NCBI RefSeq assembly: GCF_000214355.1
Contig: NC_015577.1
Location: forward strand, 2,250,453 to 2,314,452
DNA: 64,000 nucleotides
Reading direction: 5' to 3'
DNA from: Leadbettera azotonutricia ZAS-9
GTDB lineage: Bacteria; Spirochaetota; Spirochaetia; Treponematales; Breznakiellaceae
In this document: positions 1 to 64,000 of the stretch, piece after piece
Layout: each line of letters begins with the position of its first letter
How positions within the stretch are numbered: position 1 is the first letter of the stretch
The notes under the pieces: model-generated
The model's input: only the letters and a program-made list of their open reading frames with translations
What the model was told of the DNA's origin: nothing
The model's database searches: none
Translations under genes and position numbers: made by a program

Positions 1-923
1 GTAACCGCCGCGAGGTACCCGTCCCAGGCGCTGGGGCCTTTTACAATCCCTTTGGAAGCATTGTTGATCCAGTCCTGTATCTCCACATCGTAGGAATCTA
101 TGAAGCGGTACTTCCAGTCTGTTTCAAGGGCGGTGTAGTATTTTGCATCCTGCTTTACAGAAGGGAAAGAAGCCAGAGGCAGTTCCACGCTGGCCCTTTC
201 GCACACCACTTCGCACTTGATATCATAGCCAAACTGGCAGTTCACAAAAACTTCTATTTCGATGAGTATGCCGCTTTCTGTGGTGAGGATCATAATCTGC
301 GGATCACGGAGATCTTTATGGGTAAGGCTGGTCTGTTTCGGAAAGAGCACCTGGGCAGAAACATATTGATCCCCTACAAGCCAATGAAGCACATCAATCT
401 CGTGAATGGCAGTGTCATTTACCGACATTGGGGTATTGTATTCAGTGCCTTTGGCAACATTACGATGGGCGCAGTGTATCATCAATGGCTTGCCGGTTTT
501 GCCCGAAGAGAGGATCTCCTTCATCTGGAGATAGCCTTTGTCATAACGGCGCATAAAGCCCACCTGGGTAAACTTTTTGCCTTTGGCGATTTCCGCATCC
601 ACGATTTTCTTTGCATCCGCGCCTGTGGTTGTCATGGGCTTTTCGCAAAAGACCATCTTGCCCGCCGCAATGCTGCCCAGGATTGATTTAGCATGGGCAG
701 GACCCCAGTTTGTAACCATAACCGCATCCACATCGGAAGAAGCAATCACCCCAGTGCCGTCTTTTTCTATACGGGCGCCGCAAACCGCAGCGGCTTTTTC
801 GGCCCTGGGTTTATCAACATCGGTTACTACAGTTACCTTGGCTCCGGACAGTTTGTTCGCTATCCTTTCAATGTGTTCAGTCCCGATGGCGCCAGTGCCA
901 ATAACTCCTATCCTCAGTTCCAT
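1..923 (-). CDS. Gfo/Idh/MocA oxidoreductase, inositol 2-dehydrogenase-like (partial)
   Basis: The C-terminus lies beyond the window's left edge; about 307 codons are visible. The ATG at 923 follows a clear GGAGG. The N-terminus has the Rossmann glycine pattern (IGVIGTGAIG), then the family CEKP motif, whose Lys is catalytic, and IHEIDVLHW, whose Asp and His complete the usual Gfo/Idh active site. The GFMRRYD and ESGILIEIEVFVN segments resemble IolG-type inositol dehydrogenases, which oxidise myo-inositol to 2-keto-inositol with NAD in the cytoplasm. It lies 42 bp downstream of the last lipoprotein gene on the same strand, so it may be the tail of that operon. Substrate specificity across this family is broad, so inositol is an inference; another sugar dehydrogenase is possible. 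Confidence 0.75.
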   Translation of the reverse strand, partial: MELRIGVIGTGAIGTEHIERIANKLSGAKVTVVTDVDKPRAEKAAAVCGARIEKDGTGVIASSDVDAVMVTNWGPAHAKSILGSIAAGKMVFCEKPMTTTGADAKKIVDAEIAKGKKFTQVGFMRRYDKGYLQMKEILSSGKTGKPLMIHCAHRNVAKGTEYNTPMSVNDTAIHEIDVLHWLVGDQYVSAQVLFPKQTSLTHKDLRDPQIMILTTESGILIEIEVFVNCQFGYDIKCEVVCERASVELPLASFPSVKQDAKYYTALETDWKYRFIDSYDVEIQDWINNASKGIVKGPSAWDGYLAAV

Positions 924-965
924 AAAATCCTCCATAAGAAAACATCCAGCCGGTAAGGCGTGTCG

Positions 966-2267
966 TCAAAGGCTTCCCTTTTCCGCTTCACCAATATGCC
1001 CTTCAAAGCTTATATGATACATTTTGCCGCCGTTTCGCGGAACAGCACCGGTGTCATCCGAATAGAGGGCACTTACATATATGCCGGTTTTATCCCAGCC
1101 TGTAATGCGCAGGGCATAATATCTATCAGATACAAAATCAGAGGATACCGGCGTGCCCACATTTTCGAGTCCGTCATTGATTTTATAAAACCTGACTACG
1201 GCATTATAAGTTGTCGGAGTCGAGGCAGTTACAGGCGTCCTCCCGGCGACTGCCAAACAGACATCATTATTATTCGTAAAAAGCCGTATATCGTCAATTA
1301 TCATGCCGGGGACAGAAAAGGAATTTGGGCTTACCTGCCAAGTGCCATCGTTATTAATTGCATAAGAATTTATTGTGCTGGCATTGTCCACATTATCCGC
1401 AACATATAAATAACCCCCGCCCGCCGCCATTGCGGACAGAAATTCAAGACCTGATATTTCTACCGGAATTGGGGTAACAGAATCATCTTCTAGGGAAAAC
1501 AGCGAAATACTTCCAGCCTGATTTATGAATACCCGGTTATTAATTCTATCGTATGCGCCACCATAAATTAGATTGCCCGAAACAGGCTGCAAGGCAAAAA
1601 CAGCAGACGGAACAGGGTAAGAAAATTCCTCAAAGAAGAATGCCCCTTCCGTGATTAACGAAGAAGGATAAAAATCTTCAGATGCGTTTGTATTCCCAAA
1701 AACAATCATCCGCCCGTATTTGTCATAATCTATATAGGGAATTTCCCTGGGGCCTGTGGGATTTCTCCAGCCGGTTCCATCAACAGGGCCATATTGGGAA
1801 TGCGCCAAATGAATATTTTGACTGTCATAATAAAAGTCCAAGGCGCCAGGGGTATCCAAAATCATATTAACTGATTCATCTTTAGGACTTTCTTTGACAG
1901 GAGTAAGCACCAGGGGCACTGCGGATTTATAAATTCTTGGGTGTCCGTTTGCTAGGCCATCGGCGGCTACAGCCCGAACTTCGATGGAATAAGACACACC
2001 GACAGGAAGAGAAAGAGAATATGTGCCTGTACCGTCAGGAGAACCTTTAAAAGCATACGGCTTTTGATTCGCAAAAACCGTGACAGAAGAAAACAAGGGG
2101 AACCAGGAATCTGGATGATCTACTATGCTTCGCCCGTCAGTCCCGGGCCCCAGCCTTATGGTCACGATTCCGGTATCTCTATTTTCGGCAAAAAAGAAAG
2201 AACATGAGGCGGCCAGAATCATAACACCCCATACAGCAATAGTTTTTATCAGCCTCGTGTATTTCAT
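966..2267 (-). CDS. Lipoprotein, beta-propeller-like, third of three tandem paralogues
   Basis: 433 aa with a signal peptide and lipobox LAASC (Cys22), so a membrane-anchored lipoprotein. After the Cys comes an FFF stretch and a short beta segment ending in GRS, the same layout as the two upstream paralogues. The rest has repeated hydrophobic beta-strand patterns such as GGGYLYVADN and KYGRMIVFGN, suggesting a beta-propeller fold. The start has a good GAGG site, and the gene lies 15 bp after its paralogue. I do not recognise an enzymatic motif. It is the most diverged of the three copies. A role in binding or display at the cell surface is only an inference from the lipobox and from the FecR and barrel neighbours. 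Confidence 0.7.
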   Translation of the reverse strand: MKYTRLIKTIAVWGVMILAASCSFFFAENRDTGIVTIRLGPGTDGRSIVDHPDSWFPLFSSVTVFANQKPYAFKGSPDGTGTYSLSLPVGVSYSIEVRAVAADGLANGHPRIYKSAVPLVLTPVKESPKDESVNMILDTPGALDFYYDSQNIHLAHSQYGPVDGTGWRNPTGPREIPYIDYDKYGRMIVFGNTNASEDFYPSSLITEGAFFFEEFSYPVPSAVFALQPVSGNLIYGGAYDRINNRVFINQAGSISLFSLEDDSVTPIPVEISGLEFLSAMAAGGGYLYVADNVDNASTINSYAINNDGTWQVSPNSFSVPGMIIDDIRLFTNNNDVCLAVAGRTPVTASTPTTYNAVVRFYKINDGLENVGTPVSSDFVSDRYYALRITGWDKTGIYVSALYSDDTGAVPRNGGKMYHISFEGHIGEAEKGSL

Positions 2268-2282
2268 AGGTTTACCTCATAC

Positions 2283-3839
2283 TTAATCATCATCAGCTTC
2301 TTTAACCGATTTCAGAACACCTTCCCAATACCCCGATTGTGCAGGCGATGGCAGCGGATCATTTATGAGTTGGGCACTGCCGGGAAGCAAGCCGCTGGGT
2401 CTAAAAGCAATGACGCTTGCTCCCTTTTTTATTTCCAATATGTATACATCATTTGAATATACATCATCATCCGGATCGGGCCGGAACCAATTAAAAGCAA
2501 GCACATAGAGGGTATCTTCTTTCCATCCGAGGATTCCCCAGGGGCAGTACGCATCAAGAGTCTGCTTTTCAATAAAGACATCAGCAGACGAAAATCGAGC
2601 CAACGGTATTATCGAGACGCCGCTAAAACCGGGATCTTCAAGAACTCCATAATCGCCATACAGCACCCAAAGGTCATTATTCAAAACCTTTAATTTTATG
2701 CTGTCGATTGTTGAAAGATCTCTTAAATTGCCAAAAATAAAATTGTCTAAAGGAACAGGACTGCCATCCACCCGTCCCTCTGAAGTAACTCTTGCGATAT
2801 TCCAGTGATCCAAAAATTCTTGTGTTCCATTGTCATATTTTCTGTCACGCAAAACAGTATACAAATCGCCGGTTTCAGGATCAGCTGCCAGGGCGTTAAT
2901 TCTTTTTGACAACGAATAATTTTCAGGCATATTCAGAATATCAAACTGATGGGGAACCGCATTTGGCGATTCGGTATCAATATATGAAATACCCGCGCCA
3001 CTGGTAAAATAAAGCCTGCCTGTATATGCATCAAAAGTCAAAGCCCCATTACGCATATCGTCATAAGAAGTAGTATCCATGGTCTGCGCATAAACAAGAG
3101 GTTCAACTCCTACCCCTGGGATATCCGCAAAACCCCCTAATCTTCTAAGCGTATGATCAAAAACCGGACTGCCTCCATCATAATGGGTAAACAGCCTTCC
3201 GTAAGGATCAAAATCAAAATCATGATAAACATCCATTGCGAATGATTCTATTGTATTTGCACCGTCAAACCATTCTGCGTCTACCAAGTCATCCGCGATC
3301 CCAAACACAAGATGATAACCGCCACTGTTGTTCGGCGCTGCATAAGGCGCCATAATCATGGTTTCGCTCAGGGTAAAAGAAACCTCTATGAAAGGACTCC
3401 CGTTAGGCCCTATAGAAACATTTTCAGCAACGCCGGTAAAAGTACGGGCAAAAGGGAAAAACTCATATTCGGGGTTGGCAAGTTCGCCATACACACGGGA
3501 ATGGAACACCGGGATATCCACCTTAACGGTATAGCCATCGCCTTGAGGCGCTGCAATATTATAGGTGTCTTTAATCTTCTTTCCAACAGGCCTATATTCC
3601 CGTACCACAGCGCCGTTTTTGCTGACAGTGATTATTACCCCCGTTGTCTGCGGATATACAATATCTGTCCCGTGGTTTGGGGGATTAAAAAGCGAGCGCC
3701 CCAGGGTATTGCTCAAATTTATGGTCAGGTTCCCTTCATTCCGGGCCTCGGGCTTTTCTATGCCAAAAAAAATACCGCAGGAAACAGCAAAAAAGAGCAT
3801 CGAAAATAAAAGGGCCAAGCCCGCTGCTTGTTTTTTCAT
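2283..3839 (-). CDS. Lipoprotein, beta-propeller-like, second of three tandem paralogues
   Basis: 518 aa, signal peptide with lipobox FAVSC (Cys21), followed by GIFFG, which is almost the same as the CGMFFG of the next gene upstream. An N-terminal domain of about 130 aa has the strand LTINLSNTLGRSL, and a C-terminal part contains propeller-like repeats (DPYGRLFTHYDG, GRLYFTSGAG, TGDLYTVL). The SD GGGAG sits 5 nt before ATG. It is 18 bp downstream of its closest paralogue. The function is unknown; there are no catalytic motifs I can name. The repeated D-x-YGR blade signature is shared across all three proteins and supports gene duplication in place. Confidence 0.72.
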   Translation of the reverse strand: MKKQAAGLALLFSMLFFAVSCGIFFGIEKPEARNEGNLTINLSNTLGRSLFNPPNHGTDIVYPQTTGVIITVSKNGAVVREYRPVGKKIKDTYNIAAPQGDGYTVKVDIPVFHSRVYGELANPEYEFFPFARTFTGVAENVSIGPNGSPFIEVSFTLSETMIMAPYAAPNNSGGYHLVFGIADDLVDAEWFDGANTIESFAMDVYHDFDFDPYGRLFTHYDGGSPVFDHTLRRLGGFADIPGVGVEPLVYAQTMDTTSYDDMRNGALTFDAYTGRLYFTSGAGISYIDTESPNAVPHQFDILNMPENYSLSKRINALAADPETGDLYTVLRDRKYDNGTQEFLDHWNIARVTSEGRVDGSPVPLDNFIFGNLRDLSTIDSIKLKVLNNDLWVLYGDYGVLEDPGFSGVSIIPLARFSSADVFIEKQTLDAYCPWGILGWKEDTLYVLAFNWFRPDPDDDVYSNDVYILEIKKGASVIAFRPSGLLPGSAQLINDPLPSPAQSGYWEGVLKSVKEADDD

Positions 3840-3857
3840 ATAATCTCCCGGTTAGTA

Positions 3858-5267
3858 TTAAAAAACATGTTCCCATTCGCTGCCGTTGCCAATTGGAGTA
3901 TTTGACTGGGTTACACCCAAAGTACGGATATCCAATGTATCAATATACACATAAAAATCATTATCCTCTTTAAACGAACCACTGAGTATATGAAAAACAG
4001 TATCGCTTCCGCCCAAAAAACTTCTTACGCAATGGCCGTTAATGATACGGTTATTTTCGCCAAGTCCGAAAAAAGTCATGGTGGTTCCGGTAAAAGGCTC
4101 GGAGGTTTCTGTAAAATGCTCGGGCAGCAATTTTGCGACGCCCCCTTTTCCGGGAATAAACGGGTCGGAGCTGCCCATATTGCCATAAAGCACATAAAGC
4201 GCATTATTTATTGCCTTCATTTCAAAAATACCAAAACCTTCCGTAAACTCCGAATCATACTCAATCCGGACTTCAGCTGCAACTCCTGAGCCTGAGGGTA
4301 TTTTATAAATATGATATGCCGGAGACGCTTGATCAAACTGGATAGCCGCATAAAGGGTTCCGTCGGTTTCATCAACAGCAAGGGCATACACGATTCCCAT
4401 ATCAGGCAGGCCGCGGACAGAGGCCGGAGTATAAATCCCCGCTTCATCATCTGTTTCAAGAAAAGAAATTTTGCCTCCGTACAAGCCATAATAGAGGGTC
4501 CCGGGCCTCGACTCCGAACCGGGATCAAAGGCCAGGCATTCTATAGGATCGACCGAAGCAGTGCTGGGGAATTTAGTTATCTCGTTGCCTGGCGAAAAGC
4601 TTCCGTTAAAACGGGTAACCATATAATCAGGGTAACCGTTAATATCGCCTGTATTGGAGCCCACAAAAACACGTCCATAAGGATCGCTGACAATTTGGGA
4701 ATAATCGGCCATGTTCAATTCAATCATTCCTCCGAAACCATCCCCAAGTGAAGCGGGATCGGGGGTAGACAACAGGGTAAAGACAAGATTGCCGTCATCA
4801 AAATGCGGTACCGCTATCATGGTTTCGGAAAGCCGGAGATTCACGGTGACATTCATGGCCTGCCCTTTGACATCTACCCCAGAAATTGAACCGGAGAAGG
4901 TTTTTGCAAAGGGGTAATAATCGGCGCCCAAAAATTCTATATCATGAATAACCGTACCTTTAATGTGTATGGTATAGGCGTTCCCCGCACTGTAGGGCAC
5001 AGAAAAACTGAAAGTCTTTGAATCGTTAAGAGGGCCTTCTTCTATCGTATTCCTGGAATTTCTTATGCTTATGTAAACATCTTTCAGGGGAGGAAGCGCT
5101 TCAGGAAGGGTCAAAAAACTGCGGGCGCTGTTTTGGCCAAGGGAAATAACAAGATTTGTTTTTTCCGCATCGCCGTTCTTGCCGAAAAACATTCCGCAGG
5201 ATGAAAGAAGGAATACTGCAAAGATTAAAATTATCAGGCTAAAAGATTTAATTTTCATTTTTACCAT
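3858..5267 (-). CDS. Lipoprotein, beta-propeller-like, first of three tandem paralogues
   Basis: 469 aa with lipobox LLSSC (Cys24) and the shared CGMFFG start of the mature protein. The N-terminal segment TNLVISLGQNSARSF parallels the other two paralogues, and YGRVFVGSNTGD, GTLYYGLYGG and GTLYAAIQFD look like propeller blades. The first ATG (5267) overlaps the end of the FecR gene by 7 bp; an ATG three codons later (5258), just past the FecR stop, is an equally possible start. Tight coupling to the FecR gene suggests that the two are made together. No function is known to me. Confidence 0.72.
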   Translation of the reverse strand: MVKMKIKSFSLIILIFAVFLLSSCGMFFGKNGDAEKTNLVISLGQNSARSFLTLPEALPPLKDVYISIRNSRNTIEEGPLNDSKTFSFSVPYSAGNAYTIHIKGTVIHDIEFLGADYYPFAKTFSGSISGVDVKGQAMNVTVNLRLSETMIAVPHFDDGNLVFTLLSTPDPASLGDGFGGMIELNMADYSQIVSDPYGRVFVGSNTGDINGYPDYMVTRFNGSFSPGNEITKFPSTASVDPIECLAFDPGSESRPGTLYYGLYGGKISFLETDDEAGIYTPASVRGLPDMGIVYALAVDETDGTLYAAIQFDQASPAYHIYKIPSGSGVAAEVRIEYDSEFTEGFGIFEMKAINNALYVLYGNMGSSDPFIPGKGGVAKLLPEHFTETSEPFTGTTMTFFGLGENNRIINGHCVRSFLGGSDTVFHILSGSFKEDNDFYVYIDTLDIRTLGVTQSNTPIGNGSEWEHVF

Positions 5268-6046
5268 TCCAGTCTTATATTGGCATCACCGGAACTGTCT
5301 TTTATCCAGCCGCCGCCTATTGCCCCAAGGCCCGTGCCGGGACCGGAAGGATTGAAGAAGCCTCCTCCTATGCCAATAATTGAATTGCTGAAAATGCCTG
5401 GCCCGGATGAAGGGGGAAGGCTCGAATTCGATTCAATCCCTATAGGGAGATCCGGGGTAAGGCTGGAATTCGCTGTCTCCACGGGATCTGCGGTTCTTCC
5501 GGAAGAATCCACGTAACTCGTCTGGCCATTGCCGACATACGCGGGGATACCATCAGCGCCAAGATAAATAATGGTTCCTTCGGGGACAGAGACATTAAAA
5601 GAGTCGAGGTTGATAATGGTACCCCGTACGGACGCTGTCGCGCTGGGGCTGCGGATGGTAAAGTTGGTTTTTCCGCCCGCAGGGGGGTTAACCTCCGCCC
5701 TGATCCTGCCTGTCTGGAGCCGGAGGCCCACTTCTTCATTGCCCTCCCGGTCTGCAAGCTCCTGAATGGTAAGGCGGGTAAGGGGTTTAACAGTGAGGGT
5801 TGAATTGCCTATAGCCAGAATGGCGGTGCTTTTAAAGCTTGTCGAAATGGCTGTGTCTTTTTGGAGTACCGCGCCTATAGAAGCAGGGGACCAGGCTGCC
5901 TGACCCGGGGCTTTTACTTCGACAGTGCCGCTCAGTTCCCTTATGACTGCCCCGGAATTTGCATTTTGCCCAAAGAGGGGAATTGCGAAAGCGCAAACAG
6001 CAAACAAAATTGCCAGCAGGGATTTTTGGAAAATTTTATAATTCAT
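5261..6046 (-). CDS. Exported FecR-domain protein
   Basis: 261 aa. A signal peptide (hydrophobic core ending PLFGQ) is followed by a FecR domain over about residues 35-150, with typical features: PGQAAWSPASIGAVLQKDT, then a beta-rich run ending in SPSATASVRGT, a hallmark of this fold. The C-terminal 80 residues are Gly/Pro/Ser-rich. In most bacteria FecR is an inner-membrane anti-sigma regulator; here there is a cleavable signal and no adjacent sigma factor, so it is probably a stand-alone periplasmic FecR domain of the kind common in spirochetes. SD AGGAG is 5 nt before ATG. It lies between the barrel and the lipoproteins in one operon. Confidence 0.8.
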   Translation of the reverse strand: MNYKIFQKSLLAILFAVCAFAIPLFGQNANSGAVIRELSGTVEVKAPGQAAWSPASIGAVLQKDTAISTSFKSTAILAIGNSTLTVKPLTRLTIQELADREGNEEVGLRLQTGRIRAEVNPPAGGKTNFTIRSPSATASVRGTIINLDSFNVSVPEGTIIYLGADGIPAYVGNGQTSYVDSSGRTADPVETANSSLTPDLPIGIESNSSLPPSSGPGIFSNSIIGIGGGFFNPSGPGTGLGAIGGGWIKDSSGDANIRLEW

Positions 6047-6054
6047 AAGCGCTC

Positions 6055-7263
6055 CTATAGCGAAAGGGTCAGAGAGAGGGATACCTGCCAGCGTAGGGGG
6101 GTATCATCTGCAAAGACCTGGCCTCGGGCGGGGATGAACGCCCCGCCTCCAAGAACGGCAGACACATCCGACAGGGGAACCCATACAAGGGAACCGTAGA
6201 GTTCCCCGCCCAAAAGATAGGCGGCAGGATCGACCGCATAGCTATCGGGGTACGGCTCCTGATCGGTTTTGAGGAACACGGTGCCCTGGACATCCAAGGA
6301 GAGGGATTCTATGAGGTGAACTGTATAATCGCCCTTTATGCGCATGAGGCTGGAAAAACGGGGGCTAAAAATCATGCCTTGCTTAATAAAGCTGATGGCG
6401 GTAAAGCTTCCTATAATATCGCTTACATGGCCAGAGGCCCAGCGGGCATCAAGGGAAACCCTCATGGGGAGCGCGGCAGGCAGCAGCCAGTCCGCGCCGA
6501 GAAGGCCCGCAAAATGGAAGCCCAAATCCCCGCCCCCAGGCTCTGCCAAACCAGCCGCTATGCCCGCGTAAAAATCAATGCCGTTTTTTGGAGCAAACAC
6601 ATATTTCGCAAGGCCGTATTGGGTATGGAGCCGCTGGTCAGAACCGGAACGGAAATCGTTCTGCCCCAGGAGGCCAAAGCTGAACGTGTTTTTTGGAGAC
6701 AAAAGGCCGGGGAAATCCCAGTTCACAGAATAGACCAGGCGGCGGGGGGCAAAATAGTTTTCAGTATCAGCATAATCAACTTCATCAGCCGGAGTCATGA
6801 TGATCTCGGCGTCTTTTTTGTAGAGCAGGCCGGTATAGAACACCCCAAGGCTCAGGCGGGAATTTCCAATCCCATAGGAAGCCCCGACACCGTCAAAAAG
6901 CCCTGCAGCCGCAATGCCCAGGGTATCGGCAAACCGTATCCTTCCTGCTTCAATATAAAGCTTGCTGACAGGGGCAAAGGAAAATTCAAAGCGCCCTATG
7001 GTCGGCACAACCGCGCCGAAGCTTTCAGGGTCGGCCGCCCATCCATCGGCATACTGCATCCTGATCCCTGCGGAAAGGTAGAGGGCAGCGGTCTCTCCCA
7101 GGTTTGCCTGAAGCCAAGGGGTGGCTGCGACATCCAGGGAAAAATCATCATTGTATTTTGGAATGGCATTCAAAGTCAGGCCGAAATCCGCAGAAAAAAC
7201 TGGAGCCTGGACAATGCAGAGGAAAGCGGCGCAGAAGCCCAGGGTCTTAATTATTTTAGCCAT
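6055..7263 (-). CDS. Outer-membrane beta-barrel protein, unknown function
   Basis: 402 aa with a signal peptide (cleavage near VFSA) and an almost unbroken series of alternating polar/hydrophobic strands with many aromatic and Gly residues. It ends in VSLSLTLSL, a terminal strand without the classical C-terminal Phe. This is the pattern of an outer-membrane barrel. The ATG overlaps the stop of the preceding gene by 8 bp, so translation is probably coupled. I recognise no named family. Together with the FecR and lipoprotein genes it looks like an envelope assembly, possibly a porin or channel with surface partners. Confidence 0.65.
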   Translation of the reverse strand: MAKIIKTLGFCAAFLCIVQAPVFSADFGLTLNAIPKYNDDFSLDVAATPWLQANLGETAALYLSAGIRMQYADGWAADPESFGAVVPTIGRFEFSFAPVSKLYIEAGRIRFADTLGIAAAGLFDGVGASYGIGNSRLSLGVFYTGLLYKKDAEIIMTPADEVDYADTENYFAPRRLVYSVNWDFPGLLSPKNTFSFGLLGQNDFRSGSDQRLHTQYGLAKYVFAPKNGIDFYAGIAAGLAEPGGGDLGFHFAGLLGADWLLPAALPMRVSLDARWASGHVSDIIGSFTAISFIKQGMIFSPRFSSLMRIKGDYTVHLIESLSLDVQGTVFLKTDQEPYPDSYAVDPAAYLLGGELYGSLVWVPLSDVSAVLGGGAFIPARGQVFADDTPLRWQVSLSLTLSL

Positions 7264-7729
7264 TGGCTTCCCCTGTTTCGCCGAGGAAGTCCAGTACCCT
7301 GCCTACGACATAGAGGAAATAATCGCCTCCCACCTTCATTCCCGGATCGACCCTGCCCTGGATGAGCTTGCGGTAGAGGAGCTGCCTGTAAGCATAACGG
7401 GGGCCGGGAAAAAGGGTATACATGAGGCCGCCCTTAATCCCAAAAGCCTTCATGACGAGAAAGGAGATGCCCCCCAGATTGGCCTCGTCACTTGCTGCGG
7501 CGCCCTTGGGCAGCCAGCCCCGGGAAAGGGCTTCGTCAAAAGCCGCCTGGGCGCCGACATTATTGGGCAGAACTCCTGCCGCAGGAAGCACAAAACGCGC
7601 AGCATCACTGTAAGAAATTGCCTGATTTTCAAGCAAAGAGTCCATTTCTGCAGCTGTTTGGGCTGCCGGGCTTGCCAAGCCAAGCCAAAATGCCAGAATT
7701 CCCAACAATGGCCAAATCTTCTGAAACAT
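7256..7729 (-). CDS. Small exported protein with weak SLH-like pattern
   Basis: 157 aa from the ATG at 7729, which has SD AAGGTGAT; an in-frame ATG six codons upstream would put charged residues before the signal peptide and lacks an SD. The signal peptide is MFQKIWPLLG through ASPAA. The segment ISYSDAARFVLPAAGVLP resembles part of an S-layer-homology repeat, and SFLVMKAFGIKGGLMYTLFPGPRYAYRQLLY follows that pattern, but the match is loose. It is the first gene after a good promoter and heads the barrel/FecR/lipoprotein operon. Function unknown. Confidence 0.6.
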   Translation of the reverse strand: MFQKIWPLLGILAFWLGLASPAAQTAAEMDSLLENQAISYSDAARFVLPAAGVLPNNVGAQAAFDEALSRGWLPKGAAASDEANLGGISFLVMKAFGIKGGLMYTLFPGPRYAYRQLLYRKLIQGRVDPGMKVGGDYFLYVVGRVLDFLGETGEANG

Positions 7730-7745
7730 AATCACCTTTTCGATC

Positions 7746-7774
7746 ATTATATCTCAAATAGTGCAAAAACACAA
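7746..7774 (-). promoter_or_regulatory. Sigma70-type promoter of the barrel/FecR/lipoprotein operon
   Basis: On the minus strand, -35 TTGTGT, a 17-bp spacer and a perfect -10 TATAAT lie just upstream of the ATG at 7729. The predicted transcription start leaves a short leader carrying AAGGTGAT. No other good promoter was seen down to 923, so all six or seven genes may be on one transcript. Confidence 0.65.
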
Positions 7775-7790
7775 GTTATTTTTTGGGTAG

Positions 7791-7985
7791 TTATTTTTTA
7801 GGCAAGCCGCTGTTTGCAGCAGGAACGCGGCCCGCGGACGCGGTACAGTCGGAACACCCGCAGCCGCAGCCTGCTTTACCCCGGCGCAGATTCCGTATCA
7901 GCCTGATGAGCACAAAAGCCAGGGCCGCAAAAACAATTGCCCCCACAATAATAGTCGATCCATTGGTGCTCAAAAATTCCTTCAT
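7791..7985 (-). CDS. FeoB-associated-type Cys-rich small membrane protein
   Basis: 64 aa starting at MKEFLSTNGS, chosen because GGGAGGAG lies 6 nt before this ATG (a longer reading adds six codons that overlap the SD). One transmembrane helix (about residues 8-30) is followed by a basic stretch and the cluster CGCGCSDC. This layout matches the short FeoB-associated Cys-rich membrane proteins, which usually sit beside the ferrous iron transporter gene feoB. There is no feoB here. It lies 33 bp after a sugar kinase gene on the same strand and is probably co-transcribed with it. A metal-binding role is plausible but unproven. Confidence 0.65.
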   Translation of the reverse strand: MKEFLSTNGSTIIVGAIVFAALAFVLIRLIRNLRRGKAGCGCGCSDCTASAGRVPAANSGLPKK

Positions 7986-8018
7986 AATAATCTCCTCCCT
8001 CATGACGCCCTTCGATTG

Positions 8019-9500
8019 TCACGCTTTTACCGCAAATTCGCATTCGGACTTGATGTGCCCATGGAGGGCGCGGTAGGCTTCGAATTTTTCTTTATAAATA
8101 CCCTGATATGTCCAGTCAGGTTCGATAGTCTCTTTTATCTGCGACATGGAACAGGCAGCTTCCTCTATGCCCCCATACACCCCTTCGGCCGCCGCGCAGA
8201 GGATAGCCCCTCCCAGGGCGCCGGCCTCCTTGACCTTGAGAACGCTGACCGGTATGCCCAACAGGTCGGCTTTAATCCTGAGCCAGGGACGGCTTTTGCT
8301 GCCGCCCCCAACTGCTATGAGGTGCTTTATAAAAATCTTCTCTTCTCCAAGGACAGCGATATTGAGCGCTTGATCCAGCACAAGACCTTCGAGGATTGCC
8401 TGGTACATATCGTACTTGCTTGTGCCGTAATCCATGCCGATGAACGCAAGCCGGGCCGCTGAATCCATGTAGGGCGTGCCGCTCCCCATAAGGTAGGGCT
8501 GCACCATAATCTTCGAGGGCTTGGGCTGGACCTTCCCGTCGAAGGCCGCAGGGGTTTCGCCATTGGAAGCAAAATTATCCACGAACCACTGCACCAAAAG
8601 GCCGGAAGTCTGGTTATAGGCAAGGGCGCAGAATTTCCCCTTTTCCCACAGCGGCTCGGAAGGGATGCCCTTGTTGGCCGTGAAGGCTTCGGGCAGCATA
8701 GCGCCTATGATGGGGGTAATGCACTCGGCGGTGCCCATGGAGCAGACCGCATAGCCGTCCCGGAGGCCCGAGCCAATGGCGTTCACAGGCTGGTCGTGGC
8801 CCCCGATAATGACATGGACATTTTCCGGGATATTCCATTCCCTGCAAAGGCTTTGCCGGAGCGTGCCAAGAATGGTGCCCATGGGCTTCGTATCCCCAAA
8901 GTGGCTGCGTTCCAGGCCGAAGCGTGAAATCAATTCATCGCTCCAGGCGCAGGTACGCACATCGAAGAACATAGTGCGGCAGGCCGCGGAATAATCCACC
9001 GCGGAATTTTCGCAGAATTGAAGGGCGATAAACTCTTCTATAAAAAGGATGCGGTCTATCTTTTCGTAAATATCAGGACGCTCGAATTTAAGGTAGAGCA
9101 CCTTGGAAAGGCTGTAGGAAGGCGACAAGGGAAGCCCGCAGATCCGGGCTATTTCTTCGGGGCTTGTTTTTTTCTCGGCTTCAAAATATTCCTTTTCGCC
9201 CCAGCGGTCCGTAAAGAGCATGGGATCGAAAATTGGCTTCCCCGATTTATCGACAGCCACAAAGGCTTCGCCGAAAGTGCTGATGCAGAGGGCTTTGATT
9301 TCCCTGCCAAATGCAGCAGCGGTCTCGGCGAAAACTTCCTTTGTCTTGCCCCACAATTCCCCTGCGGTGAGAAGCCGGGTCCCATCGGGGCTTACCTTGA
9401 TGGCGTAATTGCGATAGGCCCCTGAGATCTGGTTCCCTTTTTCGTCAAAGACAATGGCCTTAACACCGGTAGTGCCTACGTCCAAACCGCAGAAATACAT
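8019..9500 (-). CDS. FGGY-family carbohydrate kinase
   Basis: 493 aa, the normal length for FGGY kinases. The N-terminal phosphate-binding motif is LDVGTTGVKAIVFD; GGHDQPVNAIGSG holds the likely catalytic Asp; AVGGGSKSRPWLRIKADLLG is the C-terminal adenosine motif. It phosphorylates a ketose or polyol with ATP in the cytoplasm. It starts 1 bp after the aldolase stop, in an operon with an isomerase and aldolase, which implies aldose to ketose to ketose-phosphate to triose plus aldehyde. The sugar cannot be read from the sequence; xylulose/fuculose-type ketoses are the obvious candidates. Confidence 0.85.
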   Translation of the reverse strand: MYFCGLDVGTTGVKAIVFDEKGNQISGAYRNYAIKVSPDGTRLLTAGELWGKTKEVFAETAAAFGREIKALCISTFGEAFVAVDKSGKPIFDPMLFTDRWGEKEYFEAEKKTSPEEIARICGLPLSPSYSLSKVLYLKFERPDIYEKIDRILFIEEFIALQFCENSAVDYSAACRTMFFDVRTCAWSDELISRFGLERSHFGDTKPMGTILGTLRQSLCREWNIPENVHVIIGGHDQPVNAIGSGLRDGYAVCSMGTAECITPIIGAMLPEAFTANKGIPSEPLWEKGKFCALAYNQTSGLLVQWFVDNFASNGETPAAFDGKVQPKPSKIMVQPYLMGSGTPYMDSAARLAFIGMDYGTSKYDMYQAILEGLVLDQALNIAVLGEEKIFIKHLIAVGGGSKSRPWLRIKADLLGIPVSVLKVKEAGALGGAILCAAAEGVYGGIEEAACSMSQIKETIEPDWTYQGIYKEKFEAYRALHGHIKSECEFAVKA

Positions 9501-9501
9501 A

Positions 9502-10407
9502 TTACCCCTTCAGCGCAGGCCGGGTTTTATTTTCTCCAAGCATATCAACAATCACTTCCCGCACCCTTTTGTAAACTGCTTCCTGGGCTTTGCCGATATC
9601 ATTATTGCTGTTTTTTAGGCCGTTTTCATAGGCCTGCCTGATCTCTGTGCCCACATTGATTTTGGCAATCCCCGCCTTTATCCCCCGGCGTATATAATCA
9701 ACCTGGATGCCGCTGCCCCCGTGAAGCACCAGGGGGAGCTTCACTGCCTTATAAATGGCTGCGATATGATCCACGTCGAGCCTGGCCTCGGGCTTCTTCT
9801 GGCCTCTGGTAGCCTCCGCAACAGCGCCGTGTATGTTGCCCACTGCCACGGACATCCAGTCGCAACGGGATTCCTTTGCGAACTGTATTGCTTCGTTGAT
9901 ATCCGTGAAGCCCAGCTTGGTGGCAAATATCTCTTCGTAGGGCTTTATCGGCCCGCTCTCATGGCCCATGACAGCCCCCAGCTCGCCCTCGCAGGCAAGC
10001 CCCGAGGCATGCACCAAATCCGCAACACGGGCAGTGGCCTCGATATTGCCTTCAAGATCGAGGCGCGAGGCGTCCACCATCACCGACTGATACCCCGCGT
10101 CAATGGCGCGGCGTATGATCGGCAGGTAGTCCACCTGTTTCTGATCCTCATCGATGACCGGCACATGGTCCAGCCCCAGGAGGGTGAAGCCCGGCTTTTC
10201 GAACTTCCGGTATTCTTCGGCCACTGCTTCGAGGCTTTTGGAAGAAAACTTTTCCCATTCAACCCGGGCAACATGGATAATGGCGATGATGTTTTCATCT
10301 TTCACCGCTGCTGCCACAGGCTCGACCATGGGAAGGTAGGGGATGTTGAAAGCAGGAACCGCAGTCCCTATCTCCCGCGCCTTAAGTATCACGTCTTTTG
10401 CGTTCAT
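9502..10407 (-). CDS. Class II (zinc) fructose-bisphosphate/ketose-phosphate aldolase
   Basis: 301 aa. The N-terminus AVPAFNI, the Asp-His of LGLDH (catalytic Asp and first zinc His), NIHGAVAE and LHGGSGI (second and third zinc His) and INVGTEIRQA (phosphate binding) are all characteristic of the GatY/KbaY/FbaA family. It cleaves a ketose mono- or bisphosphate to DHAP and an aldehyde. LGLDHVP differs from the usual LDHG, so the substrate pocket is probably not that of a housekeeping FBP aldolase. It is tightly packed between an isomerase and a kinase gene, so it likely acts on the product of that kinase. Confidence 0.82.
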   Translation of the reverse strand: MNAKDVILKAREIGTAVPAFNIPYLPMVEPVAAAVKDENIIAIIHVARVEWEKFSSKSLEAVAEEYRKFEKPGFTLLGLDHVPVIDEDQKQVDYLPIIRRAIDAGYQSVMVDASRLDLEGNIEATARVADLVHASGLACEGELGAVMGHESGPIKPYEEIFATKLGFTDINEAIQFAKESRCDWMSVAVGNIHGAVAEATRGQKKPEARLDVDHIAAIYKAVKLPLVLHGGSGIQVDYIRRGIKAGIAKINVGTEIRQAYENGLKNSNNDIGKAQEAVYKRVREVIVDMLGENKTRPALKG

Positions 10408-10418
10408 TGTACGACCTG

Positions 10419-11813
10419 TCAGAACGAGTGGATTTCGTAGCCCAGGTATTTCTCCAGGGCTTCCCGCACTGCCCAGGCTGTTTTGCCCGCAGTGAGGCTC
10501 AAGTGATGACGATACCCTTCTTTTCCCACATAGTCAACGATTTCCCCCATGCGGGGATGTTCCATGACCACGCCGCAGCCGAAGAAGCCTTCTTCTATGG
10601 CATCGCCGGTGAGATAGCCCTCGCCCAGGAAAGCCCAGATTTTGCCGTCCTCTGTTTTGGCGCTGCCAAAGGTCACAGGCAGGTTCTGCCTGATCTGCCC
10701 ATGGTTGATACCCACCCCGGAACCGGCGCCGAGGCTCTTCCTGAACATCAGGTGCTCCTCGGTAATGCCCTTGCCCTCCATTAACGAAATAGGCACAGGC
10801 CCGCAGTGGAAAAGTATGCTCTTGTTGTCGTCCAAGCCAAAGTTATTGTTGATATCCAGCAGCATAGGGGCCGAGTCCCCGGCCAGGGATATGGCCTTCA
10901 TGATAATGGCGTTGGCAATATCCACTTCGCAGCCCGCGGCAATGCCCCGTTCGTTCAGCTCGCCGAGGAGCAGGCAGGGCGCCACGCCGAAACTCAGCTC
11001 CAGTTCGTCCCAGCACCTTATTGCAACAGCGTCAAGCTGGTATTCTTCTATATAATTGTCAATAACCACCCCAAGGCGGGAAATAGTGTCCAGCTTTGCA
11101 GCCTCGTAATTGAACTGGGTAGTTTCGAGGAGCTTCTTCTTTTTTGCCTCGATACGTCCTGAATCCGCTTCTTTCATGAGACGGAAAATCTGGGAAAGGT
11201 CAAAGCTTTCGATATTGATGCCGTGCCGCTGAAGCCCGATCTCGTCCACCCTCACGGTTTTGAAAGCCGTGGTCCTGGCGCCAAAGGAGCCCAGATTCAT
11301 GCGCCGCATGGTCTTTACAATGCGGCAAATGCCTGCGAATTTTTGCAGATGCTCCTGGAAAACCTCTTCCCCCGGATCAACCGTAAAAGGAGGGATTATG
11401 GTGTACTTGATACCGCACTGCCGCAGCACATTGCACATGGCAAATTTGCCGCACATGGAATCCCTGCGGTGGGCAAAATCCATCTTCCCCGGCATATCCC
11501 GGTAAGCCTGCACCAGTATGGGCACCCCAGCCTCGCTCAGGGCAGCCTGGGCCCCGTTTTCGTCGCTGAAGTTGGGCATACAGAGTATGACCCCCTGGAA
11601 CTGCCCCGCATGCTCCCTGAGGAACGCGGCGTACTTCCGCCCCTCCTCCCTGGTTTCCACAGCCCCAAAGCGGGTCAGCTTCTCGTCCATGGCGATATAG
11701 CCATACCCGGCCTTTTCCACAGCCTGGATAAGCTCCCTGCGCGCATCGGCAATGAGCTCACCGGGGAAAAAACCCCGGTTCCCGAAAAATAGAGCGAATG
11801 TAAGTTTGGTCAT
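10419..11813 (-). CDS. L-fucose/L-arabinose isomerase-like sugar isomerase
   Basis: 464 aa in the L-fucose-isomerase-related family (the two-domain FucI/AraA-like fold). The N-terminal half has FALFFGNRGFFP and GVILCMPNFSDENGAQAAL; the C-terminal half has the conserved RCWDE (a likely metal-binding Glu), LDINNNFG with Asp, and INHGQIRQN. It should interconvert an aldose and a ketose using Mn2+ in the cytoplasm. It follows the LacI gene by 14 bp and precedes the aldolase by 11 bp. It is shorter than true FucI (about 590 aa) and is probably a different subfamily, so fucose is not assured. Confidence 0.75.
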   Translation of the reverse strand: MTKLTFALFFGNRGFFPGELIADARRELIQAVEKAGYGYIAMDEKLTRFGAVETREEGRKYAAFLREHAGQFQGVILCMPNFSDENGAQAALSEAGVPILVQAYRDMPGKMDFAHRRDSMCGKFAMCNVLRQCGIKYTIIPPFTVDPGEEVFQEHLQKFAGICRIVKTMRRMNLGSFGARTTAFKTVRVDEIGLQRHGINIESFDLSQIFRLMKEADSGRIEAKKKKLLETTQFNYEAAKLDTISRLGVVIDNYIEEYQLDAVAIRCWDELELSFGVAPCLLLGELNERGIAAGCEVDIANAIIMKAISLAGDSAPMLLDINNNFGLDDNKSILFHCGPVPISLMEGKGITEEHLMFRKSLGAGSGVGINHGQIRQNLPVTFGSAKTEDGKIWAFLGEGYLTGDAIEEGFFGCGVVMEHPRMGEIVDYVGKEGYRHHLSLTAGKTAWAVREALEKYLGYEIHSF

Positions 11814-11827
11814 TTGAGCAAATCTCC

Positions 11828-12841
11828 TTATAATATAGAATTCTCCGGCGTCTTGAGCACCACATCGAGAACCTTGACGACCGGTTTACCGCCTATTTTA
11901 TTTTGTATCTTGTCCATTAAAATATCAATGCACAATTTTGCTTCATCTTCTTTGGAACCCACCGTCGGAAAATTTAGAGGTATCATGAGTTTTTCCTGAA
12001 GATTGTCGCAGCCTGTTACCTGAATATGGGGAAAGCGGCCCCTTAGGGCGTAGATTATTTCGTAGGCCATGAGATCACTGTGGGCCATAATAGCGGTAAA
12101 GGGGATCTTATCTTTCAATACCTGGATGATGGCATCCCTGGTTTTTCCTTCTTTAATATCAGTAATTTTAATCAGATCTTCTTTAACCCGAATTCCCCGT
12201 TTTTTATGGGCATCGCGATAACCCTGCAAACGGTCGGTGCCGCTCGAAATGTACAGAGGACCGCCGGCATAGAGGATATTGGTATGCCCCCGATCGAGGA
12301 GATAACCGGCAGCCAGTTCTCCTACTTTAACATCATCCCAATGAACAGTATCCACTTCGATGTCTCTGAAATACCGTCCGACCAGCACAAAAGGCAGAGG
12401 CAGTTTCTGGAGCAGTTTGATGTTGTCCGTATTCTCCTGGACAGGGCAGATAATGATGCCATCAACTTTTTTACTATAAGCTGAAAAAATAGCCTCTTCT
12501 TCCTGTCGGGAATTTTCGTTAGTGTTGTAAATAATAATTGAAAAACCAGCCTGTTTAGCATTGAATTCGATATCCCGTACCAGGGTGCCGAAAAAGGGGT
12601 TGGCTATATCGCCTACGATGACTGCCAGTGTGTTGGTCTGACCCGATCTCATGGAACCAGCAGCAGCATCCCGTACATACCCCATGGCTTTGGCGGCCTT
12701 GTCGATGATTTTTTTTGTCTTTTCCGAGATATCGCTCTTGTTTTTCAGAGCCCTGGACACTGTATTGATGGTAAAGCCGGTTTTTTGGGCTATATCCTTG
12801 AGGGTGACACGTTTTGGGGCTTCCCGCACATTAACGTTCAA
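11828..12841 (-). CDS. LacI-family transcriptional regulator
   Basis: About 337 aa. The N-terminal helix-turn-helix VTLKDIAQKTGFTINTVSRALKN and hinge AAKAMGYV are textbook LacI, followed by a periplasmic-binding-protein-like sensor (LAVIVGDIANPFFG, DGIIICPV, TGCDN). No ATG fits. A TTG at 12841 has GGAG 9 nt upstream; a TTG at 12862 is also open but sits only about 8 nt from the predicted transcription start. As first gene of the isomerase-aldolase-kinase operon, it probably regulates its own operon in response to the sugar or its phosphate. Confidence 0.88.
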   Translation of the reverse strand: MNVNVREAPKRVTLKDIAQKTGFTINTVSRALKNKSDISEKTKKIIDKAAKAMGYVRDAAAGSMRSGQTNTLAVIVGDIANPFFGTLVRDIEFNAKQAGFSIIIYNTNENSRQEEEAIFSAYSKKVDGIIICPVQENTDNIKLLQKLPLPFVLVGRYFRDIEVDTVHWDDVKVGELAAGYLLDRGHTNILYAGGPLYISSGTDRLQGYRDAHKKRGIRVKEDLIKITDIKEGKTRDAIIQVLKDKIPFTAIMAHSDLMAYEIIYALRGRFPHIQVTGCDNLQEKLMIPLNFPTVGSKEDEAKLCIDILMDKIQNKIGGKPVVKVLDVVLKTPENSIL

Positions 12842-12875
12842 GTAATTCAACTCCGATTTCAATTAGTATTTCATT

Positions 12876-12904
12876 ATTTTCCCTGAAAATATAAAGACTG
12901 TCAA
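12876..12904 (-). promoter_or_regulatory. Promoter of the LacI/isomerase/aldolase/kinase operon
   Basis: On the minus strand, a perfect -35 TTGACA, 17-bp spacer and -10 GAAAAT (4 of 6 matches) lie just upstream of the LacI gene. No other promoter of this quality was found in the 180 bp upstream. Confidence 0.55.
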
Positions 12905-12997
12905 GAGAAAAATCATATTTCTTCTCTTAAATGTTAAAAACAACTAAGGTTCTTTTTTTTAAATTTTTGTTAATAAATCTTAAATAACAGGGTTACA

Positions 12998-13013
12998 ATA
13001 ACGTTAATGTTAT
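12998..13013. promoter_or_regulatory. Candidate LacI-type operator (imperfect dyad)
   Basis: ATAACGTTAATGTTAT is a 16-bp near-palindrome (one mismatched pair between half-sites) about 95 bp upstream of the operon's -35. Eleven of its bases (AACGTTAATGT) recur inverted at 12828-12838 at the very start of the regulator's coding region. Two such sites flanking a promoter suit loop-type repression by a LacI protein. Evidence is sequence symmetry only. Confidence 0.35.
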
Positions 13014-13040
13014 ATAAATGTAATGGGGAGGAGATAATCT

Positions 13041-13202
13041 ATGAAAATCAATTATAAGATGACACAATTTACCCCAATACCCATATACAGAGTGGCAATA
13101 TATAATACAACGCTATATATAGCGTGTCAGTTTCTAATTCTCAAAATACATTTTATTCTCAAAGAAGCTCGGGCTGAAAAAATTCATTCTCGTATGCGCT
13201 AA
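13041..13202 (+). CDS. Possible small ORF (53 aa), leader-like
   Basis: The ATG at 13041 follows a strong GGGGAGGAG and opens a 53-codon frame ending just before a small terminator-like hairpin. The product has no signal peptide or family I know; it is basic and rich in Ile/Tyr. A perfect 16-bp palindrome, ACGCTATATATAGCGT (13110-13125), lies inside it. It may be a real leader peptide, the stub of a decayed gene, or chance, since the surroundings are A+T rich and full of insertion-sequence debris. Confidence 0.3.
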   Translation: MKINYKMTQFTPIPIYRVAIYNTTLYIACQFLILKIHFILKEARAEKIHSRMR

Positions 13203-13204
13203 AA

Positions 13205-13231
13205 GCCGCGTATGCGGCATAAATTTTTTTT
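13205..13231 (+). terminator. Small hairpin with T-run upstream of the broken lipoprotein gene
   Basis: GCCGC-GTAT-GCGGC forms a 5-bp GC stem with a 4-nt loop, followed by ATAAA and eight T. It lies directly before the lipoprotein's SD (AGGAG at 13232). As a simple terminator it would end the 53-codon ORF; its place between a short ORF and a gene start also allows an attenuator. The stem is short. Confidence 0.4.
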
Positions 13232-13244
13232 AGGAGTTTGGAAA

Positions 13245-13373
13245 ATGAGGAAAAGACAAATGCTTTCTAAGATCTTTAGTGTTTTTCTTGTCACTGGAAC
13301 GCTTTTATTCCTGAGCTGTTCCACAGATGACGATGGCGGCGGCAATGGTAGACCACAGCCGGAACCTGGCTTA
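13245..13373 (+). pseudogene. N-terminal fragment of a lipoprotein gene broken by insertion sequences
   Basis: The ATG has AGGAG 8 nt upstream. The fragment encodes a signal peptide with lipobox LFLSC (Cys25) and a Ser/Asp/Gly linker (STDDDGGGNGRPQPEPG), typical of surface lipoprotein enzymes in this window. The frame then runs into the IS21-derived element, whose first base is 13374, and stops at once. With that element removed, the same frame continues into the IS30 transposase remnant, not into the rest of the lipoprotein. The probable C-terminal part lies at 14706-15180. Confidence 0.6.
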
Positions 13374-13992
13374 TGTAAACTATGGTCGAAATGACCCAAC
13401 AGTCCGGTCCATGTGATCCACGAGCACGGAAAAAGATGATCCAGGTCTCCGGGATGAGATCCACCTCGGAGACCATTTTAAATCGCGAATTATTAAATGA
13501 CACTCTTGCGTTTACACATAGATTTTTCTCCCCGGATATTGACGGTATAAGAATTATGAACTGTCCGGTCGAGAATAGCGTCAGCAATGGGAACAGAGCC
13601 AATCTTTCCATGCCAGCCGCCTGGTTCTACCTGGCTTGTGAATATGGTGGAATTATTGGAACAGCGGGACTCAACTACTTCAAGAAGGTCCCGGCTTTCA
13701 GTTTCAGAAAGGGGGGTCAACAGCTATTTGTCCAGAATGAGCAGGTCGTTTTTTTTATAAACCTGTATTATTTTGGGAAACACCCCTTCGCCCCGCACAA
13801 CGGCAAGGTCATCCAGCAATTCAGGCAAGCGGATGTACTTCACGGAATGGAAACTACGGCCTATGGACGCAAGTCATATTTTAGGATGGTCGTTTTTGCT
13901 TGCGGATCACTCTCCGTATAGGTGGATCATTTTGGGCCGGACTGCTGGATCACTTGCGCCGGATCGGTGGGTCTAAATCGCCGTTGTTTACA
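13374..13992 (-). mobile_element. 619-bp internally deleted IS21-family element with intact ends and target duplication
   Basis: Both ends start TGTAAAC and are inverted relative to each other, with further matched bases (GACCCA or GACCCACC, then TCCGG). Each end carries spaced TGATCCA-type iterons at mirror-image positions (13414-13420 and 13437-13443 at the left; 13946-13952 and 13923-13929 at the right; a third, weaker copy at each end), as IS21 transposase sites do. A 5-bp direct repeat GCTTA flanks it exactly (13369-13373 and 13993-13997). Inside is only the C-terminal third of istB; istA and the istB start are gone. It is therefore a non-autonomous derivative that may have moved in trans. 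Confidence 0.8.
13493..13873 (-). pseudogene. istB: istB remnant (IS21 helper ATPase), C-terminal part with a nonsense codon
   Basis: The minus-strand translation gives VKYIRLPELLDDL, then VYKKNDLLILDK, a TAG (13724-13726), LLTPLSETESRDLLEVVE, STIFTSQVEPGGWH, ADAILDRTVHNSY and SMCKRK. These are the well-known C-terminal blocks of IstB. Family members usually have Trp near the position of the TAG, so a TGG to TAG change is the simplest reading. The N-terminal Walker A region is absent. It cannot make a working helper protein. Confidence 0.75.
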
Positions 13993-13997
13993 GCTTA

Positions 13998-14705
13998 ACC
14001 CTTGAACAACAAAAGACAATGGTTACACTCATAGCGGGCAGATTAGCCAAGGACAATCGCAGTTTGAAGACCAATTATGAAACCATTTATCAATGGATTT
14101 ACGAAGACAGGCCGGATCTATTCTGCTATCTTGTCCGGCACCATAAGAAACGCAGGGATCGAGGCTCCGCAAAGGGCAAAAGGCTGCCAAAAGTGCTTTA
14201 TAGGACCATGATTGGCGAAAGGCCCCGGTATATCGACAACCGCAAGGAATTTGGCCATTGGGAGGCCGACACGGCCATATCCAGGCAAAGCAAGGCGGCC
14301 ATAATGGCCACGGTTGAACGGAAAACCCGGTTTTTATTGGTCAGGAAAATAAAGAGCAAATCGGCCCCCTGCATGCATGAAGCCCTGGTCAAATGCCTTG
14401 GGGAATATCCGTTGCGAAACCGCATGTCAATCACCTATGACAATGGGACTGAAAACGCTTTTCACCTGGCAACCAATAATTGCCTGAATACAAAATCGTA
14501 TTTCTGCAATCCCTACCACAGCTGGGAAAAAGGGAGCATTGAAAACAGGATTGGGATTCTCAGGAGATATTTTCCTAAAAGGACGAATTGGATCTTGATC
14601 ACGCAATTACAAATTGATAAGGTAGTAAAAGAAATAAATTCCAGGCCTATGAAGCGATTAGGCTTTAGAACACCTTACGAGGCCTTTGTTGCACTTCGCT
14701 CTTAA
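13998..14705 (+). mobile_element. IS30-family transposase remnant, N-terminus missing
   Basis: About 235 aa remain of a usual 320-380. Present are the region before the catalytic core (YETIYQWIYEDRPDL), the first DDE Asp in HWEADTA, the second in ITYDNGTEN, and the Glu in SWEKGSIENRIGILRRYFPK, a near-exact IS30 signature. The N-terminal helix-turn-helix and the left inverted repeat are missing, so it is unlikely to be active. The typical IS30-like end TTGCACTTC lies at the stop codon. With the IS21 derivative removed, the frame is continuous with the lipoprotein fragment upstream. Confidence 0.8.
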
Positions 14706-15180
14706 ATCCGGGACTTTTAAAAACATTGATGTACTTTTTAGTTATGACTCAAGAGAACCTCATCACCTGAACCTTGATGAACGTTCCGTAATGAGCATCG
14801 TAGGCCTTGACGGCACTTATTTTTCAGATATTGTCTGGGAGGATATCCGGATTTACAACTGCCAACGCCTTATCTGCATGACTTTTGTGGACGATTTCTG
14901 GCATGGCGATCTGCCGGGGCATCAAGAACATGAAGGCGGTATACAGAATGCGGCTTTTTTAAATATCAGTTCCATTTCATCCGGAAAGAACATCCATGGC
15001 AGCCGTATATCCAATGAAATCCTCTTAAATGGTTACGGTGGTGATAAATATGTCACAAATCCCAAAAAATATATAGAAAACATTATTTTTGAAAATGTTA
15101 TCATAGACGGCATGAAGTTGACCGCTTCATATGACCGTCTGCGAAAAAATAACTATGTCCGGAATCTGGTCTTTAAATAA
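14706..15180 (+). pseudogene. C-terminal fragment of a right-handed beta-helix (polysaccharide-lyase/GH28-like) protein
   Basis: About 155 codons directly after the IS30 stop encode repeated short beta-turn units (FKNIDVLFSYDS, FSDIVWEDIRIYNC, IENIIFENVIIDG) of the kind found in parallel beta-helix glycosidases and lyases. There is no start codon with an SD. It probably belongs to the same gene as the lipoprotein N-terminus at 13245; the middle of that gene has been lost. The exact junction with the insertion sequence is uncertain, and specificity cannot be told. Confidence 0.55.
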
Positions 15181-15358
15181 CCGATCAGTTGGCGTTATCC
15201 CCAGACAGAACCTAATACAAGACCGTGCTTGATATAACACTGCAGGAAAGAAAATACCTCTAGTACCGGGATACGGCTGTGCATTCTAGAAGCGATAATG
15301 CAGAATATGGTTAATATCGCAAAGTATGGTTTTGGCAAAGGGGCAAAGATTGAAAACC

Positions 15359-15385
15359 GGCACTGCTCCCGGAATTACCAGTGCC
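15359..15385 (-). terminator. Weak terminator-like hairpin after the ABC binding-protein gene
   Basis: GGCACTG and CAGTGCC (7-bp perfect inverted repeat, 13-nt loop) are followed on the minus strand by GGTTTTC, a short T-run. It lies about 80 nt past the stop of the substrate-binding-protein gene. I see nothing else clear in 15181-15466 apart from a 50-odd-codon open frame without an SD. Confidence 0.3.
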
Positions 15386-15466
15386 CAAAGAAAAACAGGC
15401 ATAATAAAACAGGACCCGGCGGCAAAATGTGCACCCAGGGCCCTATTTTTAAGTTACACTAAAATT

Positions 15467-16777
15467 CTACTTCTTAGCCAGCCTGACGAGGAGGGCATAG
15501 AGTTCCTGGGCACCAGCGGCGGTAGTGGCCTGGCCAAAGGCTACCCGCTGATAGATGAGGTTCAGGGTACTGTTGAGTTCAGTATCATTGGGCAAGTGGG
15601 GGGTCTCGGGTGAAGTATGGGAACCGGCTACATCATGATAGGCGAAGACTTTTTTATCCGTATCGGAAGCAACCGCCGATGCCCCCTGCCTGAAGGTGGA
15701 AGAAGAAGAAATACCGCGGTCGTTGCCGATAACCTTTCCGGCTTCGGGGCTATTTACCAGGAAGTTGACAAATTTTACCGCAGCTTCGAGATTCTTTGAT
15801 GCGCTATTGATGGTATAAACCTGGCTTAGCTGGGGCCAGAGGGCCTTGGTAGCAGCAGCGCCGGGAAGTTCAATGATCTCCAAAACGTCAGTGGTGGCAG
15901 ACTGGTAATTCCCAAACTGATTTGAAACAATGAAGCCGATGGCTACCTTGCCGGCGATAAGGGACGATGAATCGACGTTGGTTTCGGCATAACCGGCAGA
16001 AATATCCGCTGGGGGAACAAAGCCGTTATCCCGGTAGTCCTTGAACAGGTCAAGGAATTTCTTAGCCTCAGCTACGGTTACCTTGGTGGTTCCCGATACA
16101 TCATCATAAATGGGAGTGCCATTCCAGCGGAGCCAGTAGCCAAAACCAGTGGAACCTGAGGCGGTTGAACCAAAATCTTCAAGGGGATACACTCCTGCGG
16201 GGAGTCTGGGTTTGATGGATGCAAGGTAGGCACGGAATTCTTCCCAAGTCATGGTTACTTTGGGCAGGGCTACGCCAGCTTTTTCCAACAGTGTCTTGTT
16301 GTAGATCAGCGCTGGAATGGTAGCGCCTGTGGATACTGCATAGAGGTGGCCAATAGTCCCGGCAGCAATGGCGCCGGTATCGATAGTGGAAACATCAAGA
16401 AGCCCCCCCTTGTAGGGATCCAGATTGAGGGGTACACCCTTGGCGATGTAATCGGGGTAGTTGCCGCCCATCTGGATAATGTCGGGACCATTCCCGCCGG
16501 CCAACTGGGTATCAACCTTGTTGAAGTGATCCCCTGTACCGCCTGATACTTCGATATTCACCACAATGCCGGGATTGGCAGCCTGGAAGGCGTCAATGGC
16601 GGCCTGGCTCGCCTTAACCCTGGCTTCGCTGCCCCAGAATGCCCAGCGAAGGACAATATTGCTGGGACTACTTCCGGTAGCGGCGCCGAAACCGCTGCTG
16701 CTTTGGCCGCCGCCGCCCGCAAAGACCATAGCAGCGCTCATCATTATAACAAGCATTACTAATACAATTTTCTTCAT
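15467..16777 (-). CDS. ABC transporter sugar-binding protein
   Basis: 436 aa of the family 1 extracellular solute-binding type. A signal peptide ends AMVFA, followed by GGGGQ; there is no lipobox Cys, so it is probably a soluble periplasmic protein. Motifs are VLRWAFWGSEAR at the start of the mature protein, AFQAANPGIVVNIE, GGNGPDIIQMGGNYPDYIAKG and TWEEFRAYLASI. It delivers a mono- or oligosaccharide to the two permeases encoded just upstream on the same strand. The neighbouring AraC regulator and glycosidases suggest a plant-derived oligosaccharide. Confidence 0.88.
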   Translation of the reverse strand: MKKIVLVMLVIMMSAAMVFAGGGGQSSSGFGAATGSSPSNIVLRWAFWGSEARVKASQAAIDAFQAANPGIVVNIEVSGGTGDHFNKVDTQLAGGNGPDIIQMGGNYPDYIAKGVPLNLDPYKGGLLDVSTIDTGAIAAGTIGHLYAVSTGATIPALIYNKTLLEKAGVALPKVTMTWEEFRAYLASIKPRLPAGVYPLEDFGSTASGSTGFGYWLRWNGTPIYDDVSGTTKVTVAEAKKFLDLFKDYRDNGFVPPADISAGYAETNVDSSSLIAGKVAIGFIVSNQFGNYQSATTDVLEIIELPGAAATKALWPQLSQVYTINSASKNLEAAVKFVNFLVNSPEAGKVIGNDRGISSSSTFRQGASAVASDTDKKVFAYHDVAGSHTSPETPHLPNDTELNSTLNLIYQRVAFGQATTAAGAQELYALLVRLAKK

Positions 16778-16807
16778 CTTGATACCTCCAAAAATTTATG
16801 GGATAAA

Positions 16808-17656
16808 CTATCCCTTGATACCTGTAGTGGAAATCCCCTGAACAAAATATTTTTGCAGAGAAAAGAACAGAATAAAGCAGGGTACTATTGAAAGTACCGC
16901 CATGGCAAACATGGAACCCCAGGACGACATACCTGAAGAATCTATAAAAAGCCGCAGCCCCATGGGAACCGTATAGCCTTGAGGCGAGTTAAGGTACAGG
17001 AGCTGGTTGAAGAAATCGTCCCAGGTCCAGAGAAAGGTAAATAGCACCGTAGTGATAAGAGCCGGCACAGTAAGGGGCAGGATTATTTTAAGGTAGATGC
17101 CAAATTTGCCGCAGCCGTCAATGATGGCCGATTCGTCAAGGTCTTTGGGAAGGCTGCGTATAAACTGCACCAGAAGGAATACAAAGAAGGCATCAGTTGC
17201 AAAGAGTTTAGGAACTATCAGGGGCAGATAGGTATCGATCCAGCCGAATGTCCTGAAAATGATATACCGGGGAATGGTGGTAACATGCCCAGGCAGCATG
17301 AGGGTCAGCATCATAACGCCAAACCAGAAATTCCTCCCCTTAAAGCGTAGTCTGCCAAAGGCATAAGCCGTAAGGGAACAGAAAATAGCATTAAAAATCA
17401 CGCAGAGGACACAGATGAAAAAAGAGTTTTTGAAAAAGGTGCCAAAACCAACAATACCTATGCCCTGCCATCCATTGACATAGTTCTGTAAGGTCACTGC
17501 CTTGGGGATGAGGCTCGGATCGCTAAAGATCGTATTCCCGGCCTTAAAGGAAGCGGCAATGAGCCAGATAACAGGGTAGAGCATCCCCACCCCGAGGATA
17601 ATGATAATGAGGTTTGAAATGCCAGAAATGACAAGTTGCCTGGGTCCATTTTTCAT
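16808..17656 (-). CDS. ABC sugar transporter permease (MalG-type)
   Basis: 282 aa from the ATG at 17656, chosen because it overlaps the previous stop as ATGA and has GGAGCGGAG upstream; a longer frame would add 28 hydrophilic residues. Six membrane helices are expected. The C-terminal half has the inner-membrane EAA loop DESAIIDGCGKFGIYLKIILPL that contacts the ATPase. It ends YFVQGISTTGIKG, typical of MalG-like permeases. It pairs with the upstream MalF-type permease; no ATPase gene is present here. Confidence 0.88.
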   Translation of the reverse strand: MKNGPRQLVISGISNLIIIILGVGMLYPVIWLIAASFKAGNTIFSDPSLIPKAVTLQNYVNGWQGIGIVGFGTFFKNSFFICVLCVIFNAIFCSLTAYAFGRLRFKGRNFWFGVMMLTLMLPGHVTTIPRYIIFRTFGWIDTYLPLIVPKLFATDAFFVFLLVQFIRSLPKDLDESAIIDGCGKFGIYLKIILPLTVPALITTVLFTFLWTWDDFFNQLLYLNSPQGYTVPMGLRLFIDSSGMSSWGSMFAMAVLSIVPCFILFFSLQKYFVQGISTTGIKG

Positions 17657-18579
17657 TCTCCGCTCCCGTAACTTACCAGGGACCCTGACAGTTTGAAGGT
17701 CAGAACCGTGAGCCCGGCGATGAGAAGGAGGAGTACCCAAGCCATAGCAGAGGCATACCCCATCTCGTAGAAGGCAAAGCCTTTAAGGTAGAGGTAGAGG
17801 CTATAGAACATGGTTGAATCCAAAGGCCCTCCCTGGCCGCCCGAAACAATGAATGCTTGGGTAAAGGACTGGAAGGCGCTGATCATCTGCATTACAAGGT
17901 TAAAAAAGATGATGGGCGAGAGGCTCGGCAGGGTGATGGCAATAAACTGCTTCACTCTGCCAGCCCCGTCTACACTGGCAGCTTCATAATATTCCTGTGG
18001 TATTTGCTTAAGGCCCGCCAGGAAGATGATCATGGGGGACCCGAACTGCCACACTGCAAGAAGTATCAGGGTATAGAGAGAATACTTGGGGTTCGATATC
18101 CAGGCCGGGGGATCAACGCTGAAGACAGCCCTCAAAATAGCGTTGATGACCCCGTCTGCCGCAAAGAGGCGACGCCAAAGCACCGCAATGGCCACCGACC
18201 CCCCCAGGAGGGTGGGTATATAATAAATGGTTCTATAAAAGGGAATGAGCTTCAGCTTTTGGTTCATCAGCATAGCTATCGCCAGGGCAAAGACAAGCTT
18301 TAGGGGAACAGAAATAAACACAAAGCGGAGTGTCACAAAAAGGGAATTGAGGAACCGCGTATCCCTAGGGAACTCATCGTTCCCAACAAACATAATAAAA
18401 AAGTTCTGCAGCCCTATCATCTTAGGGGGCTGAAGGAGGTTGTACTGGGTAAAGGACAGGTACAGGGAATAGATCATGGGATAGAGGGTTAACACAAAAA
18501 AACCTAAGAGCCACGGAACAAGAAAAACATAGGACGAAAGGTTTTCGAGGATAATTTTGTTCAAAGGCTTGCTATTCAT
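17653..18579 (-). CDS. ABC sugar transporter permease (MalF/UgpA-type)
   Basis: 308 aa starting at MNSKPLN, since GGGAG is well spaced from this ATG and too close to one two codons earlier. The N-terminus YVFLVPWLLGFFVLTLYPMIYSLYLSF is the usual first helix of UgpA-type permeases; the EAA loop EAASVDGAGRVKQFIAITLP lies near residue 210. It is the first gene of a three-gene operon directly preceded by a promoter with AraC-like sites. Confidence 0.88.
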   Translation of the reverse strand: MNSKPLNKIILENLSSYVFLVPWLLGFFVLTLYPMIYSLYLSFTQYNLLQPPKMIGLQNFFIMFVGNDEFPRDTRFLNSLFVTLRFVFISVPLKLVFALAIAMLMNQKLKLIPFYRTIYYIPTLLGGSVAIAVLWRRLFAADGVINAILRAVFSVDPPAWISNPKYSLYTLILLAVWQFGSPMIIFLAGLKQIPQEYYEAASVDGAGRVKQFIAITLPSLSPIIFFNLVMQMISAFQSFTQAFIVSGGQGGPLDSTMFYSLYLYLKGFAFYEMGYASAMAWVLLLLIAGLTVLTFKLSGSLVSYGSGE

Positions 18580-18596
18580 GTACATTCTCCCATTCC

Positions 18597-18626
18597 AGTA
18601 TATATTTAATTAAAAAAACCTGCCAA
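18597..18626 (-). promoter_or_regulatory. Promoter of the ABC transporter operon
   Basis: Minus strand -35 TTGGCA, 18-bp spacer, -10 TATACT, upstream of the first permease. The -35 touches the nearer of two direct repeats, as in promoters where an AraC-type activator contacts RNA polymerase. Confidence 0.55.
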
Positions 18627-18659
18627 TCAAATATTGCGGTTTTCTAATCAGGTATTGCG
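18623..18659. promoter_or_regulatory. Paired direct repeats, candidate AraC-regulator binding site
   Basis: CCAATCAAATATTGCG (18623-18638) and CTAATCAGGTATTGCG (18644-18659) match at 13 of 16 positions and are offset by exactly 21 bp, two turns of the helix. The nearer copy abuts the -35. Direct repeats with this spacing are the usual target of AraC-family activators, and an AraC gene ends 3 bp away at 18663. Confidence 0.55.
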
Positions 18660-18662
18660 CTT

Positions 18663-19550
18663 TTATTGTTCATATGGAAGAAGCGAGATTTTCCCGTTCC
18701 GGTAGACTGAGGGGCTTGCTCCGATATTGGCCTTAAAGAGCCGGTTAAAGGTGGCTATGCTCTGGAAACCGCAGATATAGGCAATATCCGTAACCGGCTT
18801 ATCCGATTCCACAAGTTGTTTTTCCGCCTGACGCAGCCTGATGCGGGTAAGATGGCTGCGGAAACCCTGGCCGGTCTGCTCTTTCAAAAAACGGGACAAG
18901 TGGTATTTGCTTAAACCTATGCCTTGGGCTGCGTTCTCCAGGGTAAAATCGGGGTTATCATAATTATCAAGCATAAGCGAAAAAATCCGCTCAAGATGTT
19001 GGGTATTGTTTTTTTTATTAGCGATTCTTCCCTGGTCAGGCTGCTCGGCGGATATTTCCCGCAGAAAGATCACTGCTATCTCATAAAGTTTTGATTTTAT
19101 CACCAGCCTGTAACCGGGTTTTTTTTGCTGATATTCCTCAAAAATCGCCATGAGAAGACCTTCCAGGCGGACATGGATGACGCTGTCCTTTGAGGGGGTA
19201 ATGAGGGAGCGGCGGCTGAAAACCGGCCCCTGAAAATTCCGATCCTGAATTTCGAGGAGGGTTTCATCAAAAATTTCGAGACCGAACTGAAAGATCCTTA
19301 CATAGGATCTTGGACTGGGGTCGAAAAAGCCATGGATGAGGCCTGTGTTTACTGTGATGATGTCTCCCTGGCTTCCTTCCCACTGCTGCCCGTTGATATA
19401 AACCTTGAGGGTCCCTTTTAATATATAAAGAATTTCTACACGCTCATGCCAATGGAGGGGAAACCAAAAAGGAGCTTTATAACTATCCCAAGTCAAAAAA
19501 GGGAAAGAGCGATCCAGCGGGGCATTTTCGTAAAAGGGCTTCTCATTCAC
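18663..19550 (-). CDS. AraC-family transcriptional regulator with cupin sensor
   Basis: 295 aa starting with GTG (SD GGAG 7 nt upstream). The N-terminal cupin domain has LHWHERVEILYILKG, the sugar-binding type found in AraC proteins; the C-terminal 100 residues hold two helix-turn-helices (IGLSKYHLSRFLKEQTG and VTDIAYICGFQSIATFNRLFK). It probably activates the downstream ABC operon, whose promoter has paired direct repeats, and possibly the divergent glycosidase. The 56-bp divergent gap leaves room for overlapping control. Confidence 0.88.
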   Translation of the reverse strand: MNEKPFYENAPLDRSFPFLTWDSYKAPFWFPLHWHERVEILYILKGTLKVYINGQQWEGSQGDIITVNTGLIHGFFDPSPRSYVRIFQFGLEIFDETLLEIQDRNFQGPVFSRRSLITPSKDSVIHVRLEGLLMAIFEEYQQKKPGYRLVIKSKLYEIAVIFLREISAEQPDQGRIANKKNNTQHLERIFSLMLDNYDNPDFTLENAAQGIGLSKYHLSRFLKEQTGQGFRSHLTRIRLRQAEKQLVESDKPVTDIAYICGFQSIATFNRLFKANIGASPSVYRNGKISLLPYEQ

Positions 19551-19606
19551 CAGGAATCTCCTCTATTATTCTATATGATATATGTCAAATTGAAAAGGAG
19601 AATAAT

Positions 19607-21106
19607 GTGGATATTGCCCCAATAAAGACCTCGGTAGAATTCAATACTTCGGACCCTTTTCTCATGAAACTCTATGATGCGGCCGATACCATGCTCAAAC
19701 GCAATATCAAAAATTTTGCCGGACGACCTGTTCTTATCGAAGGAGGAGGCTATAATTCCATCTGGATAGAAACCCAGCCCATGGGGGGTGAGATGTATGC
19801 AAAGCGCTGCATGGAGGCTGCCATAAACAATGTACTCCTCTTTATGGAGTATCAGCATGAAAACGGCCGCTACCCTTACCGACTGAGCGTGGTTGACGGG
19901 GCCCTTGAGCCTGCTTATTTCCAATTTCAGGGATTCTGTTTTCCCCATCATGCCCTCAATCTTTATTACTGGAGCAAAAAAAAGAGCCCCCTCTATCTTG
20001 AAAAACTCTATAAGTCCCTGGAAGCCTACGACACCTACCTCTGGAAATACCGAGATTCTGATGGCGATGGCTGCCTTGAAATATGGTGCCCCCTGGATAC
20101 AGGGGAAGATTTTTCCAACCGTTTTGCAGGGGCCACCGAGGCCCACTGGAATTGGCCCGGTGAAACAGCACCCAAAAACGATCCTGTCTTCCCCATAGAG
20201 TCTATGGATGTAATGGCCTATTCCCACGACGCCCGATCGGCGCTGGCAAAAATTTCTGCCATCCTCAATAACGGCAGGGAAAAGGAGTGGCTCGAAAAAG
20301 CTAAAAAAATCCGGGAAAAAATACATTCCTATCTCTGGGACGATAGCCGTGGCGCCTGCTACGACCGGGGCAGGGATAACGCTTTTATGCCCGCCCTTCA
20401 GCATAACAACTTGCGAGTCATGTATCACGAAGCTTTTTCAGAAAACATGGCCCAGCGTTTTGTAAAAGAGCATCTCCTCAACCCCGAAGAATTCTTTACC
20501 CCCATGCCCCTGCCTTCAATAGCAGTCAATAATCCGGTCTTCAGGAATATCAGCGAGAATAACTGGAGCGGCCAGTGCGAGGGGCTTACCTATCAGCGGG
20601 CAATCAGGGCCCTGGAGAATTACGATTTCTATTCGGAACTTACACGTATCGGGAACAAGCTCCTCGACTGTGTAGGGAAGCGGAACACCTTCCCCCAGCA
20701 GTTTGATCCCTTTACAGGAGAATTTTCCGAAGCCGACAAGCGGACCACCTACGGCCCTACAGCCTTGAGTGTCCTTGAATATATCTCCCGCTTTTACGGC
20801 GTCCATGTGCAGTTTGATGAAATCTGGTGGGGCGCCCTTGGCCGCGGCGAACACGAACTCTCCTATACCCAACATTGGGGCGGGGATTCCTATACCGTAG
20901 AAACAAAAGGGGGCAAAATATCGGGCAGCTTTAACGGGAATGAGATTTTCCTCCTCCCCCGGGGGCTCCGGGCAGCAAGCGATTGGCAGGGCCGGGTAAA
21001 ACGCCTCATCAACGCCTCAGAAAAAGCTTTGGAGGCGGAGTTTGTCATTAATGGGGAAAAGGGAACTGTTCTGCTTAAACCCAACGAGATTTTTTTCAGG
21101 AAATAA
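19607..21106 (+). CDS. (alpha/alpha)6-barrel glycoside hydrolase (mannosylglycerate-hydrolase/GH63-like)
   Basis: 499 aa with no signal peptide, so cytoplasmic. It starts GTG, with AAAAGGAG 6 nt upstream. Motifs typical of MGH1/GH63-type toroid glycosidases include GGGYNSIWIETQ, DSDGDGCLE, WNWPGETAPKNDP, VFRNISENNWSGQCEGLTYQ and YGPTALSVLEY. It hydrolyses an oligosaccharide, but the linkage is not predictable. It is divergent from the AraC gene and convergent with the GH43 gene (11-bp overlap of the 3' ends). It may act on what the neighbouring transporter brings in. Confidence 0.68.
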   Translation: MDIAPIKTSVEFNTSDPFLMKLYDAADTMLKRNIKNFAGRPVLIEGGGYNSIWIETQPMGGEMYAKRCMEAAINNVLLFMEYQHENGRYPYRLSVVDGALEPAYFQFQGFCFPHHALNLYYWSKKKSPLYLEKLYKSLEAYDTYLWKYRDSDGDGCLEIWCPLDTGEDFSNRFAGATEAHWNWPGETAPKNDPVFPIESMDVMAYSHDARSALAKISAILNNGREKEWLEKAKKIREKIHSYLWDDSRGACYDRGRDNAFMPALQHNNLRVMYHEAFSENMAQRFVKEHLLNPEEFFTPMPLPSIAVNNPVFRNISENNWSGQCEGLTYQRAIRALENYDFYSELTRIGNKLLDCVGKRNTFPQQFDPFTGEFSEADKRTTYGPTALSVLEYISRFYGVHVQFDEIWWGALGRGEHELSYTQHWGGDSYTVETKGGKISGSFNGNEIFLLPRGLRAASDWQGRVKRLINASEKALEAEFVINGEKGTVLLKPNEIFFRK

Positions 21107-22019
21107 TATCCTTGCCGGGCTTCACCATGCCATCTTCATCGATCATTTCGATGAAGATGGGCCGTTCATTGGGGGTCTTGTTGGGAGTGTGCACCGTCAG
21201 ATAGAGTTTACCTTCAACCGAATGGAAGAGCATGCCATGGCCCCCGTCGGCGGAATAAAGGGGATCTTTTAATTGCTTCCAGGGGCCTGTAACAAGGCCG
21301 CTCTCGGATTTTGCCAGCCCTATGCGATAGGCCCCGTCCGGGCCGAAGGATGACCAGAGCATAAGGAGGGCGCCGTTTTTGGCAGTGTAAAGGTTGGGGC
21401 CATCGGTAACATAGTTCCCCGGAAGGCGGTTTCGAGCCGGGTCCGGCTTGAGCGGGCTTGCCCAGGGCGCCTCACTGGCCCTGAACAGCAGCTCCGGCTT
21501 TCCCGCAGCCGACTTCAAGTCTTCTGTCAGAGGGAGGAGGCATATCTCGCCATCTGCTACCTGCTGCCATTCGTGGCAGAAGATCATCCAGGGCCGGCCC
21601 TCGGCGTCAAGGTAGAGTGTGCCGTCAAGGCATTCCCATTCAGCAGGAGTCACGGGCCCTGACGATCCTGAGGCATTCAGGCTCCATGGATTATAAGGGC
21701 CGGTGACACCCCCCTCACTTTTGAGGATTGCCGTACCGCGCCTGCCCTCTTTGGGTTTAAAAGTGGCAAACATATACCAGGAACCGTTATAGCGGTGCAC
21801 TTCGGGAGCCCAGAAATTCGTTTCTGACCAAAAATCTTCGGGCGGACGGAAGACAGGGAAAGGCCCCTCAAATTCGGAAAGCCCTCCCCTGCTTATATAC
21901 CCATCAAAACCGGTTCCCCGACTTTTCCAGATGTCTTTGTCTGTGGAGCCAAAGAGATAGTAGACCTCATCTTCCGGAACAACAAAGGGGTCCCGGATTT
22001 GTATATCCGAAATATGCAT
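21096..22019 (-). CDS. Glycoside hydrolase family 43-like five-bladed propeller
   Basis: 307 aa, no signal peptide. IRDPFVV with Asp10 (usual base), FWAPEVHRYNGSWYMFAT (strongly GH43) and CLDGTLYLDAEG with Asp132 (pKa-tuning Asp) are all in place. The acid is normally Glu in a (T)EGP motif; here the matching position reads TDGPNLY (Asp206). This could be a functional variant or a changed activity. GH43 enzymes release arabinose or xylose from plant xylan and arabinan. It lies 11 bp after the GH4 gene, in one operon. Confidence 0.8.
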   Translation of the reverse strand: MHISDIQIRDPFVVPEDEVYYLFGSTDKDIWKSRGTGFDGYISRGGLSEFEGPFPVFRPPEDFWSETNFWAPEVHRYNGSWYMFATFKPKEGRRGTAILKSEGGVTGPYNPWSLNASGSSGPVTPAEWECLDGTLYLDAEGRPWMIFCHEWQQVADGEICLLPLTEDLKSAAGKPELLFRASEAPWASPLKPDPARNRLPGNYVTDGPNLYTAKNGALLMLWSSFGPDGAYRIGLAKSESGLVTGPWKQLKDPLYSADGGHGMLFHSVEGKLYLTVHTPNKTPNERPIFIEMIDEDGMVKPGKDIIS

Positions 22020-22030
22020 TCCCCCTCCTT

Positions 22031-23440
22031 TTAACTTTTGAGGGTTTTAGCGCACATTTCATCAAAGAGGGCCCGGCTATCCTTAAGGGGTAAAAGCTGC
22101 ACTGCCAAGTCATGAGAAAACACCCGGAAGGCCTTTTCCCTATCATCTTCAAAAACGGCTTCTATAATACCTTCCTGGGCCAAGACATGGGGCATAACCA
22201 GGGCACGAATGTCGGCAGGCAATCCCTGGCTGACAAGGGGCTGAATGTTATTCTGCGAGAATGAAGCATTGGTTTCCACCACCACCTGGGAGGGCAAATC
22301 GGGCATCTGGCCATAGTTTGGCGTATTCACGTTGGTCACCATATTACCCAATCCAAGGAGGGCTTTCAATATCTTGAGGCCCTCTTCACCCGATTCAACA
22401 GCGGCCATAGTCTGCGTACCATCACGATAAGCCTTTGCCATTTTGATGAGCTTTTCACGGTTCGCAATGCGCCAGGACACTGGCGTAAGGGTAAAACCCC
22501 AACTTTCCGCCTGGGTTGCATTTGCCATATACCAGGAATGGGGGCAGAATTCCGCTAAATGCCGATCCCCGGCGGCGGCAATTAAGCCGTAACGGCGGAA
22601 CAAGTCCATTTTAACGCGCTCGACAGAGGAAAATAGCCTGAGCCGCACCGTTTCGTCGGGATCAATCGCACCGGAACCACCAGCCGCAAAAGTAGTGGCA
22701 GCCTTGGCGCCTTTAAAGCCCGATTCAGCATATTTATCCACAAATTTTTTGTAATAAGGGAATATATCAATATTTTTCCATGAGGCTTTATCAATCCAGG
22801 TAAAATGATTGATGCCCAAAACACGGGTGGTAATGTCTTCGCGTTTAATGCTGCCTACAGGGGCCGCTCCAGCTTCTTCCAGTACCGCACCCAGGAGCTT
22901 TTGGGTGTTAAATACTTCGTGGCAACAGCCAAAGGCCTTAATCCCAGAAAACTCCCTGTAAAGCGTCCGGGTGCAGATAGTCATGGGATTGGTGTAATTA
23001 ATGACCCAGGCATCGGGGGCGTATTTTTTTACTGAACGGGCAATCTCCCGGAACTGCGGTATGGTCCGCAGGGCGCGGATAATGCCCCCTACCCCGGCAG
23101 TATCGCCAACTGATTGGTAGATACCATACTTTTCACTTGCATGGACATCTACAGCCATTTCTTCAAAATCGCCGGGAAGGATCGAAACAAACACAAAGTC
23201 GCTCCCTGAAAGGGAATCTTCCAGGGAAGGATTGGCATGAAATTTCCACAACCCCCCATTGTGCTTCGCCATTAGGGCATTGCCGATTATCTCATTTGTC
23301 CTGGCATCTTCAGGTTTTATATCGTAAAGTTCAATGGTTCCGGCAATTTCTTTTTCAAATGCCAGATCTTGCATTAAGACCCAGGCCCAGTTGCGGGAAC
23401 CTCCGCCAATATAACAAATTTTCAGGTGGTCGATATTCAT
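22031..23440 (-). CDS. GH4-family alpha-glycosidase (NAD- and Mn-dependent)
   Basis: 469 aa, cytoplasmic. The N-terminal NAD-binding motif is ICYIGGGSRNW; NYTNP (148-152) and GCCHEV (Cys173, His174, metal ligands) are the defining GH4 motifs, with NHFTW following. The enzyme uses an oxidation-elimination mechanism on alpha-linked galactosides, glucosides or glucuronides. The preceding SD AAGGAC and a good promoter mark it as the first gene of a two-gene unit with GH43. In a xylan-using bacterium an alpha-galactosidase or alpha-glucuronidase role would fit, but the substrate is open. Confidence 0.85.
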   Translation of the reverse strand: MNIDHLKICYIGGGSRNWAWVLMQDLAFEKEIAGTIELYDIKPEDARTNEIIGNALMAKHNGGLWKFHANPSLEDSLSGSDFVFVSILPGDFEEMAVDVHASEKYGIYQSVGDTAGVGGIIRALRTIPQFREIARSVKKYAPDAWVINYTNPMTICTRTLYREFSGIKAFGCCHEVFNTQKLLGAVLEEAGAAPVGSIKREDITTRVLGINHFTWIDKASWKNIDIFPYYKKFVDKYAESGFKGAKAATTFAAGGSGAIDPDETVRLRLFSSVERVKMDLFRRYGLIAAAGDRHLAEFCPHSWYMANATQAESWGFTLTPVSWRIANREKLIKMAKAYRDGTQTMAAVESGEEGLKILKALLGLGNMVTNVNTPNYGQMPDLPSQVVVETNASFSQNNIQPLVSQGLPADIRALVMPHVLAQEGIIEAVFEDDREKAFRVFSHDLAVQLLPLKDSRALFDEMCAKTLKS

Positions 23441-23447
23441 ACTGTCC

Positions 23448-23476
23448 TTTATAACTTATCCTGGTATTTTTTCCAA
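23448..23476 (-). promoter_or_regulatory. Promoter of the GH4-GH43 operon
   Basis: Minus strand -35 TTGGAA, 17-bp spacer, -10 TATAAA, ending 8 bp upstream of the GH4 start codon, with AAGGAC inside the leader. It lies just beyond the terminator of the preceding operon. Confidence 0.5.
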
Positions 23477-23495
23477 GTGAGCAATCCATAGCGTC

Positions 23496-23536
23496 AAAAA
23501 AACCGGCGCCGACCCTCATTTCTGGAACCGGCGCCG
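23496..23536 (-). terminator. Strong rho-independent terminator of the barrel/CE15/repeat-lipoprotein operon
   Basis: On the minus strand, CGGCGCCG, a 17-nt loop, a second CGGCGCCG (self-complementary, so the copies pair) and then seven T. A second GC hairpin (CCGGGCG / CGCCCGG, about 23547-23575) lies between the stop codon and this terminator. Confidence 0.75.
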
Positions 23537-23606
23537 TAGTTGCTGCCCGGGCGTTAAGAGCTATCCTACGCCCGGACAATGTAACTTCGTAAACAAAATC
23601 TTTACA

Positions 23607-25952
23607 TTAGGGTTTAGAAATAGTATCAACCCTAAGTTCCAGGTTGCCTCCAACGAAGGCTGCTGTTACAGTGTTGGCCTGCAAATTGATAATAGCGCCT
23701 TTCGTATCATCGTTGACGATAGTCGCTTCGCTCAGCTTGGAAGCCAATGCATCGGCGACACTGTCATAGAAACCCGGTGCCCGATTAAGCAAATATCCTG
23801 CTGCCGGCGATACAGTGATGGTTAGCCTGGGATTGGCAAATCCGCTTGTTACCGTACCAATTTCAGCAAATTCACTCAAGGCGGTAATAACATCTCCCGT
23901 TATTGTAGTACCGAAATACGGGCTAATTGACATGTATATATCACCGCTTGCAGCACCGCCTATAGCGTTTTCAAGAACCGATGTTCCAAGAAGACGTCCA
24001 AGAGGAATGGTAACAACAAGATCCATACCAGTAGGCATTGAAACAACCGAAGTACCAATTATCGTATAATTTTCATCAATAGCATTTATTACAGTCGCAC
24101 CAATTTTACTGTCTACGGTAGTACCAACTGCGCTATAGATACCTGGCGTCGGATTGAACGAATACCCTCCAGCAGGCACAATAGTAATTACTATCGAATG
24201 ATCACCGTATGCGGTAGTAACGATTTCTGTTGCATTGGCAATACCAGCCAGGAGGTCTATAACATCACCAGTAACACTGGCTGCATTTACAACCTCCGCT
24301 CCGGAAGCGGCGCTGCCCAATGCGGCTATAATAGTATTGGCATCGACATAACTTTGCCTTAATTGTACGGTAAATACGAGCTTCCCACCGGCAACTTCAA
24401 TAATTATCGGGGTCATAACCGTTTGATAAGTACTGTCGACCTGATTAACAACAGCCGTACCCAACTTACTGGTTACTTCGGTATTGACAGTGGCATAGGC
24501 ACTTACAACCGATGAACCCGAAGTAACCAAATTAGGATTAAATATATAACCGGCCTCAGGTTCCACAGAGATAGTGAATGAGTGCCTGGTAGAATTATAC
24601 ACAGCAGAAACACCTGCTGTTGCACCAGAAATATTTGACAAACCAACTATAATTCCACTGGTAACACTGGTTGCATCTGCAATGGTTGCCCCGCTAGCAT
24701 TTCCAACACTGTTTAATGCAGTAACAATAAGATGGGGCTGGACGTAATTTATCAGCGAAACAGTAAAGACAAGGTTACCACCCGAAACCGCATAGCTTAT
24801 ATCCGTAAAAACTACATAGGCAGGATCAGTACCGTTCGTGATGAATGTAGTCCCAGCGGTAAATTTCGTCCTTAAAGCAGTAACTACTGTATTGTAGAAA
24901 CCTTCTGTTGTACTAAAGAAGACCCCAACCGCAGGTGTTACCGTTATGTTAACCGAATGGCTGGCGGAATTGTATGTTGCATCTGCCGCTTTTGTCGAAT
25001 TTGCAATAGCCCCCAAAGCATTAATAACAGCACTTGTTACAACACCGCCATCGCTAATACCAAGGCTGCCATTAACATCAGCAGGCGAAATTGCGCCTGA
25101 AACGGCCGCCGCTGTTATCGGCGCCTGTGCGAGTTTGATGGACACAATTACATTGGAACCGTTAACAACACCTGATATTGAGTCCTCAACAGTATAGCCT
25201 GCATCTATATCATTGGTTATGGTTAACGCGGCGGCTATTGCAGACGCAATACCCTCAGCACCACCCTTAGATACACCTGCGGCAGAAACTGTTATCGCCA
25301 GTGTTTTGGAAGCAGTAGTATATACCGCAGCATAGCCAAAGACTTCTGTCAGCGAAGCATCAATAGTCAAGGCGGTTGGAGAGACAATCGCTACTTTTGC
25401 AGCGTCCGCAACAGCATCTTTTGCAAGGGTGATCTTTACAACAAGCCTCCCTGCATCAGGAAATTCGGTTATCGTGGCAGTAACAGTGTCAAAATAGGCA
25501 TAGCCATCGGTGGTAGTATCAGCATGATTGCTTGCAAATGAACCGCTAAGCTTGCTTTGAATTGCTACCGCGATTTTATCCCCTTCATCTTGTGTAAAAG
25601 TCACTGGATCGAAGGTTGTAGGATTATTACCAGCCAATGTATAGGTAATATATGGCGGTACCAGGGTTTCCCCATCCCCAGTCTTGGCTACATAGGCTAA
25701 GACTTGGGTAATATTGATTCCTTGAACCAATGTATTGGCGCCTGCAACACTGGTAAGCCGGGGAGCGGTAAAGGTACTGGTCCTTCCAATAGTAATGGGG
25801 GCGCTGTTAAAATGACTTAGTAAAGCGGCAGTAACTGCCGTCGGGTCACTGGTAGTGCCATTATCATCACTGGAGGAACTGCATCCTGCCACAAATAAAG
25901 CCAATGCCACCAAAATGCCGGCAAAGGCTAATACTTTTACAAATTTCTTCAT
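23607..25952 (-). CDS. Large repeat-containing surface lipoprotein
   Basis: 781 aa from the ATG at 25952, which follows GAGGAG; a start five codons upstream would overlap the SD. Lipobox LFVAGC (Cys24), then SSSSDDNGTTSD. The rest is a series of diverged units of roughly 120-140 aa, each with strands like HSxxITVxPxxGYxFN, then Y...V...SKLG, then GGxLVFTVxL. The composition is Ala/Val/Thr/Ile-rich with no Cys after the anchor. There is no enzymatic motif. It looks like an adhesin or a substrate-binding surface protein. As the last gene of the operon, ahead of a strong terminator, it likely works with the CE15 and barrel proteins. Confidence 0.65.
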   Translation of the reverse strand: MKKFVKVLAFAGILVALALFVAGCSSSSDDNGTTSDPTAVTAALLSHFNSAPITIGRTSTFTAPRLTSVAGANTLVQGINITQVLAYVAKTGDGETLVPPYITYTLAGNNPTTFDPVTFTQDEGDKIAVAIQSKLSGSFASNHADTTTDGYAYFDTVTATITEFPDAGRLVVKITLAKDAVADAAKVAIVSPTALTIDASLTEVFGYAAVYTTASKTLAITVSAAGVSKGGAEGIASAIAAALTITNDIDAGYTVEDSISGVVNGSNVIVSIKLAQAPITAAAVSGAISPADVNGSLGISDGGVVTSAVINALGAIANSTKAADATYNSASHSVNITVTPAVGVFFSTTEGFYNTVVTALRTKFTAGTTFITNGTDPAYVVFTDISYAVSGGNLVFTVSLINYVQPHLIVTALNSVGNASGATIADATSVTSGIIVGLSNISGATAGVSAVYNSTRHSFTISVEPEAGYIFNPNLVTSGSSVVSAYATVNTEVTSKLGTAVVNQVDSTYQTVMTPIIIEVAGGKLVFTVQLRQSYVDANTIIAALGSAASGAEVVNAASVTGDVIDLLAGIANATEIVTTAYGDHSIVITIVPAGGYSFNPTPGIYSAVGTTVDSKIGATVINAIDENYTIIGTSVVSMPTGMDLVVTIPLGRLLGTSVLENAIGGAASGDIYMSISPYFGTTITGDVITALSEFAEIGTVTSGFANPRLTITVSPAAGYLLNRAPGFYDSVADALASKLSEATIVNDDTKGAIINLQANTVTAAFVGGNLELRVDTISKP

Positions 25953-26021
25953 TAGTTTTCTCCTCATAAAAGATAAATCCGACTCCCCTAAAGGAATCGG
26001 ACGCCAATAACCTACAGCAAA

Positions 26022-26468
26022 TTAGTGCAAATAGAACTCGCGGGGTTGCAGCATAGCGCCGACGTAGACTACCAGACGCTGGTGTTTCCCTGCGCCTGCT
26101 TTATAGTAATACAATTCAAAACCTTTCCGGTTGGTTGTATCAGTAAGAACCCAAACTGCCGGTTCAACCTTGTCTCCGGACAAGTCGCTGGCGGTTTCAT
26201 AGCTATGAGTGCCTGCCAGGCCGGCGGGTTTTATCTGGCCCCAATACCTTCCGGTTAAGGTAACTGAATTACCCGACTCAAACAGAATTTCGGACTCGGG
26301 CAGTATATCATCGACCCACCTGGTCCCCGCAAAGGAAGCAACCGGGTTGTCATTATAACTTAATCCACTATCGCCGCCGTCCGAGGAGTCACTACAGGCC
26401 GTAAATCCAACAATTACGAAGGCGGCCAACATAACACCCAGGATCAAAAATAATTTATTTGACTTCAT
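26022..26468 (-). CDS. Small lipoprotein, unknown function
   Basis: 148 aa with lipobox GFTAC (Cys25) and the mature start SDSSDGGDSG. The remaining 115 residues are beta-rich (FAGTRWVDDILPESEILFESG, SVTLTGRYWGQI, KGFELYYYKAG, RLVVYVGAMLQPREFYLH), consistent with a small beta-barrel or sandwich. It lies between the CE15 and repeat-lipoprotein genes in one operon, 12 bp after CE15. I do not recognise the family. Confidence 0.6.
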   Translation of the reverse strand: MKSNKLFLILGVMLAAFVIVGFTACSDSSDGGDSGLSYNDNPVASFAGTRWVDDILPESEILFESGNSVTLTGRYWGQIKPAGLAGTHSYETASDLSGDKVEPAVWVLTDTTNRKGFELYYYKAGAGKHQRLVVYVGAMLQPREFYLH

Positions 26469-26480
26469 TTTAAGCTCCTC

Positions 26481-29400
26481 TTATTTAGGGTAATAAGGTC
26501 CAGCCCAGGACCAGGGCATCATCACTTTAATGCCGCCATAATGCCGATTATAGGAATTGGAACCACCGGGAACCAATACGTCAGTATAGAACGGGTCGGT
26601 ATTCAAGTGAGACGCAAAGCTTACATTCATGGGCTTGTCATAGAAATACCAGGCCATATACTGGGCTTCACGTTCCGGTTGTATAGGATCAGTTCCATGC
26701 CCTCCGGTTGCCCGGTAGTTGAACTTAATCAGGTCTTCCGCGGATGCGGTTCTTCCTGCGGGGGTTATATTTCCAACAATGTCAGGTCCAACTTTCCCAG
26801 TAACGCCCAAGTCGATAAGGCGGCGGTACACGATACGGGCTGCCTGCATACTGATAGCATCCCCTTCGGAGCCATCGTTGTAGTCATTAAAAGTATTCCG
26901 CTCGATAATCGCCCTGGGATACAAAGACGCCACCAATTCATGATTGTCAAAAGGCAGCCGATCGGCATAACCATGGGAAATATCACCATTGATATCTATA
27001 CCGCGAAGAGGCACATACCACTTATAGTGATACAGGAAACGGCGGAACACTTCATTGGCACGGCCGGGATTGTGAAGGACATTGTCCCCTATCAGCTCGG
27101 CGCCGCCAGAAGGATAACCGCTCAAGCTTCCCCAACTGTACTCATTGCCTGCCGCATTATATCGCCATGCCTGGGGCCCGGTAGCACCTGCTGCTCCCGG
27201 AATAGCAAGATTGATACGATCATCAAAGACAGCAGCCACAAAGGCGTATTTACCATTAATTGAAAAACCGTCGGTCACCAGCTTCTTATAATCGATAACA
27301 TCCTTCATCTTCTTACCGATGGGTACTGTGGTACCAACGACTATACGCGCCTTTGCATCGCCTGCAAGTTCGGTTCTTTCTTCATAGACACCATTGCCTA
27401 CGATCCGCTGGACACGATTAAAAATGACCGGATTACCACCTGCAGCAGGAGGCACCGCGCCGGTATCCAGGAAGAGCATCTGAATTCCGCCTGTCCCCAA
27501 CTGGTCCGTAGGAGTTTCTGGCCTGTTCAATTGTCCAACAGTCCACCAGGTAACACCATCGGTGGACAAACGATCGCCCAAACGATAATTATCACTGGCA
27601 ACAATATTGGAAATGGTTATATCCCTTTCCACGAGATCTATTTCTGCCGCGTCGTACAGGGCATCGACTGCACGGGAAGCGCCCCATGCCGCAGCCATCT
27701 CATTGCTAATCTCATAACGCTGGCCCCTTTCATAAGGAAAGAAAGAACGGAAGGTGCCCCCACGGGGACCCCATGCCCCAGCATTGCCACGAGCATCAGT
27801 TGTAACCGCAGTCGAAACCTGGACAATTGCAATACCCCGCTGCAAATACGACGCCGTACTTCCGGCAAAGGATACCACTACCGGCACAGCACCGGTAACG
27901 CCATTGGCTTGTTTTTGGGCTTCGGAAGGGAAAGAGAAGGTATACGCATTTGTCCTGGTTCCAGGCAGTGCTGTCACCCCTGAAATCGTTGTATCGGATG
28001 TTCCATCCCAACTTGCATGTTCGGTACCAGTATAAGTATAAGAAGCGGTAAGGCTATAAGCACCGGGTCTATTCTCAACCTTGCTGGGAAGTCCACCAAC
28101 TATCCACCAACCAGGATGCTCCCAGTGGGCGGGTACGCTCGGGGTAGACTGAATTATTACCGAGTGGGATGCGGGTTCATCCGGAATCGGTCCGTATTCG
28201 TAGAGGGCAGCCAGGGCTTTAATTTCCCGTGCCCGCAGTTTCCAATCATTTGAATTGCTTACTAATGTTCCCTTCCTGTCGGTTAATCCGGGAATGGTTT
28301 CATTAGGAGTGATAGCACCATTAGTCTTAAACTTTAACGGATCAGAGAGCGTGTTTAGGCGATCCACTTCTTCGCCCTGAGCAGTTACGCCAAGAAGATC
28401 ATCAGCCCATACCAAACTTACTATGGCAGCCTCAATCTGCTGCCCTGCCGCAATAACCTCTGCCTGAGGTACTGACGGTTCTACATGAGGACGACCCCAA
28501 GTGTCAAATTTAGTCAGGAGATCCTTTCCCTTAGCGATAGAGGTCTGCAAAGCAACCCAGGTGGCAGGAGTCCATGAATTTTCTACTGAATCGGGAAGAT
28601 TGATCAGATATTCAGAACCCAAAGGAGGCCACCAGGCATCCCCCTTTGCCCAGCGGATGGGATTAGTAAGCATCCAGTCGCTAAACGCAAAGTCGTCGTT
28701 ATTGGCAGCAGTATGACCGGTTAGCACGACAGTGCCCCAGTCTAGAGTTCCTTCCCTGTTATTAAAACGATACCCGTTGATCTCATGGCTCCAGAAAGTG
28801 ACCGCCGTACGATTCTGGTTATTGCTGGGAGAATCCTGGATAAACACATCAAACCCAAAGTCCATGCCGTTCTTGGGATCAACACCGGCCCAAATCTCGA
28901 TGGCCAGCCACGCGGTGTAGCCGTGAGCGTTTTCATAGGCGCCCCAATCTTTTATACGATCGGTAAATTCACGGGCTTCGGGTTGGCCAAAGGGATCGGC
29001 CCACGTCTCATCGCCGTTGCCAGTATCAGTGCCGGCATCATTCATCCGTCCACTGGCCAGTTTTCCACTGCGGCTGACTTTAACGAAGCCGTCGTCCAGG
29101 GACCACTTGTCGTATTTATCGTCCATAAAGTCAATGTTAAACCCAACCGCATCAAATTGGTTCCAAACACCCTGCCCCGGACTTGCCAGACGATTAAGAT
29201 TTCCATCAAGAGCCGACGAATTGGAAGGCGTACTATCTGTAACATCCACAGCAAGATATAAGGTATACCCATCCCATACAGATTGCAAAACCCCTGCCGT
29301 GCTATAACCAACAGGCGCTGCCGTGCCGGAAGTACTCATAAAATGATTAATCGCCGCTGTTGGCGCATCATTCCATGCGGCGGGGTTTAGTGTACCGCTG

Positions 29401-29618
29401 GTAATTACCGGTACAGTACTGGGAACAAATTTCGACAATAGCACCTGATAATTGTAAGGCGAATACGGCAATATATACGTATTCCCGAATCCATCCGAAA
29501 CTGAACGGAGCAGGGATTTATCCCCGCTTGGCCCTGAACCGGAACTCAATACGTTTTGACATGCAATGAGCGACACCAAAAGTACTGCCAATAACCCACA
29601 TAAAAATCGTTTTTTCAT
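26481..29618 (-). CDS. CBM9-like plus CE15 glucuronoyl esterase-like lipoprotein
   Basis: 1045 aa from the ATG at 29618 (SD GAGGAG), lipobox SLIAC (Cys20). Residues about 65-300 look like a family 9 carbohydrate-binding domain (SVWDGYTLYLAVDVTDS, FDAVGFNIDF, WLAIEIWAG). The C-terminal half matches CE15: WKLRAREIKALAALYEYG, EMAAAWGASRAVDAL, the nucleophile region DGFSINGK (Ser near 786), RLPFDNHELVASLYPRAIIE, and a His in GGHGTD. CE15 enzymes cleave the ester between glucuronoxylan and lignin. GFSING replaces the usual GCSRxG, and no Glu follows in the usual place, so activity may be altered. Expected at the cell surface. Confidence 0.7.
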   Translation of the reverse strand: MKKRFLCGLLAVLLVSLIACQNVLSSGSGPSGDKSLLRSVSDGFGNTYILPYSPYNYQVLLSKFVPSTVPVITSGTLNPAAWNDAPTAAINHFMSTSGTAAPVGYSTAGVLQSVWDGYTLYLAVDVTDSTPSNSSALDGNLNRLASPGQGVWNQFDAVGFNIDFMDDKYDKWSLDDGFVKVSRSGKLASGRMNDAGTDTGNGDETWADPFGQPEAREFTDRIKDWGAYENAHGYTAWLAIEIWAGVDPKNGMDFGFDVFIQDSPSNNQNRTAVTFWSHEINGYRFNNREGTLDWGTVVLTGHTAANNDDFAFSDWMLTNPIRWAKGDAWWPPLGSEYLINLPDSVENSWTPATWVALQTSIAKGKDLLTKFDTWGRPHVEPSVPQAEVIAAGQQIEAAIVSLVWADDLLGVTAQGEEVDRLNTLSDPLKFKTNGAITPNETIPGLTDRKGTLVSNSNDWKLRAREIKALAALYEYGPIPDEPASHSVIIQSTPSVPAHWEHPGWWIVGGLPSKVENRPGAYSLTASYTYTGTEHASWDGTSDTTISGVTALPGTRTNAYTFSFPSEAQKQANGVTGAVPVVVSFAGSTASYLQRGIAIVQVSTAVTTDARGNAGAWGPRGGTFRSFFPYERGQRYEISNEMAAAWGASRAVDALYDAAEIDLVERDITISNIVASDNYRLGDRLSTDGVTWWTVGQLNRPETPTDQLGTGGIQMLFLDTGAVPPAAGGNPVIFNRVQRIVGNGVYEERTELAGDAKARIVVGTTVPIGKKMKDVIDYKKLVTDGFSINGKYAFVAAVFDDRINLAIPGAAGATGPQAWRYNAAGNEYSWGSLSGYPSGGAELIGDNVLHNPGRANEVFRRFLYHYKWYVPLRGIDINGDISHGYADRLPFDNHELVASLYPRAIIERNTFNDYNDGSEGDAISMQAARIVYRRLIDLGVTGKVGPDIVGNITPAGRTASAEDLIKFNYRATGGHGTDPIQPEREAQYMAWYFYDKPMNVSFASHLNTDPFYTDVLVPGGSNSYNRHYGGIKVMMPWSWAGPYYPK

Positions 29619-29691
29619 GTCCTGCACTCCTCAAAAATATACTTTTTACCCATCAAAGATGGATTTCCAAGAATCCCTGAAACCCCTCCCA

Positions 29692-31104
29692 TTAAAAGCT
29701 CCAAATAAATTCCAACGCGATCTGATGCTTCAGCAACGAATCAACCCGGGTGTAATTGTCTTTATCGACCGGGGTATCGGACAGCCGCAAATCGGAAAAC
29801 ATGGGATCGTCCCCCAGGTTGTCGTACCCAATAAAAGTAGCTTTATACCAGGCTTTTAAAGCAAGGCCATTCGAAAAATTATAGGCAAGATTTGGTTTTA
29901 CATAGATATCGTATTTTTCATTCACAAACCTCCGGTCCTTGTTATTGGCGGCTCCGTTATTGCTGCTTTGAGGAGCAAGAGCTCCATTTACCAGATGCCC
30001 AAACCCGTACCCGCCTTCCAAGCCGGCGGTGAATTCATTGGTTACACGGTAGTTTACAAAAGGTTTAAACTGCACCCAGGGGCTAAGCTCGATGGGATAA
30101 TCAACATGCTTAGGGATGTCGTATCCCCATATAATTTCCTGAGCCTTAATGCCGATAGTAAGTTTTTCAAAAAGGGTATACGAGGCTGTCTGCCGAAGAT
30201 CTGCCTTGCCCCGGGCTGCCCAATTACCCAGGCCCTCAAAATTGCCTTCGATACTTACTGTCAATTCCGGCAGCATAGTAAAACCGGCTCCGAACATCAA
30301 CCGCGTCTCGTCCTCGGCAGGGCTCCATACTTTGTCGCCGGGTGTAATGGTTTGCCCCATCCCTTCAAAAATATCCACCCCGTCTATATCGCTGTCAAGT
30401 TCCAACTGTAGACCGGTATAGAACCAAGGATGGGTATAGCGAAAGCCAAAAACGGTTTCACCAAGAACCCTTTTCATGGATACAGTCCTATATATAGGCT
30501 TCCCCTGATCGTCCCTTCCAGTATTCGGATTATCCCTTACCGGTATCCTGAGGAAAGCACCAATATTAAGGCTACCTATAGCCGATTCATCCAATTTAAA
30601 AAAACCGAGTGGTTTGACTTCTACCCGAATACCATTGCCGCCTATATCCCAATCTCCGTCCCCAAGGGTACCCCAGACATTGGCGGTAAGGTCGATAAAC
30701 CCGCCTATAAATTTGAGGTTGTCATCGAATAAATTGACCCAACCATAGGCAAAACGGCCGATTACCGTATTATCAAGACCTTGAAGATCGTTATCTGCAC
30801 GGAGACGAACCTTAAAACCAATATTACCCAATTCATAGGCTGCGGTTAAATCCATGCGCAGAGGGGAATCATTGTCAGATTCGTTCCACATTTTTACACG
30901 GCCATCGGGTCCAATGTAGCCGCTATTTATCTGCGTCCCGGCGCTAGTTTCTTTTATCGCATCATCGGAATCGAAAAACACCCCGCTGGCGACTTTACCG
31001 CTGAACAGGAGGGTTCCATCACCAATTTTTACTTCCTGGGCGGGTACCATACCCCCGCCGATGCTAATTATAAAAATGCAAACCATCAGAAAACTTCTTT
31101 TCAT
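29692..31104 (-). CDS. Outer-membrane beta-barrel (porin-like)
   Basis: 470 aa, signal peptide ending VPAQ, then EVKIGDGTLLFSGKVASGVFFDSDD, a typical first barrel strand in spirochete porins. Long alternating strands follow (FKVRLRADND, FAYGWVNLFDD, VFGFRYTHPWFYTGLQLELD), and the protein ends QIALEFIWSF with a terminal Phe, the signature of barrel insertion by BamA. As first gene of the CE15 operon it is a candidate outer-membrane channel for xylan fragments. No exact family was recognised. Confidence 0.65.
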   Translation of the reverse strand: MKRSFLMVCIFIISIGGGMVPAQEVKIGDGTLLFSGKVASGVFFDSDDAIKETSAGTQINSGYIGPDGRVKMWNESDNDSPLRMDLTAAYELGNIGFKVRLRADNDLQGLDNTVIGRFAYGWVNLFDDNLKFIGGFIDLTANVWGTLGDGDWDIGGNGIRVEVKPLGFFKLDESAIGSLNIGAFLRIPVRDNPNTGRDDQGKPIYRTVSMKRVLGETVFGFRYTHPWFYTGLQLELDSDIDGVDIFEGMGQTITPGDKVWSPAEDETRLMFGAGFTMLPELTVSIEGNFEGLGNWAARGKADLRQTASYTLFEKLTIGIKAQEIIWGYDIPKHVDYPIELSPWVQFKPFVNYRVTNEFTAGLEGGYGFGHLVNGALAPQSSNNGAANNKDRRFVNEKYDIYVKPNLAYNFSNGLALKAWYKATFIGYDNLGDDPMFSDLRLSDTPVDKDNYTRVDSLLKHQIALEFIWSF

Positions 31105-31105
31105 G

Positions 31106-31137
31106 GTAAACTCCTATTCCAAATCAAGATAGTTTAC
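31106..31137 (-). promoter_or_regulatory. Inverted repeat over the porin ribosome-binding region
   Basis: GTAAACT and AGTTTAC (7-bp perfect inverted repeat, 18-nt loop) sit immediately upstream of the porin ATG; the SD AGGAG overlaps the start-proximal arm. A hairpin here could hide the SD. The stem is A+T rich and may be weak; it could instead be a protein-binding dyad. Confidence 0.25.
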
Positions 31138-31225
31138 ACCCATTTTTTGCCAGCTAGAATGGAGAATTCACTTTTGGTGATGGAATAAACAAGGATTTCT
31201 GATTATTTACAGAGGCTAGCCTAAA

Positions 31226-32419
31226 TCAATCGTAGGGGAACAGTCCCGGTTCAACCATAGGAATTATTTCCAAAGCTCGTTCAGGTATTTCCAGAATAAA
31301 AACATCCGGCTTTTGGGCTAGCTGATCCAGGTAATCTATGTTCCTCTTTTCCGGCTGGGTCCAGACATATTCTGCTTTTGAAAAAATGGAAGAGGTAAAG
31401 GGTTCCAGATCCACAAAATAAGAATCTCGCACAATAAGCGCTGTAGGCAGGCTTGGGTTCTTATTTTCAGTGACTACTCCATATTTTCCCTTCTTGGAGG
31501 CATTACCAATCACATTGTTGAATTCATTTTCCGGTACATTCTCGCATATAATATATTTATAGTAACTGTCCCAGCCATTTTCGGGTTTTACATCTATCAG
31601 TTCCAGAAAACTGCCGAATTGTTTCATTCCCCACCATATCATGGTATAGTTATCTTCCCCAGGGTCCATGTAAGGGGTAAATTTAAAGGAAATCTCCGGG
31701 AGGTTTGGAAAATCGGCCCTCAATTTATCGAATAAGAGCTCGTAGGTGTAATAAACCCCCAGTTTATTCCAGTGAAGGCCGTTGTTATAATATAAGGGCT
31801 GGGTATGCTCCTCTTTTTTTGAAACGAGGTAATCCAGGGGAAAAATAGTTTTTCCCCGTAAATACTCAGGCATAGCGTCCAGCAGTTGGCCAGCCAGGGA
31901 AATACCCTTTGGCCGTGGGAAAGGATATTTTTCGGGATACACGGAACTGGTGGTTGGTACTATTAAAAATATAAAAACAATGTTATTTTTTTCGCAGACA
32001 TCATTAACCAGGGTTAGGCTTTCCATGAACGCCTTCAGCTGTGCTTTGTTGAATAAATTTGATTTTTTAAAGTTTGCAAACTCATCGCCCAGGGATTTGT
32101 CAATATAAAACAGCCACTTGTCCTTTCCGACAAGTATTTTTCTGTCGTGGCTTTTATGAAGCACAAAAAAATTAACATGGTTCATAAAGGATATGAGGCG
32201 GTTCTTAAATGCAAAGCGATCGGTTATATAGGCGTCTATCTGTTGAGGCAGCCTTGCCAGGCGTTTTTTATCCAGCTTGCTATTTACAAAGACTTTGGGC
32301 GGACTCGCGAGCGGCCGTCGTTCCAGCAGTGATATGGTAGTCTCTCTGTCCAGCAAAACAAGAGGAATGGCAATACCTGCCAAAAACAAAAAGACAAAAC
32401 CAGCCTTCAAAATTTTCAC
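31226..32419 (-). CDS. AlgJ/AlgX-like O-acyltransferase partner (SGNH-like)
   Basis: 397 aa from GTG at 32419 (SD GGAGATGAT; this places the single N-terminal membrane anchor ILKAGFVFLFLAGIAIPLVLL first). The domain RFAFKNRLISFMN, KDKWLFYIDKSLGD, FLIVPTTSSVYPEKY is typical of AlgJ/AlgX. The family's catalytic D-x-H-W appears as NGLHW, keeping His and Trp but not the Asp; ALIVRDSYF supplies the Ser. It would transfer an acyl group outside the membrane to a polysaccharide, working with the MBOAT protein just upstream. The lost Asp leaves activity uncertain. Confidence 0.72.
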   Translation of the reverse strand: MKILKAGFVFLFLAGIAIPLVLLDRETTISLLERRPLASPPKVFVNSKLDKKRLARLPQQIDAYITDRFAFKNRLISFMNHVNFFVLHKSHDRKILVGKDKWLFYIDKSLGDEFANFKKSNLFNKAQLKAFMESLTLVNDVCEKNNIVFIFLIVPTTSSVYPEKYPFPRPKGISLAGQLLDAMPEYLRGKTIFPLDYLVSKKEEHTQPLYYNNGLHWNKLGVYYTYELLFDKLRADFPNLPEISFKFTPYMDPGEDNYTMIWWGMKQFGSFLELIDVKPENGWDSYYKYIICENVPENEFNNVIGNASKKGKYGVVTENKNPSLPTALIVRDSYFVDLEPFTSSIFSKAEYVWTQPEKRNIDYLDQLAQKPDVFILEIPERALEIIPMVEPGLFPYD

Positions 32420-32429
32420 ATCATCTCCA

Positions 32430-33875
32430 TTAAAAACGGAAGTATATAAACGGATTATATGCATCCGTAGCAAGGGTGCCAAAAGACCAAACAAACAGGA
32501 TAATCAAAACAATGTACTTCAAAGAAACCGTTAATGTATTCGTCTGAATCTTTAATTTTCTCCACCAAGGGAATGAAAAAATAATGCCGAGGCCCAATAA
32601 AATATAGAACCTTGTATCAGCTAAGAATAAAATATCCACCGGGACAGGGATATTTTTTGCAAAATCAATAAAAGCTGCATAAAATAAAAAACCGTTTTTA
32701 AAGTCCAGCCTGAAGAACATAAATAGGCTTATCATAACGGCAAGGCAATAAACATGGGCTAAAATAGATTTTACGATCTCTAGCCCTGGACCTTTATTGT
32801 TAAAAAGAGGGGTTATCTTTTTTTTAAGGGATCGTTCCACAATCAATAGAATACCGTTGCAAAAACCAAAAAAAACAAAATTAAGTGCCGCGCCATGCCA
32901 CAAGCCGACCAGGGTAAACACAATGAGCACATTAACCACCTGCCTGACTTGGCCCTTCCAGCTGCCGCCCAGGGGTATATAAAGATAATCCCTGAACCAG
33001 GTTGAAAGGCTAATATGCCACCGCTTCCAGAATTCACTTACCGACCTAGTGACAAGAGGATAGTCAAAATTTTCCATTATCCTAAAACCAAACATTCTTC
33101 CCAGCCCAATGGCCATATCTGAATAACCGGAAAAATCGTAGTAAACCTGTAAAGCACCAGATACTATTGCCAACAAAAGATAGACAGAGGGGACATTATT
33201 ATAGGGAAGCAGTAAAATTCCATCCAACATTTCGGCCATGGTGTTTGCGATCAAAACTTTTTTTGCCAGCCCCACAATAAACCGCTCAACCCCCCTGGCA
33301 AACAAGTCAAGGCTGTGCTTCCGTTCCCTGATCTGTTCATTTATATCGTGATACCGAACAATCGGGCCTGCAATTAACTGAGGGAAAAATGAGATGAACA
33401 ATCCAAGATTAAGGATGTTCTTTTGTACCAGGCCGGGCTTCCGGTATACATCTATAAGATACGAAAGGGACTGGAAAGTATAAAACGATATACCCAAAGG
33501 CAATGCGACTTTGAAAACTTTGACTTGTAAATTTGATATATGAAAGGCTTTGAAAATTCCGTTCAGAATCTCTCCGCCGAACCCCAGATATTTAAAATAA
33601 AACAGAAGCAATAAATTCAGGCCTACTCCAAGGGCAAGGAATAATTTTCTTTTTAGAACAGAAAATGAGGAATTGCCTATCAATATGCCGATTCTGTGGT
33701 TCAAAAGGATGGAAACGAGCATTATCAAGACAAATTTCGGCTCTCCCCAGGCATAAAACAGCAAGCTCGCAAGAAGCAAAATGACATTTTTTACTTTGAA
33801 AAAAGGACAGCAATAATATAAAAAAAGCACGATCGGCAGAAAGAAAACAATAAAGATTATAGAACTAAACAACAT
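32430..33875 (-). CDS. MBOAT-family membrane O-acyltransferase (AlgI-like)
   Basis: 481 aa with about ten to twelve membrane helices. MBOAT/AlgI landmarks are FFPQLIAGPIVRY, YYDFSGYSDMAIGLGRMFGF, EFWKRWHISLSTWFRDYLYIPLGG and the catalytic His in LVGLWHGAALNFV. It moves acyl groups across the membrane for O-acylation of an exported polymer. The start codon overlaps the acyl-CoA synthetase stop (TAATG), and an AlgJ-like gene follows, so the three form one unit. Most AlgI systems acetylate; the coupled synthetase hints at another acyl group. Confidence 0.86.
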   Translation of the reverse strand: MLFSSIIFIVFFLPIVLFLYYCCPFFKVKNVILLLASLLFYAWGEPKFVLIMLVSILLNHRIGILIGNSSFSVLKRKLFLALGVGLNLLLLFYFKYLGFGGEILNGIFKAFHISNLQVKVFKVALPLGISFYTFQSLSYLIDVYRKPGLVQKNILNLGLFISFFPQLIAGPIVRYHDINEQIRERKHSLDLFARGVERFIVGLAKKVLIANTMAEMLDGILLLPYNNVPSVYLLLAIVSGALQVYYDFSGYSDMAIGLGRMFGFRIMENFDYPLVTRSVSEFWKRWHISLSTWFRDYLYIPLGGSWKGQVRQVVNVLIVFTLVGLWHGAALNFVFFGFCNGILLIVERSLKKKITPLFNNKGPGLEIVKSILAHVYCLAVMISLFMFFRLDFKNGFLFYAAFIDFAKNIPVPVDILFLADTRFYILLGLGIIFSFPWWRKLKIQTNTLTVSLKYIVLIILFVWSFGTLATDAYNPFIYFRF

Positions 33876-35536
33876 TATATATCGATACCTTTTTCTTCTA
33901 ATTCCTTTAAACCGGATTCGACGAGCTTAAATGTCTGTACTTTCCCGTTTGCGGAAAGTGGAAACGAATTTAAAAAGAAACTATATTTGGGGGTTTTAAA
34001 AAAACTGATTTTGTCTTTGCAAAATTCTATAATATCCTTTTCTCCGATCAATTCCCCCTGGTTTAAAATAACAAAGGCCGCAACTTCTTCGCCGTATTTT
34101 TTGGACGGGATACCTGCCACTTGCGCGTCTTTAATGCCAGGCATACTGCGCAGAAGGACTTCTACTTCTTTTGGGTATATATTTTCACCACCCCGGATGA
34201 TCAACTCTTTTATACGGCCATCAATTGCCAAGCAGCCATTGGAAAGGAGATGGCCCAGGTCACCGGTATGAAACCAGCCGTCTTTATCAATGGCTTCTCT
34301 GGTAGCTTCCTCCATTTTGTAATAACCTTTCATAACATTATGCCCCCTGGTCCAAATCTCCCCTGGTACATTCACAGGGCATTCAATATGATTAGGGTCG
34401 CGGATACTGACCTCTACTCCAAAAAGGGGTAGGCCAACAGTGGAGAGCCTTGGGTCTGCTGGATCCTCTGTGATAATCGTAGTAATAAATGGGGATGTTT
34501 CAGTAAGCCCATAAGCAAGAAATATCCCTTTCATGCGAAACTTATTTATAATATTTCTCATGAGGTCTGGAGGGCATACAGCGCCACCTATACAGCCATA
34601 ATTCACGCTTTCCATATTGAAATCATTAAACCGGGGATGGCTTAGCATTGCCATATACAAGCTCGGCACTGCAAATATCCAGGTACAGGCTTCATTTTGA
34701 ATAACTTCAAGACATCTAGTGATATCGAAATTTTCCAATACAACAATTTTAAAACCGTATATCAGGGGGAATACAATACCACCGGCAAGAGATGTAATAT
34801 AAAAAAAAGGCAGAGGATTTAAAATAATAGTGTTTTCATCAATCATTCCCAGTTTGTTTGGGGAATAAACTGTGTGATAGCAATTGAGTACTACATTCTT
34901 ATGGGTGAGCATTGCTCCTTTTGGTATACCGGTAGTGCCCGAGGTATACATAATGCATAATACATCATTATTGCTAACCTTGGATTCTGCCTTGCTTAAT
35001 TCCGTACTGTCAATTTTGCTTCCCGATAGTATTAAATCTTCCAGGACATACATACCCTGGTGCGTTATATTATCAATATTGGCAACCATTCTTAAAGAAG
35101 GAAAGGCCGCCGATTTAAGGTTCCCGGCGGAACTGGTTTTCAATTCCGGAATTAACTGATAAAGAATTTCCGCAAAATCCGAATCCCTGAACCGATCAAC
35201 AATAAAAAGGCCATTTATATCAGCCTGGGCAAGAATAAAACCAAGTTCTTTATGTTTACAATTTGCATTTATTGGAACCGCCATAATACCCACCCGTGCC
35301 GCAGCATAAAATACCGGCGCCCATTCCGGGACATTGTACGCCCAGATACCTATATGATCACCTTTCTTAAACCCGCTGGCAAGAAACCACCTTGCTAAAT
35401 CGTCTGCCTTTTTATCAATATCGCCAAAGGTATACCGTATATTCCTATTTGAGAAAACAAGGAATTCACTATTGCCGCGTTTTGCCGCTTGCTTCCTGAG
35501 TGCTTCGCCAAGGGTATAGTCAAGAACTTCTTTCAT
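33875..35536 (-). CDS. Acyl-CoA synthetase (AMP-forming)
   Basis: 553 aa. The P-loop-like motif YTSGTTGIPKGAMLTH, the core LAYGLTETSPF, the hinge region DGWFHTGDLGHL and the C-terminal catalytic-Lys segment SANGKVQTFKL are all canonical for ANL ligases; the length matches medium/long-chain synthetases. It activates a carboxylic acid to acyl-CoA with ATP. A strong promoter lies upstream, and the MBOAT gene is translationally coupled, so the product probably feeds polymer acylation. Confidence 0.85.
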   Translation of the reverse strand: MKEVLDYTLGEALRKQAAKRGNSEFLVFSNRNIRYTFGDIDKKADDLARWFLASGFKKGDHIGIWAYNVPEWAPVFYAAARVGIMAVPINANCKHKELGFILAQADINGLFIVDRFRDSDFAEILYQLIPELKTSSAGNLKSAAFPSLRMVANIDNITHQGMYVLEDLILSGSKIDSTELSKAESKVSNNDVLCIMYTSGTTGIPKGAMLTHKNVVLNCYHTVYSPNKLGMIDENTIILNPLPFFYITSLAGGIVFPLIYGFKIVVLENFDITRCLEVIQNEACTWIFAVPSLYMAMLSHPRFNDFNMESVNYGCIGGAVCPPDLMRNIINKFRMKGIFLAYGLTETSPFITTIITEDPADPRLSTVGLPLFGVEVSIRDPNHIECPVNVPGEIWTRGHNVMKGYYKMEEATREAIDKDGWFHTGDLGHLLSNGCLAIDGRIKELIIRGGENIYPKEVEVLLRSMPGIKDAQVAGIPSKKYGEEVAAFVILNQGELIGEKDIIEFCKDKISFFKTPKYSFFLNSFPLSANGKVQTFKLVESGLKELEEKGIDI

Positions 35537-35582
35537 AAAACCGCCTTAACTTAAATGCTTAACAGCAAATGGATGGATGGTC

Positions 35583-35611
35583 ATTCTAAGTTCAGTAATA
35601 AAATCTGTCAA
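35583..35611 (-). promoter_or_regulatory. Promoter of the acyl-CoA synthetase/MBOAT/AlgJ-like operon
   Basis: Minus strand, perfect -35 TTGACA, 17-bp spacer, -10 TAGAAT, about 40 nt upstream of the synthetase ATG, which has AAGGCGG as SD. Confidence 0.65.
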
Positions 35612-35652
35612 TATACAGTTGTACCCGCTGCCGGGATTAGCTGGCTTAATGC

Positions 35653-36555
35653 TCATTTATAGACAGATTTTTTCCAGCTGGAAGGCGGAATGCCAGTTTT
35701 TTGCTTGAACTGACGTGAAAAATAATACTGGTCATTAAAGCCCAGCTGGAATGCGGTTTCTTTGACGGTAAGATCGGTTTGTTCAAGCAAACGGCATGCC
35801 CTGTTGATTTTTATCTGAATATAATACTGGTAGGGCGTTATGGAGCTATATGCTTTAAAGACATCGTTTAAATGCGAAGCGCTTATATTGATTTTTTGGG
35901 CGATGCTTGGGATGTCTATTTCTTTGTAGATATTTGCTTCCATCAATTCTTTTGCTTTTTCTACGATTAGCTGCTGTTTTGAATATTCCGGATGCACTTT
36001 CCTGCGTTCGCCCGTAAGAAGATCGGCAAGAAGCAAAAATATTCTGGAACAGGCTTTTATTTGAAAGAGCGGCTGCTGTGAACACACCTCATCAAAAATC
36101 CTGGTAAAAATCGAGACTATATAATCGTGCAGGCCTATTTCAAAAAAAATTTGCTCCTGGGAAAGGATACCTTCAGTTACCAGGCCGTCAAAAAAACTGC
36201 CGGTAAACCCAACCCAATATTCATGCCAGCCGGTTTCGTACAAGGGTTTGTAATGATGCTTCATGCCGGGCAGGATGAGCAGCATGGAACCGGTGCTTAC
36301 CGTATAGGTTTTGTCCCCGGTATTGAAGATGCCGGCTCCGTCGCTGATATATACCAATTGAAATTCCGGCAGGATGCGCCCTTCAGCTACTTCACGGAAT
36401 GCTGCGGGATGCGCATTTTTATTGAGCGGATATACCGTCCTGGACGGGGTTTCAATCTCCCCGACAGTGGTACACAACATACCCAATTTTTCATCTTCTT
36501 CGCTGTAAGGTATGTAGCGTAAAAAAAAATTGTAATTTCCATTGACAGTCTTCAA
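35653..36555 (-). CDS. AraC-family transcriptional regulator
   Basis: 300 aa. An N-terminal cupin-like sensor (FQLVYISDGAGIFNTGDKTY, GSMLLILPGMKHHYKP) is followed by two helix-turn-helices (IPSIAQKINISASHLNDVFKAY and VKETAFQLGFNDQYYFSRQFKQKTG). The only upstream start is a TTG at 36555 without a clear SD, close to a TATACT box at about 36565-36570, so it may be nearly leaderless. It is divergent from an Lpl-type importer and a GH10 xylanase, and probably activates them in response to xylo-oligosaccharides. Confidence 0.86.
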   Translation of the reverse strand: MKTVNGNYNFFLRYIPYSEEDEKLGMLCTTVGEIETPSRTVYPLNKNAHPAAFREVAEGRILPEFQLVYISDGAGIFNTGDKTYTVSTGSMLLILPGMKHHYKPLYETGWHEYWVGFTGSFFDGLVTEGILSQEQIFFEIGLHDYIVSIFTRIFDEVCSQQPLFQIKACSRIFLLLADLLTGERRKVHPEYSKQQLIVEKAKELMEANIYKEIDIPSIAQKINISASHLNDVFKAYSSITPYQYYIQIKINRACRLLEQTDLTVKETAFQLGFNDQYYFSRQFKQKTGIPPSSWKKSVYK

Positions 36556-36709
36556 TATTTATGTAGTATAGGAGCGTTTATTATCTCTGTACATGGATAA
36601 TTCAATTTGGAGATGGATTAAACACGGATTTTTTAGATTTTACTATGAATTATCCCTTTATAAAAGAGTATTTTGTAAACAAAACCTTTCCTTTTTTAAC
36701 AAACAATGA

Positions 36710-36715
36710 TATAAT
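36710..36715 (+). promoter_or_regulatory. -10 element of the Lpl-type importer/xylanase operon
   Basis: A perfect TATAAT with no good -35 at 16-18 bp, which suits an activator-dependent promoter. Two A+T-rich 14-bp segments (36671-36684 and 36692-36705) share 10 bases at a 21-bp offset, a weaker version of the AraC site near 18640. This box places the operon start downstream of 36715 and supports the GTG at 36735. Confidence 0.4.
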
Positions 36716-36734
36716 TCCAGGACTGGGGGTTGAG

Positions 36735-37625
36735 GTGAAGAAGCAGAACGACTGGCAGCTTTGGGTACTTCTACTGCCCGCGCTTTTATATTTCTTCGTG
36801 TTCTGCTATCTGCCGATGTACGGCATACAGATCGCCTTCCGGGATTATAAAGCGGTCTTTGGGATTTTGGGCAGCAAATGGGTAGGGCTAAAGAATTTTT
36901 CCGATTTTTTCAGTACTTACTATTTTGCGCGCCTTTTGGGTAATACCTTCCTGCTCAATATTTTCGGTCTCCTGTGGGGTTTCCCCATACCCATTATTCT
37001 TGCGATTTCTTTAAATCAGATTGAACATCCGCTATATAAAAAATTGGTCCAGACTTCAATCTACATTCCTCATTTCATTTCCACTGTGGTTATGGTTGGC
37101 ATGCTATACCTCTTTTTATCCCCCTCAAACGGTATATTCAATAAATTCATTGGGATGGCCGGAGGTGCGCCAATTTATTTTATGGCTGAACCGGGCTGGT
37201 TCCGTACGCTATTCATAGGTTCAGATATCTGGCAACATGCCGGATGGAGCACGATCCTCTATATTGCAACCCTGACGGGCATCGATCCCGAACTATATGA
37301 GGCCGCCACGGTAGACGGCGCAACCAAAGGGCAAAAGATATGGCATATTGACATACCCCATCTTATGCCCATTGCGGTGATGATGCTTATATTAAGCTGC
37401 GGCAGCCTGCTGATATCCAACACCGACAAGGCGCTGCTGATGAAAACCGCTGCCAACAGCGCCAGGTCTGATATAATCGGCGTATATGTATATGAGATGG
37501 GCCTTGGAAAGGCACAGTTTTCGTACACGGCGGCTATAGGTTTGTTCACCAATGTGATTAATTTTATTACGATTATGATCGTCAATTCGGTGTCCAAAAA
37601 GCTCAACGAAACGAGTCTGTTCTAA
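36735..37625 (+). CDS. ABC oligosaccharide permease (LplB-type)
   Basis: 296 aa from GTG at 36735 (SD GGGGG; the frame is open further up, but a -10 box lies inside that part). VLLLPALLYFFVFCYLPMYGIQIAFRDYK is the near-universal start of LplB/YteP permeases, and YEAATVDGATKGQKIWHIDIPHL is the EAA loop. It imports complex oligosaccharides with the next two genes. Systems of this kind in Firmicutes import aldouronic-acid or pectin oligosaccharides, which fits the xylanase gene downstream. Confidence 0.86.
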   Translation: MKKQNDWQLWVLLLPALLYFFVFCYLPMYGIQIAFRDYKAVFGILGSKWVGLKNFSDFFSTYYFARLLGNTFLLNIFGLLWGFPIPIILAISLNQIEHPLYKKLVQTSIYIPHFISTVVMVGMLYLFLSPSNGIFNKFIGMAGGAPIYFMAEPGWFRTLFIGSDIWQHAGWSTILYIATLTGIDPELYEAATVDGATKGQKIWHIDIPHLMPIAVMMLILSCGSLLISNTDKALLMKTAANSARSDIIGVYVYEMGLGKAQFSYTAAIGLFTNVINFITIMIVNSVSKKLNETSLF

Positions 37626-37637
37626 GGGAGGGCTGAT

Positions 37638-38558
37638 ATGGCCGCAAGGGGCGTACAGGTCAATAAGGCCAATACTGATAAAGTTTTTGACCGTATAAAT
37701 CTCATCTTTTGGGTTATCGTTCTTGTTGCGATTTTATATCCGCTCTGGCTCATCATTGTGGCGAGTGTATCCGAGCCGGATGCGGTCATGATGGGGAAAG
37801 CCCTTTTATGGCCTGTAGGATTTTCATGGACCGGCTATCAGGCAGTGTTTCAGCACAAGCAACTAATAAGCTCCTATGCCAATTCTATCTTTTATACTGT
37901 ATCCGGTTCCGCGATAAGTGTGGCTGTCACCATGATGGCGGCCTATGCCCTCACCCGGAAGTTCAAGGGGAAGAAAGGGGTTAACCTTTATATCATTATT
38001 ACCATGTTCTTTTCAGGCGGGCTTATCCCCCAGTTTTTGATGAACCGTACCCTCGGCCTTTACAATACAGTGCTCATCATGATTATCATAAACGGCGTTT
38101 CAGTCTGGAACCTGATGGTAGCACGGACGTATATTTCTTCTGCCGTGCCAAATGAACTGTATGAGGCAGCTGCAATAGACGGGGCGGATCATTTCATATA
38201 TTTCTTCCGCATCGTGCTACCCCTTTCGGGTACTATTATCGCTGTGTTGGCCGTATACTATGGCGTTGCACGATGGAACGACTATTTCACTGCCCTGGTT
38301 TATATACGTGACCGGGCCAAGCTGCCTCTGCAAACCATACTGCGGGAGGTCATCGCCACCCTGACTACGAGCACATCGGATGCGGATTTTTTCAGCGCCT
38401 ATGCTAACGATTCCCATGCAATTTCTGAAGCTATACGCAGAGCCCAGGTGGCGAAATATTGCTGCATTGTGGTTTCTACAGTGCCGACTGTGGCGCTGTA
38501 TATGCTTATGCAGAAGTACTTTGTCAAGGGTGTATTAATTGGTTCGCTCAAGGGCTGA
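37638..38558 (+). CDS. ABC oligosaccharide permease (YtcP/LplC-type)
   Basis: 306 aa, six membrane helices. FDRINLIFWVIVLVAILYPLWLIIVASVSEP is the typical first helix; NELYEAAAIDGADHFIYFFRIVLPL is the EAA loop, and VPTVALYMLMQKYFVKGVLIGSLKG the conserved end. SD GGGAGGG lies 7 nt before ATG. It forms a heterodimer with the LplB-type permease, 12 bp upstream. No ATPase gene is next to it. Confidence 0.88.
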   Translation: MAARGVQVNKANTDKVFDRINLIFWVIVLVAILYPLWLIIVASVSEPDAVMMGKALLWPVGFSWTGYQAVFQHKQLISSYANSIFYTVSGSAISVAVTMMAAYALTRKFKGKKGVNLYIIITMFFSGGLIPQFLMNRTLGLYNTVLIMIIINGVSVWNLMVARTYISSAVPNELYEAAAIDGADHFIYFFRIVLPLSGTIIAVLAVYYGVARWNDYFTALVYIRDRAKLPLQTILREVIATLTTSTSDADFFSAYANDSHAISEAIRRAQVAKYCCIVVSTVPTVALYMLMQKYFVKGVLIGSLKG

Positions 38559-38583
38559 CCGTGATTTTTTTGAAGGAGAAAGA

Positions 38584-40155
38584 ATGAAAGTACAGTACAA
38601 ACAGGCGGCAGCGGCAGGAATCATGCTACTGCTTGCAGCCCTCGGCGGGTGCAAAAAGAACGAGGCGTCGGCTTCAGGATCTGGACAGATTAATCTTCGT
38701 GTTTTCCAGTACGAAGTGGAAAATCAGCAAATGGACTTCCCGAATCTCTGGTTCTTTCAGGAACTTGAAAAAAAGACGGGGGTTCATATTGAGTGGGAGC
38801 CGGTCAAAGATGGCGACTGGACCACGCGGCTTAATCTTATGTTCGCTTCGATGGATTTGCCGGATATCATACGCACCGGGGATGTGGATATTGAGGAATA
38901 TGGCGTTACCCAGGGCTTGCTGGTGGCTCTTAACGATTATCTTGAACCGAATATGCCTAACTATTACAGCCGGTTGTTTATGAACGAGGCCAATAAGGCA
39001 ATGCCCGCTTCCGATGGCAAGATGTACTGGATTGGGGGCCTTATCGCTCAAAATATAAACCATGACGGAAGCCATTACATAAACAAAGCATGGCTGGACA
39101 AGCTTGGCCTTGCGGTCCCAAAGACCATTGACGAGCTGACCGATGTCCTCAAGGCATTCCGCGACAGGGACCCGAACGGCAACGGATTAAAAGATGAAAT
39201 CCCTTTCTCTGCAGGTGATCTGATTCATCAGACCCAGGGCCTTTACACCCATTTCGCAAATTTCGGCGTCCCCCTGCAGCGTTATGTGTACGCTGTCATC
39301 CAGGAAAACAGCAAGCTTGTCTTCCCTGGCAACATGGATGGGTTCCGGCCAGCCCTCGAATGGCTTGCCATGTGTTACCGCGAGGGCCTTTTGGACATGG
39401 AGTCCATCACCCAGGATTCCAATGCCTGGGGTATCAAGATGAATGCTGGGCTGGTAGGGTACACAACTTATCTCAGGCTTATCAATACAGCCCTCAGCCC
39501 CGATATCGCGGCGCAGTACGAATCAATATTGCCCCCAGCAGGCAAGTACGGGGTATCAGTCCCGAGGCTGCTGGAGGTCCCGAATGTGGATGCCGTTTTG
39601 ACGACCGCCAATAAACATATTCCTGAATCCTTAAAATGGCTGGATGCCCAGTTTGAAACCGAAACGATGATGATTGCATACAACGGCCCCATTCAGCCGG
39701 GTGGGCCAATAGATCCGACAATGAAAATAAACAATCAGGGGAAATATGAAATTCTCTATGTGCCTGAGAACAATTTATTGTATAAATATGTACCGGTTTA
39801 TCACGCCATGTTCTTCGCCCCCGGGGATTATTATTTCAACATATTTGAAATGCCTCCCCACCGGGTAGAACGCTTCAATTCCAGCAAACAATATGCGGAT
39901 GCGGGTGTGCTTGAGCCAGGTTCATTCACCATACTCAACAACCTTATCAAACCCAGTGCTGAAGATTCCCTTGAAATTACCCGGCTTTATAATGAAATTG
40001 ATAAATTGATGCAGGAATCCATTGCAAATTTTATCAGAAGCGGTATAACTGATGCAGGCTGGCTGGAATTCTTGAATTCCGGTAAATCTATAGGTGTTGA
40101 CAGATATGTCGCGCTTCTTCAAAAAGCGTACGATGCCTATCTGACAGCGAAGTAA
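38584..40155 (+). CDS. ABC oligosaccharide-binding lipoprotein (LplA-type)
   Basis: 523 aa from MKVQYK (SD AAGGAG); lipobox AALGGC (Cys23). Motifs of the large LplA subfamily are WFFQELEKKTGVHIEWEPV, RLNLMFASMDLPDIIRTGD and DPNGNGLKDEIPFS, a Ca-binding-like loop. The length of about 520 aa is normal for binding proteins that take long oligosaccharides. It is the third gene of the importer operon, and the GH10 gene begins 6 bp later. Confidence 0.88.
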   Translation: MKVQYKQAAAAGIMLLLAALGGCKKNEASASGSGQINLRVFQYEVENQQMDFPNLWFFQELEKKTGVHIEWEPVKDGDWTTRLNLMFASMDLPDIIRTGDVDIEEYGVTQGLLVALNDYLEPNMPNYYSRLFMNEANKAMPASDGKMYWIGGLIAQNINHDGSHYINKAWLDKLGLAVPKTIDELTDVLKAFRDRDPNGNGLKDEIPFSAGDLIHQTQGLYTHFANFGVPLQRYVYAVIQENSKLVFPGNMDGFRPALEWLAMCYREGLLDMESITQDSNAWGIKMNAGLVGYTTYLRLINTALSPDIAAQYESILPPAGKYGVSVPRLLEVPNVDAVLTTANKHIPESLKWLDAQFETETMMIAYNGPIQPGGPIDPTMKINNQGKYEILYVPENNLLYKYVPVYHAMFFAPGDYYFNIFEMPPHRVERFNSSKQYADAGVLEPGSFTILNNLIKPSAEDSLEITRLYNEIDKLMQESIANFIRSGITDAGWLEFLNSGKSIGVDRYVALLQKAYDAYLTAK

Positions 40156-40161
40156 AGCCAT

Positions 40162-41652
40162 ATGAAACAAATTCATGTAAGGCTGGATGATGCAGGTGGT
40201 ATTCCAATGGCAAGGCCGATTTTGGAGTCTGTATATGCAAGCGATCTCGAATTCGAACCCGATGAGCGCCGCCAGCGCATTTTGCCTGATGGAACGGTAG
40301 AGCTTACGGTGACCCATGAACCTTATATGATACATGCCAAAATTTATTTGCCCTTATACGGCAATATTTGGATCATGGCTGATAATGAAGGCTTAGGGTA
40401 TACAGGTGATTTTGTCGATTTTGTTTCAGAAGCTTGCCATACCTATATCCGAGAGGCGGAAAAACACGGAGAAAATATTACCCTTTCTCCCGAGGCACAC
40501 AGCCACCTGGCTGCGGCAAAGGAGTTTACCCATCTTGCAGACCGGGGGAAGAGCACTGCCGAAAACCGGCTCTATGCCCTTTCCCATGCGGTTTACGCTG
40601 CAGAAGCAGCCCTGTTTGAAGCGTCGTGTCAAAGGGTATATGCGAACCCCAGGGACAATCTGCTCCTGGGCTGCAACTTTTTTAAATATACATCTTCTGA
40701 TGCACGATACGCAAAATTTTTCGCCGATGCTTTTGATTTTGCCACCCTTCCCTTCTATCCGGGGCGGACAGTACCGGAAAAAGGCAAATATACCTACGAA
40801 TATATTGATCTAGCCCTGGAATACCTGCAAAGCAAAAACATCAAACCCAAAGGGCATCCGATATGGTTCGGTCACGAGAGTGTGAACCCAAAATGGCTTT
40901 TCGGCCAACCTTTTGAAACCTTGCAGAAAAACGCCAGGGAAATCGCGTTGCATCATGTTAAGGCTTACAAGGGCAGGATCAAGGTCTGGGATGCCATGAA
41001 CGAAGCCCATGACTGGGCTAATTGCTTTACACTTACTCAACCTCAGTTAGTCGAATTGACCCGTACCTGCTGTGACGCACTCCACGAAGTAGACAGTTCT
41101 GCCATTGCGGTAGTGAACGTGTGCCTGCCCTTTGCAGAATATGTTGCGGGACGTTATGTGTGTTACGGTTCCCTTCCGGAAAAGCTCCACTCACCTCTGA
41201 CCTATTTCCGCGCGATTCTTGATGCAGGGGTGCAATTCGATGTAACCGGCATTCAGCTTTACTTCCCGGCCCGCGATATGGTTGCAGTAGATCGCATGCT
41301 TTCAGTTTTTGCTTCTCTTGGAAAGCCGGTGCATATTACTGAAATGGGGGTTAACGGCGACATACGCGGACATGCCTCCCAGAGCGGTTCATCCTGGACA
41401 CAGCTTTCCATGTCCGAAGGAGTTTGGCATGGGGGATGGAATGAGCATACCCAGGCCGACTGGCTGGAGCAATTCTATACGATTGCGGCTGCCCGCCCTG
41501 AAATACAAGCCCTGACCTGGTGGGATTTTATCGAGCCATCGTTTTCAGGAAACGGCGCTTTTCTTTACGAAGATGAAAACCCCAGAGAAATGTACTTCAG
41601 GTTGTTGGCGCTTAAGGACAGAATCATTAAAAAGCGATATGGCACTGTTTAA
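40162..41652 (+). CDS. Cytoplasmic GH10 endo-xylanase with N-terminal extension
   Basis: 496 aa with no signal peptide. The GH10 barrel occupies about residues 160-495: LLLGCNFFKY, GHPIWFGHE, KVWDAMNEAHD (acid/base Glu281), HITEMGV (nucleophile Glu394) and ALTWWDFIEPSF, ending at about 490. The first roughly 155 residues are not GH10 and resemble no domain I can name; they look beta-strand then helix. Cytoplasmic GH10 enzymes next to Lpl-type importers cut imported (methylglucurono-)xylo-oligosaccharides. It is the last gene of that operon. Confidence 0.86.
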   Translation: MKQIHVRLDDAGGIPMARPILESVYASDLEFEPDERRQRILPDGTVELTVTHEPYMIHAKIYLPLYGNIWIMADNEGLGYTGDFVDFVSEACHTYIREAEKHGENITLSPEAHSHLAAAKEFTHLADRGKSTAENRLYALSHAVYAAEAALFEASCQRVYANPRDNLLLGCNFFKYTSSDARYAKFFADAFDFATLPFYPGRTVPEKGKYTYEYIDLALEYLQSKNIKPKGHPIWFGHESVNPKWLFGQPFETLQKNAREIALHHVKAYKGRIKVWDAMNEAHDWANCFTLTQPQLVELTRTCCDALHEVDSSAIAVVNVCLPFAEYVAGRYVCYGSLPEKLHSPLTYFRAILDAGVQFDVTGIQLYFPARDMVAVDRMLSVFASLGKPVHITEMGVNGDIRGHASQSGSSWTQLSMSEGVWHGGWNEHTQADWLEQFYTIAAARPEIQALTWWDFIEPSFSGNGAFLYEDENPREMYFRLLALKDRIIKKRYGTV

Positions 41653-41678
41653 AATTCCAATTCCCATATAATCCATCA

Positions 41679-41708
41679 TTGTAAAATAATTTATTTTCCT
41701 GGTATTAT
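41679..41708 (+). promoter_or_regulatory. Promoter of the dehydrogenase-dhaK-dhaL-isomerase operon
   Basis: -35 TTGTAA, 18-bp spacer, -10 TATTAT, 29 bp upstream of the dehydrogenase ATG, whose SD is GGAGG. The 85-bp gap after the xylanase gene holds nothing else clear. Confidence 0.45.
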
Positions 41709-41737
41709 ATCATAGTATCGCAGAATGGAGGCAAAGC

Positions 41738-42813
41738 ATGGGTAATTATCCAAAAACAATGAAGGCCCTGGTGGCGTATGGCAAAACCGACTACCGCTAT
41801 GAGAGTGCATACCCGACGCCGGAGTGCGGGGATGATGATATCATCATCAAGGTTGAGGGTTGCGGGATTTGCGCGGGGGATGTGAAATGCCAGCATGGGG
41901 CGGCTATGTTCTGGGGGATGAAATTCAGCCCTCGTGGGTTAAGCCGCCTTTCATCCCGGGGCACGAATTTTTGGGCCATGTGGTCGAAATGGGCAGGAAT
42001 GTCAAAGGCTATGAAATCGGGGACAGGCTTACGGCCGATCAGATTGTGCCCTGCGGGGAGTGTCGGTTCTGCAAAAGCGGAAGGTACTGGATGTGTCAGC
42101 CCCATGGCATGCACGGGTTCCATGCGGAATTTAACGGCGGTATGGCTGAATATGTGCGGTACACGAAAAACGCCATTGTCCACAAGGTGCCCAAGGATTT
42201 GCCCCTTGAGAAGGCCCTCCTGATTGAGCCCTATGGCTGTTCAAAGCATGCGGTGGACCGGGCCAATATCCAGTGTACCGATGTGGTCGTTATCTCCGGC
42301 GCGGGCACACTAGGGCTTGGCATGGTGACTTATGCGGCCCTCAAAAACGCGAAAGCCCTCGTTTCCCTTGATATGGCGGATGACCGCCTTGAAAAGGCAA
42401 AGGCCTTCGGAGCGACCCATGCATTCAACCCTTCCAAGGTCGATGTGAACGCGGAGATCATGAAAATGACAGACGGCTACGGCTGCGATATCTATATCGA
42501 AGCTACGGGCCATACTTCGAGCGTTATACAGGGGCTGGGCTTAATCAGAAAACTGGGCACCTTCGTGGAATTCAGCGTTTTCAGCGGCCCCACGAATGTG
42601 GACTGGTCAATAATCGGCGACAGGAAAGAGCTGGACATTCTCGGTTCCCATTTAAGCCCCTATTGCTTCCCCTATGTCATCGATGGCATCAGCAAGGGGG
42701 CTCTGAAGACCGACGGACTCATAAGGACTACCTTCAAACTTGAAGAATGGGAAAAGGCCTATGACTATGCATCGGGCAAATACGGCGATTTAAAGGTCGC
42801 GTTCATTCCATAA
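41738..42813 (+). pseudogene. Zinc-dependent polyol dehydrogenase (erythritol/L-threitol type), frameshifted
   Basis: Two overlapping frames together make one 358-aa medium-chain zinc dehydrogenase. The first ends its homology at QHGAAMFWG, and the second resumes with DEIQPSWVKPPFIPGHEFLG. Reading six G instead of five at 41913-41917 restores one frame. Motifs present are GCGICAGD (catalytic Zn Cys), GHE, the structural Zn Cys set PCGECRFCKSGRYWMC, and GAGTLGLGMV (NAD). HGAAxFWGDE and YIEATGHTS are strong marks of erythritol/L-threitol dehydrogenases, which make erythrulose. It is first in the operon with dhaK, dhaL and an isomerase. Either a real inactivating deletion or a homopolymer sequencing error. 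Confidence 0.78.
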
Positions 42814-42837
42814 GCGAGCAATTAAAGGGAGAAAAAC

Positions 42838-43833
42838 ATGCAGCGTATTTTAAACGATCCGGACAATGTTGTTGACGAAATGCTCAAAGGCTTTGTCAAA
42901 GTGCATAGCGATATTGTTGCCCCCACGGATAACCCCAGGGTTATAAAACGGGCTGTGATCCCGGCAGGAAAGGTCGGGGTGGCAACCGGCGGCGGCAGCG
43001 GCCATAAACCTGCCTTTATCGGCTACATCGGGGAAAATCTCTGCGATGCGGCTGCTGTGGGCGAGATATGCACTTCCCCGACAGCAGCGGCCTTTCTCGA
43101 TGCCTTTAAGGCTGCGGATCAGGGGAAGGGGGTTGCCTGTTTGTACGGCAACTATTCCGGCGACAATATGAATGTCAAAATGGCCATCAAGATGGCAAAG
43201 AAGGAAGGGCTTGAAGTCAAGACCGTGGTTGCCAATGACGATGTGGCTTCGGCCCCCAAAGACCAGGCAGAAAAACGCCGGGGCGTGGCCGGGGAGGTCC
43301 TGATGTGGAAAGCCGGGGGCGCCAAAGCTGCCGCCGGCGGGAGCCTTGACGAGGTGATTGCCGCCGCACAGAAGGCCATCGACCATACCCGGAGCGTCGG
43401 CATAGGCCTTACACCCTGTACCCTGCCGGCAGTAGGGCATCCCAATTTCGAGATCAAGCCCGGCACAATGGAAGTCGGCATAGGCCACCATGGCGAGCCG
43501 GGCATAGAGGTATGTCCTTTGGAATCCGCCGCCAAAATGGCAGAGCGTATGGTGAATGTGGTGCTGCCCGATTATCCCTTTGTTTCCGGAGATGAGGTGG
43601 TTGTACTGGTATCGGGCCTTGGGGCTACCCCGGTCATGGAACTCTATGTTCTCTATGACGAGATAGAAAAGCTCATCAGCGGGAAGGGGATCAAAATTCA
43701 CCGTGCCTATGTGGGCAATTACTTTACTTCCCTGGAAATGATGGGCGCAACCCTGACTGTCATGAAGCTGGACGATGAACTCAAAAAGCTGGTAGACATG
43801 CCCTGTTACAGCATGGGCATCAAGCAAAACTAG
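42838..43833 (+). CDS. dhaK: Dihydroxyacetone-kinase-type substrate subunit (DhaK-like), probably for erythrulose
   Basis: 331 aa. GGGSGHKP gives His56, YSGDNMN gives Asp109 and GIGHHGEPGIE gives His218, the same numbering as the substrate-binding residues known from E. coli DhaK; His218 binds the ketone covalently. The two-domain DhaK fold is complete. It holds dihydroxyacetone or another short ketose for phosphorylation by DhaL. In this operon, after a tetritol-type dehydrogenase, erythrulose is the more likely substrate. SD GGGAG. Confidence 0.88.
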   Translation: MQRILNDPDNVVDEMLKGFVKVHSDIVAPTDNPRVIKRAVIPAGKVGVATGGGSGHKPAFIGYIGENLCDAAAVGEICTSPTAAAFLDAFKAADQGKGVACLYGNYSGDNMNVKMAIKMAKKEGLEVKTVVANDDVASAPKDQAEKRRGVAGEVLMWKAGGAKAAAGGSLDEVIAAAQKAIDHTRSVGIGLTPCTLPAVGHPNFEIKPGTMEVGIGHHGEPGIEVCPLESAAKMAERMVNVVLPDYPFVSGDEVVVLVSGLGATPVMELYVLYDEIEKLISGKGIKIHRAYVGNYFTSLEMMGATLTVMKLDDELKKLVDMPCYSMGIKQN

Positions 43834-43842
43834 GGGGATGTT

Positions 43843-44487
43843 TTGAGGGGCATAAAAAACTCGGATGGAAAACCAATACTCTTGAAGATGGTTGCTGCAA
43901 TACAGAAGAACAAGGATTATCTTGGAGAAGTGGACGGCCTCATTGGGGACGGCGATCACGGCATGAACATGAACAAAGGATTCTCCATGTTCGCGGCGCA
44001 AATCGCGGATAAAGATATCGGTTTTGCCGATGGCCTTGACGAATTGGGGACCCTGCTGTTTTCCAAGATTGGCGGTTCCATGGGCCCCATCTACGGCGCT
44101 GTATTCACCGGCATGGCCGAAGCCGGGGAGGATCTTGAGGACATCGACGCCGTCGGCTTTGCAGCGATGATAGACGCAGGGTTGAATGGGCTGCGGGATA
44201 TTGTCGAGGCCCAGGTGGGGGATAAAACCCTGATAGATACCCTGGCGCCTGCAAACGAAGCCCTGCAGCAGGCGGTCAAAGAAGGGAAAGATCTTGCAGA
44301 GGCGTTGAATGCGATGAAAGCCGCCGCAGAAAAAGGCAGGGATTCCACCAGGGATTTAGCTGCCAAGTTTGGGCGTTCCAGCCGTTTGGGCGAGAGATCC
44401 CGGGGCGTTTTGGATGCAGGGGCGGTCTCATGCTGCATCATTTTAGGTTCAATGGCTGATGGCATTCTGGAACAGGCAGGAGCATAA
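43843..44487 (+). CDS. dhaL: DhaL-type nucleotide-binding kinase subunit
   Basis: 214 aa starting at TTG (SD GGGGG 5 nt upstream); no ATG precedes the conserved core. GLIGDGDHGMNMNKG carries the Mg-binding Asp residues (31, 36, 38); GGSMGPIYGAVF and RSSRLGERSRGVLDAGAVS are the other DhaL blocks. It phosphorylates the ketose held by DhaK, just upstream. There is no DhaM or other PTS gene here, so the phosphate donor (ATP or a phosphotransferase encoded elsewhere) cannot be told from this window. Confidence 0.87.
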   Translation: MRGIKNSDGKPILLKMVAAIQKNKDYLGEVDGLIGDGDHGMNMNKGFSMFAAQIADKDIGFADGLDELGTLLFSKIGGSMGPIYGAVFTGMAEAGEDLEDIDAVGFAAMIDAGLNGLRDIVEAQVGDKTLIDTLAPANEALQQAVKEGKDLAEALNAMKAAAEKGRDSTRDLAAKFGRSSRLGERSRGVLDAGAVSCCIILGSMADGILEQAGA

Positions 44488-44489
44488 TA

Positions 44490-44948
44490 ATGAAGACAAT
44501 AGCAATAGGCTGCGATAATGCGGCGGTGCCCATGAAGGCAATGCTGGTTAAATTTCTTGAATCCAAAGGGATACAGGTTGAAAACATGGGCTGCGACAGT
44601 GCCGATGATCCTGCCAATTACCCCAGTGTAGCCAAACGGGTCTGCGAAAGCATTATTGCCAGCGGGTACGAAAAGCGGGGCATACTGGTGTGCGGCACCG
44701 GCATTGGCATGTGCATGACTGCCAACAAATTCAAAGGCATCAGGGCGGCGGTTTGCCATGACAATTTTTCAGCAGAGCGATCCATACTCAGCAACAACGC
44801 GAATGTGCTTTGCATGGGCGAACGGGTGATAGGCCATGAGCTGGCGAAAAAAATAACCGGCGAATGGATAAGCCTGGAATTCAAGGATGGCCCCTCGACC
44901 CCAAAGGTGCAGGAGATAATCAATATCGAAGCAGCAAATATGAAATAG
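44490..44948 (+). CDS. RpiB-family sugar-phosphate isomerase, D-erythrulose-4-phosphate type
   Basis: 152 aa with the RpiB fold; the catalytic Cys68 lies in LVCGTGIGM. Two residues of ordinary ribose-5-phosphate isomerase B differ: the SDHAG motif is CDNAA, and the His of REHND is replaced within SAERSILSNNAN. The SAERxxLSNNA string is what I recall from the tetritol-pathway isomerases (EryI/DerI), which convert D-erythrulose 4-phosphate to D-erythrose 4-phosphate. The ATG is 2 bp after dhaL, and a terminator follows, so the operon ends here. Confidence 0.75.
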   Translation: MKTIAIGCDNAAVPMKAMLVKFLESKGIQVENMGCDSADDPANYPSVAKRVCESIIASGYEKRGILVCGTGIGMCMTANKFKGIRAAVCHDNFSAERSILSNNANVLCMGERVIGHELAKKITGEWISLEFKDGPSTPKVQEIINIEAANMK

Positions 44949-44960
44949 CCTCCTTTTTTT

Positions 44961-44987
44961 GGCAAAAGATAAAAATTTGCCTTTTTT
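44961..44987 (+). terminator. Terminator after the isomerase gene
   Basis: GGCAAA, a 9-nt loop, TTTGCC and six T. The stem is only 6 bp with three G-C pairs, so termination may be partial, but its place 13 bp after the stop and just before a new promoter fits. Confidence 0.5.
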
Positions 44988-44989
44988 CC

Positions 44990-45018
44990 TTGTTTTCTTT
45001 CTCCAAATTCTTTATAGT
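44990..45018 (+). promoter_or_regulatory. Promoter of the polyol/sugar ABC transporter operon
   Basis: -35 TTGTTT, 17-bp spacer, -10 TATAGT, 35 bp upstream of the binding-protein ATG (SD GGAGGAG). The importer can thus be transcribed apart from the catabolic genes. Confidence 0.5.
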
Positions 45019-45053
45019 ATCACTATAACTTATCTCTAAATGGAGGAGAAAAA

Positions 45054-46304
45054 ATGAAGAAGACAATTTTAAGCATAAGCGCTATCGCGCTTATGGCAGC
45101 ATTGGCATTGCCCTTGTTCGCCGCAGGCGGCAAGGACGCCGGAGCTTCCGGCAAGACAGTGCTCACCATGGGTTCATGGCGGACCGACGATGTGTCCCAA
45201 ATGAACAAACTTTTGGCTGAATATCAAAAGATAAAGCCCAATGTGGAAATCCAGTTCCGTCCCACCAACCCCCCGGATTACAATGCCACCCTGCGTTTGC
45301 AGCTTGACGGCGGCACTGGGCCGGATCTGATGTATGCCCGTTCCTATGCCCCTGGGCAGGAACTCTTTAAGGCCGGCTATTTCGCGGACTGTACGGACAT
45401 TCCCGGGGTAACCGCGAATTTTAGCGCTTCCAACCGGGCGCCCTGGCAGACACCCGACGGGAAAATGTTCGCTGTCCCTTTTGCTGCGGTATCCCATGCG
45501 GTGTACTACAATAAGACCATTTTCCAGAAGGAAGGACTCAAGATTCCCCAGACCTGGGAAGAGTTCCTCTCCCTCAACGCAACCCTGTTATCCAAGGGCT
45601 ATACACCCTTGGCAAACGGCGTGGCGGACGAATGGGACATCCTGGAATGCTTCTACCTGGGCCTGGTCCCCAACTATATTGGCGGCGCTTCCGAGCGGAT
45701 CCAGTATGAATCAGGGGCAAAGAAGCTGAACGACGCCAACTTTGTCGCCTCCTTCCAGGCTTTGGCTGATGTAGCCAAGTACCTGCCCAAGGGCTTTGAG
45801 TCGGTTACCTATAACGATTCACAGGTCCTTTTCAATACCCAACAGGCGATTATGTTCATGGACGGTTCCTGGACAGCCGGGGTCTATGCGGGCGCAAGCT
45901 TTGATTGGGGCCTCTTCGCCCTCCCCGCCCCCCAGGGCAAAAAAACTGCCATCACCTTCCATCCTGACATGGCAATTACCTATAATAAGGCAACCAAGCA
46001 TCCCCAGGAATGCAAGGATTTCCTGGCATGGCTCGCCTCCAAAGAAGGGGCCACCACTGCCTCGGAGAACCTTCCCGTGGGCTACTTCCCCATGATCAGC
46101 TTCGCCATCCAATTGTCGGACCCCCATGCCAACGAATTCCTGGCCCTGAATAACGGCAAGGAAACTGATGCCCGCTTTGTGTGGCCCAAATTCCTGGATC
46201 TCTACGCCCCCATGAATCAAGCGGTCATTCAGGTACTCAAGGGGGAAATTACTCCCCGCCAGGCAGCGGACAAAATGGAAACTACCGCCGCCGCCCTTCG
46301 CTAA
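45054..46304 (+). CDS. ABC transporter sugar/polyol-binding protein
   Basis: 416 aa, family 1 solute-binding protein. A signal peptide ends PLFA, then AGGKDAG; no lipobox Cys, as in the binding protein at 15467. Motifs: TVLTMGSWRTDDVSQMNKLLAEYQKIKPNVEIQF, DGGTGPDLMYARSY, and FMDGSWTAGVYAG. It is the first gene of a three-gene importer directly downstream of the tetritol-type catabolic genes, so its ligand is probably erythritol, threitol or a related polyol. That link is inferred from position only. Confidence 0.87.
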   Translation: MKKTILSISAIALMAALALPLFAAGGKDAGASGKTVLTMGSWRTDDVSQMNKLLAEYQKIKPNVEIQFRPTNPPDYNATLRLQLDGGTGPDLMYARSYAPGQELFKAGYFADCTDIPGVTANFSASNRAPWQTPDGKMFAVPFAAVSHAVYYNKTIFQKEGLKIPQTWEEFLSLNATLLSKGYTPLANGVADEWDILECFYLGLVPNYIGGASERIQYESGAKKLNDANFVASFQALADVAKYLPKGFESVTYNDSQVLFNTQQAIMFMDGSWTAGVYAGASFDWGLFALPAPQGKKTAITFHPDMAITYNKATKHPQECKDFLAWLASKEGATTASENLPVGYFPMISFAIQLSDPHANEFLALNNGKETDARFVWPKFLDLYAPMNQAVIQVLKGEITPRQAADKMETTAAALR

Positions 46305-46314
46305 AGGAGCAGAT

Positions 46315-47253
46315 ATGGCTTTAGAACACCGGATCGGATTAAACAGGAAGGGATCAAAAATCCCAACTGGGGCAACATGGATTCCCTATCTTGTTCCGGC
46401 CCTGGTGTTCTATATTCTGTTCATGGCCTGGCCTTTGTTGGATTCCCTGCGGCTCAGCCTCTATACAGGCTCCGCAGGGAACGGCCGCAGTTTCGTTGGT
46501 TTTGAAAATTTCAAGCGCCTTTTTACAGTGGAGCAATTTTCCGAGCGATACTGGGGGGCTTTTGGCCATACCTTTTATTTCTTTTTTATTCACCTCTTGG
46601 TGCAGAACTGCCTGGGGATACTCTTTGCGACCCTGCTCACAAATAAAACCATGCAAGGCCGGGTATTTTACCAGACCGTGATTTTCATTCCGGTTACTAT
46701 GGCCGTGCTCGTCACCGGCTATCTCTGGAAGCTCCTGCTCAATCCCGTATGGAGCGGCCCGTTCATGAAAAGCCTTGGCCTGGACTTCCTGGTCCGCCCC
46801 TGGCTGGGCGACCGGGCCACTGCCCTGACCAGCATATCCCTGGTGTCTTGCTGGCAATGGATGGGCATCCCTACCATGATGTTCGTGGCAGCTCTGCGGA
46901 ATATCAGCAACGATCTGCTGGAAGCGGCCAATATTGAAGGCGCCAATCCAAGGCAGGTTTTCTGGCGCATCAAGCTGCCCCTGATCAAACCGGTAGTCGG
47001 GATGATCGCCATACTCACCTTCGTGAATAATTTTAATGCCTTTGACGTGGTCTTCGCCATGGAAACTGCAAATGGCGCGCCTAATTATTCCACAGACCTC
47101 ATAGGTACCCTCTTCTACAGGGTGGGCATTGCGGGCCAGCATCCTGTGGGCATTCCCGATTCGGGCCTTGGGGCTGCTATCGCAACCGTCACCTTTTTCG
47201 TGCTCTGCCTTGGGGTAATACCCACCCTGCGGGCAACCCAGGGGAGGGAGTAA
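46315..47253 (+). CDS. ABC sugar/polyol permease (MalF/UgpA-type)
   Basis: 312 aa. WIPYLVPALVFYILFMAWPLLDSLRLSLY is the usual first helix; the EAA loop is LLEAANIEGANPRQVFWRIKLPL. SD AAGGAG lies before ATG, 10 bp after the binding-protein stop. Six helices are expected. It pairs with the next permease; the ATPase must come from elsewhere. Confidence 0.87.
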   Translation: MALEHRIGLNRKGSKIPTGATWIPYLVPALVFYILFMAWPLLDSLRLSLYTGSAGNGRSFVGFENFKRLFTVEQFSERYWGAFGHTFYFFFIHLLVQNCLGILFATLLTNKTMQGRVFYQTVIFIPVTMAVLVTGYLWKLLLNPVWSGPFMKSLGLDFLVRPWLGDRATALTSISLVSCWQWMGIPTMMFVAALRNISNDLLEAANIEGANPRQVFWRIKLPLIKPVVGMIAILTFVNNFNAFDVVFAMETANGAPNYSTDLIGTLFYRVGIAGQHPVGIPDSGLGAAIATVTFFVLCLGVIPTLRATQGRE

Positions 47254-47254
47254 G

Positions 47255-48094
47255 ATGGCTCAAGGCTCAATCAAACGGCAAAACCGCAACATTGTTTCCC
47301 ATATAATTCTGATCATCTATTCGTTGATAGTGATCTTCCCCCTTTGGGTGATGATAATCAATTCTTTTAAAGATCGGCTCTCTATTTACCAGAACCCCTT
47401 CATGCTCCCCAAAAAATGGAACATATCCAATTATGGCGATGTTTTGAGGGATGGGGATTTTCTGGTTTATTTCCGCAATAGTTTTGTAGTAGTAATACTG
47501 TCACTGGCCATTCTTTTGATTGTGGGCGCCCTGGCAAGCTATGCCCTGGCGAACTGGCGCGGCAAGTGGTCCCGGATCATTTACTTTTTCTGCATTGCCG
47601 GCATGATGCTGCCCATCAAGATCGCATCCATCAGGCTCCTTGAACTGGTCCGTATCCTGGGCCTTTTGAACACCATCTGGTCCCTCGTCCCCATATATGT
47701 CGCCATGGGAATCCCGATTGCCATTTTCATCCTCACCGAATTCATACGCCAGGTTCCCTGGGAACTAACCGAAGCAGGCATCATCGACGGCGCAAGCCGC
47801 TTCCAGGTTTTCTCCCGGATTATCTCTCCCCTGCTCCGCCCTGCCCTGGCAACAGTGGCAATCTACAACCTGGTCCCCTTTTGGAACGACCTCTGGTTCC
47901 CCCTGATCTTCATCAGCGACGATCAGGCAAAAACAGTCCTGCTGGGGGTTACCCGCCTCTTTGGCCAATACCAGACCGACTGGTCAAAGGTGTTGGCAGT
48001 CCTCACCCTTTCCGCCATCCCGGTAATTGCCCTCTATTTGGCGATGAGCAAACAGTTCATCCAGGGGCTTACTGCAGGCGCGGTCAAGGGATAG
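47255..48094 (+). CDS. ABC sugar/polyol permease (MalG-type)
   Basis: 279 aa. The first helix VSHIILIIYSLIVIFPLWVMIINSFK, the EAA loop ELTEAGIIDGASRFQVFSRIISPL and the conserved C-terminus QFIQGLTAGAVKG identify it as MalG-type. It starts 1 bp after the preceding stop and is coupled to it. It is the last gene of the importer operon; no clear terminator was seen before the convergent tRNA gene. Confidence 0.87.
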   Translation: MAQGSIKRQNRNIVSHIILIIYSLIVIFPLWVMIINSFKDRLSIYQNPFMLPKKWNISNYGDVLRDGDFLVYFRNSFVVVILSLAILLIVGALASYALANWRGKWSRIIYFFCIAGMMLPIKIASIRLLELVRILGLLNTIWSLVPIYVAMGIPIAIFILTEFIRQVPWELTEAGIIDGASRFQVFSRIISPLLRPALATVAIYNLVPFWNDLWFPLIFISDDQAKTVLLGVTRLFGQYQTDWSKVLAVLTLSAIPVIALYLAMSKQFIQGLTAGAVKG

Positions 48095-48152
48095 TCCTCA
48101 GACGATCTTAAGAAGAGAAATATACGGCAACGGCTTGAAACATCATGCACTT

Positions 48153-48225
48153 TGCCACCTCGGAGAATTGAACTCCAGACACGCAGATTTTCAGTCTGCT
48201 GCTCTACCAACTGAGCTAAGGTGGC
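48153..48225 (-). tRNA. tRNA-Phe (anticodon GAA)
   Basis: The minus strand folds as a full cloverleaf: acceptor GCCACCT/AGGTGGC, D-arm GCTC/GAGC, anticodon stem GCAGA/TCTGC with loop CTGAAAA (anticodon GAA), T-arm loop TTCAATT, discriminator A. It is 73 nt and the CCA is not encoded. Confidence 0.97.
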
Positions 48226-48265
48226 GAAAAACTTACTCAACCAACAACCCTGTGACCACGAATAA

Positions 48266-48293
48266 ATTACAACAAAAAACATCAAAATGTCAA
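48266..48293 (-). promoter_or_regulatory. Promoter of tRNA-Phe
   Basis: Minus strand, perfect -35 TTGACA, 16-bp spacer, -10 TGTAAT. The predicted start leaves a leader of about 34 nt before the mature tRNA 5' end. Confidence 0.65.
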
Positions 48294-48357
48294 GGGTTTT
48301 CCGTTATTTTGCCGTTATTTTTGCCGAGGGAAAGCTAAAAAAAAGTGCAGGTTAATA

Positions 48358-48386
48358 CTGAAAAATTTGCATTTATGCGGTATAGT
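48358..48386 (+). promoter_or_regulatory. Possible promoter of the outer-membrane protein gene
   Basis: -35 CTGAAA, 17-bp spacer, -10 TATAGT, 30 bp upstream of the ATG at 48417, whose SD is AGGAG. Confidence 0.45.
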
Positions 48387-48416
48387 ATAAGCAGATACTA
48401 ACAACAGGAGCGCAAA

Positions 48417-49439
48417 ATGCACAAGAAAGGAAAGATATTCATAATTGCGGTGTTTTTCACCCTATGTACCGCTCTTTCAACCTATTCACAAACCCAGTTG
48501 GCGGATTTGCAGAAGAGCGTGGAAGATTTTTCGGATTCTATGGCTAAATCCCTGCCCTTCAATTCAACATTGGGGCTCAACTGGTCGGATGCCTATATAG
48601 GCAAGCTTTTTCCCAGCCTCCCACCCCATTTTGGGGTAGGCGGATCTTTTGGGTTTACCACCCTGGACATGCCTTCCCTTGAAAAAGTCGCAGGGCTTTT
48701 AGGCTACGATATCCCTTTCGGCACGAGCAGCATGCTCTTCCCTGCCTATGCGGCGGAAGCCAGGATTGGGGGGTTTTTCCTTCCCTTTGATATCGGGGTT
48801 AAATTCGGCATGCTCCCGAAGGTGGGCCTATGGGGCAGCTCGACCAAAATGGACTATCTCCTGACAGGGGCTGAATTCCGCTATGCAGTGCTGGACGGAA
48901 AGAGCAAAAAATTGCTGCCCAATATTTCCGTAGGTTTGGGATTCGATTACCTTAGAGGCGGTATTTCCTCGGAAGTGGGAAGCGATACTACCATTGAATT
49001 TGGAGGACACGGGCTGGTTCTGGAAAAGCCGGAAGTCAGCCTGCTCTGGGATACCTTGAACCTCGATTTCAAAGTGCAAATTTCCAAAAATATCCTTATC
49101 GTCACCCCCTACCTGGGATTCGGCGCCAGCTATGCCTGGTCCAAGGCAGGCTATCAGGTGGATACTAAAGCATCCTATTATGATCATATTGATGATCTAA
49201 GTACTCTTCAGCCTATTGATAAGGGCGCGGTTAATGGCTTCCTTAATGCCAATGGCCTTGAGAGCATGGATTTCGACGGGGACACGATTTCTTCCATGAT
49301 CAAAATCAAAGGGTTCAGCGCCAGGGTTTTCGGGGGTTTGTCTTTTGATCTTATGGTGCTCCATCTGGATTTTACAGGGATGTATAATTTCCTGGATTCC
49401 AACTGGGGCGCCAGCCTGGGGTTCAGGGTGCAGCTCTAA
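48417..49439 (+). CDS. Exported beta-barrel-like outer-membrane protein
   Basis: 340 aa with a signal peptide ending STYSQ. The mature protein has the alternating strands and Gly/aromatic pattern of a barrel (FGVGGSFGFTTLD, AEARIGGFFLPFDIGVKFGML, FRYAVLDG, ISVGLGFDYLRGGI, VTPYLGFGASYAWSKAG) and ends WGASLGFRVQL. Spirochetes carry several paralogues of this kind with no assigned role. It is a single gene with its own promoter, convergent with the flagellar operon. Function unknown. Confidence 0.6.
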   Translation: MHKKGKIFIIAVFFTLCTALSTYSQTQLADLQKSVEDFSDSMAKSLPFNSTLGLNWSDAYIGKLFPSLPPHFGVGGSFGFTTLDMPSLEKVAGLLGYDIPFGTSSMLFPAYAAEARIGGFFLPFDIGVKFGMLPKVGLWGSSTKMDYLLTGAEFRYAVLDGKSKKLLPNISVGLGFDYLRGGISSEVGSDTTIEFGGHGLVLEKPEVSLLWDTLNLDFKVQISKNILIVTPYLGFGASYAWSKAGYQVDTKASYYDHIDDLSTLQPIDKGAVNGFLNANGLESMDFDGDTISSMIKIKGFSARVFGGLSFDLMVLHLDFTGMYNFLDSNWGASLGFRVQL

Positions 49440-49457
49440 GGCTGTTTGCCAGGGCTG

Positions 49458-50036
49458 TCATTCAAGGGGTTTCCTCTCAAGGAGGGCCATTGCCAGTTCC
49501 GCCTCTGATATGCTGATCCCAAGCTTGGAAGCTATCAGGGGCGCCGAGAAGCCTGCTAGGGACAAATCCCGCACCTGCTCCCCGATGGGGCGGGGCTCAG
49601 CCTCTATCTGCTTCTCCGCCTGGGCAAAACGGGGTGGCTCGGCAGCGGGTAGCGGGATTGCCTCGGCTGCCGGGACAGTTTGAGGCGGCACAGGCAGATC
49701 TGAATCGGCCGCCTTCCCGTTCCTTTGCATTCTTAAGCCTAAAGCCTGGTAAGCCTTCCCGCTATTCTCGTGGCGATCCAGCTCGCGGGCATAGACTTTT
49801 AAGCGCCTGTCTGCATCGTCGAGCAGCGCCTGAAGGCTTTTTTCGCGGTCTTCCAGGAGGGTTATGTCCCGGTCAGTAATTTCATTTATCCGGAAGAGAA
49901 TGCTGTCTACTTCATCCTGGATTTCGCCAAGAATAGAGTCGCGGCTGGTTCTGCGTTTGATGTAAAAATGGCAATAAAAAAAAGTGAAAACGCACAAAAT
50001 GAGGCAGCAAATAGCTGCAAGGTAAGGCCACGGCAT
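49458..50036 (-). CDS. SwrB/YlxL-like membrane-anchored protein at the end of the flagellar operon
   Basis: 192 aa. One N-terminal transmembrane helix (LAAICCLILCVFTFFYCHFY), a coiled-coil-prone stretch (residues about 35-105), a Pro/Ala-rich linker, and a C-terminal helix-turn-helix-like unit (GEQVRDLSLAGFSAPLIASKLGISISEAELAMALL). This order of parts, and a place downstream of the fliA sigma gene, matches SwrB of Bacillus, which promotes activation of the flagellar export gate. Sequence identity is not strong by eye, so the name is an inference. Confidence 0.5.
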   Translation of the reverse strand: MPWPYLAAICCLILCVFTFFYCHFYIKRRTSRDSILGEIQDEVDSILFRINEITDRDITLLEDREKSLQALLDDADRRLKVYARELDRHENSGKAYQALGLRMQRNGKAADSDLPVPPQTVPAAEAIPLPAAEPPRFAQAEKQIEAEPRPIGEQVRDLSLAGFSAPLIASKLGISISEAELAMALLERKPLE

Positions 50037-50037
50037 A

Positions 50038-50379
50038 TTACCCGCTTATATCTATGTTGCGGCCCAGGCTGGGATCGCGGATAAGGCTGGGGTCGTCTTT
50101 TTTTTCTTCCTCTTCATCGGCCTCTTCAGGGGATTCTTTGCCGCCTTCGCCGGGGGTATAGTACTGGCGCTGTTTATCGCCGTCTTTGATTTTTTCAGCT
50201 TCTTCGCCCGTACCCTGGGCTTCGTTTACGGACTGTACCTGCTCCTCTGCCTTTTTCTGGCTATCAGCCTGCTGGAGGGCTTGCTGAATTTGGAGGCCCT
50301 CCCGCTGGTTGGCCTGGAGTTTCCCAACCTTGTCAACCTGGGTAAAAAGCGCCTGGAGATCAATTGGCTGTATAGCCAT
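50038..50379 (-). CDS. Conserved-looking small acidic protein in the flagellar operon
   Basis: 113 aa from ATG 50379 (SD AGAAGG); this start overlaps the FapA gene by 20 bp, whereas a longer frame would overlap by over 120 bp. Gln-rich helical N-terminal half (LQANQREGLQIQQALQQADS), then an acidic, disordered tail (ESPEEADEEEEKKDD). No signal or membrane segment. Function unknown. It starts inside the fapA end and stops 1 bp before the SwrB-like gene, so it is part of the operon. Confidence 0.6.
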   Translation of the reverse strand: MAIQPIDLQALFTQVDKVGKLQANQREGLQIQQALQQADSQKKAEEQVQSVNEAQGTGEEAEKIKDGDKQRQYYTPGEGGKESPEEADEEEEKKDDPSLIRDPSLGRNIDISG

Positions 50380-52324
50380 CGGGCGCCTTCTGTGACTCTT
50401 CGTCTGGTTCTTCGTACCTTGTAACCCGGACGAGATTGTCTTCGAGTATGAAAGTAACTGCGCGGTATTCGGTGCGGACATCGTTCATGGCATCCCGGAT
50501 GAGTATCTTTACACCAGGGTAAACCTTGGAAGAAGCGGAAACCTTGCCCCTGACTTTTATATTGTTGAGGAATTCCTGGATCTTCGCCATATCCTCATTC
50601 ACCTTCTGGAGATCCGTCGAAAGGAGGGATCTCTTGTCCATGAGCTCCCTCATATAGGCTTCTTTGTCTTCGGGCAGGGACTTCCTCTGGCGCTTTATGT
50701 TGATGAGGGTCTGGAGATTGCGCTGAATATCTTCAATCTGTTTCTCCATGTTCTCTTTGCTGACCGTGAGGGTTTCAAGCTGCACCTTGCTCTTGGGGTC
50801 TATGCCTACCTCGCAGACTGTTTCCGTGCCGCTCGTGGGGCTGCCCAGAATTTTGGCATTGATCTCCTCAGAAGCCCTGAGCCTCCCCCCGACAATGTGG
50901 GCGCGTTTGCCCTGGCAGATTATGCGTTTATAGGCATCCACCTGGGAATTGATGATGCCGTCAGAGACCACCACCATATTGCCTGATTCGACAATGGTGT
51001 TTTCGATGAACCGTGCCCATATAGAGCGGCCTGCTTTGACAATTCCCGTGTTTTTTCCGGTGATGCCCTGGTGGACTATGATATCCCCTTCTGCGTCCAG
51101 CTCGGCTTTTTCCACAGTGCCGTTGACTTCGATGTTGCCTGCGGCTTTGACGGAGAAGCCATCCTCCACGTTGCCGTTTATAATCACTGTCCCCAGGAAA
51201 ATGATGTTTCCGGTTTTAAGGTTCACGTCCCCCTGAACCGTGTAGACAGGCTCCACATTAATCTTGCCGCCGACGATAATTACCTGGCCATTTATGTCCG
51301 CAATTATGGTGGCGCCGTCATCCCCCATATGCACGTTCTTGCCCAGGGGCAGAGGGTTGTCCTTGCCGTTTCTGGCGGGTATCACTTTTCCTGTTACCGT
51401 GCGGCCCACAGTCCCTGCCTCGGGGGGGATCTTCTTTGCCAGGGGCTGGTTCTCGACTACATTCTTGATGATGTTGAGATCTTTAAAGTCTATGCGGCCG
51501 TTGCTCCCTTCCCGTAGCTTAACCTTGGTCTGATCAGTTTCGAAGTTGTATTGGATATAGGAATCCCTGCCGTTCACCGGGCGGGCCCCTTCGGCTATCT
51601 GGACTTTCTCTTTATAAATGGGGCGGTCCGCAAAATCCCTGAGGTACTCCTCGCTGACCCCGAAGATCACCCGGTTATTCCTGAGAAAGCTCAAATAGGT
51701 TTCCATGGAAATATCGCAGCCTCCCATGCCAGGAGGCGTAACCGTGATAAAGGCTTTCATTTCGCCTTCTGCGATATCAACAGTAACCATGCTGTCGTTG
51801 ATGGGCTTATGCTCAAAATCCCCTATGCGTATATATTCGCCTGCCGAGTCTTTGACGATTTTGGAAACCATATCTTCATCAAATTCGGTGACAGCGCGGC
51901 TCTGTATGATGCTTTCCGCATCCTGCACGCTGGCCTTTTTGCCCCTGCCCTTGGGCGGTATGGCTTTGAGGAAGACGCCGTCGGCGCTGAGGTGGATAAA
52001 GACATCCCCATCGAGGTCTTCAATTATGGGTGTTTCAAAATTATCAATGAGGCTGTCGTCGTCGTCATCTTCTTCAAGCTCTTTGGAGAGCAGGACCCGC
52101 TCATAGGCGCTGATAGTCCAGTCTTTTTTTCCGGTGCCCAAAATACCGGGGGAGCCTTTTTCTGTCACTTCGTATTCAAGACGTCTGACAGGAAGATCCA
52201 GGAGGGTTGCGGCCTCAGCCACCGCTGCCTCCAGGGTAGGGCCCGAGGCAGTTACCGTCCTGATTGTCCTATCCTGCTCCAACTGCCCCCTGACTATACC
52301 CTGAAGCCGGACAAAATCAACCAT
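50360..52324 (-). CDS. fapA: FapA-family (DUF342) protein with N-terminal Jag-like domain
   Basis: 654 aa. Residues about 20-75 (TASGPTLEAAVAEAATLLDL, EKGSPGILGTGKKDWTISA) look like the Jag N-terminal domain of KhpB/Jag proteins. From about 170 the protein is a classic FapA/DUF342 right-handed repeat: VTPPGMGGCDISM, GTVGRTVTGKVIPARNG, then GNVEDGFSVKAAGNIEVNGTVEKAELDAEGDIIV. A coiled coil (about 530-600) ends it. FapA proteins bind polymers or membranes and in some species affect cell shape or flagellar placement. It follows fliA by 13 bp. Confidence 0.8.
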   Translation of the reverse strand: MVDFVRLQGIVRGQLEQDRTIRTVTASGPTLEAAVAEAATLLDLPVRRLEYEVTEKGSPGILGTGKKDWTISAYERVLLSKELEEDDDDDSLIDNFETPIIEDLDGDVFIHLSADGVFLKAIPPKGRGKKASVQDAESIIQSRAVTEFDEDMVSKIVKDSAGEYIRIGDFEHKPINDSMVTVDIAEGEMKAFITVTPPGMGGCDISMETYLSFLRNNRVIFGVSEEYLRDFADRPIYKEKVQIAEGARPVNGRDSYIQYNFETDQTKVKLREGSNGRIDFKDLNIIKNVVENQPLAKKIPPEAGTVGRTVTGKVIPARNGKDNPLPLGKNVHMGDDGATIIADINGQVIIVGGKINVEPVYTVQGDVNLKTGNIIFLGTVIINGNVEDGFSVKAAGNIEVNGTVEKAELDAEGDIIVHQGITGKNTGIVKAGRSIWARFIENTIVESGNMVVVSDGIINSQVDAYKRIICQGKRAHIVGGRLRASEEINAKILGSPTSGTETVCEVGIDPKSKVQLETLTVSKENMEKQIEDIQRNLQTLINIKRQRKSLPEDKEAYMRELMDKRSLLSTDLQKVNEDMAKIQEFLNNIKVRGKVSASSKVYPGVKILIRDAMNDVRTEYRAVTFILEDNLVRVTRYEEPDEESQKAPDGYTAN

Positions 52325-52337
52325 CCATCACCCCTGT

Positions 52338-53150
52338 TTAGACTATCCCTTTTCTGCTGTTCTTGAGCCTGGCCCTGAGGCGCATGATAGCCTTGGTATG
52401 GAGCTGGGATACCCGGGATTCGGTAACCCCAAGGACCAGGCCTATTTCTTTTAAAGTAAGATCCTCAAAATAGTAGAGGACCAGGATTTTCTTTTCGTTT
52501 TCAGGAAGCTCGCTGATGGCTTCGACGATGACCCGCTTGATTTCATCCCGTTCGGCAATCACTTCGGGGTTGAGGCTTGAGGGGGACTCTATGCTGTCCG
52601 CGATAGAGACTTTGTCGTTTTCGTCACCCGAATACCAAACCTCGTGAATAGAGATTATGGAAGCCCCCGATATCTTCATGGTGATATGCTGGAACTCTTC
52701 CTCGTTTATGCCCATCTCGCTCGCGACTTCCTGATCAGTGGCCGGCCGACCGAGTTTGCCTTCGAGGGTGCTTATGGCGTCTTCGACCTCGCGGGCCTGC
52801 TGGCGGACAGATCGGGGCACCCAGTCTGTGGACCGGAGCTCGTCAAATATGGCACCCCTGATGCGGACAACAGCGTAAGTCTTGAATTTTACATTTTTTT
52901 CAGGGTCGAATTTTTCTATGGCGTCCAGGAGCCCGAAGGTCCCAAAGCCTACAAGATCGTCAAATTCCACATTGGAGGGCATGCCGACAGCAACTTTTCC
53001 GGCAACATATTTTACCAGGGGGGCGTACTGCCTGATGAAGGTATCACGGATCTTGATATCCTTGGTCTTGCGGTACTGCTGCCAGAGTTCATCTTCTGCC
53101 TTTTGTTCCATGGAATAAACTTCCGTGTTACTCCCGGAGACCTTCCCCAT
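52338..53150 (-). CDS. fliA: Flagellar/motility RNA polymerase sigma factor (FliA/WhiG)
   Basis: 270 aa. Region 2: [42 protein letters not shown]; region 3: [39 protein letters not shown]; region 4: [41 protein letters not shown]. The [12 protein letters not shown] join is diagnostic of sigma-28. It directs late flagellar promoters. It is the third gene from the end of the export operon, as in many spirochetes. An anti-sigma FlgM was not seen here. Confidence 0.95.
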
Positions 53151-53151
53151 A

Positions 53152-53871
53152 TTAACCCTCTTTTTTCAAGATAGTCCGTATACCTGCAGCCAGATCCTTG
53201 GGGTTAAAATCACCCTCCATCTTTTGGCCTTTGCTGCTGGCAGACGGCTTTTTAGCCGGACTTGGGGTGGAATAATCAACCGTTTCCCCCCCGTCTTCCC
53301 CGGACTGGGGAAGGAAAGCCCCGGCAAGGCTGTCAAGATCAGGCAGCGCGTCCACCGGATCGCCAGTCCCGCTTGCAGACCCAAGCTCTGAGGCCCCAGG
53401 CCCCCGAAAAGCTTCCGATATACCGTTATCATTATAACTATTTTGCGCCTCTTGATCCAGACCCGGGAATTCCAGGGAGGCATTGTTCCTCTGCCGGGGG
53501 GCGGCGGGGAGATTTTTGGCCAAATCCGTGATATTGCCCAAATTATCTTCCGAATCGTCGGGCTGGGCATAGTTTGAAGGGATCGCAGGGGCTGACGGAA
53601 CGGATGCCTGGCCGGGAAAACCTGCCTCCGAAATATCGACCCTTGAGCCGGGGTAATCCAAATCCTCGCCTGAATCATGGGAATCCAAGAGTTCCGGCAG
53701 GAAGCGGCTTACCAGCATATTGATCAGGGCCGAAATGATGAAAAAAAGAACAGCAAAAAGGAGGGGGCGCAGAAGGATGGCCGGAAAGGCGGCATGGCTA
53801 AAAACGCCCACCAGGAGGGAAATAAAAAATGCAGCCCCTGCCGCAATTGCCCCGGCTTTTACATCAAACAC
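53152..53871 (-). CDS. Two-helix membrane protein with disordered tail, between flhG and fliA
   Basis: 239 aa. Two N-terminal membrane helices (about residues 8-28 and 33-57, [19 protein letters not shown] and [18 protein letters not shown]) followed by a long, low-complexity Ser/Pro/Asp-rich segment (about 65-239), with a short ordered end ([22 protein letters not shown]). No known domain. It starts 17 bp after flhG and stops 1 bp before fliA. Its location suggests a link to FlhG or flagellar regulation in spirochetes; function unknown. Confidence 0.6.
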
Positions 53872-53888
53872 CTGCTATGCCCCTTTTT

Positions 53889-54824
53889 CTAAGCCTTGCC
53901 GAAAAGGCGTTTCAGCATGGAACCAAAGCCCCCGCTTTCCCTAAGCTCGCTCTTCTCCATGCGGCCCACAATATGCTGAATGCAAAGGGAAGCCTTGCAC
54001 TTGGGGTCTATGATCATGAAGGGCTTCTGCCTCAGCACCGCCTGGGACACGGTGGCATCATCGTAAATATAGCCCAGATAATCCACCTTGAGGTTAAGGA
54101 ACTGGCCTGCGATTGTGGTCATGCGATCGGATACCTTCTTGGCCTCTGCGGCGCTCTTCACCCGGTTCACCACAAGCTTAAGCCCCATGTTGAGGTTATC
54201 ATACTCCGTGGCGATGATCTTGATGATGCCGTATGCGTCGGTGATGGCAGTCGGCTCAGGGGTGGTGATGATCACCGCATCGTCGGCGGCTGCAATAAAA
54301 TCGAGCACATTGCTCGACACCCCCGCTGAAGTATCTATGATGATAATATCCGCATTGGAAAGGGTTTCGAGCTCCTCGATAAAATTCTGCCTCTCCTCCT
54401 CGGTAAGGTTGGCAATTTTAGAGAAGCCCGAAGCCCCTGCCACTATGGAAATACCGTAATTTGTTTCCACCATGATTTCCTTCATGGTCTTTTGCTTGCG
54501 TATCACATGGTACAGGTTGTACTTGGGGATCATGTTGAGCATGACATTCACGTTGGCAAGGCCCAGATCCGCATCCATGACCACTACCTTTTTCCCAAGC
54601 CGTGCATAAGCCAGCGCCATGTTGACCGAAACATTGGTCTTCCCCACCCCGCCTTTGCCGCTGGTAACGGTGATGATCCTGGTCTTGCCGTTCTTGGATT
54701 TGACAACAGGGGCAGGCCTTGCCTCAGCAACGCGTGCGGAAGCTTCTGCAGCGGAGGGTTCCGTTTTTGCTTCGCTGGTTTTCTGCCTCATTATTTCCCG
54801 CAGTTTTTCTGCCTGATCTTCCAT
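53889..54824 (-). CDS. flhG: FlhG (FleN/MinD-like ATPase regulating flagellar number)
   Basis: 311 aa from ATG 54824, which has GGAG 6 nt upstream (an ATG four codons earlier overlaps the flhF stop). Deviant Walker A KGGVGKT at about 57-63, VMDADLGLANVNVML, and IIIDTSAGVSSNVLDFI with the switch II Asp, all as in FlhG. The C-terminal ending GGFGSMLKRLFG may form the membrane-targeting amphipathic helix. It controls the number and placement of flagella with FlhF, encoded just upstream. Confidence 0.93.
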   Translation of the reverse strand: MEDQAEKLREIMRQKTSEAKTEPSAAEASARVAEARPAPVVKSKNGKTRIITVTSGKGGVGKTNVSVNMALAYARLGKKVVVMDADLGLANVNVMLNMIPKYNLYHVIRKQKTMKEIMVETNYGISIVAGASGFSKIANLTEEERQNFIEELETLSNADIIIIDTSAGVSSNVLDFIAAADDAVIITTPEPTAITDAYGIIKIIATEYDNLNMGLKLVVNRVKSAAEAKKVSDRMTTIAGQFLNLKVDYLGYIYDDATVSQAVLRQKPFMIIDPKCKASLCIQHIVGRMEKSELRESGGFGSMLKRLFGKA

Positions 54825-54826
54825 TG

Positions 54827-56146
54827 TTATCTCCATTGCCTCATTTGATCGTTATCGTTATAAGGAAACTTTTGTTCAAGCTTTGTCCGGTTTACCCTGA
54901 AACCTTCGAGGTTGGCAAGAAGCTGTATCACCGATGCCCTGCGTATATCCGCAGGCACTTTTTGGCCATTGGTAATATACGAGACGGACTTCTGCTTTTC
55001 TGACAGTATCCCTATCACATTCCCTGACCTTATGGTCTCGTCCAATTTGGTGATAACCACGGAATGGTAATTGAAAGGCTCAAACTGCTGGAGTATTTCT
55101 TTTATGTCGCTCGATTTGGTGCCCGCGGATATAGCCAGGTGTATTTCCGCGCTGGAACCGCAGGCATTGAGGAGCTGCTTCATTTCGCCCAGCTTGACCA
55201 TATCCCGGGGGCTTTTGCCGATGGTATCTATAAGTATGAGGTCGGTGCCATCCGAATGGAGGGCAATGGTTTTTTTTAGCTCGTCATGGTCTTCGACTGC
55301 ATAGCAGGGGAATTCCAGGATTTTGCCATAAGCTTCCAGCTGCTGCTTTGCCCCTATCCTGAATGTGTCTATGGTGATAAGGGCAACCTGCTTGATACGT
55401 TTGCCATTGTTGTCGATGCCATAATTGGCCGCAAGTTTTGCAATGGTGGTGGTCTTTCCCACCCCTGTAGGCCCAACCAGTATGATGATGCGGGGGAGGC
55501 GATGGAATTTTTCTTCTTTATAAATCGTAATGCTTTCGCCTATCCATTCCAGGGCTTTGTCCTGGACCGCATCATAATCGTTCAGGGCATCAATGGAGAA
55601 TTCCTTTTTTGCCCTGCCCAAAATCATGGCCCTATAGCTTGCGGAAAAATCATTCAACACTAAAACTTCTTCAAGCTGTTTTAAGGTGGGGTGTTCGTCC
55701 TGGGCTGACGGCAAAGCCTGGGCTTCCATCCTTTCCTTGATTCCCAATACTTCCTTCAGGACTTGCTGGATAGCAGGATCGCTGCGGCCCGCAGCTGCCA
55801 AAACTTTCTTTTTTTCTTCTTCAAAATCCAGGGGTTCTTTATATGAGGGAGTTTTTGCGGTGCTTTCCCTGGCCGGGGCTTTGCGGGGATAATCGGAAGG
55901 GGAATATTCCATGCTACCTATGGTAGCACTACCGTTAACAGTAGCAAAGCTGTTCATGGTTTTTACATACGCCGGCGGTATGGGGCCTGAAACCTCCACG
56001 CCTTCTTTGGGGAAAAGACCAAAAAGGCCGCCACGCAGGATGACTGTCTTCCGTAAAACAATATTGGCCCTGTCGCCGTATTTTTCCCAAACTTTTCTGC
56101 AAGCCTCGTCATAGGTTTCGGCCTGTTCAACAAAAAACTGCTGCAT
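54827..56146 (-). CDS. flhF: FlhF (SRP-type GTPase for flagellar placement)
   Basis: 439 aa. N-terminal basic domain (about 1-80: QAETYDEACRKVWEKYG, FGLFPKEGVEV), a linker, then the NG domain: P-loop GPTGVGKT at 225-232, ALITIDTFRIGAKQQLEAYG, LILIDTIGKSPRD, VVITKLDET and GQKVPADIRRAS. These are all FlhF/Ffh/FtsY GTPase motifs. It sits at the pole or site of flagellar assembly with FlhG. The gene lies between flhA and flhG. Confidence 0.94.
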   Translation of the reverse strand: MQQFFVEQAETYDEACRKVWEKYGDRANIVLRKTVILRGGLFGLFPKEGVEVSGPIPPAYVKTMNSFATVNGSATIGSMEYSPSDYPRKAPARESTAKTPSYKEPLDFEEEKKKVLAAAGRSDPAIQQVLKEVLGIKERMEAQALPSAQDEHPTLKQLEEVLVLNDFSASYRAMILGRAKKEFSIDALNDYDAVQDKALEWIGESITIYKEEKFHRLPRIIILVGPTGVGKTTTIAKLAANYGIDNNGKRIKQVALITIDTFRIGAKQQLEAYGKILEFPCYAVEDHDELKKTIALHSDGTDLILIDTIGKSPRDMVKLGEMKQLLNACGSSAEIHLAISAGTKSSDIKEILQQFEPFNYHSVVITKLDETIRSGNVIGILSEKQKSVSYITNGQKVPADIRRASVIQLLANLEGFRVNRTKLEQKFPYNDNDQMRQWR

Positions 56147-56163
56147 CCATCTCCCCCTTTTTG

Positions 56164-58293
56164 TTATTCCAGCCGGATTACGCCAATTGATTCAACCGTA
56201 AAGTCCTGTACGATTTCAGGAACCGAAATGACTGCTACCTCGGGCAGCTCCCTGTCCATGGCGGTCTTGACAAGATACCGGGCCGATTCTGAGCAAAGCA
56301 CCACCGGCATATAGCCCTGCTTGCGCACCGCAGACACCGAGCGGGTTAACGCGCTTATCCATGCCTTGTGGAGGTTTGGCTCCAGGGCTGCAAAACTTTC
56401 TCCCGAATTGTTCTGCGCCCGGCTTTCCATAACTTTTTGCTCCAGCGCCGGATCAAGGGTAAGCACATGGAGGCGCCTGTCATCGTCAGAGTATTGGAGG
56501 CATATCTGGCTTCCCAGGGCCTGCCTGGATTTTTCAATAAGAAAACGCGTGTCCTTGGTAAGGTGGCAGAAATCCGCCAGGGCTTCCATAATTGAAACCA
56601 TGTTGCGTATAGACACCTGCTCCTTCAAAAGGCCCTGCAGCACCTTCTGGACATCGCCAAGGACCAGCAAATTATCACTCCGCTGGTTGAGGGGCGACAC
56701 TGCTTCGTCCACCACGGCGGAATAATCTTTCCTGAGCCCATCCAAAATAGCTTTGGTCGCCTGGCGGTCGAGAATCTCCGAGGCATGGCGTTTGATGATT
56801 TCTGTCAGGTGGGTAGCGATAATCGAAGGGGGATCGACCACCGTGTAGCCTGCCCGTTCAGCCTCGTCCCGCTTGTCTTCGCTTACCCAAAGGGCAGGAA
56901 GCCCAAAGGCGGGGTCTTTGGTTTTTTCGCCGGGCAATTCTTCTTTTACGGTTCCCGGATTTATGCAGAGATAGTATCCCATGCGTATGGAACCCTTCCC
57001 CACATCAACTCCGCGTATCTTGAAACAGTATTCTGATGAGCCCAAAAGCATATTGTCGATGATACGGATCTTGGGAATCATTATGCCGAGATCCAGGGCG
57101 GTCTGCCTCCGCACACCCTGCACCCTTTCGAGAAGTTCCGCGCCCTTGTCTTTATCAACCAGGGGTATGAGGCCGAAGCCAAGTTCCAGGGAAAAGGGAT
57201 CCAGCGGCTCCAGGTGACTCGCTTCGGCGGGTTCCTCTTTGGCCTTCTTGATATCCGCTGTTTTGGCCATCATATCATCAAAATTGGCTTTTTTCTTCCT
57301 GGCCTGGCCCACGCGGAAAGAATAAAAGCCAAGAAGCGCAGCCATGGGGAACAGCACATATTTGGGGAAGCCGGGCAAAAGCCCTATGCCGAAAAGGGCT
57401 GTTCCGGCCCAGGCATAAATTCTGGCATTCTGGGAAAACTGGTGGGCAACCTGCTCTGTAAGATCCCCTGTGGCTGCTGCCCTCGAAACCACTATGCCCA
57501 TGGCAACAGAAATAAGCAGGGCAGGTATTTGCGAAATGAGCCCGTCGCCGACTGCAAAGGAAACATAAGTCCCGGCGGTGGTCATAATGTTTTCGCCATT
57601 AAGGGTACCGCCTATTATGATGCCGCCGAGAATATTCACCACCGTGATAATTATCCCAACTATTACATTGCCGGAAATGAATTTGCTGGCGCCGTCCATG
57701 GAACCGTAAAAATCGGTTTCCCTCTGGAGGGATTCTTTGCGGGAGAGCATTTCCTTCTGATCGATATGGCCGGAATTGAATTCCGCATCTATTGCCATCT
57801 GCTTGCCCGGCATGCTGTCGAGGGTAAACCTGGCAGCCACTTCCGAAATGCGGGTGGCGCCTTTGGTAATGACCAGGGCCTGCACAATGATAATAACAAT
57901 AAAAATGATGAACCCTGTTACAAGCCCTTTCATTTCGCCTGAACCGACTACAAATGTGGCAAAAGCCTTGATCATCCTGCCGTCAAAACGTGCGCCCTGG
58001 GTAAGGATAAGTTTTGTGGAGGCCACATTCAGGGCCAGGCTGAATACAGTCACCAATAAAAGGCTTACCGGAAAAAGCGTAAAGTCCGTGGGTTTCTTGA
58101 TTGTGAGCACCGTAAACAGTATGACAAGGGATATGAGAAGATTGATGGACATGAGGGAATCCAGCATTACTGTTGGCAGAGGCACGATGAACATGCCGAG
58201 CACGCCTATTACGGCTGCAGGAATAAACATATCCCGCACATTTACAGTTCCATGTTTCTTTTGGCCGCTATCGGGCCTTACAACATCAGCCAT
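56164..58293 (-). CDS. flhA: FlhA flagellar export gate protein
   Basis: 709 aa, normal length. Eight membrane helices lie in the N-terminal 330 residues; the FHIPEP-type signature RFTLDSMPGKQMAIDAEFNSG is near 150-170, and the cytosolic part has LELGFGLIPLVD and VLLGSSEYCFKIRGVDVGKG. FlhA forms the nine-membered export gate ring and uses the proton motive force. Its ATG overlaps the flhB stop (TAATG). Confidence 0.96.
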   Translation of the reverse strand: MADVVRPDSGQKKHGTVNVRDMFIPAAVIGVLGMFIVPLPTVMLDSLMSINLLISLVILFTVLTIKKPTDFTLFPVSLLLVTVFSLALNVASTKLILTQGARFDGRMIKAFATFVVGSGEMKGLVTGFIIFIVIIIVQALVITKGATRISEVAARFTLDSMPGKQMAIDAEFNSGHIDQKEMLSRKESLQRETDFYGSMDGASKFISGNVIVGIIITVVNILGGIIIGGTLNGENIMTTAGTYVSFAVGDGLISQIPALLISVAMGIVVSRAAATGDLTEQVAHQFSQNARIYAWAGTALFGIGLLPGFPKYVLFPMAALLGFYSFRVGQARKKKANFDDMMAKTADIKKAKEEPAEASHLEPLDPFSLELGFGLIPLVDKDKGAELLERVQGVRRQTALDLGIMIPKIRIIDNMLLGSSEYCFKIRGVDVGKGSIRMGYYLCINPGTVKEELPGEKTKDPAFGLPALWVSEDKRDEAERAGYTVVDPPSIIATHLTEIIKRHASEILDRQATKAILDGLRKDYSAVVDEAVSPLNQRSDNLLVLGDVQKVLQGLLKEQVSIRNMVSIMEALADFCHLTKDTRFLIEKSRQALGSQICLQYSDDDRRLHVLTLDPALEQKVMESRAQNNSGESFAALEPNLHKAWISALTRSVSAVRKQGYMPVVLCSESARYLVKTAMDRELPEVAVISVPEIVQDFTVESIGVIRLE

Positions 58294-59414
58294 TAGGCCT
58301 CCATTCTCTCAGCCCGTGGCTGATTTTTATCTTTGATGAAGAACGCCCTCAGAAGCAGGGCTGTGACCTGCCAGTATTTGACAGGAATAATATCGCCCAC
58401 TTCGGTTTCAGCGTAGAGGGCCCTGGTCAAGGGAGGATGGCGGGCTATGGGAACCCCGTTTGCCTTGGCTATTTCCCTGATGCGCATAGCCAAATCGTCC
58501 TCCCCTTTGGCAATAACCTTGGGGCCTTTCATCTCGAGGTTGTATTCCAGGGCTACCGAATAATGGGTAGGGTTCGTGATCACCACGTCTGCCTGTGGAA
58601 CCTTGTTCAGCATGTCCCTGGTGAGAAGATCCCGGTAACGGGCCCTGAGCCTTGAACGGATTAAGGGATCTCCCTCATCCTGTTTCAATTCTTCCTTGGC
58701 CTGTTCCTTGGTCATCTTTAAAGATTCCTTGAACTGCCACTTCTGATAGATGAAGTCGGGTATGGACAGGGCAAGCAGCAGTATTGCAGAAATAATGAGC
58801 ATCCTGCCCGCCATGGAAGCTATCAATGTTACACTGGTCCAGAGATCGGCCTTTTGCAAATTCGCAAGCTCGTTTATCCTACCGCTGATAGTGAGATAGG
58901 CAACCACGCCTATAACCGCCATTTTGAATATGTTTTTTGCAAGGTTAAAAAGGCCTTCCCCGGAGAAAATAAAAGCCTTTTTAAAAAACCGCCCGAAATG
59001 GGGGATTATTTTCTTGAAATCAGGGGTCAGGGGCTTGGCGGTAAAGAAAAGGCCGGTCTGTATCAAATTGGAAAAAAAGGCCGCTACAACAGCTATTGCC
59101 AGTACGGGCCATGTGAGCCTCAAAAAATAATTCAGGAAAATACCGGCGGCGATCTTGTCGTTTATGGGATCTATCTCGTTGACACGGGTAAAGAAAAACC
59201 GGAGCATTTCCGCGCAGGTCCTGAGCATGCCAGGGGCCAGGAAGAAAATTGCCACCGCGACCATGAGCAAGCCCAATGCGCCTATAAAATCCTGGCTCTT
59301 GGCAACCCGGCCTTCTTCCCTCGCCTTGCGGTAGGTTACCTCGGTGGGGTCCTGGGTCCTGCCCTCGTCTTCCGCGGCAAACCACTGGAGGTCTATCTGC
59401 CATTCATTGCTCAT
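58293..59414 (-). CDS. flhB: FlhB flagellar export switch protein
   Basis: 373 aa. Four membrane helices, then a cytosolic domain with the self-cleavage motif NPTH at 281-284 (cut between N and P), followed by HYSVALEYNLEMKGPKVIAKG. TQDPTEVTYRKAREEGRVAKSQD at the N-terminus is family-typical. It switches export from rod/hook to filament proteins. It overlaps fliR by 4 bp. Confidence 0.96.
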   Translation of the reverse strand: MSNEWQIDLQWFAAEDEGRTQDPTEVTYRKAREEGRVAKSQDFIGALGLLMVAVAIFFLAPGMLRTCAEMLRFFFTRVNEIDPINDKIAAGIFLNYFLRLTWPVLAIAVVAAFFSNLIQTGLFFTAKPLTPDFKKIIPHFGRFFKKAFIFSGEGLFNLAKNIFKMAVIGVVAYLTISGRINELANLQKADLWTSVTLIASMAGRMLIISAILLLALSIPDFIYQKWQFKESLKMTKEQAKEELKQDEGDPLIRSRLRARYRDLLTRDMLNKVPQADVVITNPTHYSVALEYNLEMKGPKVIAKGEDDLAMRIREIAKANGVPIARHPPLTRALYAETEVGDIIPVKYWQVTALLLRAFFIKDKNQPRAERMEA

Positions 59415-60226
59415 GACGTGCCTCCTATCCTGGTTCCTATCCGGATGTAGAGGGTTTCTATATTTGCAAAACCCGCGTCAATGACCCTGCCGAAAGCCTC
59501 AGTCATAAAAGGCAGGGTTGCATAAATGAGGAGGAAGGCAACGGTGATTGAAATGGGGAAGCCTTCTGAAAGTATATTTATCTGGGGAGCTGCTTTTGAG
59601 ATAAGCCCTGTCGCAAGGGATGTGAGAAAGAGAGTTCCCAATATGGGCATGGAAATAACCATGGCGTCAAGGAAAAGCCGCGAAAGGCCCGCTAAAAGCA
59701 TTACTACTATATTTTCCCTGCCTGTAACCAGGCTCATTGCATTGATGGTTTGAAGGGAGCGCCAAAAGCCTCCCAGAAAAAGCTCCCTGAAGCCGTTAAG
59801 GGTAACAAACACCAGCATGGCAACCAGGTTCAAATACTGGCCCATGAGGGGGTTTTCAATCTGCGACAAAGGATCGAAAGTTTCGGAAGCGCCGAAGCCC
59901 ATCTGAAGGGAGAAGAATTGCCCTGCTGTGGAGAAGGCTGCAAAAATAATGGTGAGATAAAACCCAATGATGATGCCAATAAGAGCCTCGCCAAAAACCA
60001 GGAATATGAAGCTCAAGCCGAAGGGCGCCAATACCCATTCCCTTACCAGGGCAGAGGGGAAAGCGGCATAGGCCGCAAAACCGGCAAGCGAAACTTTCGC
60101 TATTTGCGGAATGGAGTCCGAAGACAGAAGGGGCGCAGTCTCGATCATGGCCAGAGCCCTGACTGCAATGAGGAGGAAGGCCGGCGCGGCGGCTAAAATT
60201 TCGCTCAAAATCCTGTCTTCTATCAT
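59411..60226 (-). CDS. fliR: FliR flagellar export apparatus protein
   Basis: 271 aa, six or more membrane helices. Motifs: ALAMIETAPLLSS, LIGIIIGFYLTIIFAAFSTAGQFFSLQMGFGASETFDP, and the family end GRVIDAGFANIETLYIR. FliR is one subunit of the FliPQR export pore. The gene is 13 bp downstream of fliQ. Confidence 0.94.
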   Translation of the reverse strand: MIEDRILSEILAAAPAFLLIAVRALAMIETAPLLSSDSIPQIAKVSLAGFAAYAAFPSALVREWVLAPFGLSFIFLVFGEALIGIIIGFYLTIIFAAFSTAGQFFSLQMGFGASETFDPLSQIENPLMGQYLNLVAMLVFVTLNGFRELFLGGFWRSLQTINAMSLVTGRENIVVMLLAGLSRLFLDAMVISMPILGTLFLTSLATGLISKAAPQINILSEGFPISITVAFLLIYATLPFMTEAFGRVIDAGFANIETLYIRIGTRIGGTS

Positions 60227-60239
60227 GCTCTTTTCTTTG

Positions 60240-60506
60240 CTACCTCATATCAGGAATTGTACGGAAAAGATTCACCGTATATTCCCCCAGGGATGTAAAC
60301 ATCCAGCCGCCCAAAAGGAACAGCACCAAAAGTATAACGAACACCTTTGGCACAAGAGTCAGGGTCTGCTCCTGTATGGAAGAGACAGCCTGAAAAACCG
60401 CCACCAAAAGCCCCACAATGAGAGCGGAGAGAAGGATAGGGGCGGCCAAAATAACCGTTTCAAGTATGCCCCCCCTGAGGAGGCCGACAATTTCACCTAT
60501 GCTCAT
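60240..60506 (-). CDS. fliQ: FliQ flagellar export apparatus protein
   Basis: 88 aa with two membrane helices. GGILETVILAAPILLSALIVGLLVAVFQAVSSIQEQTL is a near-perfect FliQ core, and LTLVPKVFVILLVLFLLGGWM the second helix. It forms the FliPQR pore with its neighbours. It starts 13 bp after fliP. Confidence 0.95.
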   Translation of the reverse strand: MSIGEIVGLLRGGILETVILAAPILLSALIVGLLVAVFQAVSSIQEQTLTLVPKVFVILLVLFLLGGWMFTSLGEYTVNLFRTIPDMR

Positions 60507-60519
60507 CCATCACCCCTGT

Positions 60520-61335
60520 TCACGCAAAAGAACGGATTATCTGTTCCGTCAAAAGCCCCCACCCATCCACCAAAATAAAAAGGATGAGCTTGAACGGCAT
60601 GGATATCATAACCGGGGGCAGCATGATCATACCCATGGACATGAGGGCGCTTGCCACCACCATGTCTATTACAATAAAGGGAATAAAGAGAAGTATCCCT
60701 ATCTTAAAAGCCACGGTCAGCTCATTCAGGATAAATGCGGGAATAAGCACATAGGTAGGCACGTCCGCCAGCGTGTTGGGCCTTGCCAGCCCACGCATGT
60801 CCATAAAGAGGCGTATGTTTCGGGTATTGTTCCCAATCTGTCTATACATGAAGATCCGCAAAGGCGCCTCGGCTTCCCGGTAAGCCCCTTCCACGGAAAG
60901 CTCCCCCGCCGCCAGGGGCCTGAAGGAATTTTCGTAGATGGTCTGGAAAGTGGGCCACATGATAAAAAGGGTCAGGAAAAAACTGATTCCAAGCAGCACC
61001 TGGTTGGGAGGAACCTGTTGGAGGGAAAGCGCCCTTTTAATAAAATCAAGGACAATGGAAATCCTCAGGAAACTGGTCATCAAAATAATGATGCTCGGGG
61101 CAAGGGAAAGCACCGTGAGGAGCAGAAGAAGCTGAAGGGAAAAAGCCACTTCCTGCCCCGAATCAGGGTTCCTGATGGTCAGGTCGATAAAAGGGACCCC
61201 CGTATTGGGCAGCGGATCAGGTATGCTCATAGTCCCCGGCGTGGACATATCGGGGAAAGGCAAGGTCTGCGCCCCCAGGGGCAGAAGGGAAGCAAAAAGA
61301 AGCAAAATTCCGGAAAAAGCCAAAACTTTTTTCAT
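60520..61335 (-). CDS. fliP: FliP flagellar export apparatus protein
   Basis: 271 aa from ATG 61335, one base after the fliO stop; the frame is open much further upstream, but that part is out of frame within fliO. A signal peptide (ILLLFASLLPLGAQ) comes first, then the FliP motifs PSIIILMTSFLRISIVLDFIK, ALSLQQVPPNQVLLGISFFLTLFIM, and MGMIMLPPVMISMPFKLILFILVDGW. It is the main subunit of the FliPQR pore. Confidence 0.95.
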   Translation of the reverse strand: MKKVLAFSGILLLFASLLPLGAQTLPFPDMSTPGTMSIPDPLPNTGVPFIDLTIRNPDSGQEVAFSLQLLLLLTVLSLAPSIIILMTSFLRISIVLDFIKRALSLQQVPPNQVLLGISFFLTLFIMWPTFQTIYENSFRPLAAGELSVEGAYREAEAPLRIFMYRQIGNNTRNIRLFMDMRGLARPNTLADVPTYVLIPAFILNELTVAFKIGILLFIPFIVIDMVVASALMSMGMIMLPPVMISMPFKLILFILVDGWGLLTEQIIRSFA

Positions 61336-61336
61336 G

Positions 61337-61960
61337 CTAGAGCCCTCTAAGCCTGTCACGCTGCTTGCGCAGGGCTTCGGCATGGGCACTATGCTTGCCC
61401 TGGGCGCCGCGCCCCAGCTTTCCCAGGAGGGAACGGAAATCCAAAAACAGGTTGGGCTTGGCTTCGGCAGCCTTGCGGGCATCATCAAGGAGCATGGCTT
61501 CCAGGGCCTCGGGCTCATCAATCTCCGATATGAGCGAAACCCCCGCGTCCCCTCCCCCCACAAGCCAGGCTTTTGATCCCACCGAAACCACAGCGGCAAA
61601 AGCGCCGCCCCCCAAAGGCGCGCTGGCCAGCACCTTAAGATGGGGATCCTTTGCTTCAGAAGGCCGGGCAAGGCGCTTGACAAAAAACACCACCCCGTAA
61701 ATCGCCAATGCGGCCAGGGCAAGCACCAGCACCATGCGCACAACGACCCAGGCCGAAGCAGGGTTCTGATTCGTGCTGGAAGGGAGATCTTCGCCTAATA
61801 TTATGGAGTCCTCCCCAAACGCCAACGCGGACTGTTCCAGCCCGGATTGCTGCTCCTGCGCCGATAATGAGGATGAAATAAAAATGAGGCCCGCGGCAGC
61901 CAAGAGCGCCGCAGTTAAAAAAACGTGTTTAACGTTCAGTTTTTCCCCTCCCAAGTACAA
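61337..61960 (-). CDS. fliO: FliO-like flagellar export assembly protein
   Basis: About 200-207 aa. An exported or anchored N-terminus (VFLTAALLAAAGLIFISSSLSAQ), a transmembrane helix at about 75-95 (MVLVLALAALAIYGVVFFVKRL), and a cytosolic part with LKVLASAPLGGGAFAAVVSVGSKAWLVGGGDAGVSLISEI are as in FliO. It helps assemble FliP. The start is unclear: TTG at 61960 or 61954 has no good SD, while CTG at 61939 has GGGAGGGG 5 nt upstream. A promoter lies just before. Confidence 0.8.
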   Translation of the reverse strand: MYLGGEKLNVKHVFLTAALLAAAGLIFISSSLSAQEQQSGLEQSALAFGEDSIILGEDLPSSTNQNPASAWVVVRMVLVLALAALAIYGVVFFVKRLARPSEAKDPHLKVLASAPLGGGAFAAVVSVGSKAWLVGGGDAGVSLISEIDEPEALEAMLLDDARKAAEAKPNLFLDFRSLLGKLGRGAQGKHSAHAEALRKQRDRLRGL

Positions 61961-61973
61961 ACTGACCTAATTC

Positions 61974-62002
61974 ATTATATTACAATAAATAAAGATATGC
62001 AA
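61974..62002 (-). promoter_or_regulatory. Promoter ahead of fliO
   Basis: Minus strand -35 TTGCAT, 17-bp spacer, perfect -10 TATAAT. The predicted start is near 61967, leaving a short leader with GGGAGGGG. It lies between a terminator and fliO and so can drive the export genes independently of fliM-fliY. Confidence 0.6.
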
Positions 62003-62041
62003 TAGGCAAAAATAGTAAAATATGCATACTGCGGTTAGGGT

Positions 62042-62075
62042 AAAAAAAAAGAGGACACTGTTCCCAGTATCCTCT
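62042..62075 (-). terminator. Rho-independent terminator after fliY
   Basis: Minus strand AGAGGATACTG, loop GGAA, CAGTGTCCTCT (11-bp stem with one G-U pair), then nine T. It is about 50 nt past the fliY stop. Confidence 0.8.
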
Positions 62076-62125
62076 GTGCACGGCCTTGTCTGTATAACTA
62101 AAAAAGCAAAGCTTCCTATAAAGCC

Positions 62126-63244
62126 TTAACCCATTTCGCTCATGCGTTCCATGGGGGAGACTATTTCGGTTACCCGGACGCCGAAGTTTTCATCAATGAC
62201 CACCACTTCGCCTTTGGCTATGAGTTTGTGGTTGACCAGGATGTCTACAGGTTCGCCGGCGAGCTTGTCCAGTTCGATGATAGTGCCTTCGCCCATGCCC
62301 AGGATGTCTTTGATGAGCTTGCGGGTGCGGCCAAGTTCTACGGTCATCTCCATGTAAACATCCATGATGAGGCCGATGTTGCCTGATTCCTGGGACGAAG
62401 CCCGGGGCATGAGGTTGGGGAACTGGACTGACTGAACATTGGCGGGAGCGCCCATATTGGGCATCATGCCGCCGCCCATGCCCATACCCATATTGGGCAT
62501 CATGCCGGACATGTCCATGCCGTTCATGTTATTGCTCATAACCGGAGCTGCCTGGGGTGCGGCCGCAGGGGCGGCGCCGCCGTTCAAGGCGCGGGCGATT
62601 TCTGAGGCTACAGGCCCGCCCAGGATTTCCCAGATTTGGCGAGGCTTGGCGTCGCCTAAGTCAAGGGTATAAGCCGCGCTGGCAAAAGTGCCTCCGGGAA
62701 GGGCCGCCACAGCCTTGGCTATATTGGCGCCTTCAGGGGTAACGGCCTGTATGGATTTATTGCCTGTTTTGTTGGTCAGGGCTGTTATTTCAGTGCCTGT
62801 GAATTGGGAGACCAGCTCGTTGATGATGGACATGGCCATATCGTCGAGTTCAATGTTTTCTTCTTTATTGGCAAGGCCGGCTATGGCTTTTGCGGTATCC
62901 TCGGGGATGATGAAAAGATGCTCGCCGGGGAATCCTGAGTTGAAATCGGCTTTGACCACGGTGACCGTGTCGGGGAGCTGTCCGAGGAGGGTTTCACGGT
63001 TGGTGAAATTCACCTGGATGCCTTTGAACGACGCGGAAGATGCGGTGATCATGGCTATATTGGAAGATTCGGAGTCCAGATTCGAGGAAAGGAAGGATTG
63101 CAGGGCTTTGCGCTCGTCTTCCGAGCCGCCGCCGGGGGCTGTTGCAGTTGCCGTGGAAGCCGGTGAAGGGCTTCCCATGCCTGACGAATCCACCCCTGCC
63201 AACAGTGCGTCTATTTCATCCTGCGAAAGTGCGCCATCGCTCAT
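62126..63244 (-). CDS. fliY: FliY/FliN flagellar switch protein (CheC-like plus SpoA domains)
   Basis: 372 aa. The N-terminus LSQDEIDALLAG is the CheY-P-binding-type segment also found on FliM. About residues 50-200 form a CheC/FliY-like domain (GFPGEHLFIIPEDTAKAIAGL, ELDDMAMSIINELVSQFTGT); a Met/Gly/Asn-rich linker (about 245-285) follows; the C-terminal SpoA/FliN domain (MEMTVELGRTRKLIKDILGMGEGTIIELDKLAGEPVDILVN) ends it. It is part of the C-ring with FliM and FliG. It overlaps fliM by 4 bp (ATGA). Confidence 0.93.
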   Translation of the reverse strand: MSDGALSQDEIDALLAGVDSSGMGSPSPASTATATAPGGGSEDERKALQSFLSSNLDSESSNIAMITASSASFKGIQVNFTNRETLLGQLPDTVTVVKADFNSGFPGEHLFIIPEDTAKAIAGLANKEENIELDDMAMSIINELVSQFTGTEITALTNKTGNKSIQAVTPEGANIAKAVAALPGGTFASAAYTLDLGDAKPRQIWEILGGPVASEIARALNGGAAPAAAPQAAPVMSNNMNGMDMSGMMPNMGMGMGGGMMPNMGAPANVQSVQFPNLMPRASSQESGNIGLIMDVYMEMTVELGRTRKLIKDILGMGEGTIIELDKLAGEPVDILVNHKLIAKGEVVVIDENFGVRVTEIVSPMERMSEMG

Positions 63245-64000
63245 AATGATTCCTCCCCTTCTGTCGTCAGCTCTTCAAATTCATCCTGATCAAGCTCGGC
63301 GATCTTTTTGATAACCTGGACCGCCATCTTTTTGCCAATGACCCCGGGGCGGCACAGGAACTTCTTTTTGCTGCCGATGTTCAGGGAATAGGGGTCGCCA
63401 ATCCGGGTATTGTAAAGCCGCACCACATCCCCCACATTGAGGGAAAGCACATCCCGGACAGGGACATTTATTTTTCCTATTTCGGCTACTACATTAACAT
63501 CGACTGTTGCGAGCTTGTCCTTTAGCACATTCAGGTTCTCGGTGGTGGCGCCCCTGCGCACAGAGGAGTACCAGAACTGGGCGGAGAGCTTTCCGATGAT
63601 AGGCTCTATAGTGAGGTAGGGGATGCAGAAGTTCATCATCCCTTCCACATCGCCGACTTTTGTTTCGAGGGTTACAAGGACCACCATTTCCGTGGGGGGT
63701 ACAATCTGGGCGAACTGGGGATTGGTGTCGATCTGGCCCAAACGGGGGCGGAGGTCGATGACCGTGGTCCAGGCTTCCCGCATATTTCCCAAAATGCGGA
63801 CTATGATGCCCTCCATGACAGAGGTCTCGATATCGGTCAATTCATGCTGGGATTTGGTGCCTTCGCCGGTGCCTCCGAAAAGGCGGTCTATAATGGAGAA
63901 GGTTACGGCAGGGTCGATTTCCAGGATGGCGTTGCCTTTAAGGGGGTCCATGTTGATGATTGCCAGGGTTGTGGGGGTCGGGATTGAACGGATGAATTCT
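63241..64000 (-). CDS. fliM: FliM flagellar motor switch protein (partial)
   Basis: The frame runs through the window's right edge; about 252 C-terminal residues are visible. FIRSIPTPTTLAIINMDPLKGNAILEIDP, FSIIDRLFGGTGEG, PPTEMVVLVTLETKVGDVEGMMNFCIPYLTIEPI and the SpoA-like end VPVRDVLSLNVGDVVRLYNT are FliM. It couples chemotaxis signals to rotation. The ATG near 63951 is internal, since the coding signal continues above it. Confidence 0.95.
   Translation of the reverse strand, partial: EFIRSIPTPTTLAIINMDPLKGNAILEIDPAVTFSIIDRLFGGTGEGTKSQHELTDIETSVMEGIIVRILGNMREAWTTVIDLRPRLGQIDTNPQFAQIVPPTEMVVLVTLETKVGDVEGMMNFCIPYLTIEPIIGKLSAQFWYSSVRRGATTENLNVLKDKLATVDVNVVAEIGKINVPVRDVLSLNVGDVVRLYNTRIGDPYSLNIGSKKKFLCRPGVIGKKMAVQVIKKIAELDQDEFEELTTEGEESL

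Follow-up and report, generated by a model that had tools for sequence, protein, structure and literature searches.

The window analysed, a 64,000-nucleotide stretch of the Leadbettera azotonutricia ZAS-9 genome, carries seven genes at 41738–48094. Their coordinates and order are those given in the initial annotation, and domain matches confirmed the content that it had listed: a dehydrogenase, DhaK, DhaL, an RpiB-family protein, a binding protein and two permeases. The features of the locus are as follows.

41738..42813, + strand: Zn-dependent MDR dehydrogenase (EltD-like polyol dehydrogenase group) with a one-base frameshift, lying in two frames; ADH_N and ADH_zinc_N domains; 49–58% identity to intact homologs
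41913..41917, + strand: GGGGG run, the frameshift site from the sequence; six G restores the frame; homologs are continuous there
42838..43833, + strand: DhaK subunit of a ketotetrose/DHA-type kinase; Dak1, E 2e-110; within a clade of 32, support 1.0
43843..44487, + strand: DhaL subunit, nucleotide-binding, GDGDHG motif intact in the alignment; Dak2, E 4e-48; TIGR02365, 162.7 over 138.3
44490..44948, + strand: RpiB-type isomerase with Ser/Ser/Lys at His99/His134/Arg137 (E. coli numbering) by residue alignment; LacAB_rpiB, E 8e-51
45054..46304, + strand: ABC sugar-binding protein, probably outside the tetritol module; SBP_bac_1/8; orthologs unlinked to the module elsewhere
46315..47253, + strand: ABC permease, partner of the 45054–46304 binding protein and conserved with it; BPD_transp_1
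47255..48094, + strand: ABC permease, also a partner of the 45054–46304 binding protein and conserved with it; BPD_transp_1

The four enzyme genes are separated by gaps of only 24, 9 and 2 bp, which bears out their description as a tight operon, and 105 bp then lead to the binding-protein gene. No ATPase gene was found among the ABC genes adjoining the enzyme operon, and a promoter/terminator scan gave signals no better than shuffles.

The dehydrogenase is split over the frames 41738–42223 (with a stop at 42223) and 41860–42813, which meet at the GGGGG run, and the F-W-G-D-E reading seen in homologs needs six G. In the seven complete homologs that were aligned, one of them this genome's other copy, the region is uninterrupted. 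The pathway had been called complete-looking, which is wrong for the window copy as sequenced, and a second operon could complement it. Among the dehydrogenase strings reported, YIEATGHTS is present, but FWGDE does not exist as a single-frame string; it spans two frames, a join that the initial annotation left unstated. The group to which the enzyme belongs is sharply bounded (members 49–58% identical, the next 34%). One member, a Providencia protein 54% identical to the product of the frameshifted gene, is annotated as an erythritol/L-threitol dehydrogenase.

The frameshift was the sole damage noted, and the kinase and isomerase genes are intact. This would fit a window copy that has become a unit for ketotetrose (erythrulose) salvage, with a truly dead dehydrogenase and only the kinase and isomerase retained; rhizobial and marine relatives do carry DhaK-DhaL without this Zn dehydrogenase nearby. 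However, the 301 residues past the frameshift are intact and conserved, as would be expected if the mutation arose very recently or if a base in the G run was miscalled, and we regard such a salvage unit as rather unlikely. On the preferred reading, a tetritol module present in two copies, the frameshift means that D-erythrulose would have to come from the second operon, whose dehydrogenases (a Zn enzyme and a DthD-type SDR) are intact, or from outside.

This second operon of the same genome is intact and holds a Zn dehydrogenase and the extra SDR dehydrogenase, which passes the GolD/DthD model (346.5 over 286); the window operon has no DthD-family enzyme. Six SDRs from sister operons also pass this model, and tkt, tal or glpX accompanies the module in such operons. 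A LerI-type second TIM was not found in the genome, which gave a single TIM match; the expected route is therefore via D-erythrulose. A LerI-type TIM is required only for L-threitol via L-erythrulose 1-phosphate.

The DhaK falls inside a clade of 32 sequences with support 1.0, and the E. coli PTS DhaK lies outside it. DhaM (TIGR02364) was absent from the whole genome, while the E. coli and Lactococcus controls were positive, and the combination of DhaK and DhaL without DhaM is that of a DhaM-independent DhaK-type kinase. The absence of DhaM therefore agrees with the initial annotation, but its view of the split kinase as an unusual version does not hold: split DhaK/DhaL without DhaM accompanies 66 of 80 dehydrogenase relatives (the 80 nearer relatives listed, with no actinobacteria among them) and is the common form of the module. 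DHA kinases are often promiscuous, which counts against a tetritol assignment.

The ABC genes had been taken as the pathway's own importer, so that the whole of 41738–48094 would be one operon for tetritol uptake and use. All genes lie on the same strand with just 105 bp between the RpiB and binding-protein genes, and CUT1-type permeases occur near some module operons of other bacteria. However, among the 10 other spirochaete genomes with importer orthologs, seven lack this DhaK clade and three carry it on a different contig, so that the adjacency is conserved in none of the three relatives having both. Genomes that lack the module encode orthologs 73–79% identical to the binding protein, whereas the binding proteins found beside other modules resemble it only weakly. 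Importer orthologs adjoin nagA in three genomes, and nagB too in one. The importer and the DhaK clade do co-occur per genome above chance (4 genomes, p 2e-4), a signal that lies within one order and between unlinked loci. Assigning the ligand by sequence match gave weak, mixed matches and was rejected. An operon importing tetritols in this species is thus unlikely. Judged from its orthologs, the importer is an independently conserved treponemal system, and its adjacency to the enzyme operon should be read as misleading. The genes at 45054–48094 probably import something other than tetritols, perhaps amino sugars, and would adjoin the tetritol module by chance in this lineage.

The active site of the isomerase was addressed using residue alignments, not structure prediction. 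The SAERxxLSNNA string reported earlier is real and corresponds to FSAERSILSNNA. The catalytic Cys66 (E. coli numbering) is kept and the ring-opening His99 is replaced by Ser, so that only the Cys remains of the Cys66 and His99 pair used as a residue test for ribose-5-phosphate isomerase B. In the phosphate pocket, His134 is changed to Ser and Arg137 to Lys. Both His-to-Ser changes are common to all module-type RpiBs examined and Arg137-to-Lys was found in 69 of 71, while the Ser/Ser/Lys signature was absent from 19 generic RpiBs. A structural paper on a Coccidioides homolog tied the His-to-Ser change to shorter substrates. In a class-wide survey of RpiBs, DhaK, DhaL or the dehydrogenase lay nearby in 4/4 Ser-type loci compared with 0/25 others. 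A rhizobial RpiB with the same Ser motif exceeds the NCBIfam model for D-erythrulose-4-phosphate isomerase (DerI), NF051858 (254.4 over 240). The window RpiB is under this cut-off (143.3) in a model named for the rhizobial form, and over the general cut-off of TIGR01120 (151.2 over 138.65). The score below the DerI cut-off and the frameshifted dehydrogenase both stand against a tetritol reading. RpiA is present in the genome, so RpiB is free to specialise; a role for RpiB as the cell's only ribose-phosphate isomerase is thereby ruled out. We propose from these alignments that the Ser/Ser/Lys residues may be the defining mark of DerI.

Alternatively, the dehydrogenase would convert glycerol to DHA and DhaKL would form DHAP, while RpiB would be an ordinary ribose-5-phosphate isomerase that connects with the pentose phosphate pathway. 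Such a glycerol/DHA pathway is proposed for a Listeria glycerol dehydrogenase/DHA kinase operon (going by the title cited in PMC11575702), the GolD/DthD model covers both SDR kinds and the window RpiB is above general rpiB cut-offs. This reading is nevertheless improbable, as it leaves unexplained the lost ring-opening His, the altered phosphate pocket and the tie of Ser-type RpiBs to DhaK/ADH, and RpiA is present, DhaM is absent and the DhaK lies outside the PTS branch.

We therefore favor, with a probability of roughly 0.7, a widespread tetritol module that is present in two copies, works via D-erythrulose, and has a frameshifted dehydrogenase in the window and a separate ABC importer. The Zn-dehydrogenase would take a four-carbon polyol, with erythritol the likeliest candidate, and oxidize it to D-erythrulose, which DhaK and DhaL would phosphorylate with ATP to D-erythrulose 4-phosphate; the short-chain RpiB-type isomerase would then form D-erythrose 4-phosphate, which enters the pentose phosphate pathway. 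The initial annotation had proposed tetritol use fed by the adjacent ABC system. Its four-carbon pathway is supported by the isomerase signature, the DhaK clade, the tkt/tal/glpX of sister operons and the presence of a DthD-family enzyme in the duplicate operon, whereas its importer is not.

The erythritol/D-threitol/L-threitol pathway of Mycolicibacterium smegmatis (EltD, DthD, LerK, DerK, LerI and DerI; Huang 2015, as cited in PMC10733421 and PMC12780249) has the same order of chemistry as that proposed here, from dehydrogenase through DhaK-type kinase and RpiB-type isomerase to E4P. It also shares a DthD-family SDR, here in the second operon. It differs in that the kinase here is split into DhaK and DhaL, no LerI-type TIM was found, and the CUT1-type transporter is not conserved with the module. 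The Brucella/rhizobial pathway (EryA, EryB, EryC, EryH, EryI) likewise ends with an RpiB-family step (EryI/DerI) to D-erythrose 4-phosphate, but EryA phosphorylates before oxidation and EryH is TIM-type, whereas oxidation would come first here, followed by a DhaK-type kinase. In Yarrowia lipolytica, the EYD1/EYK1/EYI cluster (PMC5992420) groups a dehydrogenase, a DhaK-type erythrulose kinase and an RpiB-type isomerase, although it is eukaryotic and includes a TIM-type isomerase. E. coli PTS DhaKLM shares the two-subunit DhaK/DhaL architecture and catalytic motifs, but its DhaK is ~40% identical and outside the clade, and DhaM is lacking here. In Bacilli, Salmonella, E. coli and Klebsiella, plasmid or chromosomal operons of the form ADH-MFS-DhaK-DhaL-RpiB(-tal-tkt-glpX) have the same enzymes, split kinase and Ser-type RpiB, and differ in their MFS or CUT2 transporters and associated tkt/tal/glpX; no published function for them was found in the literature. 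The evidence suggests that the module, with split kinases, is a frequent one in Bacilli, Clostridia, Proteobacteria and spirochetes alike.

In summary, the pathway type is already known from Mycobacterium, Brucella and yeast. The residue test may tell true ribose-5-phosphate isomerases and D-erythrulose-4-phosphate isomerases apart, which would correct many annotations. More tentatively, the Ser/Ser/Lys proteins might be distinct, very widespread four-carbon sugar-phosphate isomerases annotated as RpiB, the module might have moved horizontally among insect-gut bacteria, and tetritol use might be general but overlooked in some anaerobic gut spirochetes and clostridia. If confirmed, the pathway would give Leadbettera azotonutricia ZAS-9 an extra carbon source.

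The ORF list and profile searches bore out the positions of all seven genes named in the initial annotation, the probable tetritol module (Zn dehydrogenase, DhaK, DhaL and RpiB-type isomerase, 41738-44948) and the importer (binding protein and two permeases, 45054-48094), in the window, which spans C1:2250453-2314452 of a complete genome of 3,855,671 bases. The dehydrogenase is present as described, but it is not one open frame: the ORF from 41738 ends at 42223, and the remainder runs to 42813 in a different frame (listed as ORF 41860-42813). The two frames meet at the following site:

41913-41917: GGGGG, seam between the two frames of the dehydrogenase

Six G are required here for the homologous FWGDE reading, and when eight sequences were aligned, all seven complete homologs, including the second copy of the same genome, ran uninterrupted across the seam. 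The 301 residues downstream are otherwise intact, and the frameshift may have arisen by recent mutation or slippage, or be an artefact of sequencing; provided that it is real, the window's copy may serve tetrulose salvage only. Directly upstream (35653-41652) lie a divergent AraC-type regulator, two permeases, a large binding protein and a GH10 protein, separated from the dehydrogenase by 86 bp, which may allow read-through.

The genome carries a second Dak1 gene and a second close RpiB gene, and an intact tetritol-type operon was found at C1:2515000-2534000 (L007), with the following genes in locus coordinates:

7818-8894: Zn dehydrogenase, intact, about 60% identical to the window's copy
8909-9676: SDR, GolD/DthD family model
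9686-10681: DhaK, 84% identical to the window's copy
10696-11334: DhaL, 66% identical to the window's copy
11309-11806: RpiB, 62% identical to the window's copy

The SDR exceeds the cut-off of the curated NCBIfam 'GolD/DthD family dehydrogenase' model (346.5 vs. 286), as do six SDRs of sister operons (329-410 bits); DthD, in work by Huang in 2015, is said to be a D-threitol dehydrogenase. Downstream of this operon (L007:13455-16941) are a nickel-pincer isomerase group 22 gene (494.6 vs. 400), a PdxA-type gene, possibly related to D-threonate 4-phosphate dehydrogenase, and a helix-turn-helix regulator, IclR-like by eye; these genes perhaps constitute an adjoining four-carbon acid pathway. At L007:3059-7392, three consecutive and similar FAD-dependent oxidoreductase-like genes separate an ABC transporter from the operon, and the one gene searched had no match in NCBIfam.

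The RpiB-type isomerases of such operons share an active-site signature. In an alignment of RpiB-family proteins, the position of the ring-opening His99 of E. coli is Ser in all 71 rows of module type (representing about 63 different genes, as some were fetched twice), that of His134 is Ser in 71 and that of Arg137 is Lys in 69; the 19 generic RpiBs retain His, His and Arg, and Cys66 and Asp9 are conserved in both groups. The Coccidioides RpiB, the best PDB match of the window's protein, carries the same changes, and its authors, noting Ser in place of the ring-opening His, suspected shorter substrates (PMC3212906). In E. coli RpiB, H99N lowers kcat on ribose 5-phosphate 26-fold (PMC4783025). 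RpiA is also encoded in the window's genome, so RpiB is not obliged to serve ribose 5-phosphate. The same Ser-type motif, YSAERAVKSNNA, occurs in a rhizobial RpiB that exceeds the cut-off of the NCBIfam D-erythrulose-4-phosphate isomerase (DerI) model (254.4 vs. 240) and lies next to a TIM and to oiaX, a gene of the apionate pathway. The window's RpiB falls below this cut-off (143.3 vs. 240) and is therefore described as DerI-like in action, not filed as a DerI equivalog. A glycerol/DHA route of the kind proposed for the Listeria operon would leave the signature unexplained.

Association with the other genes was surveyed independently of operon choice, using 30 RpiB loci drawn class-wide (29 scorable) and about 3.4 kb around each. 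DhaK, DhaL or dehydrogenase lay within about 1.5 kb at all four Ser-type loci (L179, L181, L187, L198) and at none of the 25 non-Ser loci; Fisher's test on a smaller comparison set (4/0 vs. 0/19) gave p 1e-4. Six RpiB-like proteins (L191, L194, L196, L197, L201, L206) retain the ring-opening His, with Asp replacing the catalytic Cys66. A third RpiB-like protein of the window's genome (L008:5130-5741, C1 near 300,192) has Gly at the His99 position, and its gene directly follows a CUT1-type ABC transporter.

The window's DhaK fits profile PRK14479 best and, in a tree of 97 DhaK sequences, belongs to a 32-member clade with support 1.0, from which the E. coli PTS DhaK and the generic spirochaete DhaKs are absent. 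Across 393 genomes of the phylum, this type was found in 12 others at 59-84% identity, two of them with fragments at 78-88%, and identity falls to 51% beyond the clade. One DhaK match (G103:C74:68361-69338) holds 3 TAG and 6 TAA and is either a gene copy in decay or sequence that is read in an unusual way. The DhaK substrate His (GHHGEPG) and DhaL metal motif (GDGDHG) are conserved in the window's copy, and a genome-wide profile search found no DhaM, so DhaK/DhaL would use ATP.

Split DhaK and DhaL subunits had been considered unusual, but each occurs in 66 of the 80 nearest dehydrogenase relatives. These loci are the best-scoring 80 of at least 583 and therefore not a random sample; their fetched stretches held RpiB in 54, tkt in 24, glpX in 23, tal in 12 and TIM in 4. 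Plasmid-borne operons of E. coli, Salmonella and Pseudalkalibacillus follow the same plan. On the E. coli plasmid NZ_CP063469.1 (L057), the module is accompanied by tkt and tal, and just one of the 5426 complete E. coli genomes carries this dehydrogenase. In Ruminococcaceae bacterium OttesenSCG-928-L11 (L065:9001-14378), the ADH is 82% identical to the second-copy ADH, and DhaK and RpiB are 84% and 83% identical to the window's copies; this likeness across phyla is likely due to horizontal transfer.

The importer had been regarded as dedicated to tetritols, a view that its orthologs do not support. Another 10 spirochaete genomes encode binding-protein orthologs (73-79% identity), unlinked to the module: seven lack the DhaK clade, and three (G259, G391, G304) have both on different contigs. 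Importer and module thus lie side by side in the window as a local arrangement. G304 holds the nearest operon relative (DhaL 79%, RpiB 82%), in which RpiB is followed by a peptidase gene. The ortholog precedes nagA in three genomes (over cut-off in the two scored, the third being the same protein cluster), with nagB following in one, and adjoins GH13/GH77 genes in another; elsewhere its neighbours are mixed or regulatory. An amino sugar as ligand is a guess from this context. The importer and the DhaK clade share four genomes, above chance (p 2e-4), but these genomes come from a single order and the genes are not linked, so that kinship explains the overlap more simply.

In mycobacterial tetritol pathways, LerI is required for the L-erythrulose branch, and DerI leads to E4P. 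Only one TIM match was found in the window's genome, so a complete route would have to pass through D-erythrulose. Erythritol would be converted to D-erythrulose by the Zn dehydrogenase, and D-threitol would enter at the same point through the second operon's DthD-type SDR.
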